A stretch of 64,000 bases of DNA from Kineococcus sp. NBC_00420 (GTDB lineage Bacteria; Actinomycetota; Actinomycetes; Actinomycetales; Kineococcaceae), in NCBI RefSeq assembly GCF_036021035.1, contig NZ_CP107930.1, positions 310,001-374,000 on the forward strand, written 5' to 3'. The notes under the pieces were generated by a model. It was not told the DNA's origin and searched no databases. It saw nothing but the letters and a program-made list of their open reading frames with translations. The position numbers and the translations under genes were made by a program. Below, one piece after another: positions 1 through 64,000 of this stretch (position 1 is the first letter of the stretch; each line of letters starts with the position of its first letter).

Positions 1-260
1 GGCCTCGACCCGAACCCGCACTGCATTGAGGAAGACCTTCACGGCTTCAGACTGGACGTGGAGGCGGAGGATCCGCTGCCGGCCCTGGACGTTGAAGATG
101 GCACTGGCGTAGTCGACATGGACGCCGTGGACGCCGTGGGACCGCAGCTGGTGCACGAACCGTTCGGGGATGAAGTCGCTCGGGCGAGGCTGTAGGCGTC
201 GAGGCGGTCTCGAGAGCCGAGGTTGGCCCACCAGTCGGCCACGGCGAGGTGTTGGGTCAC
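1..260 (-). pseudogene. Partial, frameshifted ORF running off the left edge
   Basis: The minus strand begins at a GTG at 260 with a protein-like stretch (VADWWANLGSRDRLDAYSLA) and then degenerates. A different minus-strand frame from about 180 to position 1 is open and protein-like, beginning DFIPERFVHQLRS. Joining them needs one frameshift near 178-182. I do not recognise the family. Because the far end is outside the window, this may be a decayed gene, a sequencing indel, or two unrelated ORFs. Composition is like the neighbours. Confidence 0.4.
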
Positions 261-470
261 GACTTCGGTATCGGCTCCCCAACCCCGGTCGCATGAGAGC
301 GGGTCACTCGACCAGCCGAGCGTTCGGGTTGACCGACCGGTCGCGGTCAGGGGCTTCGGTGCTCAGCCGGTGGGCCCGCGCTACGACCCGCCCTCCCGCC
401 GGCTGAGCGGCCCGCATCCGCTGGGCAACTTCCAATCGACCACTTTCACCCACACCTGAGGAGACAGTCG

Positions 471-680
471 TCACCGTTCGGACCTGGAGATGCGTCGTCG
501 TAGCAGGACCTGGACCGTCGCCGTCGCCGGCCAGCAGACCAACTGCACGCCGCCGAGGACCGCACCGACCGCGTTGCCTGCCCGAGCAAACGCGATGAGC
601 TCCAGGGCCGCCACCATCGTCAGCCCCGCCCACGTGAGCAGCGCGTTACGGTGTCTGCGTCTGCTGACCAGTGGCGGCAC
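471..680 (-). CDS. Possible small membrane protein
   Basis: An open frame of 69 codons from ATG at 680. It has a basic N-terminus followed by two hydrophobic stretches (about residues 14-33 and 37-60, the second ending in Arg-rich residues), which would form a two-helix membrane protein. I recognise no family. No strong ribosome site was identified and it stands alone among broken ORFs, so it may be spurious. It is the only frame here with a clear alternating hydrophobic/basic protein pattern. Confidence 0.35.
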   Translation of the reverse strand: MPPLVSRRRHRNALLTWAGLTMVAALELIAFARAGNAVGAVLGGVQLVCWPATATVQVLLRRRISRSER

Positions 681-700
681 CGCTCAAGAATGCCACCGCC

Positions 701-737
701 GATCGCCGCCGATCGCCGCCGATCACCACCGATCACT
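701..737. repeat. 10-bp tandem repeat (GATCGCCGCC)
   Basis: About 3.7 copies of a 10-bp unit, the last two diverged to GATCACCACC. It lies in non-coding sequence between the small ORF at 471-680 and the gene at 889. A 10-bp period is close to one helical turn, but there is no evidence for a protein site. Confidence 0.6.
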
Positions 738-888
738 GACGTTGGTGGCCCCGCTCGAGGCGGGTCACCAGATCGGCGTAGGGCCACCTCCCCCGTTGAG
801 ACGTCAGTCGATGGGTCCATCCGGCGGACAGGGCGCACAACTATGGTGTCCGGTCCTGCAGACCTTGCTCAGGGGGGACGCTGGAGGT

Positions 889-1143
889 GTGACTACCGAG
901 CCTTCCAGCTTCGACACCTGGTGGGCGGGTGTGGATGACGTAACGCGCCAGCGAATCTTGAATCTCCAGGCCGGCGACCACGTCCCGGGGGACTTGGCCC
1001 TGGCCATGCAGCTGCACGGAGTCCGAGTCCTTGCCGTGGGCGTGGTGTGGTCGCAGATGGAGGAAGAGTGGATCGGGCTGTATGAGCAGCCGCCGGAGGT
1101 CATCGACCTGCTCGCCAGCGTCAGTGGCGATCACCCCGGCTGA
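889..1143 (+). CDS. Small conserved-type protein, paralogue of the gene at 34697
   Basis: An 84-residue protein of unknown function. The GTG at 889 was chosen because AGGGGGG at 871-877 sits at a usable distance upstream, and the frame becomes protein-like exactly here. It shares a pattern with the 94-residue product at 34697-34981: a WW pair near the N-terminus, then R-x-R-x-L-x-x-L-x-x-G, a Pro, A-x-x-L and a GV pair before an alternating hydrophobic segment. This suggests one small family present twice in the window. No signal peptide or membrane segment is visible. It is probably a single-domain cytosolic protein. Confidence 0.55.
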   Translation: MTTEPSSFDTWWAGVDDVTRQRILNLQAGDHVPGDLALAMQLHGVRVLAVGVVWSQMEEEWIGLYEQPPEVIDLLASVSGDHPG

Positions 1144-1152
1144 CAGGGCGGT

Positions 1153-1341
1153 TCAGGAGGCTTCGCGGGGCCCACTCGCGATGGGTGTGCCATCACCGGC
1201 GAGGAGGTGGCCGTTGAGGCACTCGAACTGCAGCGGCTTCTCGAGGGCGCGACCTCCGGCCAGCTGGAAGACGAGCCATCTGCGTATGCCCTGTGCTTGG
1301 CACTCGGGGCATGTCTGGGGTCGTTGGGTAATCACCGGCAC
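1153..1341 (-). CDS. Possible small zinc-ribbon-like protein
   Basis: A 62-codon open frame convergent with the gene ending at 1143. The product has CPEC near residue 11 and FECLNGH about 28 residues later. This Cys-x2-Cys plus Cys/His spacing could bind zinc, as in zinc-ribbon proteins. I do not recognise a named family. The short length and absence of a clear ribosome site keep confidence low. Confidence 0.35.
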   Translation of the reverse strand: MPVITQRPQTCPECQAQGIRRWLVFQLAGGRALEKPLQFECLNGHLLAGDGTPIASGPREAS

Positions 1342-1875
1342 ATCATTACGCTACGTCACAAAATGCGACCACGGGTTACGCCCGTCAGTATCGGCGGACC
1401 GCGATCTTGAGGTCTGGGTTGCCTTCCCGGGAACGGTCTGGGCTGACATAGCCAGCGAGCGTCAAGTGAGCGCCGAGGAGGCATCCGGCCCTTCGACTGT
1501 GACACGACCCCACCCAAGCCGCCCGCCTCGGCGACCGCTCAGCCTCCTGCATCATTGGTCGATCCAGGCTGGGAGCTCAACGGATACGGGCTGGCAGCCG
1601 GTGGCGACGGTCGGGTCACGTCGCGCGGTCCCGCCGACTGAGCCGCGACCTCGAGCGCGACCTGCTCTCAAGAGCGCACCGCCGCCAGGCCGGACGCTGC
1701 AGCCACCCGAAGCCCGCGCGGCGGTTGGAGAGTGGTGTCAACCGCAGCAACCGCACCGTTGCCAACCCGACCAAAGCGGGGGTAAGTCAAGAATTCCTTC
1801 CCCCGCGTCGATGTCCTACTTCCGGGGGTTGCCCCGGTGATCGGGATCACCGCAGGAGTGAGGGAGGAAGCGGTC
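1342..1875. other. Gene-free stretch upstream of the MASE1-GGDEF gene
   Basis: About 530 bases with no convincing gene on either strand; open frames here look like composition-driven shadows. The last 20 bases hold the ribosome site of the next gene (AGGGAGGAAG at 1861-1870). No hairpin terminator or palindromic operator was spotted. Confidence 0.5.
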
Positions 1876-4425
1876 GTGGGGAGAGCTGCGCTGGCACGTA
1901 GTGCCGGGTTCGCCGTGCTGTTCGCGCTGACCGTGGCGCTGGGACGGTTGACGGTCATGGACGGCACCAGCTTGAGCTTGGTGTGGCCGGCCGCCGGGGT
2001 GGCAGCGTTGTGGTTCGCTACCCAGCGAGGGGCCCGCACCTACTGGCTGGACGCAGCACTGCTGTCGGTGATCACCTTCATCACCAACACCATGACCGGC
2101 ACCTCGCCAGGACTGGCGGGGTGCTTCATCCTCGCCAACCTGGTGCAGGTCGCGACGTTTTCCTGGCTGTTCGCGCGCTGGTGCCCGCAGCTGTGGGGAG
2201 CCGGGGGCCACCGCCCCCTAGCCGGTGGACGCCAGCTGGGCTTCCTGCTCGCCGCGGCGCTACTGGCTAGCGCTGCAGGTGCTGTGATCGGACCAGTCTC
2301 GGTGTGGGCGTTGACTGGGCACTGGTCCCTCCTGAGTGCGGCGGTGTGGCTGATCCGCAACACCGTCAGCGTGGTCCTCATCCTCGCCGCGGGGCTGCGC
2401 ATCGGTCACCTGCTCGATCCCCGGACCAAGATCCCCACCCCGCAGACGAGGCATCCGCGTGGGCAGGACTCCCCCGAGGAGCCCGATCAGCAACGGCTGC
2501 CGTTCATCCGTCCGCGTGGACTGCGGTTGGTGGAACTGATCGCGGCACTGATGGTCTCCGGGCTGCTCTACGTGCTCGTCTTCGCCGTCTTCGACGGGCT
2601 CCCCCTGGCCTTCCCGCTGCTGGCCGTGACGGTGTGGGTCGCGCTGCGTTTCGACACCACCATCGTCGCCGTGCACGACCTTGCACTCGGAGTGGTAGCG
2701 GTCGCGTTCACCCTCGCTGGCAGCGGCCCGTTCGCCACCATCAGCAACGACGATGCCCGAGCACTGGTGGTGCAACTCTTCGTCGGGATGCTCGTCGTCG
2801 TCGGTCTCGCGCTGGCACTGGGACGCGATGAACGAGAAGTGCTGCTGACCCAGGTCCGTGCCCATGCCGCTCGCGCCGAACAGCAGCAGAAGTTCGCCGA
2901 ACAGCAGCAAACCTTCGCCGAAGAGCAGCGGATGCTGGTCGAGCTGGCCATGGCGGAATCGCAACGCCGGGGTGAGCTCAGCGACGCCGTCCTGGCCAGC
3001 GTCCAGGTCGCTATCATCGTCACCGACCCCCAAGGGGGTCTGACGATGTTCAACGACACCGCCACGAACTGGTTGGGGCACCTGCCCCAGATCGGTCTTC
3101 CTCTCACCGAGCATGCTGCGACCTACGGGCTCTACACCGCCGACGCCACGACACCCCTGCCCCCCAAGGAACTTCCACTACGACGGATCCTGCGCGAAGG
3201 CCAGGTGGAAGGAGTCGAGTTGGTCATCCTCACCGGCGACCACCCGGCCCGGACCGTGGTCTGCTCTGGACGGTTGATGCACGCCGGCGACGACACGGTG
3301 CTCGGCGCGGTCATCGCACTGCATGACGTCACCACCGACCGGGCCCGTGAGAAGGAACTGGCTCAGCGCAGCCAGCAGCTGGCCCTGCACGCCCGCCAGG
3401 TCCAGACCCTGGCTGATGCCGCTCGCGCGGTCACCACCGCCGATGATCCCCACGCCGCGATCTGCGCGGCCATGTGCGAACTGACCGGAGCTGAAGCCGC
3501 CTACCTCCTGCAGCCTGACGGGCAAGGACACCTGGTCTCCACCGCCATGACCGGTTTCGCGCAAGGTACCGAGCTGCGACTGGATCTGGCCAGCGACGTC
3601 AGCCTGCCCTTGAACGCCTTCCGTGACCGGCAGGCGTTCTTCGTCGCTGATGTGGGTGCTCACCCCGACGCCAACCCCGACATGATCGCCAAGTCGGGGA
3701 CGGTCTCAGGGGTGTGGCAACCGGTGCTGCGCCGCGACGGGAGCCCGTTGGGGGTCCTCGGCGTCATCTGGCGTCACCGCGTTGAGCAGCTGCCCGCGAC
3801 GGTGGCTTCGATGCTGCAGACCCTCGCCGCGGAAGCCGCGCACACCATCGAACGCGCCGACCTGCTCACCCAGCTGGCCGATGCCGCCCAACACGACGTC
3901 TTGACCGGGTTGACCAACCGCCGCCGCTGGGACGAGATCGCCCGCGCCGAGATCGCCCGTGCCGCACGCACCGACGCCGTGCTGACCTTCGCGCTGGTCG
4001 ACCTGGACCACTTCAAACGCTTCAACGACACCTTCGGTCACCTCGCGGGCGATGAGCTGCTGCGCGGCTTCGCCACCGCCGCCGCGGGGCACCTGCGTGA
4101 AGTCGACACCCTCGCCCGCTGGGGTGGGGAGGAGTTCGTCCTGGCCCTGCCCGGCTGCAACGCCGCTGATGCCGTGACCGTCGCCGACCGCATCCGCGCC
4201 ACCGTGCCCCACGGGCAGACCTGCACCATCGGGATCGCGCAGTGGGCTCCCGGAGAAGACGCTACAGCGGTCCTGGGCCGCGCCGACAGCGCCCTCTACA
4301 CCGGTAAACACAACGGCCGCGATTCCACCACCACCGCTAGCACCCCAGCCGACACCACCACCGATCGAACCAACCCCGCGCTGACCCCCGCACCAGCCCC
4401 CGCACCGGCCGCCACGCTGAGCTGA
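1876..4425 (+). CDS. MASE1-PAS-GAF-GGDEF diguanylate cyclase
   Basis: A membrane-bound diguanylate cyclase that would make c-di-GMP from two GTP. The first ~290 residues are hydrophobic and carry the MASE1-type signature SLVWPAAGVAALW. A Gln/Glu-rich linker (~333-355), a PAS domain (~366-490), a GAF domain (~508-665) and a GGDEF domain (~673-815) follow. The active motif is GGEEF (~750), preceded at the canonical distance by REVD, a product-inhibition I-site. The Pro/Ala-rich tail is probably disordered. GTG at 1876 is chosen over a GTG at 1837 because AGGGAGGAAG lies just upstream. The GAF-GGDEF half is strikingly like that of the gene at 61474, so the two are paralogues. It reads toward a second c-di-GMP gene 413 bases downstream. 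Confidence 0.92.
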   Translation: MGRAALARSAGFAVLFALTVALGRLTVMDGTSLSLVWPAAGVAALWFATQRGARTYWLDAALLSVITFITNTMTGTSPGLAGCFILANLVQVATFSWLFARWCPQLWGAGGHRPLAGGRQLGFLLAAALLASAAGAVIGPVSVWALTGHWSLLSAAVWLIRNTVSVVLILAAGLRIGHLLDPRTKIPTPQTRHPRGQDSPEEPDQQRLPFIRPRGLRLVELIAALMVSGLLYVLVFAVFDGLPLAFPLLAVTVWVALRFDTTIVAVHDLALGVVAVAFTLAGSGPFATISNDDARALVVQLFVGMLVVVGLALALGRDEREVLLTQVRAHAARAEQQQKFAEQQQTFAEEQRMLVELAMAESQRRGELSDAVLASVQVAIIVTDPQGGLTMFNDTATNWLGHLPQIGLPLTEHAATYGLYTADATTPLPPKELPLRRILREGQVEGVELVILTGDHPARTVVCSGRLMHAGDDTVLGAVIALHDVTTDRAREKELAQRSQQLALHARQVQTLADAARAVTTADDPHAAICAAMCELTGAEAAYLLQPDGQGHLVSTAMTGFAQGTELRLDLASDVSLPLNAFRDRQAFFVADVGAHPDANPDMIAKSGTVSGVWQPVLRRDGSPLGVLGVIWRHRVEQLPATVASMLQTLAAEAAHTIERADLLTQLADAAQHDVLTGLTNRRRWDEIARAEIARAARTDAVLTFALVDLDHFKRFNDTFGHLAGDELLRGFATAAAGHLREVDTLARWGGEEFVLALPGCNAADAVTVADRIRATVPHGQTCTIGIAQWAPGEDATAVLGRADSALYTGKHNGRDSTTTASTPADTTTDRTNPALTPAPAPAPAATLS

Positions 4426-4838
4426 GGAGCCGACCAGATCGACACGGCAATCCACGTCAACCACTTCGACAAGGGCAACCATGACGGCTCCATCGAACCT
4501 CACGCGCGCGTCGCAGCGCCGCCCGACGTCAACGACCGCGACCGCGACCGCGACCGCGACCGATAACACAGGTGCACGAATTGAGGACGCGAACCGAAGA
4601 CGACGTCCCCACCTGAAAGGTGGCTAGCCGCCGCATGGTTGCGCTCAATGAGTGGTGTCACGCCGAAGCCCTCAACGTGCACGATGAAGAGGACGACAAA
4701 AGGACGACGACCAGAACAACGACGAGAACGACGAGACAGCAGGACTCAAAAGAATACCAACGAAGAACACGAAACCGGCGACAAGCACGAACCGGTACAG
4801 CACATGGTGAGACCAACGCAGGCTGAACGGGGGTTGTC
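4426..4838. other. Intergenic region with a hexamer repeat
   Basis: No supported gene. Positions 4533-4562 hold five copies of CGACCG. From about 4690 to 4760 the sequence is a low-GC run rich in ACGA/AGAA for this genome. No hairpin terminator is obvious. Confidence 0.5.
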
Positions 4839-7091
4839 GTGAAACGCGTAGAGCGCAGTGGGAACGACTTCGTCGACGTCGCCGAGCTCACCCTCGCCGA
4901 CCTACGCCAACGCATCGGGTTGAACAGCTGGTGGATCGCACGCCGGCGCGGCGATGAACAAGTCGTCGTGGCCGCTGTCGATGACACCTTCGGGTGGGCC
5001 CCGGGCACGGCCATGGCCTGGACGGCCTCCTTCTGCGCGCAGATGCTGCACGGTGATGCACCTCAGGTCGCCGGCCAGGTCGACGATGTCCCGGCCTACG
5101 TCCTCGCCCGAGAGCGCAACGGCCTACCCGCTGCAGCGTTGCTCTCACTTCCGCTGACCGCGCCGGGCGGTGAGGTGGTGGGCACCTTGTGCGCAGCCAG
5201 TCGTCATCCCCATCTCCACCTCGAGGAGCTGTTGCCCACCGTGCAGGTGCAGGCCAGCATGCTCGGGGCGTTGTTGGCTCACGAGCTGCGTCTGGCCGAT
5301 GAGGTCCGCCGCGCCGAACGCGCCGAACATGCCGCCCACACCGACCCCCTCACCGAGGTCGGCAACCGGCGGTCCTGGGACGCGGCGCTGGCCGCGGAAG
5401 AAATCCGTGCGGCGCGCTACGCCAGCGCTACCTCAGTGTTGATCGTGGACGTCGATGGGCTGAAAGTGCTCAACGACAGCGCCGGTCACCACGCCGGCGA
5501 TGACCTGCTGCGCGCGACGGCGACGCTGCTGAGCAAACGGGTGCGTGACAGCGACCTGCTCGCACGCCTGGGTGGAGACGAGTTCGGCCTGCTGCTGACC
5601 GAAACTGACCTCGTCGGGGCCAGCGCACTGGCCCAGCAGCTGCGCACGCTGCTCTCAGACGCGCAGGTGCACGTCTCGATCGGTGTCGCGACCCGCACCG
5701 GAGACGAGGGCCTGCTCGGCGCCTGGCGCGCCGCTGACGCCGCGATGTACGCCGAGAAAGCCGCACGCAAAGCCGAGATCCGGCGTGCCGCCTCCTCAAG
5801 TGCTGCTCCCACTATTGGTGAGCTGCCCGCCACCAGCACCAGTCTCACCGGCAACCCCGTTGCCAGTCCCTTTGCCAGTCCCGTTGCACTTGCCACGTTA
5901 GACGCCTTGGGCTTCTCACGTTCAGCAGCAAGGGTGAGCAGCGGCGTCGACGACCTCCTACGGCTGATCACTGCCCAGCTGGGCACCGAGGTGGCCTTCG
6001 TCAACACCTTCGACGGTGAGAACCGACGTTTCCGCAACCTGGTCAGCAACATCGACCTACCCATCGCCGCCGGCGATGTCACCCCCCGCGACGGCACGTA
6101 CTGCCAGCTCATCGCCGATGACACACTGGAAACCGTCATACCCGATGCCTTAGTGCACCCGCTGGTCAAGGACCTGCCCGTCACCCAGACCCTGGGTATC
6201 GGCTCCTACCTCGGCGTCCCGCTGCACCGCGGCGACGGGGAACTATATGGAACGCTGTGCAGCTTCTCCCGCACCCCCAACTCGAACCTGCGCGAACGTG
6301 ACAGCGAAATCCTCGCCGCTCTCGCCGCCACGATGATGCGGCTGATAGAGACCGAAGACAGCGACGCGACCCAGCGCCACGACGTACTGACACGCCTACA
6401 GCATCTCTTCGACAACGGCGGTCCTCAGATCGTCTACCAACCCATCATCCGCCTCCACGGCATGCGCCCCGTCGGGATGGAAGCCCTCAGCCGCTTCCCC
6501 ACCGACACCGCGAGCACCGCGCAGTGGTTCAGCGACGCCACTGAAGCCGGAGCAGCCCTCGACCTGGAACTGAGCGCCCTGACCAACGCCTGCGCCGATC
6601 TCGACGAGCTCGAAGGCTTGCTCACTCTCAACGCCTCCCCCGCCACCATCTGCAGTCCCCGTTTCACCCGGGCGCTGCAGGGTCAACCCCTGCGCCGCCT
6701 GATCGTTGAGATCACCGAGCACGAACCGGTCCAGGACTACTCGGCACTCCTGACCGCTCTCGCACCGCTGCGCGCCGCTGGTCTGCGCATCGCCGTGGAT
6801 GACACCGGCGCCGGTTTCGCGAGTATGCGCCACGTCCTGGCCCTGGTTCCCGACCTGATCAAGCTCGACATCAGCCTCGTACGCGACATCGACACCGACC
6901 TGGCACGCCAGGCCCTCACCGCAGCCCTCATCACCTTCGCCTCCGCCACCGGAGCGGAAGTCATCGCCGAGGGCGTTGAAACGGCTGAGGAGCTCGACTG
7001 TCTACGGCAGCTGGGTATCGACTACGCCCAGGGCTACTACCTCGCCCGCCCTGCTCCCCTACCCGCGCGAGAGTCCACCCGTCTCAACTAA
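4839..7091 (+). CDS. GAF-GGDEF-GAF-EAL c-di-GMP turnover protein
   Basis: A soluble 750-residue protein with both c-di-GMP synthesis and breakdown domains. A GAF-like region (~10-150) is followed by a GGDEF domain with an intact GGDEF motif (~245-249) and an RDSD I-site. A second GAF (~360-500) comes next, then an EAL domain (~525-745). The EAL catalytic pattern looks complete: MEAL (~548), Asn in LNAS, ITE, VDD, IKLD, AEGVE and AQGYY. The loop normally DDFGTGYSS reads DDTGAGFAS, a variant. No membrane segment is visible. The start is a GTG at 4839 after a G-rich stretch. It follows the MASE1-GGDEF gene on the same strand; an operon is possible but the gap is 413 bases. Confidence 0.9.
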   Translation: MKRVERSGNDFVDVAELTLADLRQRIGLNSWWIARRRGDEQVVVAAVDDTFGWAPGTAMAWTASFCAQMLHGDAPQVAGQVDDVPAYVLARERNGLPAAALLSLPLTAPGGEVVGTLCAASRHPHLHLEELLPTVQVQASMLGALLAHELRLADEVRRAERAEHAAHTDPLTEVGNRRSWDAALAAEEIRAARYASATSVLIVDVDGLKVLNDSAGHHAGDDLLRATATLLSKRVRDSDLLARLGGDEFGLLLTETDLVGASALAQQLRTLLSDAQVHVSIGVATRTGDEGLLGAWRAADAAMYAEKAARKAEIRRAASSSAAPTIGELPATSTSLTGNPVASPFASPVALATLDALGFSRSAARVSSGVDDLLRLITAQLGTEVAFVNTFDGENRRFRNLVSNIDLPIAAGDVTPRDGTYCQLIADDTLETVIPDALVHPLVKDLPVTQTLGIGSYLGVPLHRGDGELYGTLCSFSRTPNSNLRERDSEILAALAATMMRLIETEDSDATQRHDVLTRLQHLFDNGGPQIVYQPIIRLHGMRPVGMEALSRFPTDTASTAQWFSDATEAGAALDLELSALTNACADLDELEGLLTLNASPATICSPRFTRALQGQPLRRLIVEITEHEPVQDYSALLTALAPLRAAGLRIAVDDTGAGFASMRHVLALVPDLIKLDISLVRDIDTDLARQALTAALITFASATGAEVIAEGVETAEELDCLRQLGIDYAQGYYLARPAPLPARESTRLN

Positions 7092-7151
7092 GCCTGGGTT
7101 CATCGTTGTAGATAACGTGATCGCACCCACAGGGTGGGCTGTCTCAAGGGG

Positions 7152-8350
7152 TCAGCGCAACAGTTCCGTGAGCTTCTCCGATGGTGTCATGAACGGCAGA
7201 GTCTTGCGGGGACGACCGTTGAGGGAGTCCTGAATTGCGAGCAGTTCCTCTCCGGGTAACGTCGCTCAGGTCAATACCCTTGGGCAGGTACTGGCGCAAC
7301 AACCCGTTCGTGTTCTCGTGACTGCCCCGCTGCCTCGCTGCCTCGCTACCCCGCTGCCAGGGCGAGTGCGGGTCGCAGAAGTAGACCGGGATATCGGTGG
7401 CGAGGGTGAACTTCGCGTGCGCAGCCATCTCCGCACCCTGATCCCAGGTGACGCTGCGGGCCAGGTGAGCAGGCAACGCCGTGATGGCCTCCCGCCTCGC
7501 CTCAACTGTGATCGCGGACTTGTCCGCCCCCAACGGCAACAACATGACGTAACGGGTGAAACGCTCAACCAAGGTCCCCACCGCGCTGCGACTGCCGGCT
7601 CCCATGATCAGGTCCCCCTCCCAGTGTCCCGGCACAGCGCGGTCCTCGACCTCGGGTGGGCGTTGAGAGATCATCACCATTCCCGGGATACGTCCGCGTA
7701 CTTCCACTCGTCCTCGGGTCTTGCGCCGGGTCCGCCCCGATCGTAGGTATCGCACCAGTTCACGGCGCAACTCGCCTCGGCCTTGGACGAAGAGGGACTG
7801 GTAGATCGTCTCGTGGCTGACCTGCATCTGCTCATCATCGGGGAAGTCACGCCGCAGCCGCCCGACGATCTCCTGCAGTGGCCGCCATTGCTGCAACCGC
7901 GAGGCGACTTCCACCAGCAGCGGCCCCGCGATGAGCTTGAACGCCTTGGGCGGCCTGCTCACGGGCCTGCTCACGGGCCTGCTCACGGGGCTGCTCATGG
8001 GCACGGACGTTCCCATCCCAGGCCCGATATGCCTCACGGCCACCGTTCGCGTTGACCTCCCGCGACACCGTCGAAGGGGAACGACCCAGTCCCGCTGCGA
8101 TTGCATGGCACGATTCCTTGGCTCGCACACCGATCCGGAGCTGCTCGCGCTCATCGATCGAGAGACGACCCGCACGCGGTGTCCACGGATCCTCCACCCC
8201 GCCCAGGTGGCGTTTCTCCCGGCCCATCAACCCCACCGCAGTTGGGGTGCAGCCGACTGGCGGGCGATCCCCCCAGCGAGAAGCCATGGGCGCGCAGCCG
8301 GATCGCCAGCTGCTTCTGCGCCGTGGCGAGAACACCGGACATGCTCAACT
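7152..8350 (-). pseudogene. IS30-family transposase, multiply frameshifted
   Basis: An IS30 transposase recognisable piecewise in different minus-strand frames. An HTH-containing N-terminal part (ERE-type helix, then GRSPSTVSREVNANGG) lies around 8000-8335. The catalytic core lies around 7260-7930, with DDE residues in WEGDLIMG, WDQGAEM and ENTNGLLRQY. The C-terminal end NGRPRKTLPF lies in a third frame, with its stop at 7152-7154. At least four frame changes are needed, near 8270 (two), within the 12-bp repeat at 7952-8000, and near 7252. A short duplication also inserts extra residues between WQRGS and ENTNG. It cannot make an intact enzyme as read. Confidence 0.8.
7952..8000. repeat. 12-bp tandem repeat inside the IS30 transposase
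   Basis: About four copies of GGGCCTGCTCAC. One transposase frame ends here and another takes over, so slippage at this repeat is a likely cause of the frameshift. Confidence 0.7.
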
Positions 8351-8404
8351 CCCCTCAACGACCAAGCAAGATCATCCCATGGGTGTTGCGCTGACCCCTT
8401 GAGA

Positions 8405-8576
8405 TCACCGCCTTGGACTTCAGGTGGTCGTCGACGTAGAGGCCGACGAGCGAGCCCGGGGCACCACCGACGGGCAGCGGGTGCCCCTCGAAGAGCTCGA
8501 CGTCACGGTTGAGCAGGTCCGAGAGCAGGTTGCGGATGGCCAGGTTCGAGAGCAACCGGTTGATCTCGAACTTCAC
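8405..8576 (-). pseudogene. CheX/CheC-like chemotaxis gene truncated by IS30
   Basis: The first ~57 codons of a gene starting with GTG at 8576 (KFEINRLLSN...). The segment SLVGLYVDDHLKSKAVI resembles the start of the small CheX-like proteins found beside CheY-like regulators in actinobacteria. This resemblance is from memory. The gene stops at the IS30 inverted repeat, so the C-terminal half is missing. It begins six bases after the stop of the upstream response-regulator pseudogene, as expected for an old two-gene operon. Confidence 0.5.
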
Positions 8577-8582
8577 CTCGCC

Positions 8583-9066
8583 CTAAGCAATCGACGGCAC
8601 GACGGAGGCCTCGGACGTGCCCGAACCCGCCCCAGAACCCGCGTCGCCACCCAGGACGGGGACCAGCGCCGCGGCGAACGCCTCAAGGGTGAGGGGCTTG
8701 GCGATGAGGAACAGGGCACCGGCGGCGGCCGCCTTCTCCCGCATCTACTCCGAACCCTCCGAGGCAGGAAGCCGAACGGCACGTCGATCCCGGAACCGCG
8801 TAGTTCTGCAGCATTTCGTAACCGGACGCCTCGGGCATGTTCCAGTCCGAGAGGACGATGTCGGGGTTCTCCTTGCGAACCTGGTCGAACCCCTCCTTGT
8901 CGTTCTCGGCCTGGACGACCTCGACCCAGTCGTAGCCCGCCTGCCGCAGCGTGCGGATGACGATCTGTCGCATGACGCGACTGTCGTTGACAACCAAAGC
9001 TTTCGTGATGGACTCAACTTTGACGTCTCGCGAATAACCAGATCGTGCTCGGCCATCGGGGTTCAT
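8583..9066 (-). pseudogene. CheY-like response regulator, frameshift and amber mutation
   Basis: A single receiver domain. From ATG at 9066, the frame reads ALVVNDSRVMRQIVIRTLRQ and later DIVLSDWNMPEASGYEML, which contains the phospho-acceptor Asp (LSDWNMP). After ~8820 the frame shifts and continues as IDVPFGFL, then ASEGSE, an in-frame TAG, then MREKAAAAGALFLIAKPLT with the conserved Lys of the receiver fold, ending at TAG 8583-8585. So there is at least one frameshift plus one nonsense codon where Gln or Glu is expected. It was probably phosphorylated by a CheA-type kinase when intact. Confidence 0.7.
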
Positions 9067-9138
9067 CGCTCTACCGCGAGCACGTCGTGACGCTGACCAC
9101 GACACCGGCGTTGACCCCTCGCACACGATGGCGTCGCG

Positions 9139-9163
9139 GCGCCGGCGCCGGCGCCGGCGCCGG
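9139..9163. repeat. GGCGCC hexamer repeat
   Basis: Four copies of GGCGCC in non-coding sequence between the response-regulator pseudogene and the small gene ending at 9285. The unit is self-complementary. Confidence 0.6.
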
Positions 9164-9284
9164 ACGATACAAGGCGTGGCGGCAGCTGCTGCGTAGAGAC
9201 CCGCCACGGCGCGGCCTTGGTCATAAGGACCCGGTACCCCGGTCCACAGCCCTGGGGCGCCGACCCTGAAGCGCCGGGCAACCG

Positions 9285-9581
9285 CTACGCCGGGGCGGGG
9301 ATCCGCGGACGTCGGGGAACGCTCTCCTGCAACGCCAGGCCGGTGATCGCGTCACACAAACGCGGAAAGGACTCCAGCACCTCCTCAGCGATCTCCAGCC
9401 GGATCGGACGATTGGAGAGGATGACCGCGCTGACCCGTCCCCGACTACTCGGCCCCTGAGACACGAAGCACCCCGGAACGCGGGCGCTGAAGCCGGCGAA
9501 GAAGTCGTTCAGCTCATGGATCGCGACCGGACGGGCCGTCTCGATCGAGAGGACTGTCTTCATCTCGTGACCACTCTCCAT
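9285..9581 (-). CDS. Small protein of unknown function next to chemoreceptor
   Basis: A 98-codon frame (or 92 if the second Met, MKTVLSIETA, is the start). AGAAGG lies shortly before ATG 9581. The product looks like a compact alpha/beta fold with a Pro-rich tail and has no membrane segment. It lies 55 bases downstream of the twin-GAF chemoreceptor on the same strand and upstream of the CheY/CheX remnants, so it is likely part of that signalling operon. I do not recognise a family. Confidence 0.55.
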   Translation of the reverse strand: MESGHEMKTVLSIETARPVAIHELNDFFAGFSARVPGCFVSQGPSSRGRVSAVILSNRPIRLEIAEEVLESFPRLCDAITGLALQESVPRRPRIPAPA

Positions 9582-9636
9582 TACCTTCTACTGCCTTCTG
9601 CTACTTTCCAATGACTCAACGGCCGCCATTTCGATA

Positions 9637-11280
9637 TCAGGCGAGGACGGCGCGGGTCGTGGCTTCCTGCTCCGTGAGCACCCCAGCGATCAACGACTGA
9701 CGCTGGTTGATCTCCTCCACCGCCGAATGAATCCCACTCAACGACGTCACCACCGCCTGCACCCGATCCTGAATGGTCGCGACCTTCCGGCTCACGTCAT
9801 CAGTAGCACGCTCGGTCTGACTCGAAAGCTCCTTCACCTCACCAGCCACGACCGCGAACCCCTTACCCGCCTCCCCCGCCCGCGCCGCCTCGATCGTGGC
9901 GTTCAACGCCAGCAGCTTCGTCTGCGCCGCGATCGACTGGATCGCCCGCACCACATCATCGATCTCCGAGCTGGCCTGCCCCAGCGCCGCGACCTGACTG
10001 TTGGCCTCCTGCGTCAACGACTCCCCCTGAGCAGCGACCTCAGCCGCGGAAGTCACGTTGCGCTCCACCTCCGCGATCGAGGACAGCAACTCCCCACCCG
10101 CCTGGTGCAGACGGGTCTCAGCAGCGAAACGCTCCATCGCCTGTCCCACGAGGAACGCAGTGTTGCGCAACGCGCTCTCCCGACTACTCGACATGATCAA
10201 GGTCCGGGTGGCGAAGAAGTCCATCGTCCCGACCAGGCGCCCACCGACCAGCACCGGCAGGCAGACTCCTGACTTCACCCCCGCCCGCTGCGCCGCGGGA
10301 GCGCGGACACAGTCGGTCATCTCCCCGAGGTCCTCGACGAACATGAAGTCCTGCTTCGCCCAAGTCCGACCCGAGAGACCGACGCCCTTGGCGAAGGACG
10401 CCGAGAGCGTGACCCGGCGGAACTCCTCCCCCGCATCCCCCGACTCCAACTCGAAGCGCAACACAGGTGTCCGCGCATCGGATTCATCCAGTCGCCAAAA
10501 CGATCCGTACTGCCAGTCGAAGTCACGGCGGATCGTCTCCAACGCGGTCCGCAGCGCGCTCTGCTCATCCGCAGCGGTGGTCAGTTCCCGGATGACGGTG
10601 GAGACGGCATCGACGTCCTGAGCGGCCTTCTCCTGGCGGACCTGCTCGTGGACACGTTCCAACGCCCCCGACACCAGCACGCCGACCGCGCGCAGGGCGT
10701 CCAACCGGCCCGGAGAAGGGTCAAGTTCCTCGGTGGTGAAGAAGTCCATCGTCGCCACGACCTGGCCGTGCTCGATGATGGGGAAGCACACCCCGGACTT
10801 CACCCCGGCCCGCTGCGCCGCGGGTGCCCGGACGCAGTCGGTCATCTGGGCCAGGTCCGCGACGAAGACCAGCTCACGCGAACGCCACGCCCGTCCCGAG
10901 AGCCCGACACCCTCAGCGAAGGACGCAGTCAGGGTGACCTCGCGGAACTCAGCACCCGCGGTCCCCGACTCCTGCGCGAAGCGCAGGACACCTGCCTCAC
11001 GGCGGTGGCCCCGCTCACCGGATGGGTCGAGGGTCCAGTAGGAGCCGTAGGCCCAGCCGAAGCGTTCGCGCACCGTCTCCAACGCGACCCGCACCGCCTC
11101 GCCCGGGGTGGTGACCGTCGCCAACGCGCGTACGACCTCCGTCATCGCCGCGACGTCGGCGTCACTGTCAGCCGCGTGGCGGGTCAGGTCAGCGATCACC
11201 GCCGCCTTCCCGGACGTCTTCTTTCGGGTGCTCGCATCGGCGGTTCCTCGCGACGTCGTCGCTGCGGAGTTCCTGAACAC
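9637..11280 (-). CDS. Soluble twin-GAF methyl-accepting chemotaxis protein
   Basis: A cytosolic chemoreceptor of ~547 residues with no membrane segments. Two GAF domains (about residues 35-220 and 225-400) share near-identical segments (VRAPAAQRAGVKSGVC in both; EGVGLSGR versus KGVGLSGR), so the second arose by internal duplication. The C-terminal third is the signalling hairpin, with the tip [20 protein letters not shown] that contacts CheA/CheW. It would sense an intracellular cue, with the conserved Cys/His-rich GAF segments possibly holding a cofactor (inference). GTG at 11280 is preferred because the open frame further up (to 11481) overlaps repeats and a palindrome and is not protein-like. 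Downstream lie a small gene and decayed CheY and CheX genes. Confidence 0.85.
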   Translation of the reverse strand: MFRNSAATTSRGTADASTRKKTSGKAAVIADLTRHAADSDADVAAMTEVVRALATVTTPGEAVRVALETVRERFGWAYGSYWTLDPSGERGHRREAGVLRFAQESGTAGAEFREVTLTASFAEGVGLSGRAWRSRELVFVADLAQMTDCVRAPAAQRAGVKSGVCFPIIEHGQVVATMDFFTTEELDPSPGRLDALRAVGVLVSGALERVHEQVRQEKAAQDVDAVSTVIRELTTAADEQSALRTALETIRRDFDWQYGSFWRLDESDARTPVLRFELESGDAGEEFRRVTLSASFAKGVGLSGRTWAKQDFMFVEDLGEMTDCVRAPAAQRAGVKSGVCLPVLVGGRLVGTMDFFATRTLIMSSSRESALRNTAFLVGQAMERFAAETRLHQAGGELLSSIAEVERNVTSAAEVAAQGESLTQEANSQVAALGQASSEIDDVVRAIQSIAAQTKLLALNATIEAARAGEAGKGFAVVAGEVKELSSQTERATDDVSRKVATIQDRVQAVVTSLSGIHSAVEEINQRQSLIAGVLTEQEATTRAVLA

Positions 11281-11360
11281 GGGTCTCGGGGTCCCTTCGG
11301 CTGACACGCCCCACCAGGTAGTGGATCCTTCAAGCACTCGGGAGAACGGTCCTTCTCCTT

Positions 11361-11380
11361 GAACGGTTCGTGAACCGTTC
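11361..11380. promoter_or_regulatory. 20-bp palindrome upstream of the twin-GAF chemoreceptor
   Basis: GAACGGTTCGTGAACCGTTC: two 9-bp arms (GAACGGTTC and GAACCGTTC) around GT. It lies 80 bases upstream of the chosen start of the chemoreceptor, in the divergent region shared with the carbonic anhydrase gene. It looks like a dimeric regulator's operator, but a weak hairpin is also possible. Confidence 0.5.
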
Positions 11381-11470
11381 ACTCCCTGGGACGCATCCAC
11401 AACCACCGTGTGGGTGAGCCCGCACGCCATCCATTCGGCGCGGTGATCACGCACGGCCATGGGCCACTGT

Positions 11471-11540
11471 CTAGAACTCACAAGAAACTCACGCGAACTG
11501 ACTAGAACTGACTAGAACTGACTAGAACTCAGCAGAACCC
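11471..11540. repeat. 10-bp phased repeats (CTAGAACT core)
   Basis: Seven consecutive 10-base steps each carry GAACT or a close variant; the four best contain CTAGAACT. They sit in the divergent intergenic region between the chemoreceptor and carbonic anhydrase genes. The spacing places every copy on the same DNA face, suggesting a regulatory array rather than coding sequence. Confidence 0.6.
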
Positions 11541-11695
11541 CCCGTCCTGGGTCTCCGATGGTGCGCGGGGTCCACACGCGGCCGCAGACGTCATCGTTGC
11601 TGCGAACGGGCGTTACGCACCGTTCAGCGCTCAACCACCCTCCCCGCAGCACCGACGACCCTAAGGCACCTCCCGCACCTCGATGGAAGAAGCTC

Positions 11696-12529
11696 ATGGA
11701 CCTCCCCTGGACACCCACCGCACGCACCACCGCGCAATACCCGGTTCACGCTTCCTCCCCCACAACGCACGACGCGCGCCACCAGACCCGCGACCGAGTA
11801 GCTGATCCGGTAGTTGACCAGGTAGCCGGCCGGGCAACCGACCAGGTCAATGCTCAGGTCACTTCCCAAACCCGTGACCAGCGCGCCGCGGCCTGGCTCC
11901 GCCTGCAGGAAGGTAACCGTCGCTGGATCGCGGGAGACAGCGACGCCGGCCTGGGACGGGGGGTGCAACGTCGCGCCGACCTGGTCTCCGGGCAGACCCC
12001 GTTCGCGATGATCCTGTCCTGCGCGGACTCCCGCGTCCCCGCCGAACTCGTCTTCGACCAAGGCCTGGGTGACCTATTCGTCGTCCGCACCGCCGGACAC
12101 GCGCTCGATGACACCGTCCTGGGGTCCCTGGAGTACGCCGTCAGCATCCTCGGTGTCGACCTGGTACTGGTGATGGGCCACCAGGGCTGCGGAGCTGTTG
12201 CCGCTGCAGCGCAGGCTGTTACCGGTGGCGCGATCCCCGGGGGCCATATCCGCGGCCTGGTGGAGCGTCTCAGCCTCAACATCACCGCCGCCCACCACGC
12301 CGGCTTCACCGAGGGCCACGACCTGGCCCGGTGGCACGCCGCCGCCACCCTCGAACAGCTCCAGCAGCGTTCCACCGTTTTGAGCGAAGCGGTCTTCCAC
12401 ACTCGTGTCGGTGTCATGGCCGCCACCTACGAACTGACCACCGGCGTCGTCGTTCCCGTGCCTGCCCGCCGCCCGGCCCCCACCGCGCGAAGCGCCGGTC
12501 TGGAAACCACGCGAAGTGGACAACGGTGA
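11696..12529 (+). CDS. Beta-class carbonic anhydrase
   Basis: Catalyses reversible hydration of CO2 to bicarbonate. The zinc ligands are visible as Cys109 (SCADSR, with the Asp-Arg dyad), His162 and Cys165 (GHQGCG). The fold motifs LVFDQGLGDLFVVRTAG and GSLEYAV are typical. ATG at 11696 is chosen because GGAAGAAG lies five bases upstream; 46 upstream codons are low in protein character. The N-terminal ~60 residues are polar and Gln/Asp-rich, probably disordered, and longer than in typical family members. No signal peptide is evident, so it is likely cytosolic. Confidence 0.9.
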   Translation: MDLPWTPTARTTAQYPVHASSPTTHDARHQTRDRVADPVVDQVAGRATDQVNAQVTSQTRDQRAAAWLRLQEGNRRWIAGDSDAGLGRGVQRRADLVSGQTPFAMILSCADSRVPAELVFDQGLGDLFVVRTAGHALDDTVLGSLEYAVSILGVDLVLVMGHQGCGAVAAAAQAVTGGAIPGGHIRGLVERLSLNITAAHHAGFTEGHDLARWHAAATLEQLQQRSTVLSEAVFHTRVGVMAATYELTTGVVVPVPARRPAPTARSAGLETTRSGQR

Positions 12530-12791
12530 CGTCGAAGCTCGAAGGCGTCGAACCTGGGTACGCGACGGTGGCATCGTTGGCAACGACACTGGCGGCGTCG
12601 ACGTTGACCGCCTGCACGCCCCGTCAATCTCCCACCCAGTCTTTTTGGTGAATCACCGGGGCTAACGCTCCGACTTCGGCCTCCGCCAGCTCTCCACCAG
12701 CTCACGGGGTTCACCGCCGACCGGGAGGTCGACCTCATCGGGCTGCGCGACCTCCTGGGTAGCTGGACGCCGCCCCGCTAACCTTCCGTCC

Positions 12792-13358
12792 GTGAGCGAG
12801 TTCCTCCCCGACCTATCCGCCAACGCCTTCGGCCTACCCGACAGCGCCTTCGGCTTAGCCACCCTCGGCAGCGCCGAAGGGGCTGATGAGAGCCGCCGGC
12901 TGCAAGCGTCAGCGGAGAACCTCCTTGGTAAGGCCTTCATCGCGCTTGGCTGTGGTGATCAGGAGCGGCTGGTGACGCGGGCGCTGGCCCTCCCCTTCGA
13001 CGACCACGAGCAAGTCCACCCCACCTGGTGGGCCGCCCACACGTTCCTCTATTCTCTCCTCGCCCACGAGGTCGAGACGTTGCCCGACGACGAGCACGCC
13101 TGGCTCGACGCCGCCGCCGCAGTGCTATCGCCGCAGCAGGGAGCGGGTGGTCGCGCGCTGCGCGGTGTGCTGAACACCCTCACCCACACCGGGGAACTCA
13201 GCGTTGGAGAGGCCCGGCGATGTGGGGAACTGAGCCGCGGGGTCACCGAGGACGTGTGGTGGGACGCGCCCGTAGCTGAGGTCACCGTCGAGGCCGTGCT
13301 CGACGTCCTCAGGGTTGCGGACGCCTACGTCGCGGCACTGAAGTCTCTCAACCGCTGA
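12792..13358 (+). CDS. Protein of unknown function, 188 residues
   Basis: A mostly helical, acidic protein from GTG 12792. Features are a repeated FGLxxSAFGLA segment near residues 12-25, many Trp residues (HPTWWAAHTFLYSL) and a C-terminal helix VEAVLDVLRVADAYVAAL. No membrane segment or recognised catalytic motif. The frame is good throughout and ends just before an IS5-family element. I do not recognise the family. Confidence 0.65.
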   Translation: MSEFLPDLSANAFGLPDSAFGLATLGSAEGADESRRLQASAENLLGKAFIALGCGDQERLVTRALALPFDDHEQVHPTWWAAHTFLYSLLAHEVETLPDDEHAWLDAAAAVLSPQQGAGGRALRGVLNTLTHTGELSVGEARRCGELSRGVTEDVWWDAPVAEVTVEAVLDVLRVADAYVAALKSLNR

Positions 13359-13407
13359 GCGTCGACCGCTAACCGGACCAGAGCATGATGCGCGGAGCCG
13401 GGGCACT

Positions 13408-14448
13408 GAGCTTTTCTCAGTAGCGGCGTGACGGTCACGTTCGGTGACGACGGTGCGGTGCAGCTCGACACGCCCAAGATCACCAAGTGCGGTGGGTAGG
13501 GGTGGAACTCCGGTAGACGGAGGGCTTCTCACAGCAACCTGCGCCACCGGAGCTCCACCGTGCCTGATCTTGTCACCTACACCGCTGCGCTGCCCACTTC
13601 CCGGGCCACTGTCCAGCACATCGCGACTCTCCTGCAAAGACATCGCCTCCACCTAGGCACCCGGACCGGACGCCGGGCTCTCGGCGTCTTCGCCCACGCG
13701 ATCCTGATCTGCCGCTTCCTACTGGATGCGACCCGGACCGTGAACCTGGCCCGGGACAACGGGATCGGGGTGTCAACCTGCTACCGCTACCTCCATGAAG
13801 GCCTCGACGTCCTCGCCGCACAGGCCCCGCGCCTGCGCCCGGCGCTGCTCGCCGCGCACGCCGCCGGCCACACCCACGTCAACCTCGATGGCACCCTCAT
13901 CACCACCAACCGCGTCGGTGTCCCCGGCCCGAGCACCACGACCAAGGGACGTCACCGTCAGCGAGTTGATCTCTGGTGGTCAGGCAAGCACCACCGCCAC
14001 GGCGGCAACGTCCAAGTGCTCACCGCTCCTGACGGGTGGCCGCTCTGGGTGTCGCCGGTCCGTCCCGGTCGCGAGCACGACACCAGCTGCGCCAGAGACC
14101 ATCACGACCTGCTTTCCGCGTTGGAGGAGTTCACTGTCGCCGGCCACAAGGTCCTCGCCGACCTGGGCTATGAAGGCGAACGACGCCTCCTCACCTGTCC
14201 GCACAAAACCCTCAAGGATCGGGAACTCACCGACGACGAGCGGCAGTTCAACCTCGTTCACGCCCACATCCGTGCCCGCGCGGAGCAGGGCAACGCCTGG
14301 CTGAAGAACTACCGGGCCCTGCAGAAGGTGACCCTCTGCCCCCGGCGCATCGGGGTGATCGCCGCCGCCGTCATGGTCGTCCTGCACCTCGAGCACGACC
14401 GCACGACGTGACGATCCGTGACCGTCACGCCGCTACTGAGAAGAGCTC
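13408..14448 (+). mobile_element. IS5-family insertion sequence, copy 1
   Basis: 32-bp inverted repeats at 13408-13439 and 14417-14448 match with one mismatch (outer end GAGCTT/CTTCTCAGTAGCGG type). The flanking trinucleotide ACT is duplicated at 13405-13407 and 14449-14451. A 3-bp ANT duplication fits the ISL2 group of IS5. It carries one intact-looking transposase gene. It is a relative of the element at 24549: both ends contain TCAGTAGCGGCGTGA. Confidence 0.88.
13560..14411 (+). CDS. IS5-family DDE transposase
   Basis: 283 residues from GTG 13560, with CCGGAG about eight bases upstream. An N-terminal helix-turn-helix region (YRYLHEGLDVLA) precedes a DDE endonuclease fold: first Asp in VNLDGTLI, second in LADLGYEG, Glu in RARAEQGNAWLKNYR. 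The reading frame is intact, both terminal repeats are present and a target duplication exists, so the element may still be active. Confidence 0.9.
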   Translation: MPDLVTYTAALPTSRATVQHIATLLQRHRLHLGTRTGRRALGVFAHAILICRFLLDATRTVNLARDNGIGVSTCYRYLHEGLDVLAAQAPRLRPALLAAHAAGHTHVNLDGTLITTNRVGVPGPSTTTKGRHRQRVDLWWSGKHHRHGGNVQVLTAPDGWPLWVSPVRPGREHDTSCARDHHDLLSALEEFTVAGHKVLADLGYEGERRLLTCPHKTLKDRELTDDERQFNLVHAHIRARAEQGNAWLKNYRALQKVTLCPRRIGVIAAAVMVVLHLEHDRTT

Positions 14449-14931
14449 ACTTTCCGCCACGCTGACTTTCCTCCTCGTCGGACTCGAACAAGTCACACAG
14501 CAGGTCACGTCGGCCGCCTCCGCTGCCGACTCCTTCGGCCGCTACACCTCGATCGTGAAGAGTCCCCAAAACTCAGACCCCGCCAAAACCCCACCTCGTC
14601 ATCGTGCACGCCAGCGGTAAGCACTCCCCGGATGATCGGGCCGAGCTGTTCAAAGTCGGCCGCTCTACCGGCTACCGCACCGTGCAACGCGCCGTGCAAC
14701 GCGCCGCAAAACGCTGTGGTGAGCCGGGGTCAGCCACACCATCAGCTGCCTTCGCAGGCTCCCGCCGCTGGTGAGGTGGAGCTCCGTCGAGCCATACCGT
14801 TCGGCAAGGAGCCGTACTCGGGCTGCTCCCCCCACCGCGTCTCACAACCGATCTTGGTCGTCCTGATTACAACTACTCGTCATATCTTTACCTACCGCTA
14901 AGCATTGGAGTAGGCACAAACGTGACGTTAT
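14449..14931. other. Degenerate intergenic stretch after IS5 copy 1
   Basis: No intact gene. At 14631-14715 one plus-strand frame reads DDRAELFKVGRSTGYRTVQR, resembling the C-terminal helix-turn-helix of serine recombinases (AELF-x-VSRSTVYR). It is very short and may be a remnant. The sequence becomes AT-richer near 14860-14930, unusual for this window. Confidence 0.35.
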
Positions 14932-17514
14932 TTATACTACTTCAGGTGCAGGTGCTGGTTGTTCCTGCAGCACAACGCGGCCGTCGGTCCGCTTCTGCGG
15001 GATCGCGGAGGCAGTCGTGCGCCGCTGCCGCTGATGCACATTTAGCCAGGGCAACACCTCAGCGGCGGGCATCGGACGGGCGTGGTGGTAGCCCTGCGTC
15101 TCATCCACCCCAAGCTCGCTCAAGCGCTGCAGGGTGGCGACGTCTTCCACTCCTTCAACCAGTAGTCGCATGCCCAGGCTGTGAGCCAGCTCGACGGTGC
15201 CGGCGATAATCGCGGCGGTACGCCCCCCCTCCACACCGACCCCACCCGCTGAATTACCTGCCGTGCCACCGGCGGGGTTTTCACTGGCTAGGCGCAGTGT
15301 GAAGGCACGGTCCAGTTTCAGCTCCACCGCGGACAGGTCCTGCAGATAGGCCAGTGAGGAATACCCGGTGCCATAGTCATCGATGCTCACCGCCACGCCA
15401 CGCCGCAGCAGGTCCTCGATCGTGGCCCGGCTGGTGTCCGGGTCGCTCATCAGGGTGGTCTCGGTGATCTCCAGCACCAGCGCGGTGGCCGGAAGGCCGC
15501 TATCGGCGAGGACCTGGTCGACCAACGGCACCAGGTCGGGGTTGACCAGGCAGCTGGTGGCGAGGTTCACCGCGATGCGCAGCGGGAAACCTGCGGCGTG
15601 CCAGGCGGCCGTCTGCTGCACGGCTTGGCTCAGGACCACCGTGGTCAGCTCACTCATCAGCCCGTGCGCTTCGGCCAATTCCACAAAGTGCACCGGCGCC
15701 AGGACCCCCAGCTGCGGGTGCGCCCAGCGCACCAGCGCCTCCATGCCCACCACCGCTCCGGTGCGGACATCGACCTGGGGTTGGTAATAGGCGATCAGCT
15801 CACCGCCGGTAATACCAGTACGCAGCTGCTCCACCCGCTGCAGGCGCTGGCGCGCGGCCTGACCGGTGGCCTCGTCGTAGCGTGCGGTTCCCCCACCGGC
15901 GCGTTTGGCGGTGTACATCGCCGCGTCGGCCCGGCGCAGCAGCTCAGCCCCCACCTCGTGCTGTGAGTCATCGCTCAAGCCATCGGGTGAATCATCGCCC
16001 GCATCGTCGCGCCCCTGCTGTTCGGCTGGCGGGGCGAAACCGAAACCGGAGCCGGTCCCGGGGCCGAGGCAGGTGAAGGGCCAGACGGCGATGCCGATGC
16101 TGGCGCCCACGTGGGCACTCAGCGCTCCCAGGGGAAAGGGAGCACCCAGCGTCTGCAGCAGCCGCTCAGCGATCCGCTCGCCCTGCCCCAGACCCACCTC
16201 CGGCACGAGCACAGCGAACTCATCACCGCCCAGCCGGGCCAGCAAAGCCGCCGGAGGCAGCACCGCGGCCATGCGGGTCGCGACCTGACGCAGCAGGTCA
16301 TCGCCGTACTGGTGCCCCAGGCTGTCGTTGACGTCCTTGAAGTGATCCAGGTCGATCACCAGCAGAGCACCCGCTGACTGTGGCCCGCTACGCCCGACGA
16401 CTGCACGCCTGTCTGCGTGCTCAGCACCGGCGCGGTCAATGCTGAGGGTGGACAGCCGCTGCAGCAGGGCGCGGCGGTTGGCCAGTCCCGTCAGCTCATC
16501 GCTCAGCGCCAGGCGGTGACTATCAGCCAGGCGCAGCACCTCGCGGAAGACGACCAGCACCTTGATCCCGATCAGCAGGATCGTAAGTAGGCTCAACTCA
16601 GCGGCCAGAGCAGGCAGCGGGGTACGCAAGTGAACCCCCAGCAGCGTCACACTGCCCAGCAGCGCCAGGGTGGGGGCCAGCAGCACCGGCCACCCCTCGG
16701 CCACCACCTGGGTGGGTGGGGCCGGTCGACGCCAGGACGCGCTGGTCAGCAGCACCAAGGCGGCGAAGCGAGCAGCGTCGACGCTCGGTCCCACCAGCGG
16801 ATTACCCAGCAGCGGATGCACCAGGAGACCAGTCAAGCGTCCGACCCCGGCCACATCAGCCAGCAGCAGCAGCGCGAACGCCGCCGCCACCAACCCCAGG
16901 CGCCGATCACTGCGCCAGCCGACCATGGCGGCGTTGGCCAGCGCGAAGGACAGCATCAACAGATCCAGCGCGATCCGCCCCACCAGCGCACTGGCGGCCA
17001 GCGTTCCCAAGCCGGTGCGGGCCTGCAGGTCAGGGACAACGAATGCCTGGGCCAATGCCATCAGCAGCACCGTGGTGATGACCCCGTCCAGCCAGGCGCT
17101 GGGCAGCAGACGCTGCACCCGCTGACGCAGCAGCGCCATCTGCGCGGCGTAGAGCAGCGGGTATGCACCGAGACCGGCCAGAGCCCACACTGCGTGCTCC
17201 TGCACGGCACTGGGTAGCACCTGAGAGGAGCCGTCAGAGGCGTCGAGTAGGAGGGCCTGTCCTCCCAGTAGCACCGCAGCGCCGGCGGCCAACAGGGCCC
17301 ACACACCCCGCCCGGCCGGTACCACCACCACACGTACCGCCAGCGCTGTCAAGGCTGCCAACATGCCGGCCAGGTACAGCGATGTCTCCGCTCGGCCGGC
17401 CGGGACCACCGCCAGCAGCGCCAGCAGCAGCACCGGCGCTACCACTGGTGCGAGGACTAGGGCCGGTGAGATCAGCCGCGCCAGCCGAGCGCTACGCACT
17501 GCATGCGCCTTCAC
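14932..17514 (-). CDS. Membrane GGDEF-EAL protein
   Basis: An 860-residue c-di-GMP protein. About residues 1-330 form eight or more hydrophobic helices of no named sensor family that I recognise. A GGDEF domain follows with an intact GGDEF motif (~427) but no RxxD I-site (PPAA occupies that place). The EAL domain has a full residue set: MEALVRW (~592), Asn in VNLATS, LEITET, SIDDYGTGYSSL, LKLD, VEGVED and ETQGYHHA. A Gly/Pro and Asp/Ser-rich insert lies within the GGDEF C-terminal part and a Gly-rich insert within the EAL part. Both activities are therefore possible. It resembles the protein at 48410 in architecture and EAL signature (DETQG, HARPM). Confidence 0.9.
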   Translation of the reverse strand: MKAHAVRSARLARLISPALVLAPVVAPVLLLALLAVVPAGRAETSLYLAGMLAALTALAVRVVVVPAGRGVWALLAAGAAVLLGGQALLLDASDGSSQVLPSAVQEHAVWALAGLGAYPLLYAAQMALLRQRVQRLLPSAWLDGVITTVLLMALAQAFVVPDLQARTGLGTLAASALVGRIALDLLMLSFALANAAMVGWRSDRRLGLVAAAFALLLLADVAGVGRLTGLLVHPLLGNPLVGPSVDAARFAALVLLTSASWRRPAPPTQVVAEGWPVLLAPTLALLGSVTLLGVHLRTPLPALAAELSLLTILLIGIKVLVVFREVLRLADSHRLALSDELTGLANRRALLQRLSTLSIDRAGAEHADRRAVVGRSGPQSAGALLVIDLDHFKDVNDSLGHQYGDDLLRQVATRMAAVLPPAALLARLGGDEFAVLVPEVGLGQGERIAERLLQTLGAPFPLGALSAHVGASIGIAVWPFTCLGPGTGSGFGFAPPAEQQGRDDAGDDSPDGLSDDSQHEVGAELLRRADAAMYTAKRAGGGTARYDEATGQAARQRLQRVEQLRTGITGGELIAYYQPQVDVRTGAVVGMEALVRWAHPQLGVLAPVHFVELAEAHGLMSELTTVVLSQAVQQTAAWHAAGFPLRIAVNLATSCLVNPDLVPLVDQVLADSGLPATALVLEITETTLMSDPDTSRATIEDLLRRGVAVSIDDYGTGYSSLAYLQDLSAVELKLDRAFTLRLASENPAGGTAGNSAGGVGVEGGRTAAIIAGTVELAHSLGMRLLVEGVEDVATLQRLSELGVDETQGYHHARPMPAAEVLPWLNVHQRQRRTTASAIPQKRTDGRVVLQEQPAPAPEVV

Positions 17515-17996
17515 CCTTGGCCCCTCCCGTCATACCGTTGAGAGCGCTCAGCGGGAGGCCAGGCGCTCATCTGGGCGCTCCCTTGCAGAGGGCTAGATGC
17601 CGTTGCCGCAGCGAGCTGCTTGGCGCGAGGCCGCAGCGTGATCGACAGCAGGCTCCGCCCGCTGCCATCGCTCTTCCTGGAAGTTTCGGCACGGCCGCAA
17701 CGTTCTTGAGTCCTCCTTGGGCCCAGCGGTCTCTCTTTTCGGGGAACCAGCAGCCAGCACCTCAGTCAGCACCTTGCACCCCTTGCACCCCTTGCACCCC
17801 TTGCACCCCTCGATGGCGACGGCCTCAAGCCGAATGCGGAGCACCCGATGCTGCCCCGGTCGGTCCCCGGTGTCTTCCCGTTTCTCGTGCTGGTCGAGGT
17901 GAGGCCGAAGGGACACGACATCAGTCACAACATGAGTCACGGCATCGGTCACGGCATCGGCGGCGTCACTGGTCTCAGCGAGGGGGTCTTGGGGAT
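17515..17996. other. Gene-poor stretch with a 9-bp repeat
   Basis: No supported gene. Four exact TTGCACCCC units occupy 17774-17809. A second loose repeat based on GTCACGGCATCG lies around 17935-17965, shortly before the GAF pseudogene. Confidence 0.5.
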
Positions 17997-18585
17997 GGTG
18001 TTCAGACGCGGTCGAGACAGGAGTACCGAACCGTCCCCAGACTCGGGCTCGGGTGCTGACGCCCGAGCGCTGTCGGAAGTGGTCGCTACCTTGCAAGATC
18101 TGCTGGATCACCCCGGCGACGACCTGCGTCCGTTGCTGGAGGTCGTGCGCGTCGCGTTCGGCATGGACTACGCCTCCTCTTGGGCGCCTGCGGCGGGTGG
18201 GCAGGGATGGCGTGCCACCACCCAGGCCGGATCGCTGGGCGAGGAGTTCGAGGCACTGACCGCGCGCTTCGTCGACCCGGGCGACAACTCTGACGGAGTG
18301 ACTTCCTGCGGTGCTGCGCTGGGCCGGGGTGGGCCCGGTATTCATCGACAACGTCGATGCTCTGGACCAGCCACAGTAACCCTGCGAACGAGGACGCGCG
18401 GCGGCGCGGGCGGGCACCCGTTCCCGTTTCAGCTTCCCAGTGGTGCAGCGCGGTGAGGTCAGCGCCGTTTTCGACTTCTTCTCCCGCGCCCCGATGAGCC
18501 CCTGTCCGGCTCGGGCGGCGACGTGAAGGCGTTGGCTGACGTCATCGCCCTCACCTTCCGCCCGCGCGAACAGACCCAGGCGAAG
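17997..18585 (+). pseudogene. GAF-domain (chemoreceptor-type) gene remnant
   Basis: One plus-strand frame (18050-18290) reads LLEVVRVAFGMDYASSW followed by GSLGEEFEALTARFVDPG, resembling the GAF domains of the twin-GAF chemoreceptor. The expected continuation appears in other frames: VGPVFIDNVDALDQPQ (~18330-18380), then FSFPVVQRGEVSAVFDFF (~18425-18480), then SGSGGDVKALADVIALTF (~18505-18560). At least three frame changes are needed, and no signalling hairpin follows. It is a decayed relative of the gene at 9637. Confidence 0.6.
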
Positions 18586-18672
18586 GCGGGCACGCCGGCT
18601 CCACCCGTAAGACATCTCGGTGTGGGCGTATCCGCCACCAGCAGAAGACTCCCTCACCCAACAGCGATGAGA

Positions 18673-19689
18673 TCACCGGTCATCGGGTTTGCGGTCGGCC
18701 GCCACGGCGTCGCGCGAGCCCATGGGCTGCTCCGGGCCGACGGTGGTGTCCTTGTCGGTCTGCTTCTCCGCCTCCGCGTTGACCTCGGCCCCAAGCAGGA
18801 TCGCGTAGCTCGTCAGCCACAGCCACATAAGCAGGACGACGACCCCGGCCATCGACCCGTAGTTCTTGGCGTAGGACGACTGCCCGGCGGTGGAGACGTA
18901 GATCGAGAACCCCGCCGAGACGATGAGCCAGAGGACCGTGGCGACCCCCGCACCGACCGAGACCCACTTGACGCGGGGCGAGTCGCGGTCGGGGGCGACG
19001 CGGTAGGCGACGCCAAGGGCGATGAGGATCAGAGCGAGCAACAGCACCCAGCGCAGCACGTTCACGACGATGCTCACCGCGCCGCTCGCCCCGAGGGCGT
19101 CGACCAGGACGGGGGCGACGCCGATGAAAGCGATCGCCAGCAGCATGAAGACGATGGCTCCGATCGTGAGCACCAGAGCCGTGCCCTTGCGCTTGAGGAA
19201 CCCGCGCGTCTCCTTCTCGTCGTAGGCGGTGTTGGTCGCCGCCATGAGGTTCTCGACGCCGCTGGAGGCGCTCCACAGGGCCAGGAGGACGGCGACGATC
19301 GCGGTGATGCCGGCCGCGGACTTGCCGGAGGCGACGGTCTGGACCTGCTTGACCACCAGGTCGCGAGCCTCAGTCGGGATGGCGCTGATCCCGTTGATCT
19401 GGTCGACGATCGTCTGGGTGTTGCCGAAGATCCCCCAGATCAGGAACGCCGCGGTGAGCGCCGGGAAGATCGCGAGGAAGGCCTTGAAGGCGACCCCGGC
19501 CGCCAGCAGCGGCACCTGGTCGTCCTTGGCCTCCCCCCACGCCCGTTTCGTCACCGCGAGCCACCCCTTCGCGGGGATCTGCTGCGGGGAGTCGGCATTC
19601 TCGCCTCGCTCTCCCCCTCCGTCCACCCCACGTTCGTGCGCTCTACCGTGGTGCTCAGAAGGTTGATCACGTCGCATGGCCCGGCTCAT
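18673..19689 (-). CDS. YihY/BrkB-family inner membrane protein
   Basis: A 338-residue membrane protein with about six hydrophobic helices. The family pattern is clear: LLAAGVAFKAFLAIFPAL near the first helix, a central ALWSASSGVENLMAATNTAY segment, and a last helix VVLLMWLWLTSYAILLGAEV followed by Asn/Glu-rich residues. The family was once called ribonuclease BN; its actual role is unsettled. N- and C-terminal tails are charged and cytosolic. It stands alone on the minus strand between a pseudogene and a divergent ligase gene. Confidence 0.88.
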   Translation of the reverse strand: MSRAMRRDQPSEHHGRAHERGVDGGGERGENADSPQQIPAKGWLAVTKRAWGEAKDDQVPLLAAGVAFKAFLAIFPALTAAFLIWGIFGNTQTIVDQINGISAIPTEARDLVVKQVQTVASGKSAAGITAIVAVLLALWSASSGVENLMAATNTAYDEKETRGFLKRKGTALVLTIGAIVFMLLAIAFIGVAPVLVDALGASGAVSIVVNVLRWVLLLALILIALGVAYRVAPDRDSPRVKWVSVGAGVATVLWLIVSAGFSIYVSTAGQSSYAKNYGSMAGVVVLLMWLWLTSYAILLGAEVNAEAEKQTDKDTTVGPEQPMGSRDAVAADRKPDDR

Positions 19690-19937
19690 GGCTACAGGAT
19701 CTTTGCTTCAGAGGTGATCCGCCCCCTGACCATGCCGAGCTGGGTCTACACACTGAACACTCTCAACGCCGCTCAGCGTAGGAGGCACCAGCAGCGCGAG
19801 GCGGTTCGCCGGAAGCTGAACGTCATCCCGTACTGCGCGATGCCACCATCTCGCCGCTGGCAGGACATCGACACCGTAGGGGCAGCCGTCTGCTGACAAG
19901 TAGCTATCCGATCAGGCAACATCACCATCCCCCACAC

Positions 19938-21017
19938 ATGATCATCCCTGTGAAGCGACGCATCGGCATCGAAGAAGAATTCCTACTCGTAGACCCCACC
20001 ACCGGACAATCTCGCCGCAACGGCCCCGACATCGCCGCCGCAGCAGAGGAACAGACCGAACTGCAACGTCAGCAGGTCGAGACCGGCACCGACCCCCACA
20101 CTGACCTCAGCGACGTCCTCGCCGACCTCACTAGCCGTCGAACGCGGACTGCAGCTCTCGCTGAAAAGCAAGGCACCCGACTGCTCGCCCTGGCCACACA
20201 CCCCCTCCCCACCACCCCCGACCTCACCCCCGGCGCCCGCTACGAACGACTCAGCCAGGAGTACGGCCTCCTGGCCCGCGAGCAACTGACCTGCGGCTGC
20301 CACATCCACGTCGAAGTCCCCGACCGCGACGAGGCCGCCGCCGTGCTGGACAGGATCCGCCCCTGGACCGCCGTCCTGCTGGCCCTGTCCACCAACTCTC
20401 CCTACTGGCAAGGCCAAGACAGCGGCTACGCCTCCTACCGCGCCCAAGTGTGGGATCGCTGGCCCACCGCCGGCCCCACCGAAACCTTCGGCGATGCCGC
20501 CGGCTACGACACCCACACCGCGCGGCTGCTGGCCACCGGTGTCCCTCTCGACCCCGGCCAGCTCTACTTCGACGCCCGCATCTCAGCCACCCAACCCACC
20601 GTCGAGATCCGCGTCGCCGATGTCTGCCTACGCGCCCGTGACGCCGTCCTGCTCGCCGCCCTCACCCGCGCCCTGGTCGAGACCGCAGCCCGCGAAGCCT
20701 CCGACGGCCATCCCGTCCCCGACGTCTCCGTCGCTGAGCTGCGCGCCGCCTCCTGGCGCGCGGCACACGACGGACTCGGCGGCGTCCTCATCTCCCCGCA
20801 CACTGGACGACCTGCCCCGGCAGCCGACGTGGTCATCGCGCTCCTGGACCACATCAGCCCTGCCCTGCGCGACGCCAGCGACGACGACTTCGTCGCCGCT
20901 GGCCTCGCACAGGTGCATCAGCGCGGCACCGGTGCCGACTGGCAACGCAACACCGCCGACGCTCTTGGCCCAGCCGAGATGATCACTCAAGCGGTCGAGC
21001 TGACCCGGTCAACCTGA
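19938..21017 (+). CDS. YbdK-type carboxylate-amine ligase (GCS2 family)
   Basis: A 359-residue ATP-dependent carboxylate-amine ligase of the glutamate-cysteine ligase 2 family; in vitro many family members ligate glutamate to cysteine. The N-terminal GIEEEFLLVD is the family signature. CGCHIHVEVPDRDEA, STNSPYWQGQDSGYASYR and the DARISATQPTVEIRVADV segment also match. ATG at 19938 is used; GTG at 19950 (VKRRIGIEEE) is equally plausible. Soluble; no partner genes lie beside it. Confidence 0.88.
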   Translation: MIIPVKRRIGIEEEFLLVDPTTGQSRRNGPDIAAAAEEQTELQRQQVETGTDPHTDLSDVLADLTSRRTRTAALAEKQGTRLLALATHPLPTTPDLTPGARYERLSQEYGLLAREQLTCGCHIHVEVPDRDEAAAVLDRIRPWTAVLLALSTNSPYWQGQDSGYASYRAQVWDRWPTAGPTETFGDAAGYDTHTARLLATGVPLDPGQLYFDARISATQPTVEIRVADVCLRARDAVLLAALTRALVETAAREASDGHPVPDVSVAELRAASWRAAHDGLGGVLISPHTGRPAPAADVVIALLDHISPALRDASDDDFVAAGLAQVHQRGTGADWQRNTADALGPAEMITQAVELTRST

Positions 21018-21294
21018 CCGGTCTCACTCTGGCGTTCCCATTCCAGCGTTCCCCACTCCACCCCGCGCTACTCATACCCTCCTCGCGCCGAACATTGACG
21101 CCTCCCAGTGAGCGCTCCTGGCTGCGGGGAGTCGGAGTGAACGAGCCCGGGAGGGCTTCTTGACCAGCTTCCTCGTGCTGCGGTGGCAGAGCGGGCTCTA
21201 CCCGTCACCGACGGATATCCCTTGGCGACGGGAATCCAACGCCGAACGACGACGACTGGAGCGTGGTCACGGAAAGACGTATTACTTCTTTTCC

Positions 21295-22747
21295 GGCTCT
21301 TGTGACACATGTATGAGCTCAGATTGGCTGTCCCGACGCCTCTGAGCAGCTGAGATGCAGGGCGCACGCCGTCCTGGTGGCTACGGTCCTGATTGTCGAG
21401 ATCATGATCGTCACCACGGGAGAACGGCGTGCGCGGAGCCAGGATATGGGTTGAGCTGCTCGGACTGCAGCAGGCCGTCGTCGAAGACGTCGAGCTCGAC
21501 GAGGACGCCGGGGTGCTCGTCGTGTCGGTGCGGGTGCCTAAGCGCGCCGCTAACCGGTGCGGGCGGTGTCGGCGGCCGTGCCGCCGCTTCGATGCCGGGC
21601 GCGGAGTCCGGCGGTGGCGGGCGCTGGACGTGGGCAGTGTGCGCGCGTTCGTCCAAGCGGCAGCGCCGCGGGTCCAGTGCCGAAGGCATGGAGTGGTGGT
21701 GGCTGCCGTGCCGTGGGCTCGTCACGACGCCGGTCACACTCTCGCCTTTGACGAGCAGGTCGCGTGGCTGGCGGTTCACACGTCCCGATCAGCTGTGCGC
21801 AGTTGATGCGGGTGGCGTGGCGGACGGTTGGGGTGATCGTCGAGCGGGTCACGGCGGGCGCATTGACAGGGGCGGACCGGTTCGCGGGGCTGGCTCGGAT
21901 CGGCATCGATGAGATCTCCTACAAACGCGGCCACAAGTACCTGACCGTCGTGGTGGATCACGACACCGGGCGGTTGGTGTGGGCCGCGCCGGGTCGGGAC
22001 AAGGAGACGCTGCGGGGGTTCTTCGACGCACTCGGTCCCGAGCGGTCGGCGTCGATCACGCACGTCTCCGCCGACGGTGCGAACTGGATCGCGACGGTTG
22101 TGGCGCAGCGGTGTGCGAACGCGGTGCGCTGTGCTGATCCGTTCCATGTCGTGCAGTGGGCGAGCAAGGCGTTGGACGAGGAGCGTCGGGGTTCGTGGAA
22201 CCGGGCTCGAGGCGCGGTTGGTCGTGACCGATCGCTGGGTAGAGCGCCGGCGGCGACCGGGGGTGCGCGGTCGCTGAAGGGGGCGCGGTGGGCGTTGTGG
22301 AGGAACCCTGAAGACTTGAGCGAGAACCAGGCGGCGCAGTTGGGATGGATCGCGCGGACGGATCCGCGCCTGCATCGGGCGTACCTGTTGAAGGAGGGTC
22401 TGCGGATGGTTTTCCGGATCGCCCGTCAGGACGGTCCGGGCGCGGCGAGCCAGGCGTTGGATCGGTGGATCGGGTGGGCCCGGCGGTGTCGGATCCCGGC
22501 GTTTGTGGCTCTCTCGCGCAACATCATCAGGCACCGGCCGGCGATCGAGGCGACGTTCGAGCATGGCCTCTCGAATGGGTTGGTGGAGTCGATGAACACG
22601 AAGATCCGGGTCCTGACGCGGGTGGCGTTCGGGTTCCACTCTTCGGCACCGTTGGTGGGGTTGGCGATGCTGGCGTTGGGTGGGTTCTGCCCGCCGCTAC
22701 CGGGGCGGGGAGGCCGGTGACGGCTTCACACATGTGTCAGGAGAGCC
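21295..22747 (+). mobile_element. ISL3-family insertion sequence
   Basis: Imperfect inverted repeats of about 24 bp lie at 21295-21318 and 22723-22747; both read inward GGCTCT, two variable bases, then TGACACATGT. Between them is an ISL3-type transposase in two frames. No 8-bp target duplication was found. The right end abuts the aquaporin gene and supplies its stop codon. Confidence 0.85.
21429..22720 (+). pseudogene. ISL3-family transposase with one frameshift
   Basis: The N-terminal part (21429-21806) begins with GTG and has the zinc-finger-like pair CGRC and a second Cys cluster typical of ISL3 transposases. The catalytic part (from ~21790 to 22720) has IGIDEISYKRGHKYLTVV, VSADGANW, CADPFHVVQWA, KGARWALWRNPEDL, LKEGLR and HGLSNGLVESMNTKIRVLTR. 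The two frames overlap near 21764-21806 and a single-base change near 21793 would join SRSAV to QLMRVAWRT. Programmed frameshifting is not the norm in this family, so I call it a pseudogene. Confidence 0.8.
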
Positions 22748-23540
22748 CAAAAACCCCACCCACTACCGGAGCGATCAGATACAGCCACAGTGCATGCAGG
22801 TTGCCCGACACCAGCGCCGGGCCGAAAGCCCGGGCCGGGTTCACCGCCCCACCGGTGACGGGAGCGGCGACGAAGATGCACACCGCCAAGGCCGCACCCA
22901 CCGCCAACGGCGCTGCCGCCGCCGGCACCCGATCATCAGTGGCTACCGAGATGACCACCAGGACCAGGACGAAGGTGACCAACGCCTCCACGAAGAACGC
23001 CCGTCCGCTCGAGACCCCCGGGGCCGGGATCGTCGTGGAGAAGTTGATGACCTGGTGCCCGCGACCGCTGTAGGCCGCCCACGTTGCCAACGAGGCCAGC
23101 ACCGCTCCCAGCAGCTGAGCGACGACGTACACAGGGACCGCACGCCACGGGAACTTCCCCGTCACCGCCAGACCCAACGTCACCGCAGGATTGAGGTGAC
23201 AACCTGAGACGTGACCCAACGCCGCGACCAGAGCCATCAGGGCCAGCCCGAAAGCCAGGACGATGGCCAGCAGGTCATACAGCGAAGGGTTCGTCAACGC
23301 ACCGGCCACCGCCACCGCACTGCCGGAGAGGATGAGGACGAACGTGCCGAGCAGTTCCGCCGCGCCAGAACGCAAGACGTTCTCCCCGGCTGAGCTGCCG
23401 AACAAGCCACGCGACGCGCGGTCTGCCCGCAAGCCCCTCGGATTATCGCTGAAGCTCTCCTGCGAGGTCGTGGAGCGCCCCGGATGGGGTTCGTCCCGCG
23501 CGTGGTGGGAACTGTGTGGGGGGTTCGGACGAGTCGTCAC
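22737..23540 (-). CDS. Aquaporin/MIP family channel, C-terminus replaced by ISL3 end
   Basis: A major intrinsic protein (water or glycerol channel) with about six hydrophobic segments. Both half-helix motifs are present: CHLNPAVTLGLA and GGAVNPARAFGPAL. GTG at 23540 lies seven bases after the stop of the upstream gene, so the two are probably co-translated. The last helix reads LYLIAPVVGGVFGLS and then stops: the final residues and TGA come from the ISL3 terminal repeat. The normal cytosolic tail (perhaps 10-20 residues) is therefore lost, though the pore motifs remain. It is the last gene of the minus-strand stress regulon. Confidence 0.85.
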   Translation of the reverse strand: MTTRPNPPHSSHHARDEPHPGRSTTSQESFSDNPRGLRADRASRGLFGSSAGENVLRSGAAELLGTFVLILSGSAVAVAGALTNPSLYDLLAIVLAFGLALMALVAALGHVSGCHLNPAVTLGLAVTGKFPWRAVPVYVVAQLLGAVLASLATWAAYSGRGHQVINFSTTIPAPGVSSGRAFFVEALVTFVLVLVVISVATDDRVPAAAAPLAVGAALAVCIFVAAPVTGGAVNPARAFGPALVSGNLHALWLYLIAPVVGGVFGLS

Positions 23541-23547
23541 CCGGCGT

Positions 23548-24372
23548 TCAGCGCCCCAGACCGGCACGGTCGACACGGCGGTGGAACCGCATCCCGGCCA
23601 ACCCACCCAGAATCGCCCCCAGCAACGCGACGACGACCGCCGCAACCAACGCGATGATCGAACCGGTGGTCAACGAGCCGGCATCGACGGGGATGCGGGG
23701 GAAGCTGTTCAACTGCCCCAAAACATCGAACTTGCTGCCCGCGACCGCGGCAGCGACCGCGACGACAACGGCGATGACGATCGCCCACACCCACACCGCG
23801 ATGCCCTGTTTGACCCCGTTGAAGCGAGCCATCCGCCCCGCGACGTAGCCACCGCAGAAGTAAGCCACCAACAACACCACGAGCACCCCGATCGCGCCGG
23901 CGACACCAATGGTCGCAGCGTTTTGACCGGCGCTGTCCTGGGCTCCGGTCAGGGCCTGGTTGAGCCCGCCGGAGCTGGCGACGCCAATCGCGGTGCCGGT
24001 CGCGGCCAGCAGCGCGGTCAGCAGGACGGCCGTACCGGTGGCAGTGAGCCAGCCGAAGAACGCTGAACCGACCTTCACGCCACCGTGGGCGTTCTTCTCC
24101 CGGTTCACCACCGATGCACGATCCATCGCGTCACGGGTGGTGTCATGACTGGTGTCGGAAGAGGTGTTGTGGTGAAGGACTTGTGGGGTGTCGTCACCGG
24201 TCTGCTGGCGACTCTGGCCGGCGTTCGTGCTCATGCCGCGGCCATTGTTCTGACCGGCGTTGTTCTGACTGGCGCTGTTCTGATCGCTGTTGTGCCGGTC
24301 GGTAAAGTTCGCGTCACCGGCAGGGGTGCGGTCACTGGCGGCGTGGGCGCCGTCACCGGTAGGTGTACTCAT
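23548..24372 (-). CDS. Membrane protein with disordered Asn/Gln-rich N-terminus
   Basis: About 274 residues. ATG at 24372 follows CAGGAGA at a good distance. The first ~100 residues are rich in Ser, Asn, Gln, Asp and Thr, with no fold visible. Four hydrophobic helices follow (for example GTAVLLTALLAATGTAIGVA, AIGVLVVLLVAYFCGGYVAG and ALVAAVVVALLGAILGGLAG). It looks like the YrzE/TIGR04086-like small membrane proteins but I cannot be sure. It sits directly upstream of aquaporin, and IS5 copy 2 separates it from the rest of the stress regulon. Confidence 0.7.
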   Translation of the reverse strand: MSTPTGDGAHAASDRTPAGDANFTDRHNSDQNSASQNNAGQNNGRGMSTNAGQSRQQTGDDTPQVLHHNTSSDTSHDTTRDAMDRASVVNREKNAHGGVKVGSAFFGWLTATGTAVLLTALLAATGTAIGVASSGGLNQALTGAQDSAGQNAATIGVAGAIGVLVVLLVAYFCGGYVAGRMARFNGVKQGIAVWVWAIVIAVVVAVAAAVAGSKFDVLGQLNSFPRIPVDAGSLTTGSIIALVAAVVVALLGAILGGLAGMRFHRRVDRAGLGR

Positions 24373-24548
24373 CGCGGAATTCTCCTGGCTGTGCGGACAA
24401 ACACGGGGAATGAATACGGGGGGGGAGGAATGGACACTCGGGTGCAGGCGGCCGGGGAAGGCGAGCCTGGCGGCGGTGGAAAACACGAATAGTCGGAGAA
24501 CGCGCGACGCCCCGAACGATCGATGTCGTCCGGGGCGTTGCAGTCAGT

Positions 24549-25490
24549 GAGCCTTTGTCAGTAGCGGCGTGAGCAACTGCCGCATCCCCGGGGCAGAGGC
24601 GTTGGGGCACGTAGGGCCTGGCCGGTCACGATGGTGGCGACCAAGCTCAACCGCCGTGCCCGTCAGGACCCTACGTGCTCTCCTATCGTGCCAGCCTCGA
24701 CGTCTCCCGCGACCTCGCCCAGGCCGTCGCCCGCCTGCTGTCCGCTCACCGCATCCGGATCGGCACCCGCCGTGGACGCCGTGTGCTTGGCTGTTTCGCT
24801 CAGGCGGTACTGCTGCTGCGGTTCATGCGCCAACGCGCCGCGGTCGCTGACCTCGCCCGCGACAACGCCGTCAGCTTGAAGACCGCCTACCGCTACCTGC
24901 ACGAAGCCCTGGACGTCCTCGCCGACCAGGCTCCCGAACTGCCTGAGGTGGTTGCCGAAGCCGTGAACAAAGGAACCGACCACCTGCTGCTCGATGGCAC
25001 CCTCATCGACACCGACCGCGTCCACGACCCAGGTAGCCGACGCGACCGCTGGTACTCCGGAAAGCACCGCCAGCACGGCGGTCTCGTCCAGGTCGTCACC
25101 GATCCTGACGGGCGGCCATTGTGGGTGTCGCCGGTCGAGCCGGGCTGCACCCACGATCTGACCGCAGCTCGTGTCCATGCCCTGCCTGCGCTCTATCCCG
25201 CTGCTCGTGACGGTGTCCCCACCTTGGCCGACAAGGCGTACACCGGTGCTGGAGTCGGCATCCGCGTTCCCGTCCGACGTCCCCGAGGCGGGCAGGTCTT
25301 GGATCGAACAACTCGGGGCTGGAACTCCTATGTGAACTCCGCCCGTGCTTTCGTCGAGCACGGCATCGCTCACCTCAAGACCCGCTGGCGGGCGCTACGT
25401 CGCGTCAGCCTCTGCCCCCGGCGCATCTCCGCGATCGCTGCCACGGCCCTCGTTCTCAGCCAGATGGAGAACCGTTACTGACAAAGGCTC
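24549..25490 (+). mobile_element. IS5-family insertion sequence, copy 2
   Basis: Inverted repeats begin GAGCCTTTGTCAGTA at 24549 and (reverse) end at 25490, matching 18 of 19 bases. AGT is duplicated at 24546-24548 and 25491-25493, again an ANT-type 3-bp duplication. It is a relative of the element at 13408 but clearly a different member, since its transposase and length (942 bp) differ. It interrupts the minus-strand stress regulon between genes ending at 25603 and starting at 24372. Confidence 0.88.
24675..25481 (+). CDS. IS5-family DDE transposase
   Basis: 268 residues from GTG 24675. N-terminal helix-turn-helix (SLKTAYRYLHEALDVLA), then the DDE core: Asp in LLLDGTLIDTD, Asp in TLADKAYTGAG and Glu in FVEHGIAHLKTRWRALRRV. 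The frame is intact and ends inside the right inverted repeat, as is common in compact elements. It is clearly homologous to the transposase at 13560 (shared WYSGKH/WWSGKH and PLWVSPV segments). Confidence 0.9.
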   Translation: MLSYRASLDVSRDLAQAVARLLSAHRIRIGTRRGRRVLGCFAQAVLLLRFMRQRAAVADLARDNAVSLKTAYRYLHEALDVLADQAPELPEVVAEAVNKGTDHLLLDGTLIDTDRVHDPGSRRDRWYSGKHRQHGGLVQVVTDPDGRPLWVSPVEPGCTHDLTAARVHALPALYPAARDGVPTLADKAYTGAGVGIRVPVRRPRGGQVLDRTTRGWNSYVNSARAFVEHGIAHLKTRWRALRRVSLCPRRISAIAATALVLSQMENRY

Positions 25491-25602
25491 AGTGACCAAT
25501 CGTCACCATGACTTCAGTGACCGATCGCCATCGTGCCTTCGAGCGGTGTCAGCGTGCGGAGGTTTCACGCAGCACGCTGAGATAAACCTTTCGAAGGAGG
25601 AT

Positions 25603-25815
25603 TCAGAGGCCGAGCTTGCCGGCGATCCCGCCAGCTGCCCCGCCCCCACCCAGCTTGGAGAGCAGGTCCGCGGGGCTGATACCCAGTTTGGAGAGCAGTC
25701 CAGCGTGCTCGTCGGTGTCGACCGTGTCGGGAAGTTCACCCTCGGCCTGCTGGGCCTTGTCGTCATCTCCCTGCCCCTTGAGCAGGGACAGGATCTGGTC
25801 CTTGGGAATCTGCAT
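25603..25815 (-). CDS. Small conserved actinobacterial protein, Gly-rich C-terminus
   Basis: 70 residues from ATG 25815, with AGAGG seven bases upstream. The sequence MQIPKDQILSLLKGQGDDDK followed by QAEGELPDTVDTDEHAGLL and a Gly-rich end (LSKLGGGGAAGG) matches, from memory, a widespread small actinobacterial protein of unknown function. Predicted soluble and helical. It lies in the minus-strand stress regulon, just upstream (in sequence) of IS5 copy 2. Confidence 0.7.
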   Translation of the reverse strand: MQIPKDQILSLLKGQGDDDKAQQAEGELPDTVDTDEHAGLLSKLGISPADLLSKLGGGGAAGGIAGKLGL

Positions 25816-25925
25816 GATGGTCCTCTCAGAGACGGGGTCATCCCCCACAGACTTTCGGGAAAACAATTCAGACATCGCCGGATAGGCCACTGGTGTAGAT
25901 CTCGGCGTTGACGTCGTGTGAGGCG

Positions 25926-26648
25926 TCAGTGGTCCTCGATAGGGCCGTCGACAGGGCCGCCGATAGAGCCCGCGACGTGGGCGTCGGTATCAACGTCCAC
26001 AACCTCAGTGCCCAGCGAGGCGGAGACGACCTGCTCCCCGTTCACTGTCCGCACCCCTACCGAGACTCGTTCCTTGGCGACCACTCGCATGGTGACCTCA
26101 GGAACCTCCTCGTGCAGAACGATGACCAACCCCGAAGCGTCCGCACCTGCCACCGAGAGCTCCGTCCCAGCCCTGCCGTTACCCGTCTCGTCACGCAGGC
26201 CATCATCTGCGGCACCAGTCAACGGTTCGTGACTGATGACCAGCTGTTCGATGCGGACCGGGACTTCAATGGTGCGGGTGCTGGTGACGATCTGCTTCAC
26301 GAACCGAACCCGCTCGGTGGCTACCCGCTGTCGGGAGATCAGCAACCGTTGCGCGTGCAGGACGACCTCGACGTCAGAAGTTCCGCGCGAGACCGCACCC
26401 ACGGCACTACGGGCATCGGCGGAGTTCATGTCTATGGAGTTGATATTCATGAAGTCAACCTCCCCGGAGTTCGGGTCCACGGGGTCACTGCTCACGGGGT
26501 CCCTGCTCATGGGGTCCCTGCTCACGGAGTCCCTGCTCACGGAGTCCCTGCTCACGGAGTCCCTGCTCACGGAGTCCCTGCTCACGGAGTCCCTGCTCAC
26601 GGAGTCCATGTTTATGGGGTCCATGTCATGTCCTGACGTCGAGGTCAT
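25926..26648 (-). CDS. DUF2382 (YsnF/AvaK-like) stress protein with SRDSV repeats
   Basis: 240 residues. Residues ~15-55 are eight units of a pentapeptide (DSVSR type), disordered in appearance. Two related beta-rich halves follow, of the DUF2382 type: EVVLHAQRLLISRQRVATER with VKQIVTSTRTIEVPVRIEQL, and VIVLHEEVPEVTMRVVAKER with VRTVNGEQ. This domain is common in bacterial general-stress proteins; its molecular role is unknown. ATG at 26648 lies 12 bases after the stop of the PRC-barrel gene, so the two are co-transcribed and share the domain. Confidence 0.8.
   Translation of the reverse strand: MTSTSGHDMDPINMDSVSRDSVSRDSVSRDSVSRDSVSRDSVSRDPMSRDPVSSDPVDPNSGEVDFMNINSIDMNSADARSAVGAVSRGTSDVEVVLHAQRLLISRQRVATERVRFVKQIVTSTRTIEVPVRIEQLVISHEPLTGAADDGLRDETGNGRAGTELSVAGADASGLVIVLHEEVPEVTMRVVAKERVSVGVRTVNGEQVVSASLGTEVVDVDTDAHVAGSIGGPVDGPIEDH
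26491..26610. repeat. 15-bp in-frame tandem repeat
   Basis: Eight copies of CTCACGGAGTCCCTG and close variants, encoding the DSVSR pentapeptide array on the minus strand. The inner five copies are identical, indicating recent expansion. Confidence 0.9.
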
Positions 26649-26660
26649 GAAACAGTCAGC

Positions 26661-27587
26661 TCACTTGCGCTTGTCGTGCTTGCCCGTGGTCCCGGCGGTG
26701 GTGGTGCCGGTCTTGACGCCGGAGTCAGCGTCGAGCTCGATCTGCTCTTCACGGAGCTCGGCCTGGACGGTCTCGGTGCCCTGGACGGTTTCGGTGCCGA
26801 GCTGGACGCGCTCGACGGCGACGACGTCCTTCTCGGCCACGGCGCGCTCCTCGGTGAGCACAATTTCGTGCTCCTCCTCGGTCAGGTCCCCACCGGACAG
26901 GGCGTCACCGCGGTTGGCGTCGGTGATGGGCTCGCGGGTGATGGTGACCTCTTCGTGGGAGACCGGGACGGTGCGGGAGACGTTCTCGGTGGTGATGTAC
27001 TTGCGCAGCCGCGCACGACCTGCTTCGCGGGTCTCGGTGCCGACGCGCAGTTCTTCCTTCGAGCGGGTCATCGCGTTGTCGGTGTTGTCACCGGAGGTGT
27101 CGTAACCCTCACCGCGGGTCGCGGTGGTGTCGTACTGGCCACCAGTAGCAGTGGTGTCGTAGTCGGTGCCGGTGTAGCTCCCGGTCTGACCAGTCGTCTG
27201 TCCCGCCATCTGGCCGGTGGTCTGGCCGGTGGTCTGGCCGGTGGTCTGGCCGGTGGTCTGGGTGGAGGCGCCCGGGTCGGCGATGCCGTAGTAGGCGTAC
27301 AGGTCAGCCTCATCGGCCTCGCTGAGCTGGGAGTCGGGGTCGTGGTGGGGAGCGTCCTTCACCATGGCCTTCTCGAACGGCACGTTCAGGGTGTCGCCGG
27401 ACATGCTGGCCTGAGCCAGCGGGATCAGGGAGAGGCTGGAGCCGAAGAACCCGGTCTTGACCGACACCCATTCCGGCTGGCCGGTCTCGTTGTCGAGGTA
27501 GACCTCGTCGACCTTGCCGATCTTGTCGCCATCGTTGTCGGTCACGGTGGTACCGAAGAGGGTGTCGGCGCTGAAGTTGCTGGGCAT
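26661..27587 (-). CDS. PRC-barrel plus DUF2382 stress protein
   Basis: 308 residues from ATG 27587 (GAAGGAAACC before it). The N-terminal ~90 residues form a PRC-barrel: LFGTTVTDNDGDKIGKVDEV and EWVSVKTGFFGSS. A linker of repeated TTGQ units (~115-135) and a Gly/Thr/Tyr-rich stretch follow. The C-terminal DUF2382 domain has EELRVGTETREAGRARLRKY, VSRTVPVSHEEVTITREPI and EHEIVLTEERAVAEKDVVAV. The last ~20 residues are Thr/Gly/Lys-rich. It is probably a cytosolic general-stress protein acting with the DUF2382 protein encoded 12 bases downstream. Confidence 0.88.
   Translation of the reverse strand: MPSNFSADTLFGTTVTDNDGDKIGKVDEVYLDNETGQPEWVSVKTGFFGSSLSLIPLAQASMSGDTLNVPFEKAMVKDAPHHDPDSQLSEADEADLYAYYGIADPGASTQTTGQTTGQTTGQTTGQMAGQTTGQTGSYTGTDYDTTATGGQYDTTATRGEGYDTSGDNTDNAMTRSKEELRVGTETREAGRARLRKYITTENVSRTVPVSHEEVTITREPITDANRGDALSGGDLTEEEHEIVLTEERAVAEKDVVAVERVQLGTETVQGTETVQAELREEQIELDADSGVKTGTTTAGTTGKHDKRK
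27209..27261. repeat. 12-bp in-frame tandem repeat
   Basis: About four copies of TCTGGCCGGTGG, encoding the TTGQ linker of the PRC-barrel protein on the minus strand. Confidence 0.8.
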
Positions 27588-27616
27588 GAGGTTTCCTTCT
27601 TGGTGCATCGAATGAG

Positions 27617-27640
27617 GGTCACCGGCTGGTGCCGGTGACC
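27617..27640 (-). terminator. Hairpin between GlsB-like and PRC-barrel genes
   Basis: Perfect 10-bp stem (GGTCACCGGC and its complement) with a TGGT loop. It lies between the stop at 27734 and the start at 27587 on the minus strand. There is no T-run, so it may be a terminator or attenuating hairpin, or an mRNA-stabilising structure in the 5' leader of the PRC-barrel gene. Confidence 0.5.
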
Positions 27641-27733
27641 TGACCGGGAGGTTACGACCCGGCGTACGGGGTTCTTCGGTGTGTTGGTCTTCGCTGTGCT
27701 GGTCTTCGGTGTGCTGAGTCCTGACGTTCTGGG

Positions 27734-28003
27734 TCAGCGTCCGCGGCGGGCGCTGATACCGGCGACGACGGTGACACCGACCGCAGCGACCGCGACCTGG
27801 AGGATCAGCTCGATCCAGTCGATACCAGGAGTGTCGGCCACACCGAGGGGTTTCGCGATGGCGGTACCGATGAGGGCAGCGACGATCCCGACGATGATGG
27901 TCAACAGGATGGAAATGTTCTGCCGGCCCGGCAACACCAGGCGGGCGAGGGCACCGATGACGGCGCCGATGATGATCGCGGTGATGATGCCACCGATGGT
28001 CAT
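27734..28003 (-). CDS. GlsB/YeaQ/YmgE-family small membrane protein
   Basis: 89 residues from ATG 28003 with AGGAG six bases upstream. Three hydrophobic helices with the family's glycine zipper: GGIITAIIIGAVIGALARLV, then LPGRQNISILLTIIVGIVAA and a last helix near the C-terminus. The family, once named transglycosylase-associated, occurs with Asp23-type stress genes and is stress-inducible in several bacteria. It lies within the minus-strand stress regulon. Confidence 0.88.
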   Translation of the reverse strand: MTIGGIITAIIIGAVIGALARLVLPGRQNISILLTIIVGIVAALIGTAIAKPLGVADTPGIDWIELILQVAVAAVGVTVVAGISARRGR

Positions 28004-28038
28004 GATGCTCCTGTGCTCGAGATGGTCGGGTACTTCAC

Positions 28039-28272
28039 CTAACTGTTCCAGCGGCGCAGCGAACGACGAGCCTTCGCCGACCCCGGCGAATCCCCAGCAT
28101 GCGCCCGGTTCGAGACCAATCGACCGGCTCCCTGCAGACCCCGCGACAACTGCGTCGAACCGTTGCGGGTTTCCGAGCCACGTCCAAGCGCACCGAGCAA
28201 ACCCGCGGCGGCGGGAACAGCGAGGGAGAAGATGATCCAGCGGCGTAGACCACCGGACAACAGAACCCACAT
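28039..28272 (-). CDS. Small membrane-associated protein of unknown function
   Basis: 77 residues from ATG 28272, with AGGAG about seven bases upstream. One hydrophobic helix (about residues 12-30: WIIFSLAVPAAAGLLGAL) followed by a basic, Arg/Ser-rich C-terminal half, so probably a single-pass protein with a cytosolic basic tail. No family recognised. Position and ribosome site argue it is real; it is 35 bases upstream of the GlsB-like gene. Confidence 0.6.
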   Translation of the reverse strand: MWVLLSGGLRRWIIFSLAVPAAAGLLGALGRGSETRNGSTQLSRGLQGAGRLVSNRAHAGDSPGSAKARRSLRRWNS

Positions 28273-28380
28273 GAGACAGCTCCTGACGTGAAGGACACCA
28301 ACGACGGTGAAAGGGTTTCTCGGGCCGCGTTGGCCGGTAGGGAACCACGCAGGACGCAGGCCGTTACCCACGTCCTGCGC

Positions 28381-28425
28381 AGTTCATAGCCGGGCAGTTC
28401 ATAGCCGGGCAGTTCATAGCGGGCC
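28381..28425. repeat. 15-bp tandem repeat between CsbD and small membrane gene
   Basis: Three copies of AGTTCATAGCCGGGC, the last with a small change. It is in the non-coding gap between the genes ending at 28491 and starting at 28272. Confidence 0.75.
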
Positions 28426-28490
28426 TGACTGCAGTCTCACCATCAGACTAGGCGTGAGACCGGCCTTCAAAGCCCCGCCGGTCCCGGGGG

Positions 28491-28661
28491 TTACTTGAAG
28501 GCGTCCTTCACGTTCTCCCCGGCCTGCTTGGCCGAGCCCGTGACCTTCTCGCTCTGACCTTCGGCCTTCAGCTGCTCGTCGCCCTGGGCGTCACCGAGCT
28601 TCTCCTTGGCCTGACCGGTGGCCTTCTCTGCAGCGTTCTTGGCCTTGTCGACGATGCCCAT
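28491..28661 (-). CDS. CsbD-family stress protein
   Basis: 56 residues. ATG at 28661 is chosen because GGAGG lies five bases upstream; GTG 28673 and ATG 28664 are alternatives. The sequence GIVDKAKNAAEKATGQAKEK and the QSEKVTGSAKQAGENVKDAF end are typical of CsbD, a small, highly charged, abundant stress protein. In Bacillus csbD belongs to the SigB regulon; the precise function is unknown. It sits between envelope-stress genes. Confidence 0.9.
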   Translation of the reverse strand: MGIVDKAKNAAEKATGQAKEKLGDAQGDEQLKAEGQSEKVTGSAKQAGENVKDAFK

Positions 28662-28753
28662 CATGTCCTCCACGAGAGTGGTGCACGACCGTCACCCGAG
28701 CGGGCGGCGGAGTTCGAATGGATCCAGTCACCTGGGCCAGATCACGTAGAAGT

Positions 28754-29335
28754 TCAACTGACGCGGGACTGATGACGAGCCCGACGAGCCACACCCAACT
28801 GCACACGAGCCCGAGCATCCTCACGGCCCAGCACCTGCGCCAGATCCGCGGCGACCTCATCAGTGGCAGTGACCACCGACCGCAGATCCGCAGTGGGCTC
28901 GACGACGGCCTTCAACGCCACCACCAACTGCCCACGATCACGCAACACCCGACTCGAGGCCGAACGAACACCCGAAGTCTCGGCGAGCACGTCCGCAGCC
29001 GTGGACGCCGCACCAGCAGGGTCGATGAGCAGTCGCCCACTCTTGCTCGAACCGGGCAGGGACAGCACCCCCACCCCCCGCCGCGGCAGGTGCGCCAGCA
29101 ACCACCACACCGCGAGCAGGATGAAGATCGCACCGGCGATGCCGGCGGCCCACGGCCACCACGCCATCGTGAACGCATCGGTCGCGGTCTTAAGCGTCAA
29201 GGTCTTCGGCGCGGCGCTCCACACCTTCACCAGCCAGCCCGCAGCCCACGCCACCATCGCCACACCCATGACGATGAGCACCAGGCCGAGAACGAGAGCT
29301 AGGAAGCGGTTGAGTCCCAGAACAGCGCGGCCCAT
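28754..29335 (-). CDS. AmaP-like alkaline-shock membrane anchor protein
   Basis: 193 residues with two N-terminal helices (about 8-35 and 60-82) and a C-terminal cytosolic domain resembling the Asp23-anchoring protein AmaP: LLAHLPRRGVGVLSLP then AADVLAETSGVRSASSRVLR and VVALKAVVEPTADLRSV. AmaP tethers Asp23 to the membrane in Staphylococcus; the same role is inferred here. Its ATG overlaps the upstream gene's stop (TGATG), so the two are translationally coupled. Confidence 0.8.
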   Translation of the reverse strand: MGRAVLGLNRFLALVLGLVLIVMGVAMVAWAAGWLVKVWSAAPKTLTLKTATDAFTMAWWPWAAGIAGAIFILLAVWWLLAHLPRRGVGVLSLPGSSKSGRLLIDPAGAASTAADVLAETSGVRSASSRVLRDRGQLVVALKAVVEPTADLRSVVTATDEVAADLAQVLGREDARARVQLGVARRARHQSRVS

Positions 29336-29985
29336 CAGTTCTCCTTCGGGGTGCGAACGGCCACGGCGACCCGCGGGGGCGACTGCAGTGCGGAGAGCCG
29401 CTCGGTGACGGCTGCCTCCACGGACTCCCGCAGACCGGACCCGCCGCTTCCGTGCCCCGTGGCCTGCACACTGACGGTCACCTTGCGACGAGTGGCGGTG
29501 GAGGAAACCCCGAGCACCCCATCAACGTCCGCGGCTGCACCCGAAGCCAATCGCGCCACGTCGCGGGTATGTAGGAACACCCCGGTCTGCGACGTCAACG
29601 GCAAGGTCTTGCGCGATCGCGGTCGCAGCGCGGTCACCACCAGCCAGACGCCGATGAGCACGACGACGACGCCGACCGGGATCAACCACCACACGGGTGC
29701 GAAACCCTGCAACCCGCTCACGGCTGAGGAGGCCCACTGCTTGCCGGAGAAGATACCGGCAGCCACGAGAGCATCACGGAGCAGCAACACCCCCAGCGCC
29801 AGCAGCAGGATCGCGAGGAGAGGGCCGACGACCCCGATGGCACCGCTGCCGCTCTTCTGCGTCGCCGCTCGCATCGCAGCCGGCTGCGTTGCCGGCGTTG
29901 CGGGCATTGCGGGCATTGCCGGCGTTGCGGGCATTGCCGACGTTGTTGTCCCGTCCACGGATGTGCTGTTGAGGTCGTGACTCAC
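29335..29985 (-). CDS. DUF6286-like membrane protein in the Asp23 operon
   Basis: 216 residues from GTG 29985, which overlaps the stop of the Asp23 gene (GTGA). Residues ~18-40 are Ala/Thr/Pro/Met repeats (PATPAMPAMPATPAT) encoded by a short DNA repeat. Two hydrophobic helices follow (VVGPLLAILLLALGVLLLRD and WLIPVGVVVVLIGVWLVVTA). The C-terminal cytosolic domain resembles Asp23-associated proteins: VARLASGAAADVDGVLGVSS and VTVSVQATGH. Likely a second membrane anchor for the Asp23-type proteins. Confidence 0.75.
   Translation of the reverse strand: MSHDLNSTSVDGTTTSAMPATPAMPAMPATPATQPAAMRAATQKSGSGAIGVVGPLLAILLLALGVLLLRDALVAAGIFSGKQWASSAVSGLQGFAPVWWLIPVGVVVVLIGVWLVVTALRPRSRKTLPLTSQTGVFLHTRDVARLASGAAADVDGVLGVSSTATRRKVTVSVQATGHGSGGSGLRESVEAAVTERLSALQSPPRVAVAVRTPKEN
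29888..29946. repeat. 9-bp repeats encoding MPAT/MPA units
   Basis: About six units based on GCGGGCATT/GCCGGCGTT at the N-terminal end of the DUF6286-like gene, all in frame. Confidence 0.7.
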
Positions 29986-30581
29986 TGGACTCGCCTTTTC
30001 TCCGGGGTGGTACGGCGGATGACCTTCGCGACCTGGACCTCGACCGCATCGACGTCCAAGGCAGCGAGTGTCTGCAGACGATCAGCGACGTGATCACGGA
30101 CCGCAGCTGCCACCTGAGCGGCCGGTCGGGGCCAGTGGGTGACGATCTCGACCTGGGCGTGGACACGGTGACCAGCGACGTGAACATCAACCCGCGGGTA
30201 GGAACGGCCCAGCGCTGCACCAAGGGTGGCGCCTAACACCCCGGCGGTGTCCCCGGCAGGGGCGACACCGGAAACCTCGAGGACCGCAGCCTCCGCGATG
30301 CGCTCGACGGCCTTGTCCTTGACCTCCAACGACCCCCGGGCGCCCATTTCGTTGCGCTGCTGGGGCGAGAAGTGAGTGACCTCATCGCGCGGGCGGATCG
30401 CGACTGCACTGCCCCGCGACGTCACCGCCTCCCGACGACCACCACTGTCACTGACGTCGTTACCGACCTTGTTACCAAGGTCGTCACCGGCGTCGTTACC
30501 GGCGTCGTCACCGACAACCGTCTGCCCGTCGGCTGCACCATCTGCTGAGGTGGAGTGGGCGCCGGTGCGGGTTTCAGCCAC
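29982..30581 (-). CDS. Asp23/Gls24-family envelope stress protein
   Basis: 199 residues from GTG 30581, which overlaps the end of the small upstream gene by eight bases. The first ~70 residues are acidic and disordered, with (N/D)DAGNDAGDD repeats. The conserved domain starts at GSLEVKDKAVERIAEAAVLE and includes YPRVDVHVAGHRVHAQVEIV and VAAAVRDHVADRLQTLAALD. Asp23 proteins form envelope-associated assemblies under alkaline or envelope stress. One of three or four related proteins in this cluster. Confidence 0.85.
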   Translation of the reverse strand: MAETRTGAHSTSADGAADGQTVVGDDAGNDAGDDLGNKVGNDVSDSGGRREAVTSRGSAVAIRPRDEVTHFSPQQRNEMGARGSLEVKDKAVERIAEAAVLEVSGVAPAGDTAGVLGATLGAALGRSYPRVDVHVAGHRVHAQVEIVTHWPRPAAQVAAAVRDHVADRLQTLAALDVDAVEVQVAKVIRRTTPEKRRVQ

Positions 30582-30753
30582 GGCTACGGCCCGGCACCAG
30601 GGCAGCAAGATCAAGCTTGCCTTCCAGATGCGCACCGATGACGTAGCCGACACCGGCGAAGAGCAGAGCCAGGACGAACCAGCCAAAACCGCCCTGTTGG
30701 GCGATCAGGGCCAGGAGCAGACCGGCGAAGATTCCGACGATCGAGGTGGGCAC
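30574..30753 (-). CDS. DUF2273-like small membrane protein
   Basis: 59 residues. GTG at 30753 is chosen over TTG 30765 because GGAGG lies six bases upstream. Two hydrophobic helices (IVGIFAGLLLALIA and WFVLALLFAGVGYVIGAHL) fit the DUF2273 proteins that accompany Asp23 genes. It overlaps the next Asp23 gene, so translation is coupled. Confidence 0.75.
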   Translation of the reverse strand: MPTSIVGIFAGLLLALIAQQGGFGWFVLALLFAGVGYVIGAHLEGKLDLAALVPGRSRG

Positions 30754-30969
30754 GAGTTCCTCCAAGAAGGGGGCGACCCACCAAGCGGGTCGCGAAGAAC
30801 GAGAACGGCTGCCGAGGCGGCGTCGACGGCGTCCGCACCTCAGGTGACCAGGGGTCTCTCGAGATGTCGGGTGGATCAGCGTCAGCGCAGCGTGGGCGGT
30901 AGAGCGTCGGTGCTGAAGTAATCGGTTTTCACCAACACTTCTGCACCGACCCGTGGCGCCGGGGAGACC

Positions 30970-31503
30970 TCAGGCCGCGTGTGGGGCAGCGAGGTCCTCG
31001 ATGAACACCTGTACCGGAACATCCACCACAGCCGCGACGACCGCGTGGATCTGCTGAGCCACTGAACGGATCGCAGCGTCAAACGCCACGACGACGTGCA
31101 CCTCGACCCGGTCCGTGCGAAGTTGCACCCCAGCGACCCGACGACCGGGCAGGTAGGTCGCGGCCTCACCGAATCGGCCGGAGTGCAGCTCGGTGACGCC
31201 AGGTACGGCTAGCACCAGCGCCGCGACCTCATCAGCGGTCTCGACCACCGGCACCGACACCGCAACAGACGCAGCGACCGGGACAGAAACAGGCGGGACG
31301 GCAACCGGTGTAGCAGAGGAGGCGGCAGCAGCGTCGGTGACCCGGCTGCCGCTCAGTTCCTGCACTGTCGCCGGCCTAGCGGCCGGAGACGTACCGGTCC
31401 AAGCCTCACCCGCTGCATCAGCGTGCGCGGAACCAGCTCCTGCCAGATCAGTGCCCGTGGGATCAGTGCCCATGGGGTCCGTGCCGGGAGTCGAGTCGCT
31501 CAC
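30970..31503 (-). CDS. Asp23-like protein with Ala/Val-rich N-terminus
   Basis: 177 residues from GTG 31503, overlapping the stop of the upstream Asp23 gene (GTGA). The first ~85 residues are low-complexity (GTDPMGTDPTGTD, then Ala/Val/Pro). The C-terminal half follows the Asp23 pattern: VLAVPGVTELHSGRFGEAAT, YLPGRRVAGVQLRTDRVEVH and IRSVAQQIHAVVAAVVDVPV. It lacks the N-terminal GxLxVxDxxVxxIA strand of classical members, so it may be a shortened partner rather than a full Asp23. Confidence 0.75.
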   Translation of the reverse strand: MSDSTPGTDPMGTDPTGTDLAGAGSAHADAAGEAWTGTSPAARPATVQELSGSRVTDAAAASSATPVAVPPVSVPVAASVAVSVPVVETADEVAALVLAVPGVTELHSGRFGEAATYLPGRRVAGVQLRTDRVEVHVVVAFDAAIRSVAQQIHAVVAAVVDVPVQVFIEDLAAPHAA

Positions 31504-31994
31504 TGGACGCGCGGAGCGGAGTCGGTGTCCTCATCAGCGTCGTCGGTGGGCAGGTGCACATCAGCCACAGCAATGTTGACCTCAGTGACCTGCAGGCCGG
31601 TCATCCGCTCCACCGAGGCGATGACGTTGCGGCGAACCCCAGCAGCGAGATCAGCAATCGCCACGCCGTACTCAGCGATGAGGTCGATGTCGATGGCGGC
31701 CTGGGTTTCCCCAACCTCCACCGAGACACCCTGGGAGTGGTTCACCCGACCACCGGGGATGCGCTCACGCAGCGCACCAACCGCGCGGGACGCGCCGCCG
31801 CCCAGAGCGTTGACGCCGGAGACGTCCTTGGCCGCGAGACCGGCGATCTTGGAGACGACGGTGTCGGCGATGGAGGTGGTGCCCTGGTTGGAGACCAGCG
31901 CACCCTCACGCGAGGCACCGTCACGGCTAACAGCCAGGCCGGTGGAACCGGAGGTGGACATGACCTTGGGGGTGGTCTTGGTCTGCTCGCTCAC
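31500..31994 (-). CDS. Asp23/Gls24-family envelope stress protein, first gene of the regulon
   Basis: 164 residues. GTG at 31994 has AAGGAG eight bases upstream; the open frame continues far upstream but is not protein-like there. The domain is canonical: GTTSIADTVVSKIAGLAAKDVSGV in two parts, then GVSVEVGETQAAIDIDLIAE, YGVAIADLAAGVRRNVIASV and VTEVNIAVADVHLP. The acidic tail is short. It is the promoter-proximal gene of a minus-strand cluster that continues to 22737, and faces the sigma-factor gene across a 338-bp divergent region. Confidence 0.88.
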   Translation of the reverse strand: MSEQTKTTPKVMSTSGSTGLAVSRDGASREGALVSNQGTTSIADTVVSKIAGLAAKDVSGVNALGGGASRAVGALRERIPGGRVNHSQGVSVEVGETQAAIDIDLIAEYGVAIADLAAGVRRNVIASVERMTGLQVTEVNIAVADVHLPTDDADEDTDSAPRVQ

Positions 31995-32332
31995 GAGAGG
32001 AACTCCTTCACATCGGTGAGAACACGGAGATTGATCAAACGACAGGTCCGGAGGAGGACGTCCCAGGAAGTTTCCTGTCGCGTTCTGCGGACCGCAGTGC
32101 TGGTAGAGACGGCACGCTGGTCGGGCGACCCTGTCTGAGCAGCTCCGGTTGGTGTCACAGTGATAGAGCGCCGAACAGGGGGAACGTCCCGCCCACTTAT
32201 GTGTGATCTGAATCACATTTATTCGGGTGGCTTCAGGGTCGGGCTGCGGTTGCCCATAACGCCGGGTGCTGGTGCACTCAGCCCGGTCTCCCACCCTGCG
32301 CGAGGCTGACCTGGGATGAGGAAGGCGATGTC
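31995..32332. promoter_or_regulatory. Divergent promoter region: Asp23 regulon / sigma factor
   Basis: 338 bases without a gene between divergent genes. Besides the CRP-type site at 32202-32217, a GGAAC at 32181-32185 resembles an ECF-type -35 element, but no matching -10 was firmly placed. The inverted pair around 32070-32085 (AGGAAGTTTCCT) is a short palindrome. Confidence 0.5.
32202..32217. promoter_or_regulatory. CRP/GlxR-type binding palindrome
   Basis: TGTGATCTGAATCACA has perfect TGTGA-N6-TCACA arms, the consensus bound by CRP-family regulators (including actinobacterial Crp and GlxR). It is followed by TTTA and lies 116-131 bases before the sigma-factor start and about 210 bases before the Asp23 start. 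It is the only such perfect site noticed in the window. Confidence 0.75.
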
Positions 32333-33112
32333 GTGACCGCAGTGCCCGACCCCGCACCTCCCAGCGGAGCCGAGCAATCCCCAAACGCCGACGCCGCACC
32401 AAGTGCTGCGGCCGGTGCGTCAAGTGAGCCGCCGGAAGCAGGCGGTGGCCTTGAGCGACGAGCACGCCCCCGCGGCACCAGCGACCTACACCTGCAGCAA
32501 GACCAGCCCCGCGGCCAACCCGGAACCCCAGACAGCAGCGGGATCTCCCCGGTCCCTGACGACGTCCTGATCCGTCAAGCCGGCCTCGGCGACAAGAACG
32601 CCTTCGCCCAGATCGTCACCCGCCACGGCCCCGCGCTCTACCGCTACGTCTCCCGCATCCTGCACGAGACCACCGACGCCCAGGACTGCGTCCAGGAGAC
32701 GATGCTGAGCGCCTGGAAGAACATCGCCACCTTCCGCGGCGACTCCACCCTTCGCACCTGGCTGCTGGTCATGGGTCGTCACGAAGCGCAGAAAATCCTG
32801 CAACGTCGTCGGCGCCACTTCCCCCAGTCTGGTTCCCGCCCGGTCATCGACTTCGACGATGCCGTCGCGCAATTGCGCGATCTGCACAACGACCCCGAGG
32901 GTGACACCATCGACGCGGGGTTGCTGGCCGCGCTGGACGCCGCACTGCTGCTGCTTCCCGAACGCCAGCGCAGTGTCTGGATCCTTCGAGAGATCGAAGA
33001 CCTCTCCTACGCTGAGATCGCCACCGTCGTCGGGGTCACTCCCGTCGCGGTGCGGGGTCTTCTGAACCGGGCTCGCACGGCGATCACGACGACGTTGGAG
33101 GAGTGGCGGTGA
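32333..33112 (+). CDS. ECF-type RNA polymerase sigma factor
   Basis: 259 residues from GTG 32333. The first ~78 residues are a Pro/Ala/Glu-rich extension not usual for the family. Region 2 follows (FAQIVTRHGPALYRYVSRIL then QDCVQETMLSAWKNIATFRG and LRTWLLVMGRHEAQKILQ). Region 4 is near the C-terminus (LPERQRSVWILREIEDLSYA then EIATVVGVTPVAVRGLLNRA). The stop overlaps the next gene (GTGA). No zinc-binding anti-sigma gene is present; an Asp23-like gene occupies that position. It probably directs the divergent Asp23 regulon (inference). Confidence 0.9.
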   Translation: MTAVPDPAPPSGAEQSPNADAAPSAAAGASSEPPEAGGGLERRARPRGTSDLHLQQDQPRGQPGTPDSSGISPVPDDVLIRQAGLGDKNAFAQIVTRHGPALYRYVSRILHETTDAQDCVQETMLSAWKNIATFRGDSTLRTWLLVMGRHEAQKILQRRRRHFPQSGSRPVIDFDDAVAQLRDLHNDPEGDTIDAGLLAALDAALLLLPERQRSVWILREIEDLSYAEIATVVGVTPVAVRGLLNRARTAITTTLEEWR

Positions 33113-33810
33113 ACACCATGAACAACCCACCCGAGCCGAACAACCTGAACGGTGTGAGCAGCACGCCCCCCCTGAACGACCCGGAAGACACCGGCGACAT
33201 CGGCGTCACAGCCGACGCAGCCGACGCAGCCGACGCAGCCGACGCAGCCGACGCAGCCGACGCAGCCGACGCACAAACATCGGGGATGCCTGTGAAGCGG
33301 CAGGCAGCAGCGCCCCCGGCCCAGGGCGAGGACGGGACTGGCGGGAACGGGACTGGCGAGCAGGGGATCGGCGATCTTCTCGCCCAGGCCACCACCTTGC
33401 TGCGTCAGCACACCGACGCCGGTTGGAAAGCTATCGAGGACACCGTCATCGCCCGTGCCTTCACCCTGTTCCGCCCCTCGGCCCCGGTCCGCGCCCGTCA
33501 TGAGTCCGGCGACTTCTTCCTTGCCTCCGACATCGTCGTCGCGCGGTTGCGCCAGGTCATCGACGACGTTCCCCAGGCCGCGGCCCAACGGATCGTCTGC
33601 ACCACCGGGGAGCGTGACGAACTGGACCTGGTGACCATCCAACTCATCGCCGCCTACGGCGCGCCCCTGCTCGATCTCGCCTCCCGCGTCCACACAGTGG
33701 CGCTGCGTCAATTGCGGGAACTGCTCGGCGGGTTGGCTCCGTTGCCGGCGCAGGTGCTGACCCACGTCCACATCGGCGACGTCTCCAACGATCCTCGAAT
33801 CGTCAGCTGA
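33109..33810 (+). CDS. Asp23-like protein coupled to the sigma factor
   Basis: 233 residues; GTG 33109 overlaps the sigma stop and has GGAG six bases upstream. Residues ~34-55 are seven ADA units. After a Gly/Gln linker, a domain from ~90 resembles Asp23: WKAIEDTVIARAFTLFRPSA, DIVVARLRQVIDDVPQAAA, LDLVTIQLIAAYGAPLLDLA and a final VLTHVHIGDV strand. Its position where an anti-sigma gene normally sits suggests that it controls the sigma factor, perhaps by reporting envelope stress. This is inference. Confidence 0.75.
   Translation: MNTMNNPPEPNNLNGVSSTPPLNDPEDTGDIGVTADAADAADAADAADAADAADAQTSGMPVKRQAAAPPAQGEDGTGGNGTGEQGIGDLLAQATTLLRQHTDAGWKAIEDTVIARAFTLFRPSAPVRARHESGDFFLASDIVVARLRQVIDDVPQAAAQRIVCTTGERDELDLVTIQLIAAYGAPLLDLASRVHTVALRQLRELLGGLAPLPAQVLTHVHIGDVSNDPRIVS
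33211..33273. repeat. 9-bp in-frame tandem repeat
   Basis: Seven copies of GCCGACGCA encoding the Ala-Asp-Ala array in the Asp23-like gene. Confidence 0.9.
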
Positions 33811-33889
33811 GCTTCCGCACCTCCCATCGCTGCCCACCCGATCGCACCGCACCTCACTGACCTCACTTCACTTCACTTCAGAAGATTCG

Positions 33890-34441
33890 ATGTCCAACCG
33901 TCAGACCGTTATCCGTTCCCTGCACGACCTGGGCCTGGCCGCATGGTTCGGTGGTTCGCTTTTCGGAGCAGTCGGGCTCAACGATGCCTCCACCGCGGTG
34001 CGCGAGCCTGCGGATCGCACCACCGTCGCTGCCGCCGGCTGGGCCCGCTGGGCACCGGTCAATGCTGCAGCCCTCACCGCGCACACCATCGGCGGTATCG
34101 GCCTCATCGCCGGCAACAAGAAGCGTGTCCTGGCCCAGGCAGACACGCGTTTCAACACCATCGTCAAAGCCGGACTGACCTTGACCGCCATCGGGGTCAC
34201 CGCCTACTCCAGCATCCAAGGTGGTCGCCTCGCAGCACAGACCCCCGCTCCCGCAGCCGGGGCCGTGGATCCTGATTCCCGCACCCCCCAGCAGGTTGCC
34301 GCCGCGCAGAAGCAGCTGAAGATTCTGCAGTGGACGATCCCCGCCCTCACCGGGGTGCTGTTGGTCTTGTCTGCTCAGCAGGGCGAGCAGCAGAAAGCTT
34401 CCCAGGTGGCCAAGGGCCTGCTGCGTACCGCCCGGAAGTGA
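33890..34441 (+). CDS. Conserved actinobacterial membrane protein of unknown function
   Basis: 183 residues from ATG 33890. Three or four hydrophobic segments (AAWFGGSLFGAVGL, AALTAHTIGGIGLIAG, VKAGLTLTAIGVTAYS and IPALTGVLLVLSA). A short Pro/Ala linker lies at ~118-130 and the tail is basic. The N-terminal RSLHDLGLAAWFGGSLFGA pattern is one I associate with an uncharacterised actinobacterial family. It follows the sigma/Asp23-like pair by 79 bases on the same strand. Confidence 0.75.
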   Translation: MSNRQTVIRSLHDLGLAAWFGGSLFGAVGLNDASTAVREPADRTTVAAAGWARWAPVNAAALTAHTIGGIGLIAGNKKRVLAQADTRFNTIVKAGLTLTAIGVTAYSSIQGGRLAAQTPAPAAGAVDPDSRTPQQVAAAQKQLKILQWTIPALTGVLLVLSAQQGEQQKASQVAKGLLRTARK

Positions 34442-34540
34442 CTCCCGGCAACGACTGTTGGACGAGACCGTTGATTGCTGAGTGATCGACGCGCCAGCAG
34501 CGGCGGTCAGGAGTGCAGTCAGGCAGGGGAAGCAAGCAAG

Positions 34541-34579
34541 ACTGGGACCATCGACTGGGACCATCGACTGGGACCATCG
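34541..34579. repeat. 13-bp tandem repeat
   Basis: Three exact copies of ACTGGGACCATCG in the 255-bp non-coding gap between the membrane protein gene and the small gene at 34697. The 13-bp unit is incompatible with a coding repeat. Confidence 0.85.
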
Positions 34580-34696
34580 AACAGATGAAACCCTGTGTGA
34601 GGAATCCTTACCGGATTCAACGGGTGGCTGCGCCAGAAGCGGAGCTGTCTGTCCAAGGCGGCGTCGTCGAGGTCAGCCAGGCCTCATCATGCGTAC

Positions 34697-34981
34697 ATGA
34701 CACTTACCTCACCGGTGCCGGACCCGGCTCCTGGACCCATACCGCCTGAACTTGGAGAAGGTGAACTGCTGGTGAGGTGGTGGGGTGAGCAGCACCCCAC
34801 CCGACGCCGTCAGCTGCAGCAGCTGCCGGAAGGGCAACCACTACCGCAAGCCGTCGCGGCCGATCTGTGGCGTTACGGGGTGAGCTGCCCGCTGGTCCTG
34901 CTTAATGAGCGGGGTCGGGTGGTGCGTCGGGCGCTACCCCCCCGTGCGCTGCTCAACCTCGTCGCCGCGGCCACCAGCTAG
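34697..34981 (+). CDS. Small protein, paralogue of the gene at 889
   Basis: 94 residues from ATG 34697. Pro-rich first 20 residues, then LLVRWWGEQHPTRRRQLQQL, LPEGQPLPQAVAADLWRYGV and a short beta-rich end with VVRRALPPRALLNLVA. Aligning by eye with the product at 889-1143 matches WW, R-x-R-x-L-x-x-L, G-x-x-x-P, A-x-x-L and GV. Function unknown; no membrane segment. Confidence 0.6.
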   Translation: MTLTSPVPDPAPGPIPPELGEGELLVRWWGEQHPTRRRQLQQLPEGQPLPQAVAADLWRYGVSCPLVLLNERGRVVRRALPPRALLNLVAAATS

Positions 34982-35346
34982 CCCCCGCCCCTGCTGGACG
35001 GGGCGCGCACCTTCCAGGCCCGACCAGGGTTGACGACCATTGACCAGAGGTGAGTCGACGCCTTGACAGCGGCGCCGACCACGGCCATTCAACGCGCACC
35101 CGATGCTCCAACACCTCGTGCTACCGGGTCGAGCACAGCCCGAACTCCCCAAACCCCTCGAACTCCGTCACCGTCTTCACGATGGTACCCACCACCTCCT
35201 GCCAGTACCCCGCACTCGATCACCGGCCGCCCCGTGGGTGCGGGCGAGGTCGTACCCGTGAATCTGGACCCGGGGCTGCAGAGCCCCGATGAACGCTATC
35301 GAGTCCATCGGCCCCAGATCTCGGCCATCAGCGTGCTTGGGTGGTC
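34982..35346. other. Gene-free stretch before the amber-interrupted HATPase
   Basis: About 365 bases with no supported gene. A minus-strand frame from ATG ~35310 (MDSIAFIGALQPRVQIHGYD) is open for about 45 codons, but there is no supporting family or ribosome site. Several CG-rich short repeats occur around 35120-35165 (CCCCGAACTCC type). Confidence 0.4.
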
Positions 35347-35721
35347 TCAGCGGCCGTCGGTGAGGCGGAACCACACCCTCTTACCCGGTGGGTGCGACTG
35401 CCACCCCCAGGCCTACGCCAACGCCTCGACGAGCGCGACCCCACGCCCCCCAGTCGCCTCCACTCCCACCGTCTTGACCTGCGGGGGATCAGGACTGTCA
35501 TCATCGACGGCCACGACGACCTCCCCCGGGACGCAGCCCACCGCCACCATCACGCGGCCGCGACCATGCAGGACGGCGTTAGCCACTACCTCGCTGATCA
35601 GCAGCTCCAGGACCTGACGTCCGCCCTCATCCAACGCATCGGCACAGCGCGCGACAGCCCAGTGCCGGGCCTCACCCACCGCAGAAAGCTTCGGAGCCAG
35701 CTCACGCTGCACGCAGTCCAT
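35347..35721 (-). pseudogene. RsbW-like HATPase interrupted by an in-frame TAG
   Basis: A short serine-kinase-type GHKL ATPase. From ATG 35721 the frame carries an N-box (ELLISEVVANAVLHG), a G1 box (VDDDSPDPP) and a G2 box (GGRGVALVEALA), then a TAG at 35413-35415. The same frame continues with AWGWQSHPPGKRVWFRLTDG to TGA 35347-35349, which is the expected end of the domain (Trp-Gly, Gly-Lys-x-Val-Trp-Phe). So a single codon, probably Glu or Gln, became amber. Whether the product truncated at residue 102 is still active is unclear. It lies divergent to the SpoIIE phosphatase gene, its likely partner. Confidence 0.7.
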
Positions 35722-36083
35722 CGTCCGTCCTCACGATCAGCCATCAAGAGGACGCAGGTCCTGCTTCGTAATGATCCGCCGACCTCCAGGATCACCGACT
35801 GGTGTGGTGATCGCACCTTTCCGCACTCAGCGACCGCGCCACCGTTCTCGGGCACCCGCCTGGAGTCAGCTCCCTCTACGCCACCGCTGCAGCGGGAGGG
35901 TCTCGACGCCGAGTCCTTCAACCGCCTCGGCCCAGCTGTGCCGGCTTGTCTTCGACACGGTGTCGAGAAGCGGTCGGGATCGGTCATTATGGTCACGCGT
36001 CGCACCGTGACGCCGAGCGTGTCGCTGTGCTCCAGCACTTACGACAGGCTCGCTGACGTCAGGGGCTGAGGAGTCCGCACGCC
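35722..36083. other. Divergent intergenic region, HATPase / SpoIIE phosphatase
   Basis: About 360 bases with no supported gene on either strand. Any promoters for the two divergent genes would be here; I could not place a convincing -35/-10 pair. Confidence 0.4.
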
Positions 36084-39029
36084 GTGAGTGGTCCATCCCC
36101 GGACACCGCCGCCGACTCGACCATCCCCGACGACTCGACCACCCCCGATGACTCGACCACCCCCGATGATTCGTCCACTCCTGATGATTCGTCCACTGCT
36201 GACGCTGTCAGCGCCACCAGCACCGAGCTGGCCCTCCCCTCAGCAGTTGAGGCCGCCGCACGGGCCTTGAGCAGCCACAGCGTGCGCGTAGCCGCGACCC
36301 GACGGCTCCTACGCTCTGACGAGGTCCGAAACCCCACCCAACAGCAGCGGCAGCGGCAGCGGTTGGACGCCTTGGCCGGCTGGGCCGCTCAGCTGCTGGG
36401 CACCACCTCCGCGCGCATCGCCCTGCTCAGCGACATCCACACCCGCGTCGGCGCCGCCGGCCCGCAACCCGAGGACACCACCCACGCGCCAGGCGGTCCC
36501 GGCGGGCCCGGCGGTCCCGGTACCGCGAACGAGGCGGCACCGGAGGAGCTGGTGGAATGGTTGTGCACCCAGACCGCCGCCTCCGGGGAGGCCCTGGCCA
36601 TCGCTGATGCCCGCGCCGACGAGCGCGTGTCCGGTCTGTGGCCGGTCACCGTCGGCGCCGTCGGCTCCTACCTCGGGGTCCCGATGCGCGACCTCGCGGG
36701 CAACGTCGTCGGCGCGGTCTGCGTCCTGGAACCGGTCGCGCACGAGTGGGGTGAACACGACGCCGCAGTCCTGGTGCAGGTAGCCGCAGCCGCGGCCGCG
36801 GAGTTGGAACTGAGTGCGCTGGAGGACGAACGCGCCGACGACCGCGCGCTGCTGGACCTGACCATCACCGCGGCAGAGTTGGGGACCTTCGACCTGGACC
36901 TGGCCAGTGGTGAGCTGAGCGTGAACGACCGCCTCCTGGAGCTGTCCGGGCTCACCCGGAACAGCTTTAGCGGGGCCTCCGATGATGTCTACGCCCACAT
37001 CCATCCCGACGATCGCGACGCCACCATTGCCGCGGTCCAGGCCGCCCTTGACTCCATAGGTGCCTACAGCGCGCAGTACCGGATCCTCGCCCCGGGTACT
37101 GAAGCCCCCACCGCTGATGCCGCCGCCACAGACGCACCCACCACAGACGCACCCACCACAGTCCGTTGGCTGGCTGCTCAAGGCGCCACCCGACCCGGCC
37201 TCGACGGCCGACCCGCTCGCCTACTCGGCGCGGTCTACGACATCACCAGCGTGCGCGCCGCCGCCACCCGCACCGAAGCGATCCTCGAGCACATGGCCGT
37301 GGGTTACCTGCTCATGGACGCGGACTGGGTCATCACCTACCTCAACACCGAAGCCGAACGCGTCGTTGGCTCCCCGAGCCGGGAGCTGCTGGGCCGTTCC
37401 TTCTGGGCGGCCTTCCCCGCCACCGTCGACACGGTCTTCGAGGACAGTTACCGCCGCGCCGTCGCCGAACAGGCCGCTGTCGTCTTCGACGCCTACTACC
37501 CCGCTCCCCTGAACGTGTGGGTGGAAGTCCGCGCCGTCCCCGAAGGCGAAGGGCTGGCGCTGTACTTCATCGACATCACCGCCCGTCAGCACGCCCTGCA
37601 AGCCCGTGACCTCGCCGCACGGCGGCTGCAGGGCATCGCGCGTTTCACCCTCGCCTTGGGCCGGGCCCAGAGCATCACCGACCTGGTGCGCACCGTCACC
37701 GAGGACGGGCTGCCGGAACTGGGCTGCAATGGCGGCGCCATCGCCACCTTCGAACCCAACGTCGAACCAAACGTTGAACCAAACGTCGAACCCAAGCACG
37801 GATCACAGCCTGGTTCAGGTGCAGAGCGGATGCTGCTCTCCCACCTCGCGGCCAGCTACGGCCAAGACGCTCAGGCCAGCTACGCCCGCCTGCCCCTGTC
37901 AGCGGCGCTGCCCGTCGCCGAGGCTGCCCGCACCGCCCGCGCGGTCCTGGTCCCCGATGAAGAGGCGTGCCGGGCCTACTCCCCGCAGATGGCGCAGGTG
38001 GTGGCGGACACCGGCTCCGTCGCCTTCGCCAGCCTTCCCCTGGAGATCGGCGGGCACGTCCTCGGCGTGGTCACCGCCGGCTGGGGCGAACCTCAATCCT
38101 TTGACGCCGACCAGCTGAGTCTGCTGGACACCTTCGCCGCCCAGCTCGCCCAGGCCCTGCAACGCTTGAACGCGCTGGAAGCCGAGCGTGCGTCGGCGGC
38201 GAAGGTGGCGGGCATGGCCGAGGCGCTGCAACGCTCCCTGCTCACCGAGCTGCCCGAACCGGACCACCTGGAACTCGTCGCCCGCTACGTCGCCGCAGCC
38301 GACGAAGCCCAGGTCGGGGGCGACTGGTACGACGCGTTCATGGTCCGCGACGGCTCCACCTGCCTGACCATCGGTGACGTCACCGGCCACGACCAGGTCG
38401 CAGCGGTGCAGATGGCCCAGGTCCGCAACGTCCTGCGCGGGATCGCCCACGCCGTCGTCGACCCTCCCGCCACCATCCTGCACGCCCTGGACTGGGCTCT
38501 GCGTGACCTCGCCGTCGGCGCCCTAGCCACCGCGGTCCTGGCCAAGATCGAACAGGGACCCGAAGACGCCGCCCACGGCTTGCGGACCTTGCGCTGGTCG
38601 AACGCCGGGCACATCTCTCCCCTGCTGATCCACCCCGACGGGCACGCCGAACTGCTGACCCGTCCCAGCGACCTGCTGCTGGGTCTGGGAGTGGACGTCG
38701 AGCGTCACGATCACACCCAGCAGCTGCGCCCCGGTTCCACGGTGCTGATGTTCACCGACGGCCTGGTGGAGCGACGCGGAGAGGACCTCGATATCGGCCT
38801 GGCCCGTCTGGTCGCCGCTGCGGAGGAACTCGCGCACCTACCGTTACAACGGTTGTGCGACGAACTGCTGCACCGCCTTGCTGAGGACAGTGAGGACGAC
38901 GTCGCCCTGCTCGCCGTCCGCGCCCACCCCGAAAACCGACCCCGACCAACTGAGGCCGGCCCCAACAAGCTGCCCACCGACCTCACCCGCACCACCCCCG
39001 TCTTCCCTGAAGAGACGCCACTGAGCTGA
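36084..39029 (+). CDS. GAF-PAS-PAS-GAF-SpoIIE serine phosphatase
   Basis: 981 residues from GTG 36084. The N-terminus has four copies of a DDST-type hexapeptide (disordered). GAF1 (~90-255), PAS (~258-389), PAS (~396-506), GAF2 (~519-693, with a VEPN repeat insert) and a PP2C-type SpoIIE domain (~716-943) follow. Metal-binding motifs are visible: VGGDWYDAF, GDVTGHD, LRWSNAGHISPL, FTDGLVERRGEDLD and DDVALLAVR. It should dephosphorylate an anti-sigma antagonist (STAS protein) in a partner switch. Candidate partners are the STAS at 51877 and the HATPases at 35347 and 51205. No membrane segments. Confidence 0.92.
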   Translation: MSGPSPDTAADSTIPDDSTTPDDSTTPDDSSTPDDSSTADAVSATSTELALPSAVEAAARALSSHSVRVAATRRLLRSDEVRNPTQQQRQRQRLDALAGWAAQLLGTTSARIALLSDIHTRVGAAGPQPEDTTHAPGGPGGPGGPGTANEAAPEELVEWLCTQTAASGEALAIADARADERVSGLWPVTVGAVGSYLGVPMRDLAGNVVGAVCVLEPVAHEWGEHDAAVLVQVAAAAAAELELSALEDERADDRALLDLTITAAELGTFDLDLASGELSVNDRLLELSGLTRNSFSGASDDVYAHIHPDDRDATIAAVQAALDSIGAYSAQYRILAPGTEAPTADAAATDAPTTDAPTTVRWLAAQGATRPGLDGRPARLLGAVYDITSVRAAATRTEAILEHMAVGYLLMDADWVITYLNTEAERVVGSPSRELLGRSFWAAFPATVDTVFEDSYRRAVAEQAAVVFDAYYPAPLNVWVEVRAVPEGEGLALYFIDITARQHALQARDLAARRLQGIARFTLALGRAQSITDLVRTVTEDGLPELGCNGGAIATFEPNVEPNVEPNVEPKHGSQPGSGAERMLLSHLAASYGQDAQASYARLPLSAALPVAEAARTARAVLVPDEEACRAYSPQMAQVVADTGSVAFASLPLEIGGHVLGVVTAGWGEPQSFDADQLSLLDTFAAQLAQALQRLNALEAERASAAKVAGMAEALQRSLLTELPEPDHLELVARYVAAADEAQVGGDWYDAFMVRDGSTCLTIGDVTGHDQVAAVQMAQVRNVLRGIAHAVVDPPATILHALDWALRDLAVGALATAVLAKIEQGPEDAAHGLRTLRWSNAGHISPLLIHPDGHAELLTRPSDLLLGLGVDVERHDHTQQLRPGSTVLMFTDGLVERRGEDLDIGLARLVAAAEELAHLPLQRLCDELLHRLAEDSEDDVALLAVRAHPENRPRPTEAGPNKLPTDLTRTTPVFPEETPLS
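36126..36198. repeat. 18-bp in-frame tandem repeat
   Basis: About four units of CCCGATGACTCGACCACC and variants, encoding the PDDSTT array at the start of the SpoIIE protein. Confidence 0.8.
37750..37795. repeat. 12-bp in-frame repeat encoding VEPN
   Basis: Nearly four copies of GTCGAACCCAAC inside the second GAF domain of the SpoIIE protein, with third-position changes (GTTGAACC), so this array is older than the identical ones elsewhere. Confidence 0.8.
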
Positions 39030-39160
39030 GCGGTGATGACACGCGAGAATCCGACGTCTTTGTGAGGTGAGTACACGTCCGTCTCCGCGATTCAGGCGGG
39101 TCCTGGCTTGGGGGAGCCTCGGGCTAAGTTCACGAGGAGGGGGCCGGGAGCTTGACCTGT

Positions 39161-39655
39161 TCACCTGGCTGGGTTCTGGCGGGTAGACCACCATGCCCAC
39201 GCCACCAGCACCGGCTGCCCCAGGAGACGAACAGCCCGCTTGGTATCAGTATCCAGGCCGAACGCATCGCGGTGATGGATGTATTGAGAGAAGTTGCCAG
39301 GAAAGATCGCGGTGAAGAACGCTGCCGCCACAGCCCCCATCCGTCGCTGATCCTTCGCGAACAACACCAACCCGCTACCGAGCGCGATCTCCGCGACCCC
39401 GGACATCAAGACGATGTCGTCAGCGCTGAACGGTGACCCTTGCACCGCCCACGGAGGAACCTGCGCGGCGAACGGGCCGCGGGCGAAGGTCAGGTGGGAG
39501 GTGCCGGCGAAAATCAGCGTGGCACCCAGAAGCCAACGCGCGGCGGTCCGGACCCGTGAGGTTGGGGGCCCAGCCACGGCGAAGCGGGTGGGATCGGCGG
39601 AACCGGCGGGATCAGCAGTGTCAGGGGGGCTGATGGAAGTGGGGAAGGTCATCAT
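39161..39655 (-). CDS. DoxX-family membrane protein
   Basis: 164 residues from ATG 39655 (a second ATG follows at once). The polar first ~35 residues precede four hydrophobic segments. The DoxX pattern is visible: ARWLLGATLIFAGTSHLTFA, PPWAVQGSPFSADDIVLMSG, VAEIALGSGLVLFAKDQRRM and NFSQYIHHRDAFGLDTDTKR. The family is often linked to redox or stress processes, with no fixed activity. It stands alone. Confidence 0.8.
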   Translation of the reverse strand: MMTFPTSISPPDTADPAGSADPTRFAVAGPPTSRVRTAARWLLGATLIFAGTSHLTFARGPFAAQVPPWAVQGSPFSADDIVLMSGVAEIALGSGLVLFAKDQRRMGAVAAAFFTAIFPGNFSQYIHHRDAFGLDTDTKRAVRLLGQPVLVAWAWWSTRQNPAR

Positions 39656-39953
39656 CGTTCCAGCATGGTCTGAGGACGCCGGGCTTGCAGGGTGACAAGT
39701 CTCCACTCCAGTTTGCGCGTCCACGGAAGGCAGCGATGCAGCCACGCACGGTCAGTGGCGGCGTCCGATGGGAGTGACTGTGGCCCTCCGGCGAGGAAGC
39801 TCGCCTGTTCTGGGGCGCTCAGGAGGCGGATTCTGCCGTGGGCGGGCAGGGTCGTTGAAGTGGTTGAGCACTCAAGGGCCCAGCTCAAGCTTGCCCAGCC
39901 CCACCTGCCCAAGTTGAAGCAGACCACCGCAGCGTCCGCTCCGAAGGAGAGTC

Positions 39954-40790
39954 ATGACTGAGATCACCGCCCACCACGGCCTGTTCAAGGACACCAACCT
40001 GCACGTCGACGACACCGGCGGCACCGGCCGCACCGTCGTCCTCATCCACGGCTGGCCCCTCTCGGGCGCCTCGTGGTCGGAGCAGGTCCCCGCCCTGACC
40101 GCCGCCGGCTACCGCGTCGTGACCTACGACCGCCGCGGTTTCGGGCACAGCGACAAGACACGCTCCGGCTACGACTACGACACCCTCACCGAGGACCTGC
40201 ACACCCTCCTCGAAGCCCTCGACCTCAACGACGTCACCCTCGTCGGCTTCTCCATGGGCGGCGGGGAAGTCGCGCGCTACTTCACCAAGTACGGCACCGA
40301 GCGCCTGCACAGCGTGGTCTTCGCCGCCGCCGTCCCGCCGTACCTGGCCCAGGGCGATGACAACCCTGACGGCCCACTGACCCAGGAGATGGCCGAGGGG
40401 ATGGAGTCCGGCCTCAAGGACGACGAGGCCACCTTCTACGACGGGTTCGTCACCAACTTCTTCTCCGTCGATGGGGTCTTGAAGGTCACCGAGGCCCAGC
40501 GTCGGGAGGCCATCGCCCTGACCAAGCAGGCCGACAAGAAGGCCGCCCTGGCGGCCATGAACTCCTTCGGTACGACCGACTTCCGCGAGGACCTGACCAA
40601 GGTGAGCGTCCCGACCCTGGTCATCCACGGTGACGGTGACGCCGTTGTCCCCTTCGAGGGGTCCGGTGCTCGCACCCACGCCGCGATTGCCGGTAGCACG
40701 CTGCACGTCGTGACCGGTGCCCCGCACGGCTTCAACGTCAGCCACGCCGAGGAGTTCAACCGCGTCCTGCTGGACTTCCTCGCTCGCTGA
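39954..40790 (+). CDS. Alpha/beta hydrolase (non-haem chloroperoxidase-like)
   Basis: 278 residues from ATG 39954 with GAAGGAG upstream. The catalytic triad is placed by motif: Ser100 (GFSMGGGE), Asp229 (HGDGDAVVP) and His258 (APHGFN). The oxyanion-hole motif HGWPLSGASW and the YDRRGFGHSDKTRSGYDYDT segment are typical of the non-haem chloroperoxidase/esterase group. Natural substrate unknown. It ends 25 bases before the pentanucleotide microsatellite. Confidence 0.92.
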   Translation: MTEITAHHGLFKDTNLHVDDTGGTGRTVVLIHGWPLSGASWSEQVPALTAAGYRVVTYDRRGFGHSDKTRSGYDYDTLTEDLHTLLEALDLNDVTLVGFSMGGGEVARYFTKYGTERLHSVVFAAAVPPYLAQGDDNPDGPLTQEMAEGMESGLKDDEATFYDGFVTNFFSVDGVLKVTEAQRREAIALTKQADKKAALAAMNSFGTTDFREDLTKVSVPTLVIHGDGDAVVPFEGSGARTHAAIAGSTLHVVTGAPHGFNVSHAEEFNRVLLDFLAR

Positions 40791-40815
40791 CCACCACGCC
40801 ACGGCGCAGCACGGC

Positions 40816-40970
40816 ACGCCACGCCACGCCACGCCACGCCACGCCACGCCACGCCACGCCACGCCACGCCACGCCACGCCACGCCACGCCACGCCACGCC
40901 ACGCCACGCCACGCCACGCCACGCCACGCCACGCCACGCCACGCCACGCCACGCCACGCCACGCCACGCC
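40816..40970. repeat. 31-copy ACGCC pentanucleotide microsatellite
   Basis: Thirty-one uninterrupted copies of ACGCC (155 bases), flanked by near-copies (ACGGC, ACGGT). It starts 25 bases after the hydrolase stop. Every frame is open across it, so overlapping 'ORFs' rich in RHATP or RGVAW are artefacts. Perfect copies imply recent slippage or an active expansion mechanism. Confidence 0.95.
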
Positions 40971-41129
40971 ACGGTGCAGCACGACACGGTGCGGCCGGGA
41001 CCTGCTCCCGCACCCCGCTGAGACTCTGATCAGCGCCCCTACCGGGAGGTACCCATACGTGCAGCGGTCCACCCCCAGCAGGGGTGAACCGCTGCACGTC
41101 GTCGTGATCGGCGGTCAGGCGGGTAGCTC

Positions 41130-41460
41130 TCCGACACTTTCCGGTCCACGCACCAGCGGGCGTTGCGGCGGTAGCGGTCCCGGGCGGAGTCGTCATACAC
41201 GAGTTTGCGCACCCACTGGATGGACCCCAACGACTGGTGCTCCAGGAGGCAGTGCACGGGTTGAACGACAGGTCCTCATCGGCGTAGACCCGACGCTGCG
41301 GGGAGTAGGAGTCCTGCGGCTCAACGGTGCGGTTGGCCACGGCGCAGTCGGCCACGGCGCAATACGACGTGACCTCCTCGGACCACTGCACCGACGCGTC
41401 CTCCACGGGGGGCCACGGCCAGGTCGGTGGCCAGACGGACCCACCCGGAAGACGTGGTGA
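41130..41460 (-). pseudogene. Catalase C-terminal remnant
   Basis: The minus strand carries, in changing frames, VEDASVQWSEEV, PQDSYSPQRRVYADEDLSFN (~41270-41405) and then HQSLGSIQWVRKLVYDDSAR (~41165-41240). These match, from memory, the end of a catalase-family protein (VEDPTVEWPE, then LSFNPW, then HRPLGSI-x-R-A-R). The part before VEDAS (RLATDLAVAP) is in yet another frame. The haem-binding and distal His regions are absent. A relic of a catalase-type gene. Confidence 0.55.
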
Positions 41461-41509
41461 CGCTGTGACGCCACCACCTCTTCCGGGTCCACGACGAGCC
41501 CGACGGTAG

Positions 41510-41872
41510 TCAGCGGTTGGTGTTGGTGGCGTTCCAGTCGGTGAGGTTGTACGCGCTGACCAAGGCGGCGCCCATACCCAGCCACAGAGCACGGTCGCGG
41601 GGGTTGCGATGCAGACCCAGCAGCAGAGGCAGCGCCACGTAGGCGGGGCCGCTGTACTTCTCGATCAGCCCATGCACCTTGAACGGGATGAGGCGTTTGA
41701 TCGCCAGCGGCTGGTCGGTGAAGGTGTTCAATGAGCCCTGCACCGCGCCGAAGGCGGCGAACAGGGCCTTGGCCCGGGGTGAGGCCCCTACCAGGGCGGG
41801 GCCGCTCAGGTTGGCGGCGAGGAAGACGTAGTCCACGATCGCGTGCTTCTCTGGGGTAAACGGCTTGCGCAT
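41510..41872 (-). CDS. Small conserved membrane protein
   Basis: 120 residues from ATG 41872 with AAAGG six bases upstream. Begins RKPFTPEKHAIVDYVFLAAN, with several hydrophobic segments and the TDQPLAIKRLIPFKVHGLIE loop. I associate this pattern with an uncharacterised bacterial membrane family that starts T-P-x-x-H-x-x-x-D-Y. No function assigned. Confidence 0.75.
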   Translation of the reverse strand: MRKPFTPEKHAIVDYVFLAANLSGPALVGASPRAKALFAAFGAVQGSLNTFTDQPLAIKRLIPFKVHGLIEKYSGPAYVALPLLLGLHRNPRDRALWLGMGAALVSAYNLTDWNATNTNR

Positions 41873-42252
<380 letters not shown>

Positions 42253-42495
42253 TTACGCGCTGCGCTCGAGGCGAATCATCCGCTCACGATCACGCGCGGT
42301 GAGGCCACCACGGACACCGAAGCGACCAGGGCCCCGCATCTCGTAGGCCATCGCATCCTCGAGGCAGGCTTGGCGGACCGGGCACTGCCAGCAGATCGCG
42401 ACCGCGGCGTCGTGGTGGCGGCGATTGACGTCAAACGTCTGATCGAACAACTCGATCTGGTCCCGGCAGACAGCACGGTGACGCCACTCGCTCAT
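42253..42495 (-). CDS. WhiB-family iron-sulfur transcription factor
   Basis: 80 residues. ATG at 42495 is chosen because AGGAGGG lies six bases upstream. The four Fe-S cysteines are visible: AVCRDQ, then AICWQCPVRQAC. The usual G-(V/I)-W-G-G turn reads GVRGG, with Arg in place of Trp. The basic C-terminus (LTARDRERMIRLERSA) is a DNA-binding tail. WhiB proteins sense redox/NO and bind region 4 of the primary sigma factor. Confidence 0.9.
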   Translation of the reverse strand: MSEWRHRAVCRDQIELFDQTFDVNRRHHDAAVAICWQCPVRQACLEDAMAYEMRGPGRFGVRGGLTARDRERMIRLERSA

Positions 42496-43046
42496 CCAGT
42501 GCCCTCCTACAAGGTCGAAGCAGCGTGCTCCCTGGCGCTCTATCGACAGCTCCCGGCCCGGACTTGAGCTTCCGACACGGTCACCATGACGCTCGACACA
42601 CCTCGACACACGGGCTCGACACACGGGCGCGGCCCAAGGGGTCCAGCCAGCTCGGACGCATCCCGCCATGACTCAGCTCCCCTCGACCTCCGCGTCGACC
42701 TCCACGTCGACCTCCGCTGGGCCCGCCCGCCCGTCCGTTCGCCCCATTCCGGAGGCCACATCAAGCCAACTTTTGCCTACTGCAAGTGATCGGAGTGTGA
42801 CTAGGGGTGGTGATGGGGCCGAAGGTGCGGCACTCTGGTCTGTAGTGATCACCAGTGATCCGGGCAGCGTGCGGACACCATCCACCGCGCCCCACGATCC
42901 GAATGATCACCGCCTGCGACTTCTCACCGGTTCCCGATGGTTCCCATCACGAGGGGTCGAAGGCACGGAGAAGCTGCCACTGGATGCACCCCGTGGCGTG
43001 ATGACGGCACCCTCACGAAGGGAAGTGCCCGGACAGGAAGCTGGCC
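42496..43046. other. Gene-free stretch upstream of the ferritin-like gene
   Basis: About 550 bases with no supported gene. The stretch 42690-42720 has ACCTCCGCGTCG-type near-repeats. The last 15 bases contain the ribosome site GGAAGC of the ferritin-like gene. Confidence 0.45.
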
Positions 43047-43976
43047 ATGTTCAAGAAGTCTCTCCTCGTCGACATGATCAACCGCAGTTCCGAGACCCCC
43101 GCCGACCGCAGGAACTTCCTGCGCGGCATGGGCCTGCTCTCCGCCGGCACCGTCGGCGCCGGCCTCCTCAGTGCTTCCATCGCCGCCCCCGCGGAAGCGG
43201 CCGACGCCCCCAGCGATGCCAGCGTCCTCAACTTCGCCCTCAACTTGGAATACCTCGAAGCGGAGTTCTACTGCTACGCCGCCTACGGCCACGGCCTCTC
43301 CGAAGCCATGGCCACCGGTACCGGCACCATGGGTGGCGTCACCGGCGGACACCGCGTTCCCTTCAAGTCCAAGGCGATGCGCTACTACGCCGAAGAGATC
43401 GCCAACGACGAGATCGCCCACGTGAAGTTCCTGCGTACGGCCCTCGGCAGCGCCGCCGTCTCCCGCCCGGCCATCGACCTGCAGAGCTCCTTCACCGGTG
43501 CCGCGCAGGCCGCCGGGGTCATCAAGGCGGGCGAGACCTTCGACCCCTTCTCCTCCGAGGCGTTCTTCCTGCTCGGGGCCTTCCTCTTCGAAGACGTCGG
43601 GGTCACCGCCTACAAGGGCGCAGCGCCGCTCATCCAGAACAAGGACTACCTCGAAGCCGCGGCCGGCATCCTCGCTGTGGAGGCCTACCACTCCGGCATC
43701 GTGCGCACCCTGCTCTACGAAAACGGCCTCTCCACCCCCACCAACCTCATCTCCGACGCCCGTGACTCCCTCGACGGGACCGGCGCGGACAAGGACCAGG
43801 GCATCACCACCGGTGATTCCGGGCGGGCGAACCTCGTCCCGACCGACGCGAACTCGATCGCGTTCAGCCGCTCGCCCCAGGAAGTCCTCAACATCGTGTA
43901 CCTGACCCCGGGCACCGGCGTCAGCAAGGGCGGGTTCTACCCCGCCGGGCTCAACGGCGAGATCAAGACCAGCTGA
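43047..43976 (+). CDS. Tat-exported ferritin-like protein
   Basis: 309 residues from ATG 43047. A twin-arginine signal (RRNFLRGM, then SAGTVGAGLLSASIAAP and an AEA cleavage region) directs folded export. The mature part is a ferritin-like helical bundle: LNFALNLEYLEAEFYCYAAY (Glu pair), AEEIANDEIAHVKFLRTALG (E-x-x-H) and FLFEDVGVTAYKGAAPLIQN, with AVEAYHSGIVRTLLYE at the end. This suits a di-iron centre, as in related desiccation- or stress-associated ferritin-like proteins. It precedes a secreted cell-wall-binding gene. Confidence 0.88.
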   Translation: MFKKSLLVDMINRSSETPADRRNFLRGMGLLSAGTVGAGLLSASIAAPAEAADAPSDASVLNFALNLEYLEAEFYCYAAYGHGLSEAMATGTGTMGGVTGGHRVPFKSKAMRYYAEEIANDEIAHVKFLRTALGSAAVSRPAIDLQSSFTGAAQAAGVIKAGETFDPFSSEAFFLLGAFLFEDVGVTAYKGAAPLIQNKDYLEAAAGILAVEAYHSGIVRTLLYENGLSTPTNLISDARDSLDGTGADKDQGITTGDSGRANLVPTDANSIAFSRSPQEVLNIVYLTPGTGVSKGGFYPAGLNGEIKTS

Positions 43977-44062
43977 GCCACACCCCTCAGTGCCTGCCCC
44001 GTCGCCGGTGATCAACCACGACGGGACCCGTCCTACTGATCCCTCGTCCCGTCTGCGGGCTG

Positions 44063-44172
44063 GCCTGGAGATGGGCCTGGAGATGGGCCCGGAGATGGGC
44101 CCGGAGATGGGCCCGGAGATGGGCCCGGAGATGGGCCCGGAGATGGGCCCGGAGATGGGCCTGGAGATGGAC
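44063..44172. repeat. 12-bp tandem repeat between ferritin-like and CWB2 genes
   Basis: Nine copies of GGAGATGGGCCC and variants (first two and last with CCTGGAG). The unit is a multiple of three but lies between genes and follows a stop codon, so it is non-coding as read. Confidence 0.9.
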
Positions 44173-44246
44173 TCTCGGATGGGCTCGCGTCACGGGGCAC
44201 TCCCCCGCTCCACCCACCTACTTTCGCCACTTTGGAGTACACAATC

Positions 44247-45305
44247 GTGAAGAAGCACACCGTCCTCAGCGCCGGGCTGGCCCTACTCGTCGGCCTCGGC
44301 GGCGCCGCCGCCCTCGCCGCACCCGCCCAGGCCGCCACCGGCTTCACATTCGACCACCGCATCGCCGGAGCCGACCGCTTCGCCACCGCCGTGGAGTCCT
44401 CCAAGCTGCTCGAACCCACCGACGGTGCAGCCACCGACGTCGTCATCGTCAACGGCTACGCCACCGTCGACGGCCTCACCGCCTCCTACCTCGCGGGACT
44501 CAAGTCCGCACCGATCCTCTACACCGACACCGCTGCGGTCCCTGCCGTCACCGCCGGCGAGATCGCACGCCTGGGCGCGAAGAACGTCTGGATCATCGGC
44601 GGCACCGACCGCGTCTCCACCACCCAGGAAGACGCCTGGAAGGCCGCAGGCAAGGACGTGACCCGCATCGCCGGCGCCGACCGTTACGAGACCGCCGCCC
44701 TGGTCGCCGAAGCCGGCGGCACCGCCGAAGACGGTGACAACCCCAACGGCAACGCCCCCGAGCAGGTCTTCCTCGCCTCCGGCACCTCCACCGCCGACGC
44801 CCTGGCCGCCGGGCCGATCGCGTGGGCGCGCAACTACCCGATCCTGCTCACCGAAGCCGGCACCCTCCCGGCGGTGACCAAGACCGCGCTGGAGGAGCTG
44901 GGCAGCAGCAACCGCGTCGTCCTCGGCAGCTCCGCCTCGGTCTCCGACGCCGTCTACTCCCAGGCCGGTGGAACTCAGCGCCTGGGCGGCACCAGCCGAC
45001 AGGACACCGCCACCAAGATCGCCGACTACGCCACCGCCAGCCAGAACTTCGACACCCAGTCCGTGGCCCTGGTCGGCGGCTCCGACACCACCGCAGCCGA
45101 CGCCCTCTCCGCCGCGCCGGTCGCTGGATCGCAGGGGGTGCCGCTGGTCTTCATCGACTTCGACGGCTCCCTCGGCGCCACGACAACCAGCTACCTCTCC
45201 GCGCACAAGACCAGCTACACCGGCCGCGGCACCGGCTGGATCTTCGGCGGAACCCCCTCCGTCCCCCAGGCCGCGGCTGATGCCGCCACCACCGCCGTCC
45301 AGTAG
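44247..45305 (+). CDS. Cell wall-binding repeat 2 family secreted protein
   Basis: 352 residues. GTG 44247 starts a Sec signal peptide (KKHTVLSAGLALLVGL then AAPAQAAT). Three CWB2-type repeats follow, each starting with an IAGADR-like motif: HRIAGADRFATAVESS, TRIAGADRYETAALVA and QRLGGTSRQDTATKIA. In Clostridium such repeats anchor proteins to the cell wall. No catalytic domain is attached, so it may be a pure wall-associated protein. TTG 44232 is a less likely start. Confidence 0.88.
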   Translation: MKKHTVLSAGLALLVGLGGAAALAAPAQAATGFTFDHRIAGADRFATAVESSKLLEPTDGAATDVVIVNGYATVDGLTASYLAGLKSAPILYTDTAAVPAVTAGEIARLGAKNVWIIGGTDRVSTTQEDAWKAAGKDVTRIAGADRYETAALVAEAGGTAEDGDNPNGNAPEQVFLASGTSTADALAAGPIAWARNYPILLTEAGTLPAVTKTALEELGSSNRVVLGSSASVSDAVYSQAGGTQRLGGTSRQDTATKIADYATASQNFDTQSVALVGGSDTTAADALSAAPVAGSQGVPLVFIDFDGSLGATTTSYLSAHKTSYTGRGTGWIFGGTPSVPQAAADAATTAVQ

Positions 45306-45350
45306 GACCACCGCAGGGCAGTAGGAACGCCTCGGTGCAGTAGGACCACC

Positions 45351-45392
45351 GCGGTGCGGTGCGGTGAGCGGGAGATCACCGCACCGCACCGC
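45351..45392. terminator. 17-bp perfect hairpin between convergent genes
   Basis: GCGGTGCGGTGCGGTGA and its exact complement flank the loop GCGGGAGA. It lies between the stop of the plus-strand CWB2 gene and the stop of the minus-strand LOV gene, so it could terminate both. There is a weak T-rich tail on the plus strand (TTCTTCAAG after it). Partial copies of CAGTAGGACCACCG precede it. Confidence 0.7.
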
Positions 45393-45557
45393 GTCACAGC
45401 CTTCTTCAAGATCAACCCGGGTCAGCGCCCCCTTGGGCTTCGCAACAGGTCCCAGCCCACGTCGTTGCCGACCGCGGTGACGTCATCGTGATGTGGACCT
45501 CATTGGTCATCAGCGCCGGGTCGGCGTAGACCGCAGCGGCCCAGGGCCATCGCATGG

Positions 45558-48023
45558 TCACGCCAGACGATGCTTCACCCGGTACATCTCCTGATCGGCG
45601 TGACGCAACAACTGCGCGAAGGTCAGCCCGTTACCGGGATACAGTCCAACCCCGATACTGGCTCCGACCGATCCAGTGCCGGCCCCCAGCGGCACCGGCT
45701 CCACAATCTGGGCAGTCAGCTTCTGCGCCACCTGCCACGTCACCTCCGCAGCAGTCGTCGGCTTCAAGTCAGTAAGCGCGACGACGAACTCATCGCCACC
45801 CAGCCGGGCCACCAGATCACCGTGACGCACCGCCCGACGCAACCGTTGCGACACCACACTCAACAGCTCATCGCCCGCGGCGTGACCGAACTCGTCGTTG
45901 ATCGTTTTGAAGCCGTCCAGGTCGCAGAACAGCAATCCCACCGTTGTGTCCCCGGCGCGGGCCTCCCAGAGCGCTTCCTCCACGAACTGCTCGACGCGTC
46001 GACGATTCGCCAGGCCCGTCAACGCGTCGGTGTAAGCCATCTCTTCAATCTGACGCAGGTAGCTGCGAGACCGCTCTCGTTCCCGCTCCGCCTCACGCTG
46101 GGCTCGCACCCGATCGCTGACGTCGAGCTGGACGCCGACGTACTGCACAAGCCGGCCTGCCCCATCGACTACCGGTGACAGGTGGATCTCGTTCCACCAC
46201 GGGATCTGCTCGCGACCGCGGTAATTCAGAAGAAGTCCGCGCCATTCCTGCCCGGTCGCGATCGCTGAACGGATGGCGTTCACCACCCCCGGGTCGGAGT
46301 CCGGGCCTTGCAGCAGTCGGCAGTTACGTCCCAGCAGCTCAGCACTACTGAAGCCTGACAGCTGCTCGAACGCGGCGTTGACGTAGATGAGTGGGGCGTC
46401 AGGACGCGTCAGGTCCGCGATCACCACCCCACTACTCGTGGCCGCCAACGCCCGCTGCAACAGCGGATCAACATTCGTCATGGACTGGGCACCGGGCTGA
46501 CCCGATGCAGAGATGAACTGGTCATGGGACAGAGCGAGGGCCTCAAGCTGAGCTGCGGACCCGGACCCGGACCCGGACCCGGATATGGACCCGGATATGG
46601 TCTCGGTCCCTGACGCGGTCCCCGACTCAGCGTCAAGCTCGGTCCCGAGCTCACGGCGGGCGGTGATGCGCGGTGCGACCCGCGAGAGCAGGGAGTGCAT
46701 CGCTGCCACCACCACATCCCGGTCATAGGTCAACGCGTATTCGAACATCCGCTCCCGCTCCGCGCCCTGGTCTCCCAGGTCAGCAGCCAACAACGCCGCA
46801 GCAAAGTGCGGAGCCAGGACCACCACGTCCCACTCCCCCCTGACCGGGTCGCCTGGCTGCAGTGTTGCGCCCCGCACCCCTGGTAGTGGCGAGGTCGAGA
46901 GCCCCTCTCCCAGGGCAGCGACGAACCCGACCCGCTCAGCCAGGTCCCGATACCGGGACCTGGTGGCTGGGGTGAAGTGTCGGGCCTCCTGAAAGGTCGA
47001 GACGATGACGCAGGTGCCACCGAGTCGCCGTGCCTCCCGTTCCAGCTGTTTGCTGACTTCGATCAACAGCGCTTTGGGTGAGCGCCGCAGCAGCGTTCCC
47101 GCCGGAAGCGCGGCGAACGGCGACGTCGCCTCGTAGTCGATGACCGGCGCCGGGGTGGGCAAGGTCAGCTGGCCCGTCCGTTCCGCCTGCACTGGCGGAC
47201 TCGCCGGGCGGCCGAACATCCATCCCTGCCCCAGTTGAGCACCCAATGCCCGAGCTGTGGCCAGATGGGCTTCGTCTTCAACACCCTCGGCCAGGACCAC
47301 CGCGCCGCTGCCCTGGGAGTAGGCGTTGACCGCGTTCATGATCTGCGCGACCGCGGCACCGGGACGGCCCTGCACCAGCCGCAGATCGAGCTTGATCACA
47401 TCGGGGCGCAGTAGCGGCATGAAGGCCAGCGACATGGCCTCCGCCCCGACGTCGTCCAAGGCGATGCCCCAGCCGATCTCCCGAATCCGCGCCACCGTAC
47501 GCAGCAGTTCCGCGGGGCGGGCCGCTAACGCACGCTCGGTGATCTCCACCACCACCCGCAACTGCCCGGGCGCGCCCTCGGCCAGGGCCAGCAGCTGGCT
47601 CAACGGCGCAGCGTCGAGCACCTCGGGCTCGACGTTGACGAACAACGTCAGCGGAGCCACCACGGCGTGCTCCACCGCCCCGCGAAACGCCGCGGCCCGA
47701 CACGCCTGGTCCAGCTCTGTCAGGCTGCCGACGGCCCGCGCGGCTGCGAAGAGGTCATCAGGTCGATGCAGAGGGCCCACCGGCCCCCGTACCAGCGCCT
47801 CGTAGGCAACGACCGCACTGGAGTCCAGATCCACGATGGGCTGGAAGACGCTGTACAACCTGCCCTCGGTGATTACTCGATCCACCGGAGCACGGCCGCT
47901 ACCTGCAGCATCCCTCCCTGCTGGCATCCCAGCACCCCCCACAGCACCCGCCACAGCACCCATCACGGCACCCGTCACCTCTCTGGCTTCGACACATCGA
48001 CCGACCTCGCCCAGTGAAATCAC
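45558..48023 (-). CDS. EAL-DICT-LOV-GGDEF c-di-GMP blue-light-type protein
   Basis: 821 residues using GTG 48023 (start uncertain; the open frame extends further but is not protein-like). An EAL domain comes first (~50-290: YEALVRG, FVNVEPE, VVEITERA, LDDVGAEAMS, VIKLD, AEGVED and GQGWMF). A DICT domain follows (~305-450). Then a LOV-type PAS (~515-640): LLGRNCRLLQGPDSDP holds the photoactive Cys at ~568, with NYR, WNEIHLSPV and a conserved Gln in YVGVQLDVSDR for flavin binding. A GGDEF domain ends the protein (GGDEF ~742, RHGD I-site). Light could switch between synthesis and breakdown of c-di-GMP. A (GS)-repeat linker precedes LOV. Confidence 0.9.
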   Translation of the reverse strand: MISLGEVGRCVEAREVTGAVMGAVAGAVGGAGMPAGRDAAGSGRAPVDRVITEGRLYSVFQPIVDLDSSAVVAYEALVRGPVGPLHRPDDLFAAARAVGSLTELDQACRAAAFRGAVEHAVVAPLTLFVNVEPEVLDAAPLSQLLALAEGAPGQLRVVVEITERALAARPAELLRTVARIREIGWGIALDDVGAEAMSLAFMPLLRPDVIKLDLRLVQGRPGAAVAQIMNAVNAYSQGSGAVVLAEGVEDEAHLATARALGAQLGQGWMFGRPASPPVQAERTGQLTLPTPAPVIDYEATSPFAALPAGTLLRRSPKALLIEVSKQLEREARRLGGTCVIVSTFQEARHFTPATRSRYRDLAERVGFVAALGEGLSTSPLPGVRGATLQPGDPVRGEWDVVVLAPHFAAALLAADLGDQGAERERMFEYALTYDRDVVVAAMHSLLSRVAPRITARRELGTELDAESGTASGTETISGSISGSGSGSGSAAQLEALALSHDQFISASGQPGAQSMTNVDPLLQRALAATSSGVVIADLTRPDAPLIYVNAAFEQLSGFSSAELLGRNCRLLQGPDSDPGVVNAIRSAIATGQEWRGLLLNYRGREQIPWWNEIHLSPVVDGAGRLVQYVGVQLDVSDRVRAQREAERERERSRSYLRQIEEMAYTDALTGLANRRRVEQFVEEALWEARAGDTTVGLLFCDLDGFKTINDEFGHAAGDELLSVVSQRLRRAVRHGDLVARLGGDEFVVALTDLKPTTAAEVTWQVAQKLTAQIVEPVPLGAGTGSVGASIGVGLYPGNGLTFAQLLRHADQEMYRVKHRLA
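46554..46600. repeat. 6-bp in-frame repeat (Gly-Ser linker)
   Basis: About eight units of GGACCC/GGATAT type encode a Gly-Ser linker just before the LOV domain of the minus-strand protein. Confidence 0.7.
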
Positions 48024-48409
48024 CCGTCCAGCCCACCCACCCTGCCCTCTGCGGGGAGGTCGATACACGGTCCAAGACCCCTGTCCGGGCGGCATGTGCG
48101 GTGTCGGGTCCCCGCAGGTCGTCGCCACCCAGCTCGGAGGAAGCGACCTGCCTGTCGAGCTCAATAACCGACCTTGCACCGAGCATTCGATACTCGCCCG
48201 CTCAAGTAGGCACCCAGACCGTGAGGTGCTCAACACTGAGAAGTCCGTGCTGTGACGACAACCCCGCTCAACGGCGCAGCAGCGCTCATCCCGAAGCCGG
48301 TACCGAAGGCGACGCGTCCGCCTGGGGCCGGCGCAACCCGAGGATGGCGGCGGCACAGTCGACCATCTAGGCGATCCGGACTCCCGTTCGAGGTGCCGAT
48401 ACTCAGCGG

Positions 48410-51025
48410 GTGAGGACCCTCCCCCAACCCCGTCCCACGGCGGGCAGAGCGTCGATGCTTGTCGTCGGCAGCGTCGTGATCAGCGTCCTGATCAGCGTCG
48501 CCGCTGCGGTCGTTCTCGTCGGCGTCGGAGTCCTCACCACCTCGAGTCAGGTGATCGGTAGCAGCTCCGCCCTGCCGGACCACTCTCCAAAGACCACCTC
48601 GTGGGTCACCATCGCCGCGGCCGCTCGCGTGGTCATGTTCGCCGCGGCCGCGGTGGTGATGCGTTGGCGTACGAGGTCGGCAGGCCCGGAGGCTGCGGTG
48701 TGGCGTTGGCTGGCCCGTGCCGCGGTCCTCGCCGCGGGTGCCTCCAGCGTGGCCGCAGGCCTGGACATCGGCGCAGCGCACGGCATCTCGACATCCACGC
48801 TGACGTCGGCGGCGGTGGGCTCAGCGATCTTCAACCTCGGAGTCCTCGCCGCGTGCCCACTGCTCTACCAAGCCCTGATCCACTGGAACCGCTACGGCAC
48901 CCTCACCGCCGAACCCGGCGACTGGCTCAACGGCCTCGGCGCGGTGTTCGCCTTGGCCGCCCTGGGCAACCTCACCATGCTCTGGCTGCATTCCCCACTC
49001 TTGTCTTGGCCGGCTTGGCAACTGCAACTATGGCTGATCCGGGTCGCGGCAGAAATCTTGGTCGTCGGCACTGCTGCCACCATCCTCATCATCGGCGGGC
49101 TGCTGCGCGACGTCCGCGCCTGGGCCTTCACCCTCGCCGTGACCGTGGCCGCCGGCTTCGACGCCGCCCACATCGGCGACCCGGCGGCAGCATCCGGGAC
49201 CGCCTCCTACTCCGACCTGGGTTACGCAACTGTGATCGTGGTCCTGGTCATCTGCGCGCTCCTGCCCGCGCCCGCGCCGCTACCGCGCCCCAGCACCTCC
49301 GAGGCCCCCACCGCCGGATCCTTCATCATCCTGCTGGTCAGCATCAGCGTCCTGGTCGGCACCGGCCTGCTCATCTACACCCACACCCCCGGCTCCACCG
49401 TCTGGTGGGCGACACTGTGGGCCGGGACAGCAGCCGCCGCAGTCTCTCTCCGCGGCCTGCACTCCATCCACCTCCTCGCCCACCTGCTCATCAGCCGCCA
49501 CGAAGCCCTCACCGACGACCTCACCGGACTGGCCAACCGTCGAGCCCTGGACCGTCGACTCATCGAAGACACCACCGCTGCTCGTCCTTTCACCTTGGTG
49601 ATCATCGACCTGGACGGGTTCAAGCAGATCAACGACCGGTTCGGCCACGCCGTCGGTGACGAAGTCCTGCGACGAACGGGCCGCCTGCTGAACACCGTGG
49701 TCCACGCACCCGCCCTCGCCGCCCGCCTGGGCGGGGACGAATTCGCCGTCGTCTTCCCCGATCACTCCCTGCTGGCCGCGCAGGATGTCTTCGTTGCCCT
49801 GGCCCACGCGACCCGAGAACCCGTCCAGATCGACGGGCGCCGCCTGCTCATTCACGGCAGCGTCGGCATCGCCGTCACCGACCCCGGCGACACCCCCGAA
49901 CAGGTCCTCCGCCACGCCGACGCGGCGATGTATCGAGCCAAGACCGCCGGCGGCGACCGCTACGAAATCCACGACGAAGTCGCAGCGCACCACGCAGCAC
50001 AGCAAGCGCAACTGGTGGAAGAGTTGAAAGCCCTCCTCGGCGCACGCGATGCCCGAGACGACGTCGAGACCGGCCGCCTGCTCGTCTACTACCAACCGCA
50101 GCTCTGCCGCACCGGCCGCGTCGTCGGGGCTGAAGCGCTGGTGCGGTGGGACCATCCCCGCCTGGGCGTGCTCACACCGGACGCTTTCCTCGACCACGTC
50201 GAGGACTACGGCCTCATGCACGCCCTCACCACCGAAGTCATGCAGCAGGCGATCCACCACGCCGCGCACTGGCAGTCGATGTGTCCACGTCTTGATCAGG
50301 ACCTTGGGCATGACGCCGGGCATGACGCCGGGCATGACGCCGGGCATGACGCCGGGCATGACGCCGGGCATGACGCCGGGCATGACGCCGGGCATGACGC
50401 CGGACACGACGCCGGACACGACGCCGGACAGGGGCTGCGGATCTCAGTGAACCTCTCGGCCACCTCCTTGACTCACCCCGACCTGCTGGGCCTGATCGAC
50501 CGCCTCCTGGCCGAGTCCGCCTTGACGCCGGCTGCTCTGGTCCTGGAAATCACCGAGACGTCCATCATGGTGGATCCGGAAGAGTCCATCGCCCGCCTCC
50601 ACGACCTGGCCGGGCGTGGGATCGCCATCAGCATCGACGACTACGGCAGCGGCTACTCCTCCCTCGCCTACCTCAACAACCTGCCCGCCAGCGAACTGAA
50701 ACTCGACCGCTCCCTCACCCAGCAGGTCACCACCACAGCGCGGACGGCGGACATCGTCGCCGGCACCGTCGCACTGGCCCACCGCCTCGGTCTGCGGGTA
50801 GTTGCCGAAGGTGTCGAGGACACCACCATGCTCGTCGCTTTACACGAGCTGGGTTGCGATGAGACGCAAGGGTTCCTGCATGCCCGTCCCATGAACGGGG
50901 AGGCTTTCACCGCTCACCTCGCCCTCGAGGCTGCCGCTGTCACCGCACCGATCGCTACCCCCCCGACAGCGCCCGACACGACACCATCACCTTCCCGGAC
51001 CTACCTCCCCGTGACCAGCCTCTGA
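48410..51025 (+). CDS. Membrane GGDEF-EAL protein with a (GHDA)10 insert
   Basis: 871 residues from GTG 48410. Residues ~15-365 contain about nine hydrophobic helices. GGDEF (~441-445) is intact with no I-site (HAPA). The EAL domain has EAL (~575), then ten GHDA tetrapeptides (~633-672) inserted in the loop before the LRISVNLS strand. The remaining EAL residues follow: VLEITETS, SIDDYGSGYSSL, LKLD, VAEGVED and DETQGFLHA. Both enzymatic activities look possible if the insert is tolerated. It faces the LOV gene divergently, with a 386-base gap to that gene's chosen start. Its EAL half is closest to the protein at 14932. Confidence 0.9.
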   Translation: MRTLPQPRPTAGRASMLVVGSVVISVLISVAAAVVLVGVGVLTTSSQVIGSSSALPDHSPKTTSWVTIAAAARVVMFAAAAVVMRWRTRSAGPEAAVWRWLARAAVLAAGASSVAAGLDIGAAHGISTSTLTSAAVGSAIFNLGVLAACPLLYQALIHWNRYGTLTAEPGDWLNGLGAVFALAALGNLTMLWLHSPLLSWPAWQLQLWLIRVAAEILVVGTAATILIIGGLLRDVRAWAFTLAVTVAAGFDAAHIGDPAAASGTASYSDLGYATVIVVLVICALLPAPAPLPRPSTSEAPTAGSFIILLVSISVLVGTGLLIYTHTPGSTVWWATLWAGTAAAAVSLRGLHSIHLLAHLLISRHEALTDDLTGLANRRALDRRLIEDTTAARPFTLVIIDLDGFKQINDRFGHAVGDEVLRRTGRLLNTVVHAPALAARLGGDEFAVVFPDHSLLAAQDVFVALAHATREPVQIDGRRLLIHGSVGIAVTDPGDTPEQVLRHADAAMYRAKTAGGDRYEIHDEVAAHHAAQQAQLVEELKALLGARDARDDVETGRLLVYYQPQLCRTGRVVGAEALVRWDHPRLGVLTPDAFLDHVEDYGLMHALTTEVMQQAIHHAAHWQSMCPRLDQDLGHDAGHDAGHDAGHDAGHDAGHDAGHDAGHDAGHDAGHDAGQGLRISVNLSATSLTHPDLLGLIDRLLAESALTPAALVLEITETSIMVDPEESIARLHDLAGRGIAISIDDYGSGYSSLAYLNNLPASELKLDRSLTQQVTTTARTADIVAGTVALAHRLGLRVVAEGVEDTTMLVALHELGCDETQGFLHARPMNGEAFTAHLALEAAAVTAPIATPPTAPDTTPSPSRTYLPVTSL
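50306..50425. repeat. Ten-copy 12-bp in-frame repeat inside EAL
   Basis: Eight identical GGGCATGACGCC units followed by two GGACACGACGCC units, encoding (Gly-His-Asp-Ala)10. Identity of eight units implies recent expansion. His and Asp at regular four-residue spacing could bind metal, but this is speculation. Confidence 0.95.
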
Positions 51026-51204
51026 CGACGTCCCCAGTAGCTGACGACGTTGACGAATGCTGCGGCGGGTACCAGCGGCGGGTACCGGAGGTGAAGACCC
51101 ACCGAGACGGGGCGTCGACCGCGTCGTGTCCCGGTCAATGTCAGACAATCCCCGGCCTGAAGATCAGCGAGCAGAACACCCACCACACCCCGACCATTAA
51201 GCGC

Positions 51205-51666
51205 ATGTGCACCACAACTCGATCCTCGCGAGCGAGCCTGCCCGCCACGCTGACCTCCGGGCGACTCGCGCGACGCTTCCTCAACGAGCACTGGTGCACC
51301 CCCCACTGCAGCGCCGACCTCGATCAAGCCCGCCTGCTCATCACCGAGCTGGTCTCCAACGCCGTCCGCTACGGCGGGCCGCCCATCACCGTCGAAGTCG
51401 AGTGCATCGGCCCCGAAGGCGTCCTCCTCTCTGTCAGCGACGGCAGCGACGAAGACCCTCCCGCACCTCGAGTAGCTGACCCCCACGCCCTCGGAGGACG
51501 CGGGATCCACCTCATCGACCACCTCAGCGACGAGTGGGGAGTCCAACACCCCCACCACCTGGCAGGTGGCCAGCATCACCACCAAAACGGCGCGAACGAC
51601 GCATCCGCTGGCGTCAGTACCGGCAAGACCGTGTGGTGTCGCCTCGTCCCGGCCGGGATCTCCTAA
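51205..51666 (+). CDS. RsbW-like HATPase (anti-sigma kinase type)
   Basis: 153 residues from ATG 51205 (GTG 51091 would add 38 codons). A GHKL ATPase of the short serine-kinase type: N-box LLITELVSNAVRYGGPP, G1 box VSDGSDEDPP, G2 box LGGRGIHLIDHLSDEWGV and GKTVWCRL at the end. A His/Gln-rich insert lies before the last strand (HHLAGGQHHHQNG). Such proteins bind and phosphorylate STAS antagonists or hold sigma factors. A STAS gene lies 210 bases downstream on the same strand. Confidence 0.82.
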   Translation: MCTTTRSSRASLPATLTSGRLARRFLNEHWCTPHCSADLDQARLLITELVSNAVRYGGPPITVEVECIGPEGVLLSVSDGSDEDPPAPRVADPHALGGRGIHLIDHLSDEWGVQHPHHLAGGQHHHQNGANDASAGVSTGKTVWCRLVPAGIS

Positions 51667-51692
51667 CCCCGTCCTACCTCCGCCACCACCAC

Positions 51693-51729
51693 ACCGCCGT
51701 ACCGCCGTACCGCCGTACCGCCATACCGC
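51693..51729. repeat. 8-bp tandem repeat
   Basis: About four and a half copies of ACCGCCGT, one with CAT in place of CGT, in the non-coding gap between the HATPase and STAS genes. Confidence 0.8.
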
Positions 51730-51876
51730 CGCCTGACCCCCAACACTCCCTTCCACCCACCTCCTCGTACGTGTGTTCTACGCTCGACCCCGACTTGGAC
51801 ACGACCCCGTGGACAGAAGCCGAGACGAAGCTGACGGAGCTTCGGCAACAGCGGAAATAGGCAGAGGGGGTGGGAC

Positions 51877-52326
51877 GTGAACGAGACCGACAGGGCCCTC
51901 GCATCGGAAACCGGCTCGGACACCGACCTGGACACGGGCGCGGACACCGACCTGGACACGGGTCTAGAGACGAGCCAGATCTACGACAGGGGTGACGCCG
52001 TCGGCGGTGGCCAGATCCTCATCGACCACACCGTAAAGCGGACCACCATCACCTTGCACGGAGAAGTCGACGCCGCCATTGGCGGGCGCCTGGACACCTT
52101 GCGGGAAGAGGCGAGGGCCGCCGGCCACGACGTCACGGTGGACGTCGGTGCTGTTTCGTTCATGGACTCCACCGGTCTCGCCTTCCTCGCCCAGCTCATC
52201 CGCAGCAGCACAGCGCAGCCAGTGCGGCTGCTCAACCCCGCCCCGCAGGTCGCCTACCTACTCACCATCAGCGGCCTCAACGACCTCTTCGACATCGATA
52301 TCGACGACGGTGTCGCGACCAGCTGA
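51877..52326 (+). CDS. STAS-domain anti-sigma factor antagonist
   Basis: 149 residues from GTG 51877 with GGGGGTGGG just upstream. The N-terminus has a TDLDTGAD-type repeat. The STAS domain carries the phosphorylatable Ser in VSFMDSTGLAFLAQLI, with TLHGEVDAAIGGRLDTL and LNPAPQVAYLLTISGLNDLF. When unphosphorylated it would free a sigma factor from its anti-sigma kinase. Its likely kinase is the HATPase upstream and its phosphatase the SpoIIE protein at 36084. Confidence 0.88.
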   Translation: MNETDRALASETGSDTDLDTGADTDLDTGLETSQIYDRGDAVGGGQILIDHTVKRTTITLHGEVDAAIGGRLDTLREEARAAGHDVTVDVGAVSFMDSTGLAFLAQLIRSSTAQPVRLLNPAPQVAYLLTISGLNDLFDIDIDDGVATS

Positions 52327-52457
52327 CCACTCCATTGCGCTTCGCCCCTACCGCCCGGCGACTGACGACGCAGTCCGCGCGCCCCGAAACGGTCATTCCG
52401 GTGTCGCGCCGCAGCCGAGAGCAGCCAATGGGCTGGATGACAGATAGCTTGCGGGCC

Positions 52458-53360
<903 letters not shown>

Positions 53361-53539
53361 TCAGGACCAGCACTACGACCAGTACCACGGCCGCCTCCTC
53401 CAGCACGCAGACCACGGCCCCCTCCACTCGCGAGGTGCGCGCCTGGACCCGCGACCAGGGCATGAGCGTGCCCAACCGCGGCCGACTGCGTCCCGATATC
53501 TTCGTTGCCTGGCACAACGCCCACACCCCGGCGACCTGA

Positions 53540-53847
53540 GTACCCCGCTCCACACCACGGCCTCGACGACCTCGACGACCTTGATGACTGCGGCACCGGG
53601 CAGACCCACCGGGCAGACCCACCGAGCAGGCCGGCCCTGCTGGCGGCTCCCGGAGCTAGGTTACCCGCCCGAATCGTCCATCGTTGCGGCTTCTTAGCCG
53701 CTGTGATCACGAGCACGGGTCGGCCCCGACTGGGGTTGGCTCCGGTCGGTAGGGGAAATCAGGCCGCAGCAACGGCCTGAACGAGTGTCTGGGCAGATCC
53801 CCACGACCTACGACCTCACAGACCACTGCCCACGGCCCGAACAAGAC
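53540..53847. other. Gene-free stretch with short repeats
   Basis: About 310 bases without a supported gene. A CTCGACGAC/CTTGATGAC trio at ~53563-53589 and paired GGGCAGACCCACC at ~53598-53622 are the only features. Lies between the Lsr2-type ORF and the convergent GGDEF-EAL gene. Confidence 0.45.
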
Positions 53848-56202
53848 TCACCCCGCGATCGCCTGGTGCTCAGCTATCCCCGGCCAGGCCGCCCGCCACC
53901 GCTCGAACGCGTCCGCAGGTAACGGTCGCGACACGTGATACCCCTGCGCCACATCGCAGGAATAGCCCGCCAGCGCCTTCAGGACGGCAGCATCCTCGAC
54001 ACCCTCGGCCACCGCGCTCAAACCGAGGTTGTGACCTAGTTCGATGACACTGCGCACGATCATGGCGTTGCTGGAGTCGGTCTGCATCGTCGCCACGAAG
54101 GAACGGTCCACCTTCAACTCACTCACCGGCAGGTTCTTCAAGTGCGCCAGGCTGGTGTAACCAGCACCGAAGTCGTCGATGGACAACTGCACCCCCAGAG
54201 CATGCAGACGTTGCAGCACCGCCCGCGCCCGCACCGGATCAACCATGACCGCGCTCTCGGTCACCTCCAGCTTCAACAACGCCGGAGCCACCCCGTAGCG
54301 GGTGAGCAGTTCAGCGACGTGGCGGTCCAGACGCTCATCGAGCAGGTTGCGCGCAGAAAGGTTCACCGCCACCTGCAACGCCTCCCCCGCATCGACCCAG
54401 CGACGGGCCTGCCCCAGCGCCAGCTCCAGCACCCGGGTCGTCAACGGCCCGATCAAGCCGGTGTTTTCCGCCAGCGGGATGAAGTCGTCAGGAGCGATCA
54501 TTCCGCGCTGCGGATGCTGCCAACGCACCAGCGCCTCCACACCGCACACCTCACCCGTGTCGACGGCGATCTTGGGCTGGTAATGCAAGATCAGCTCATC
54601 GTTGCTCAACGCCCGACGCAGGTCCCCCAGTAGTGCCAACCGCTCGGGACTGTGCCCATCAATGCTGGAGTCGTAGACGGCGACCCCTACCCCGTGCTGC
54701 TTCGCGGCGTACATCGCCACATCCGCACGTTGCATCAACGCCGCGGGATCATCGCCATGCATCCCGGACAAGGCAATACCGATGCTGGCCTCCACGTCCA
54801 AGGTCACCCCCTCCACCTCGAACGGCAGCGTTAGCACCTCCTGCAGCTCATAGGCGATGGCCACCGCAGTCTCCAGGTCACCGACGCCGGCGAGGAGGAC
54901 GGCGAATTCATCTCCGCCCAGACGGGCGATGGTGTCACCGGCTCGCAGCACCTGGCGCAAGCGCGGGTCGATCTGAATGAGCAGTTCATCGCCGTAGTGG
55001 TGGCCCAGGGTGTCGTTGATCTCTTTGAAGCGGTCCAGGTCGATGAGCAGCAGCGCGGTAGCCGACCCCGTTCCCGCGCCCCCATCAGCGGAGGCCCCCA
55101 GGACCTGCGCGAAACGCTCTGCCAATAGGGCCCGGTTAGGCAGGCCGGTCAAGGTGTCGTGCAGCGCGCGGTGCTCCAGCTGCTGCTGCAGCTCGTGGCG
55201 CTCGGTCAGGTCGTGGCAGGTCAGCACCAGACCCCCGACAGCCGGGTCGCTCGTGAGGTCCTGCACCGAGATCGCCAACGTCCGCATGCTCGAGTCGGTG
55301 CGCAAGCGCACATCCACGGTGACGCCGCGCTGAGGGTGCACCTGCTGCAGAGCCACACGCAGCGCGTCGCGGTCGCTCTCGTGCACCAACGCCAACACAT
55401 TCAGCACCGCACCCGCACCCGCACCCGCACCCGCACCCGCACCCGCACCAACGACAGTGCCGGCCCCAGCACCGGTAACAGCCAGCACCCGCTGCGCGGA
55501 GGGACTGAGGTAACTCAGCACCCCCTCACGGTCGCTGACCAGCACCAAGTCCGAAGAGCGGTCGATCAGAGCGCGGTAGCGCGCCTCGCTGCGGCGTTCG
55601 GCGTCACGCCGTAGCTGGGCCCGCCGGCGGCGGTTCTCCACGAACGCGGTCAAGCCCAACCCCAACGCCACGGTGATGACGATGCCGGCGTTGCTGAGCC
55701 ACTGCGCCCGCGCGGCGGCCGAGGACGCCGCGCCACTGTGCTCCTGGAGGAGATCCATGACGGCGTCGAAGGCCGGGTCCACCTCGGCCTCGTCAACTTC
55801 TTCGGCTTCCTGCGTCCGCCCGACACTCAAGAGCCGTAGTTCGTCATCGACGGCGCTGTCGTAACGATCCTGCGCGCTGGCCAGCTTTTCGCTAGACGAA
55901 GAACTCTCAGCCCGGGTGGTGAGGACGCGAGCCCGTGTACGCGATCTCGTCAGCTCCTCAGCCACGTCGTAGGGTGTCACCCGGCCGCTGATGGCCCGCC
56001 ACTCCAGGGCGTCCTGACTGTGCAGTTCGGCGCTGATCGCCTGCAGGTCGCGTTCGGTGCGCACGCTCTGCTCACCAACGGACTTCAAACTCAACGTTAT
56101 CGTCATCACTGCGGCAAAGAGAACAAGCACCGCCGCGACCGCGACGATCCTCCGTGATCCATCGATGCGATGGCCCGCACTGATGTTTCGTCTCTTCCGC
56201 AT
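53848..56202 (-). CDS. Membrane PAS-GGDEF-EAL protein with periplasmic helical sensor
   Basis: 784 residues from ATG 56202. One helix (~18-40), an extracytoplasmic helical region (~45-165, Glu/Ser/Arg-rich, four-helix-bundle-like), a second helix (~170-190), then PAS (~205-330), GGDEF (~345-505) and EAL (~525-770). The PAS holds a Gly-Ala repeat insert (VGAGAGAGAGAG). GGDEF is intact with an RAGD I-site. EAL residues are complete: VEALVRW, VNLSARN, LEVTESA, SIDDFGAGYTSL, LKVD, VAEGVED and VAQGYHVS. Likely a bifunctional enzyme with an external input. Confidence 0.92.
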   Translation of the reverse strand: MRKRRNISAGHRIDGSRRIVAVAAVLVLFAAVMTITLSLKSVGEQSVRTERDLQAISAELHSQDALEWRAISGRVTPYDVAEELTRSRTRARVLTTRAESSSSSEKLASAQDRYDSAVDDELRLLSVGRTQEAEEVDEAEVDPAFDAVMDLLQEHSGAASSAAARAQWLSNAGIVITVALGLGLTAFVENRRRRAQLRRDAERRSEARYRALIDRSSDLVLVSDREGVLSYLSPSAQRVLAVTGAGAGTVVGAGAGAGAGAGAGAVLNVLALVHESDRDALRVALQQVHPQRGVTVDVRLRTDSSMRTLAISVQDLTSDPAVGGLVLTCHDLTERHELQQQLEHRALHDTLTGLPNRALLAERFAQVLGASADGGAGTGSATALLLIDLDRFKEINDTLGHHYGDELLIQIDPRLRQVLRAGDTIARLGGDEFAVLLAGVGDLETAVAIAYELQEVLTLPFEVEGVTLDVEASIGIALSGMHGDDPAALMQRADVAMYAAKQHGVGVAVYDSSIDGHSPERLALLGDLRRALSNDELILHYQPKIAVDTGEVCGVEALVRWQHPQRGMIAPDDFIPLAENTGLIGPLTTRVLELALGQARRWVDAGEALQVAVNLSARNLLDERLDRHVAELLTRYGVAPALLKLEVTESAVMVDPVRARAVLQRLHALGVQLSIDDFGAGYTSLAHLKNLPVSELKVDRSFVATMQTDSSNAMIVRSVIELGHNLGLSAVAEGVEDAAVLKALAGYSCDVAQGYHVSRPLPADAFERWRAAWPGIAEHQAIAG
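55409..55448. repeat. 6-bp repeat encoding Gly-Ala
   Basis: About six copies of GCACCC on the plus strand, read on the minus strand as GlyAla units inside the PAS domain of the GGDEF-EAL protein. Confidence 0.8.
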
Positions 56203-56369
56203 GCCTCAACCATCGACCACGATGTGAGACTGATGACTAGGCGTATCGGGTGAGCGACCCTGCGGTGTTGTCTGCCGGCGGGTGTGCGGGACGTTGGATC
56301 GGGGGGTATTAGGTATCGGAGGAAGGTGTGAAGTAGCGGGTTCTTTCGGGTGTCCCCCTCCAGCACGTC

Positions 56370-56639
56370 TCAGCTGGTGAGGTGAGTTTCGAGGGTCGTG
56401 GTGTGGGCCTCGAGCCGCGCGCCGAGTTCTTTGCTGATCGGGTCGGGCTGATCACAGGAGAGGGCCGCGATCCGGGCCACGTCGTGCAACCAGTCCGCCA
56501 CGACGGTGAGATCTTCCTCAGCCGCGGCGAGCTGTTGCTCTCTCGCCCGTTCGAGGCGGGCGGCGACCTTTTCTACCTCCACCACGTCAGCACGCACGGT
56601 CTTGATCAACTCGTTCAGGCTTCTTGTTTGCTTGCTCAT
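56370..56639 (-). CDS. Small coiled-coil protein of unknown function
   Basis: 89 residues from ATG 56639, with CAGGAAGG before it. Helical and charged throughout: RSLNELIKTVRADVVEVEKV, AARLERAREQQLAAAEEDL and LHDVARIAALSC. No membrane segment and no recognised family. It lies between a GGDEF-EAL gene and a chemoreceptor gene on the same strand, so it may act in the same pathway. Confidence 0.65.
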   Translation of the reverse strand: MSKQTRSLNELIKTVRADVVEVEKVAARLERAREQQLAAAEEDLTVVADWLHDVARIAALSCDQPDPISKELGARLEAHTTTLETHLTS

Positions 56640-56730
56640 CGCTGCCTTCCTGAGTAGGACCTGAAAAACTTGAACCGGGTCGTTCTGGGCGCCTCACCGC
56701 TCTCTACCCGTCCATTCTTCCGCGACTACC

Positions 56731-56810
56731 CGTAACTGCCGGCCACTGCCCGCCACTGCCCGGTGCTGCCCGGTGCTGCCGTCCATTGCCCGATGCTGCC
56801 GCCCATCAGC
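56731..56810. repeat. Imperfect 10-bp repeats (CACTGCCCGG type)
   Basis: About eight 10-base units of CACTGCCCGC/CGGTGCTGCC type in the 230-bp gap between the chemoreceptor and the small coiled-coil gene. Confidence 0.6.
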
Positions 56811-56870
56811 GGTTGCATCCGCAGCCTCCTACGACCCGTGCCACCACAGGACTGAGCCACCACGACGAAG

Positions 56871-58457
56871 TCACAACGTGAAACGGCTGACCAGCGTCTG
56901 CAACTGCGCGGCACTGCGGGAAACGTCCGCAGCCGTGGTCGCCGTGTGCGACGCCGACGTCGTGGTCTCTACCGCCGCCGCCGCGATCCCCGCGATGTTC
57001 GCCGAAATCTCCTGACTTCCCGTCGAGACCTCGGTGACGTTGCGGACCATCTCCGCCGTCGTCGCCGACTGCTCCTCCACCGCCGCCGCGATCGTCGCCT
57101 GCAACCCATCGATCCGCGAGATCACCTCCGCGATCTCCGCGATCACCCCGGTCGCCGCCGCCGCGTCGGCCTGGGTGGCGTTCACCTTCGCTACGATCAC
57201 CTCCGTGGCCCGCGCGGTCTGCTGCGCCAGTTCCTTCACCTCACCCGCCACCACCGCGAACCCCTTACCCATCTCCCCCGCCCGCGCCGCCTCGATCGTC
57301 GCGTTCAACGCCAACAGGTTCGTCTGCTCCGCGATCGTGGTGATCAGCTTCACCACATCACCGATCTCCCGACTCGAGGCCCCCAGACGCTCGATCGTGG
57401 TCCCGGCGTCCCCGGCCGCAGCGACCGCGGTCGCCGCCGTCGAAGACGCCTCCGCAGTGGAGGTGGCGATCTCGTTGATCGCCGCCGTCATCTCCTCCCC
57501 CGCCGCAGCGACGGTGCCGATGTTGGCGCTGATCTCCTCCGTCGCGGCGGAGACCACCTGCGACTGCGCCGCGGACTCCTCCGCACCGGAGGACAGCTGG
57601 GTGGCGACCGCGGTCAACTCCTCGCTGGAGGCGGCGAGGGTGGCGGCGTTGTCGGTGACCTCCCGCATCACCGCGGCCAGGCTGTCCATGGAGGCGTTGG
57701 TCGCGGCGGCCAAGCGCCCGACCTCGTCCTTGCCGACGTGGTCGATGCGCTGGTCCAGCCGGCCCTGGGCCAGGCCCTCGACCACGGTGACGGTCTTCGC
57801 CAGCGGGCGGGCAATCGACCGGGCGATGAATGTCGAGATCAAGATCGCCAGTAGCAGCGCCGTCCCGGCGCACCCGGCGAGGACAGCAACGGCCTGGTGG
57901 TAGGCGGTCCGGGCGTCGGCGGCAATGGTCGTCGCGGCCTGGGTCTCCACCGAAGTGAGCTTGCTGATGGCCTCCTGCACCGTCGTCGCAGCCGGGACCG
58001 CGGTGGCGGTGCGCTGAGCAACGAACCCGTCCAGGTCGTTGGCCTGGGCTAGGGGGATCAGTGTCTGCACAGCGGTGCGGTAGGTGGCCAGCGCGGTGGT
58101 GTAGGCGTCTTGTTGGGCGGTGGTGCTGTCGAGGCTGGTGCTCAGGTACGCCGTCCACGCCGCATCCAAGGCCGTCTGGTCGGTGCTGAGCTGGTTCAAC
58201 GCCGCGGTGGTACCGGCCGTATCCGGTGCCAGTCCGGCGTTGGCGATGTCGAGGCGGACCACGCCGAATGCGGTCTGGACCTTGTCGCTGGTGTCCACCG
58301 ACCCAATTCCGGAAGTGGCCAGGTTGTCCAGGTTCGCCTGCGCCTGTCCCAGCCGGATGATGCCCAGGACGCTGATGACGACCAGCAGCAGCGAGACGAT
58401 GCCGAAGCCGGCGAACAACTTCGAGGAGACCCGCAGGTCGCGCACCCAGGAGAACAT
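56871..58457 (-). CDS. Membrane methyl-accepting chemotaxis protein
   Basis: 528 residues from ATG 58457 (ATG 58493 also open). A first helix (~10-32), an extracytoplasmic helical ligand-binding region (~35-185), a second helix (~190-210), HAMP (~212-265) and a long signalling domain. The hairpin tip [20 protein letters not shown] contacts CheA/CheW. Methylation-type segments rich in Ala/Thr/Glu flank it. It senses an external ligand of unknown nature. No cheA or cheW gene is present in the window. Confidence 0.92.
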
Positions 58458-58876
58458 GACCGACCGCCCATCACCAGGGCACCGGAGCGGCACCAGACAG
58501 TGACCAATCGACTGACCGACAGCCGTCCTTAACGTTCGCCGGCGACGGTCTCGGTGCAGGAGTTACCGAGCTGAATGATCGATATCGCCCACGCTGGCGA
58601 CGTTGTCGAACCGGTCGAGCAGGTGCCTCGTGCGTCGGCCAGGTAGAAGCCAAGATGCGGTTTGCCTCTCCCGGTCCTCCCGCGGTGCGTGCGAAGCGCA
58701 TGGTCATCCCTCAGTACGCGCGAAGGTGCGCGTTCCTTCCGGGCACGGCCATACGGCCCCGAGCCACATCCGCCACGTCAAGGCGCCATCCCCCGACCTG
58801 GAGACGGCGACCCGGAGACACCGACCCGGAGACACCGACCACGTGCATTACAGCCACCCACCCCATCAACCGACAG

Positions 58877-61063
58877 GTGAACGTGACCGCCGTCCTGTCC
58901 ACACCCCCCACCGCGGCTGCACCCCCAGCCACCGCTGAGGCGGAGGACGAGCAGACCTGGCGCCTCCCGGGCCGATCCCACCTCTCCGAACCGGTCTGGA
59001 GAGTCCGCCACCGCTGGGTCACCACCGTCCTCCTGGTCCACCTCCCGATACTGCTGGGATGGGCTCTGCTGCGCCACGCCTCAACCGACACCCTCCTCAC
59101 CCTCTGCGCCCCAGCCCTGCTCTACCTGGCCGCCTCCATGGACCACCTCACCCGCGGGCGCCTGCCACTACCCCCGGTACTGGCCTCCTGCGCCGCCGCA
59201 GCCGGGCTGATGGCCTGCTCCTCCTTCCTGGTCGCCGTCTCCGGCGGCTACATCGAAGCCCACTTCCACTTCTTCGTGATGATCCCCATCGTGGCCCTCT
59301 ACGAAGACTGGGCACCCTTCGCCGTCGCCGCCGGAATCGTGCTCCTCGAACACGGCGTAGTCGGCACCCTCTGGCCGCACAAGGTCTACGGCCACGCCGC
59401 CATGCACAGCGAACACCCCTGGCTCTTCGCCGCCATCCACGCCGGATTCGTCATCGCCGCCTGCCTAGGATCATTGACCGCCTGGACCCTCAGCGAACGC
59501 GCCCGCACCACCCAGGAACGTCTCCTAGAACAGCTGCATCACCGCACCCGACACGACGACCTCACCGGCCTGGCGAATCGCACCGCCCTCGCCGAAGCCC
59601 TCGACACCGCCCTGGCCACCGCCCTGGCCACCGACACCCCGGTCTCGATCCTGGCGATGGACCTGGACCACTTCAAAGCCGTCAACGACACCCTGGGCCA
59701 CTCCGCCGGTGATGACCTGCTGCGCGAGGTCGCCGCCAGAGCGACCGCGTCGCTCGCCGAGTCCCTGACCGCATCTCTCGCCGGCTCGCTGACCGAGTCC
59801 CTTAGCGGCACCACCAGCCCCGACGCCTTGACCGTGCGCCTGGGCGGCGACGAGTTCGCCGTCCTCCTCCCAGGCCTAGACGCAGACCAGGCCCTGCAAC
59901 TGGCGCAGCACCTGCGACGCAGCATCGGACGTGCCACGACGTTGCTGGGCACCACCGTCAGCACCTCGGTCAGCATCGGGGTCGCCACCCGCCCCACACC
60001 TACCTCGCCCAGCTCGCCCAGCTCGCCTACCGTCGAAGAGCGCGCAGCGATCGCGGAACAGTTGCTGCGCGAAGCCGACGTCGCGATGTACGTGGCCAAG
60101 ACCTCCGGCAGTGGCACCAGCCTCTACGACCCCACCCACGACCAGCACACCACCGAACGCCTGACCGCCTTGAACGACTTCCAGCAGGCCCTGGACTGCG
60201 ACCTCACCCTCGACCAACGCTCAGGCGAGCGGCTCGGCGAGACCCCCGGTGCGGACCTCGCCCCCCGACTCCGCGGGCAGGAGAGTCGCCAGATCGTGGT
60301 CCACCTCCAACCCAAGGTGTCAGTCAGCACCGGACAACTCCTCGGGGTCGAAGCCCTGGCCCGGTGGAACCACCCCACCCGCGGTGTCCTACCACCGAGC
60401 GAGTTCATCGCCATGGCCACCAGCCCCGACCTCTCCGAGGCGTTCACCACCCGCGTCCTGGAAGCAGCCCTGACCCAGTGCGCCACCTGGCTGCGCGCCG
60501 GCTACGAGGTACCCGTCTCGATCAACGTCACCGCCCACTGCCTACCCCGACTCGCCCTGCCGATGCGGCTGCTGGACGCCCTGCAACGCCACAACGTCCC
60601 CCCACGACTGCTGTGCCTGGAGATCACCGAAGACGTCCTGGTCGCTGACCCGGACACGACCGCCGAAGTCCTCGCCCTGTTGCGTCACGCCGGGATCCGC
60701 TGCTCCATCGACGACTTCGGCACCGGCTTCTCCTCGCTGTCCTATTTACGCCGGCTGCCTTTGGATGAGTTGAAGATCGACCGGTCCTTCATCCTGGGAA
60801 TGTTCCCCCACGGACCCGACAACGCAGTCGATGACGTCGTGGTGGGCGCCGTCATCGACCTGGGCCACCGCCTCGGTGTCCACGTCGTCGCCGAAGGCGT
60901 CGAGCACCAGCACGAGCTCGACGCCCTGGCCCGGTTGGGCTGCGACAGCGTGCAGGGCTACCTGCACTCCCCACCCGTCCCCGCCTCCGCCTTCCCCCAG
61001 CACCTACTCGAAACCACCCGAACAACTTCGACGGCTCCGCGCGCACATCAGCTGCCGACCTGA
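58877..61063 (+). CDS. His-rich six-helix membrane GGDEF-EAL protein
   Basis: 728 residues from GTG 58877. About six helices carry the motif GGYIEAHFHFFVMIPIVALY with EDWAPFAVAAGIVLLEHGVV, a conserved membrane sensor pattern seen, from memory, on chemoreceptors and c-di-GMP proteins. GGDEF is intact without an I-site; a Ser/Leu/Ala/Thr repeat insert precedes it. EAL is complete: VEALARW, INVTAH, LEITEDV, SIDDFGTGFSSL, LKID, VAEGVEH and VQGYLHS. A TSPSSPSSP linker lies between the domains. Divergent to the chemoreceptor gene. Confidence 0.9.
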   Translation: MNVTAVLSTPPTAAAPPATAEAEDEQTWRLPGRSHLSEPVWRVRHRWVTTVLLVHLPILLGWALLRHASTDTLLTLCAPALLYLAASMDHLTRGRLPLPPVLASCAAAAGLMACSSFLVAVSGGYIEAHFHFFVMIPIVALYEDWAPFAVAAGIVLLEHGVVGTLWPHKVYGHAAMHSEHPWLFAAIHAGFVIAACLGSLTAWTLSERARTTQERLLEQLHHRTRHDDLTGLANRTALAEALDTALATALATDTPVSILAMDLDHFKAVNDTLGHSAGDDLLREVAARATASLAESLTASLAGSLTESLSGTTSPDALTVRLGGDEFAVLLPGLDADQALQLAQHLRRSIGRATTLLGTTVSTSVSIGVATRPTPTSPSSPSSPTVEERAAIAEQLLREADVAMYVAKTSGSGTSLYDPTHDQHTTERLTALNDFQQALDCDLTLDQRSGERLGETPGADLAPRLRGQESRQIVVHLQPKVSVSTGQLLGVEALARWNHPTRGVLPPSEFIAMATSPDLSEAFTTRVLEAALTQCATWLRAGYEVPVSINVTAHCLPRLALPMRLLDALQRHNVPPRLLCLEITEDVLVADPDTTAEVLALLRHAGIRCSIDDFGTGFSSLSYLRRLPLDELKIDRSFILGMFPHGPDNAVDDVVVGAVIDLGHRLGVHVVAEGVEHQHELDALARLGCDSVQGYLHSPPVPASAFPQHLLETTRTTSTAPRAHQLPT

Positions 61064-61473
61064 GTGAGGAACAGATCGTCGCCACACACGGAACGGCTCG
61101 TCCATACGCTGTTCTCGACGGTGCTGTCACCGCAGGCTCGTTCGGGCACAGCGGACTCACGGAAGTAAGCGGACTCACGGAAGTAAGCGAAGCCCACCGT
61201 GTCTGCCCTCAGCGATCGCGCGTGTAGCAGACCCCATCGATGCAGGCGAGAAGTTGTCGTCGAGACCGTCATCGACGGGTGCTGGCCGAAGTCAGCTACG
61301 GCAATGTCCTCATCTCGACGACCGAGGTTGCCGATGCTCTCTCGGTGGACAAGAACGACCGGCTCACCGTTGCCCGTGAGGTGCGAGAAAGCGACGCTGA
61401 GCAAGAAGCCGGGCAAGGTGAACTCGCCTGGCCCCCCGTCTCTGACCTCCCCGCCCCCGTCCCTATCACCGGG

Positions 61474-63447
61474 ATGTCCGCGCGGCTAGCAGCACTGCAC
61501 GAGTACCGCCTGCTCGACACCCCCGCCGATGATGAGCTCTCGGCGGTGGTGCGCGCCGCCGCGGCCGTGGCCCGGGTGGCGCACGCGACGCTGAATCTCA
61601 TCGACGAGGACCGCCAGTGCCAGCTCACCACCGTAGGCTTTGAAGGTGGCGACTCTGCACGCGAGGACTCCATGTGCGCGCTGCACTTCGAGGACGGCGA
61701 GCTCGTCCACGTCGTCGACGCCTCCCTCGACCCCCGCTTCGCGCGCAACCCCTGGGTCGACGGGCGCTTGGGAAAGGTGCGCTTCTACGCCTCCTCCCCC
61801 TTAATCAGCCCCGCCGGCCATGCACTGGGCTCGTTGTGCGTCTTCGACACCGTCCCCGGCCACTTGGACGAGCAGCAGATGGACGTCCTGCGCGACCTGG
61901 CCACCGTGCTGGTGGCGCTGTTCGAACGTCGCCGCCAGACCCGTCTGGCCGAGCACCAGGCTCAGGAAGCCGCCGAGGCGCGAGAGCTGATGGCGGTGGT
62001 CATGGCCGAGGCAGAGGAACGTTGGGAGCTGAGCGAGGTCATCGGGGAGACCATCGACGTCGGCTTGGTCGTAGTCGATCCACGAGGTCACCTCACCTCG
62101 TTCAACCGCACCGCCCGACGCTGGCACGGCCTGGGTCCCGACGCGTCCTTGGACCCAGGCGAGCACGCAGGGACCTACGCCCTCTTCGCCGCCAACGGCA
62201 CGACCCCCCTGCCCGCGCAGAACGTCCCGGTGCACCGCGTCCTGCGCGAGGGGGCGGTGGACGGAGTGGAGATCGTCATCGCTCCTCGAGGCCGTTCACG
62301 ACGCATGGTGGTGTGCTCTGGTCGCCTAATGCGCCGCGCCGACGGCACCCCCCTGGGGGCGGTGGTCGCGATGACCGACGTCACCGCAGACCGCGCCCAG
62401 GCCCAGGCCCTGGGTGCAGCCCACACCGAACTGGCTAGTGCCCACTCCGAGCTGGCCGCGCACACCGCCCGGGTCGAAGCCCTGGCCGAAGCCTCGCGGG
62501 CCCTGGCCACGGCTGAGGAACCCCACGAAGTGATCTGCCAGGCGGTACGTGACCTCACCGGCGCCGATGCCGTCTACCTCCTGCAGCCTGATGAGCAGGG
62601 CAACCTGGGCACCAGCGCGAGCGTGGGCCTGCCGGTGGACTCCCTGCACGTCCCCGCCGGGGAGACCTCGCTACCAGGTCTAGCCCTGGCCGCCGGGCGC
62701 AGCCTCTTCGTCGCCGACGTCCCCGCGCACCCCGCCGCCTCCGCGCGTCTGGTGCAGACCCTGGGCACGGCCTCAGGCATCTGGCAGCCGGTGGTGCTGC
62801 CCGGCCGGCGGGTCGTTGGAGTGCTGGGGGTCTACTGGCGAACCCCTCACCAGCAGCTGCCATCCCATGTCCTCCCTGTGCTGCAGACGCTCTCGGCAGA
62901 AGCTGCTCACGCCATCGAACGGGCCGAACTCCTGGCGCGTTTGGCACAGGCGGCGGAACGCGACTCGCTGACCGGCTTGGCTAACCGTCGTCGCTGGGAC
63001 CAGGTCGTTGACGCTGAGGTCCAGCGAGCCGAACGCAGTGGGGCGCCGTTGACGCTGGCGATGATCGACCTGGACCACTTCAAGCGGTACAACGACACCC
63101 ACGGCCACCTCGAAGGTGATGCGCTGCTGCGCGAGTTCGCCGACGCGGCCTCCTCGTGCCTGCGCGGCATCGACACCCTCGCACGCTGGGGTGGGGAAGA
63201 GTTCGTTCTGGCTCTGCCAGGATGCACCGGGGAAGACGCGCGCGTCGTGGTGAACCGCATCCGCACTCTCGTGCCGCGGGGGCAGACCTGCACCGTCGGG
63301 GTGGCGCAGTGGAGTCCAGGACTCACCGCAGCGCAAGTCATCGCCCAGGCCGACGAGGCGCTCTACCGAGGCAAGGAAGGCGGGCGCGACACCACGATCG
63401 TGTGCTCCTCGCTGCACCTCGAGAGGACCGCACCTGCCGCAGAATGA
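61474..63447 (+). CDS. GAF-PAS-GAF-GGDEF diguanylate cyclase
   Basis: 657 residues from ATG 61474 (start uncertain; the frame is open from 61240). GAF (~5-155, with RLAALHEYRLLDTPADDELS and MCALHF), PAS (~190-310), GAF (~330-490) and GGDEF (~500-640). Motif WGGEEF with an RGID I-site, so an active, feedback-inhibited cyclase is expected. The PAS-GAF-GGDEF part is strongly similar to the protein at 1876; for example both have a DxxxGQTCT(I/V)G(I/V)AQWxPG segment. It lacks the MASE1 membrane part and is therefore soluble. Confidence 0.88.
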   Translation: MSARLAALHEYRLLDTPADDELSAVVRAAAAVARVAHATLNLIDEDRQCQLTTVGFEGGDSAREDSMCALHFEDGELVHVVDASLDPRFARNPWVDGRLGKVRFYASSPLISPAGHALGSLCVFDTVPGHLDEQQMDVLRDLATVLVALFERRRQTRLAEHQAQEAAEARELMAVVMAEAEERWELSEVIGETIDVGLVVVDPRGHLTSFNRTARRWHGLGPDASLDPGEHAGTYALFAANGTTPLPAQNVPVHRVLREGAVDGVEIVIAPRGRSRRMVVCSGRLMRRADGTPLGAVVAMTDVTADRAQAQALGAAHTELASAHSELAAHTARVEALAEASRALATAEEPHEVICQAVRDLTGADAVYLLQPDEQGNLGTSASVGLPVDSLHVPAGETSLPGLALAAGRSLFVADVPAHPAASARLVQTLGTASGIWQPVVLPGRRVVGVLGVYWRTPHQQLPSHVLPVLQTLSAEAAHAIERAELLARLAQAAERDSLTGLANRRRWDQVVDAEVQRAERSGAPLTLAMIDLDHFKRYNDTHGHLEGDALLREFADAASSCLRGIDTLARWGGEEFVLALPGCTGEDARVVVNRIRTLVPRGQTCTVGVAQWSPGLTAAQVIAQADEALYRGKEGGRDTTIVCSSLHLERTAPAAE

Positions 63448-63901
63448 ACCTGGAGGTGACGTGCAACCCGCAAGCAAGCTCCGACCTTGACGGCAAGAGA
63501 CCGGATCCAGCCAGACGTTATGGCGGTAGGCGGTTCAGTGCGTTGTCCGGTCACCCGTAATCGCACGGTCATCCCGCGGTGCGCGCGGTCTCGAGCGGCC
63601 AGCAACGACCTCACATGCCGAGGAGCAAAACGCTCGCTCATACCGACGAGCGCAACGCTCGCTCATACCGACGAGCGCAACGCTCGCTCATACCGACGAG
63701 CGCAACGCTCGCTCATACCAACGACCGCGAGTTGGGTTAAAGGCCGTAGAACCTTTCGCGTCGGGACAAATGGGTCTCAGCAGTCACCCGCCTTCTAGTC
63801 CGTTCCTACTATGGTTCTGCGGGTCGAGCAAGACGGAGGCAGCACACTCTCGCTCACCCAGTCGGTCGAGCCAGTGCACAGCAGTAGCATCCGACAACTT
63901 T
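63448..63901. other. Gene-free stretch with 25-bp repeats
   Basis: About 450 bases with no supported gene. Apart from the 25-bp repeats at 63631-63720, only low-scoring open frames are present. It lies upstream of a membrane-protein gene that leaves the window. Confidence 0.5.
63631..63720. repeat. 25-bp direct repeats with internal dyad
   Basis: Three exact copies and a partial fourth of a 25-base unit (63631, 63656, 63681, 63706). Each junction holds the palindrome GAGCG-CAA-CGCTC. The fourth copy diverges (ACCAACGACCGCGAG). The layout resembles an iteron or regulatory array but no replication gene is adjacent in the window. Confidence 0.8.
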
Positions 63902-64000
63902 ATGGTGGGGATAAGTTCCGGCGCTGGGATCGGGGAGCGGAGGTCACGCGGTGCTGGCCTGGTGGGAATCACGCTCGTGGTCAGCGTCTTCATCCTGCTG
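63902..64000 (+). CDS. Partial membrane protein running off the right edge
   Basis: ATG 63902 begins a frame open to the window end (33 codons). It starts with a basic segment (GERRSRGAGL) and then a hydrophobic helix (VGITLVVSVFILL), which fits a membrane-sensor N-terminus such as those of the neighbouring c-di-GMP proteins. The rest is outside the window, so no function can be given. Confidence 0.4.
   Translation, partial: MVGISSGAGIGERRSRGAGLVGITLVVSVFILL

Follow-up and report, generated by a model that had tools for sequence, protein, structure and literature searches.

The gene located at positions 45558-48023 of the window (the whole 64,000-nucleotide stretch of Kineococcus sp. NBC_00420 DNA analyzed here) raises the question of whether one protein may connect blue light with c-di-GMP turnover, and, if so, which of its two catalytic domains is governed by light. 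A preliminary description of the DNA had placed EAL, DICT, LOV, and GGDEF domains in a single protein encoded there, with DICT between EAL and LOV, and our Pfam profile search bore out both the coordinates and this order (Table 1). All four domains score above the curated cut-offs: EAL (128.5 bits, cut-off 31.3), DICT (PF10069; 38.1 bits, cut-off 23.8, profile positions 22-127 of 129), PAS_9 (residues 532-637; 49.7 bits, cut-off 27), which is the Pfam family that takes in LOV (PMC8846402), and GGDEF (147.6 bits, cut-off 23.8). The protein is translated from one open frame with a GTG start; the start codon is uncertain, with further in-frame GTG and ATG codons lying both upstream and downstream. 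A pseudogene was ruled out, given the open frame and the intact sites in this copy.

Table 1. Features of the EAL-DICT-LOV-GGDEF gene, given in positions of the window.
Feature	Coordinates	Strand	Basis
Whole gene, 821 aa, EAL-DICT-LOV-GGDEF	complement(45558..48023)	-	ORF and Pfam; start codon uncertain
EAL domain, residues 49-273, non-canonical loop 6 DDVGAEAMSLAF	47205..47879	-	Pfam and alignment
DICT domain, residues 315-414	46782..47081	-	Pfam; AlphaFold model of residues 285-462
DICT-LOV spacer, residues ~453-518, Ser/Gly repeats, low complexity, predicted disordered	46470..46667	-	Alignment and model
LOV domain, residues ~521-636	46116..46463	-	Pfam, PDB sequence matches, alignment
Codon of presumed adduct C568 in GRNCRLLQG	46320..46322	-	Translation and alignment
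LOV-to-GGDEF helical linker, 35 residues, D634 (DVS) to L668 (DALT)	46020..46124	-	Alignment and model
GGDEF domain, residues 663-818	45570..46037	-	Pfam
I-site RHGD, residues 733-736	45816..45827	-	Translation and alignment
GGDEF active-site motif, residues 742-746	45786..45800	-	Translation and alignment

The LOV domain carries the adduct-type cysteine C568 together with N567, R569, Q572, N600, N611, and Q632, which we take to be flavin-contact positions, and in a sequence search against the PDB these letters align with those of solved LOV domains. The best match was 8c05, a LOV-activated diguanylate cyclase (E 2.7e-45), in a single alignment spanning LOV and GGDEF, while the nearest match of the LOV part alone was 6hmj, titled RNA-binding LOV receptor (E 5e-34); together they rule out a chance PAS match. 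Among the 85 family proteins described below, the adduct cysteine is present in 85/85 and the seven-residue pocket set (N567, C568, R569, Q572, N600, N611, and Q632) in 84/85, the exception being L090, and the F of the NCRFLQ motif, replaced by L in the Kineococcus protein, is found in 72/85. The LOV signature read earlier from the translation, with its cysteine near residue 568 and its flavin-contact residues, holds. In the full-length AlphaFold model, the first half of LOV, including the cysteine region, has a pLDDT below 50 (model segment 414-531), so this model gives no confirmation of a flavin pocket. As judged from sequence, a putative photoactive LOV domain in control of c-di-GMP turnover is well supported.

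The host had been taken for a non-phototroph, which fits the outcome of a genome search that found no reaction-centre protein (positive control, Synechococcus), and a biology restricted to phototrophs was rejected on this basis. Besides this gene, the genome encodes one phytochrome and at least three other LOV proteins that have the cysteine motif, and no BLUF domain was found in 11/11 Kineococcus genomes by a search whose positive control was detected in E. coli.

LOV is joined to GGDEF by a linker of exactly 35 residues, counted from D of DVS to L of DALT, a definition identical to that of the LadC study (PMC10396304). As reported there, LadC linkers cluster at two lengths, 35 and 21 residues, with a light activation of more than 10,000-fold in the longer (MsLadC, SfLadC) and about 15-fold in the shorter type (AoLadC, DpLadC) (PMC10396304). 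In our family, the linker comprises 35 residues in 83/85 proteins and 21 in 2/85; since no search peptide pattern covers either the cysteine motif or the linker, the conservation of both was not forced by the search. Outside the 85, the linkers of L039, L040, and L114 comprise 21 residues and that of the fragment L099 comprises 35, and the linker pattern gave no match in the LOV-GGDEF-EAL frame L112. The other interdomain spans of the 85 proteins served as an internal control: the LOV-GGDEF linker takes two lengths, the EAL-DICT span (273-317) nine (82/85 within 42-47 residues), and the DICT-LOV span (443-533) 27, from 42 to 91, although the latter spacer is not wholly free, because 56/85 of these spans fall within 52-58 residues. 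AlphaFold predicts a single unbroken helix for model residues 597-625 (protein residues 636-664) and leaves the DICT-LOV spacer disordered (pLDDT below 50). Of all the evidence for a connection between light and the cyclase, this length-fixed, helical linker is the strongest.

The similarity to the long-linker LadC enzymes (MsLadC, 8c05, and SfLadC) extends beyond length. Shared features are LOV directly ahead of GGDEF, the adduct cysteine, an RxxD I-site, the 35-residue linker running from D(V/I)(T/S) to DxL, and a glutamate at linker position 15. The latter (E648) is glutamate in 83/83 of the 35-residue members and corresponds, by our own residue count, to MsLadC Glu132, which is expected to destabilize the coiled coil next to the linker's disordered segment (PMC10396304). 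In contrast to the LadC proteins studied so far, which are LOV-GGDEF, the Kineococcus protein adds EAL-DICT and a disordered spacer before LOV. It also lacks the residues D44/E46 of the MsLadC caging interface, which align with S559/A561 according to a hand reading of the 8c05 alignment with a counted offset, suggesting that tight dark caging may not be conserved. The top Foldseek match of the full-length model was again 8c05, entitled 'LOV-activated diguanylate cyclase, dark-state structure' (E 4.8e-19, 306 columns), with an rmsd of 22.8, which indicates that the domain arrangement differs between the model and 8c05.

The preliminary description had considered the layout notable in such a host; it is present as claimed, but as a widespread architecture, with a paralogue in the same genome and a linker of LadC length. 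We gathered 85 distinct four-domain EAL-DICT-LOV-GGDEF proteins, the Kineococcus protein included, which rejects the idea of a lone oddity. Of 98 loci confirmed after a contig scan with the DICT-LOV part, 80 were kept, and 30 loci from an order-wide search and others were added; the resulting 97 frames with all four domains were reduced to 85 by removing duplicates (the same protein twice). Left out were L022 (a frame without GGDEF), L099 (split over two frames, with the pieces unjoined), and frames missing at least one domain; the sequence sets behind the models, A1 (34 sequences) and A2 (56), were drawn from within the 85. Going by the names or group codes of their records, the members belong to Blastococcus (25), Geodermatophilus (15), Modestobacter (10), Klenkia (3), Kineococcus (5 named and 7 coded g1, in addition to the protein studied here), Cellulomonas (3), Quadrisphaera (2), Pseudokineococcus (1), other coded genera (10), and records without a genus (3). 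Contigs named Kineococcus siccus, K. indalonis, K. vitellinus, and Kineococcus sp. TRM81007 carry members, and in 11/11 Kineococcus genomes a LOV match comes after a DICT match on one contig, either no more than a gene's length away or in a single piece. Among the matches listed, LOV identity is at least 52%, and, as the members are close relatives, the counts apply to this family and not to LOV proteins at large. In wider samples, 8/394 genomes of the class had a match at E <= 1e-60 and 40/198 genomes of the order at E <= 1e-25, many of the latter in the LOV part only.

The paralogue, located at 4,170,284-4,172,686 of the same genome, shares 83% identity in EAL, 79% in DICT, 69% in LOV, and 65% in GGDEF. 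It groups as sister to the protein studied here in a tree of the EAL-to-LOV part (SH-aLRT 92), with a branch length of 0.24 compared with 0.61 for the latter. The gene itself is divergent from a GGDEF-EAL gene at 48410-51025, in a stretch containing c-di-GMP, SpoIIE, STAS, HATPase, and chemoreceptor genes. Long flanks were available for 63 family loci, 54 of them from Geodermatophilaceae; in that group, the gene has pheT/pheS-like genes on one side (35 and 17 loci, with many flanks ending before this point) and, on the other, an rRNA-methyltransferase-like gene, rplT, and infC (45, 46, and 39 loci), all neighbour names being assigned by reading of the sequences. None of these neighbours was found around the gene studied here or its paralogue. 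This pattern argues for long vertical inheritance in Geodermatophilaceae and against a dedicated partner, and no partner emerged from the conserved neighbours of the family loci. In five Blastococcus loci (L071, L078, L080, L082, and L096), the family gene is immediately followed, in the same orientation, by a second one that encodes EAL-DICT-GGDEF and has no LOV.

Turning to the N-terminal half of the protein, the EAL domain had been described as having all catalytic residues, and this holds for the metal and catalytic set (E75, N130, E160, E163, D190, D191, K211, E246, and Q266; the roles are those we presume for these positions, E163 being the presumed loop-6-stabilizing glutamate) but not for loop 6. 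The nine-residue set is intact in 83/85 family members, and the other two (L075 and L108) have gaps at E75. Active EAL domains typically have a loop 6 of the form DFG(A/S/T)(A/G)(Y/F) (PMC2994820), and that of the Kineococcus protein, DDVGAEAMSLAF, falls outside this type, which casts doubt on EAL activity. In 85/85 family members, loop 6 starts with DDVG and lacks the second glycine. The same loci contain 13 further EAL and DICT frames without a LOV match, ten of them clearly LOV-less (of the other three, L099 belongs to a split gene, and the frames L103 and L106 reach the contig end), and loop 6 is non-canonical in 13/13, and hence in all 98 DICT-linked EAL domains examined. Where the loop pattern matched in EAL domains without DICT, it was always DDxGxG (12 rows, one gene occurring twice), including the EAL-LOV-GGDEF-ordered L039 and L040, and there was no match in two rows, L075 and L108. 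This correlation, seen in a small sample, suggests that DICT and EAL loop 6 may have co-evolved, that is, that DICT would regulate this EAL; the gene L010/L004, with a deviant loop 6, no Pfam DICT match, and weak BLAST similarity only, is a possible exception to a strict link.

The AlphaFold model of the DICT region has a mean pLDDT of 90.4. Foldseek found no match to it at E <= 0.001, and the 11 best matches, at E 2e-3 to 1.2e-2, comprise three dihydrodipicolinate reductase chains and eight chains of polyphosphate kinase 1, NucT, phospholipase D, or Zucchini, the eight with a probability of 0.98-1.00 and a TM-score by query length of 0.37-0.51. The fold of these eight is, as we assume, phospholipase-D-like, which hints that the modeled DICT fold may be of this type, without establishing it. 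One review counts DICT among the domains for which no purpose can be discerned (PMC8846402), and a predicted role in light response is cited elsewhere (PMC8612252). With other DICT-domain signaling proteins the Kineococcus protein shares a PF10069 match above the cut-off beside c-di-GMP domains, and it differs in that its DICT is paired with a loop-6-deviant EAL.

The C-terminal GGDEF domain retains GGDEF, DxLT, and the RxxD I-site, R733-H-G-D736 being located five residues ahead of the active-site motif; it therefore looks active, with an I-site, as anticipated. Within the family, the GG(D/E)EF motif is intact in 71/85, the I-site R..D in 79/85, and the EAL, LOV, and GGDEF residue sets are intact together in 69/85. 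The tree requires six changes in all to account for the deviations of the GGDEF motif: five motifs (GGDAF, AGDEF, GDDQF, GGDEL, and SGDEF) are scattered, and nine Blastococcus proteins, all with a degenerate motif (TRDSF 4, ARDSF 3, SHDSF 1, and GRDAF 1), form one branch (SH-aLRT 100) in a tree built by a quick method without the GGDEF part. In all nine, the EAL set and the I-site are preserved, as are the 35-residue linker and the six LOV positions that were compared. Identity within this cyclase-dead clade is 91.5% in EAL, 91.5% in DICT, 87.1% in LOV, 77.4% in the linker, and 67.6% in GGDEF, compared with 92.1, 90.2, 84.5, 89.7, and 81.7%, respectively, in a Blastococcus clade of 12 (11 proteins with an intact GGDEF and L064 with AGDEF). 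LOV identity is thus held, and light sensing appears to be still under constraint after the loss of the cyclase. In these nine proteins, light can hardly act through cyclase activity only, and presumably has another output.

Starting from the domains, residues, linker lengths, and their conservation, all of which are read from the sequence, we consider a two-module enzyme, combining a LOV-activated cyclase of the long-linker LadC type with a DICT-controlled EAL, to be the best explanation, with somewhat better than even confidence; its implications for photochemistry, dimerization, EAL activity, the role of DICT, and the direction in which light acts would then be as follows. The cytoplasmic enzyme would probably be dimeric, and blue light would form the flavin-C568 adduct and rearrange the LOV dimer. 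The 35-residue linker would form a coiled coil, bringing the GGDEF domains together so that c-di-GMP is made, with feedback inhibition via the RHGD I-site. DICT, responding to its own signal, would set whether EAL hydrolyses or merely binds c-di-GMP, and the disordered spacer would let both modules work on the same local c-di-GMP pool. Blue light is likely, as far as conserved motifs and lengths can tell, to drive c-di-GMP synthesis. Thus, the proposal that light toggles c-di-GMP turnover gains support for the coupling of a photoactive LOV to the cyclase (cysteine in 85/85, pocket in 84/85, linkers of LadC length), while its bidirectional form does not fare as well: the length-fixed helix connects LOV with GGDEF only, a variable disordered spacer separates LOV from EAL-DICT, and EAL loop 6 deviates.

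Alternatively, the EAL phosphodiesterase might be the main target of light, with GGDEF serving as a regulator that binds GTP or c-di-GMP, or light might shift both activities. This reading, which we rate as rather improbable although ahead of the others discussed below, is sustained by the cyclase-dead Blastococcus clade with its retained LOV, EAL, and I-site residues, the weightiest argument against a light output through the cyclase only, and by the better preservation of the EAL set (83/85, the other two being gaps) compared with the GGDEF motif (71/85). It also has a precedent in Synechococcus elongatus SL2, a protein with light-responsive c-di-GMP turnover whose reported light output is phosphodiesterase (PMC8846402). 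Moreover, LOV-GGDEF constructs cut earlier from LOV-GGDEF-EAL proteins showed no light-regulated synthesis, and the LadC authors suggested that light may aim at EAL in such proteins; those constructs have a 21-residue linker, as opposed to 35 residues here (PMC10396304). Against it speak the deviant EAL loop 6, the canonical GGDEF of the Kineococcus protein, and the contrast between a length-locked LOV-GGDEF linker and a path from LOV to EAL that leads through a variable, predicted disordered spacer.

The deviant loop can be taken further, with EAL as a c-di-GMP-binding domain devoid of phosphodiesterase activity and the whole protein as a light-activated cyclase with a product-sensing EAL-DICT head. 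A DDVG loop without the second glycine in 85/85, its non-canonical form in 13/13 other DICT-linked EAL domains, and the typical loop of active EAL domains (PMC2994820) favor this reading, whereas E163 and the residues for metal binding and catalysis, kept in 83/85 (two gaps), would not be needed if the domain only bound c-di-GMP; we regard this reading as unlikely. By far the least probable is a LOV domain acting mainly as a flavin-based redox or oxygen sensor and not as a light sensor. Flavin-binding PAS/LOV-like domains may respond to redox, as exemplified by RmcA PASd (PMC8846402), and the host has no detected reaction-centre protein; on the other hand, redox sensing should not need the adduct cysteine, which is invariant in 85/85 and absent from RmcA PASd (PMC8846402), and the genome contains the additional LOV proteins and the phytochrome mentioned above.

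Comparison with other light-linked c-di-GMP systems places the LadC-like two-module reading in context. SL2 also has LOV, GGDEF, and EAL in one protein, but in the order LOV-GGDEF-EAL and not EAL-DICT-LOV-GGDEF, and no DICT is named for it in the available text of PMC8846402. PadC and PadC-EAL likewise join a light sensor to GGDEF by a length-quantized coiled coil, and a phytochrome-activated diguanylate cyclase has been named in Kineococcus xinjiangensis (PMC9587094). These systems use red light and phytochrome, in contrast to the blue light and flavin predicted for the Kineococcus protein, and the available text of PMC9587094 does not mention DICT for them. The parts and the kind of mechanism (LadC) are already known; new are the EAL-DICT fusion to LOV-GGDEF, its actinobacterial spread, the correlation between loop 6 and DICT, and the cyclase-dead clade. 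A literature search, with most subscription journals outside its coverage, found no paper on the EAL-DICT-LOV-GGDEF architecture.

These findings have several consequences for the family. It provides a natural test of LadC-type coupling, with 35 versus 21 residues and a live versus dead cyclase, and the correlation between EAL loop 6 and DICT offers a handle on the role of the uncharacterized DICT domain. With putative synthesis and degradation domains on one chain, the protein is also a candidate tool. More tentatively, it may constitute a logic gate with two sensors and two outputs, integrating light with a second cue: LOV would drive synthesis via the coiled coil, DICT, co-evolved with EAL loop 6, would gate breakdown, and in the Blastococcus clade, with its cyclase dead, light would have been re-routed to the EAL/I-site side. 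Several member genera are known from deserts, stone, and radiation. If our interpretation is true, this actinobacterial group would possess a long-kept blue-light input to c-di-GMP.

The gene encoding the EAL-DICT-LOV-GGDEF protein in the window has a paralogue on the same contig, whose product shares the domain layout of the window protein and retains an intact LOV motif (GRNCRFLQG). In five Blastococcus loci of this protein family (L071, L078, L080, L082, and L096), an EAL-DICT-GGDEF gene devoid of LOV is located immediately 3' of the LOV version.

The c-di-GMP network of Kineococcus sp. NBC_00420 is large: a profile search of the 5.43-Mb genome yielded 92 GGDEF matches above the Pfam cut-off, a figure that counts matches rather than genes, at least one gene being matched twice. 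Besides the main gene, the 18 scanned frames of the window include seven genes encoding GGDEF and/or EAL domains, among which chemoreceptor (MCP) and SpoIIE genes are interspersed. The GGDEF-EAL gene at 48410-51025 carries an in-frame tandem repeat, (GHDA)n, in its EAL part (around 50300), which interrupts the Pfam EAL match and leaves it in pieces. Near the main gene, consecutive HATPase_c_2 (anti-sigma-like) and STAS genes possibly form a partner-switch pair.

Features of the window and of other loci (L-numbers) of the same genome
Feature	Location	Strand	Remarks
Paralogue of the main gene (EAL-DICT-LOV-GGDEF)	G000 (this genome), contig C1:4170284-4172686 (= L009:5285-7687)		
Seven further GGDEF and/or EAL genes	window 1837-7091, 14932-17514, 48410-51025, 53848-56202, 58655-63447		Pfam scan of 18 frames
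HATPase_c_2 and STAS genes	window 51091-52326		
Long tandem repeat, 3' of alpha/beta-hydrolase gene	window ~40790-41070		repeated peptides in several frames
LOV protein, C-terminal SpoIIE phosphatase domain	L122:3226-5634	-	Cys motif GTNCRFLQG
LOV protein, C-terminal SpoIIE phosphatase domain	L121:2464-4635	-	Cys motif GRNCRFLQG
Phytochrome, PAS_2-GAF-PHY, SpoIIE phosphatase domain at end	L124:2805-5486	+	

The two further LOV proteins of this genome that end in SpoIIE (L122 and L121) are candidate phosphatases under blue-light control.
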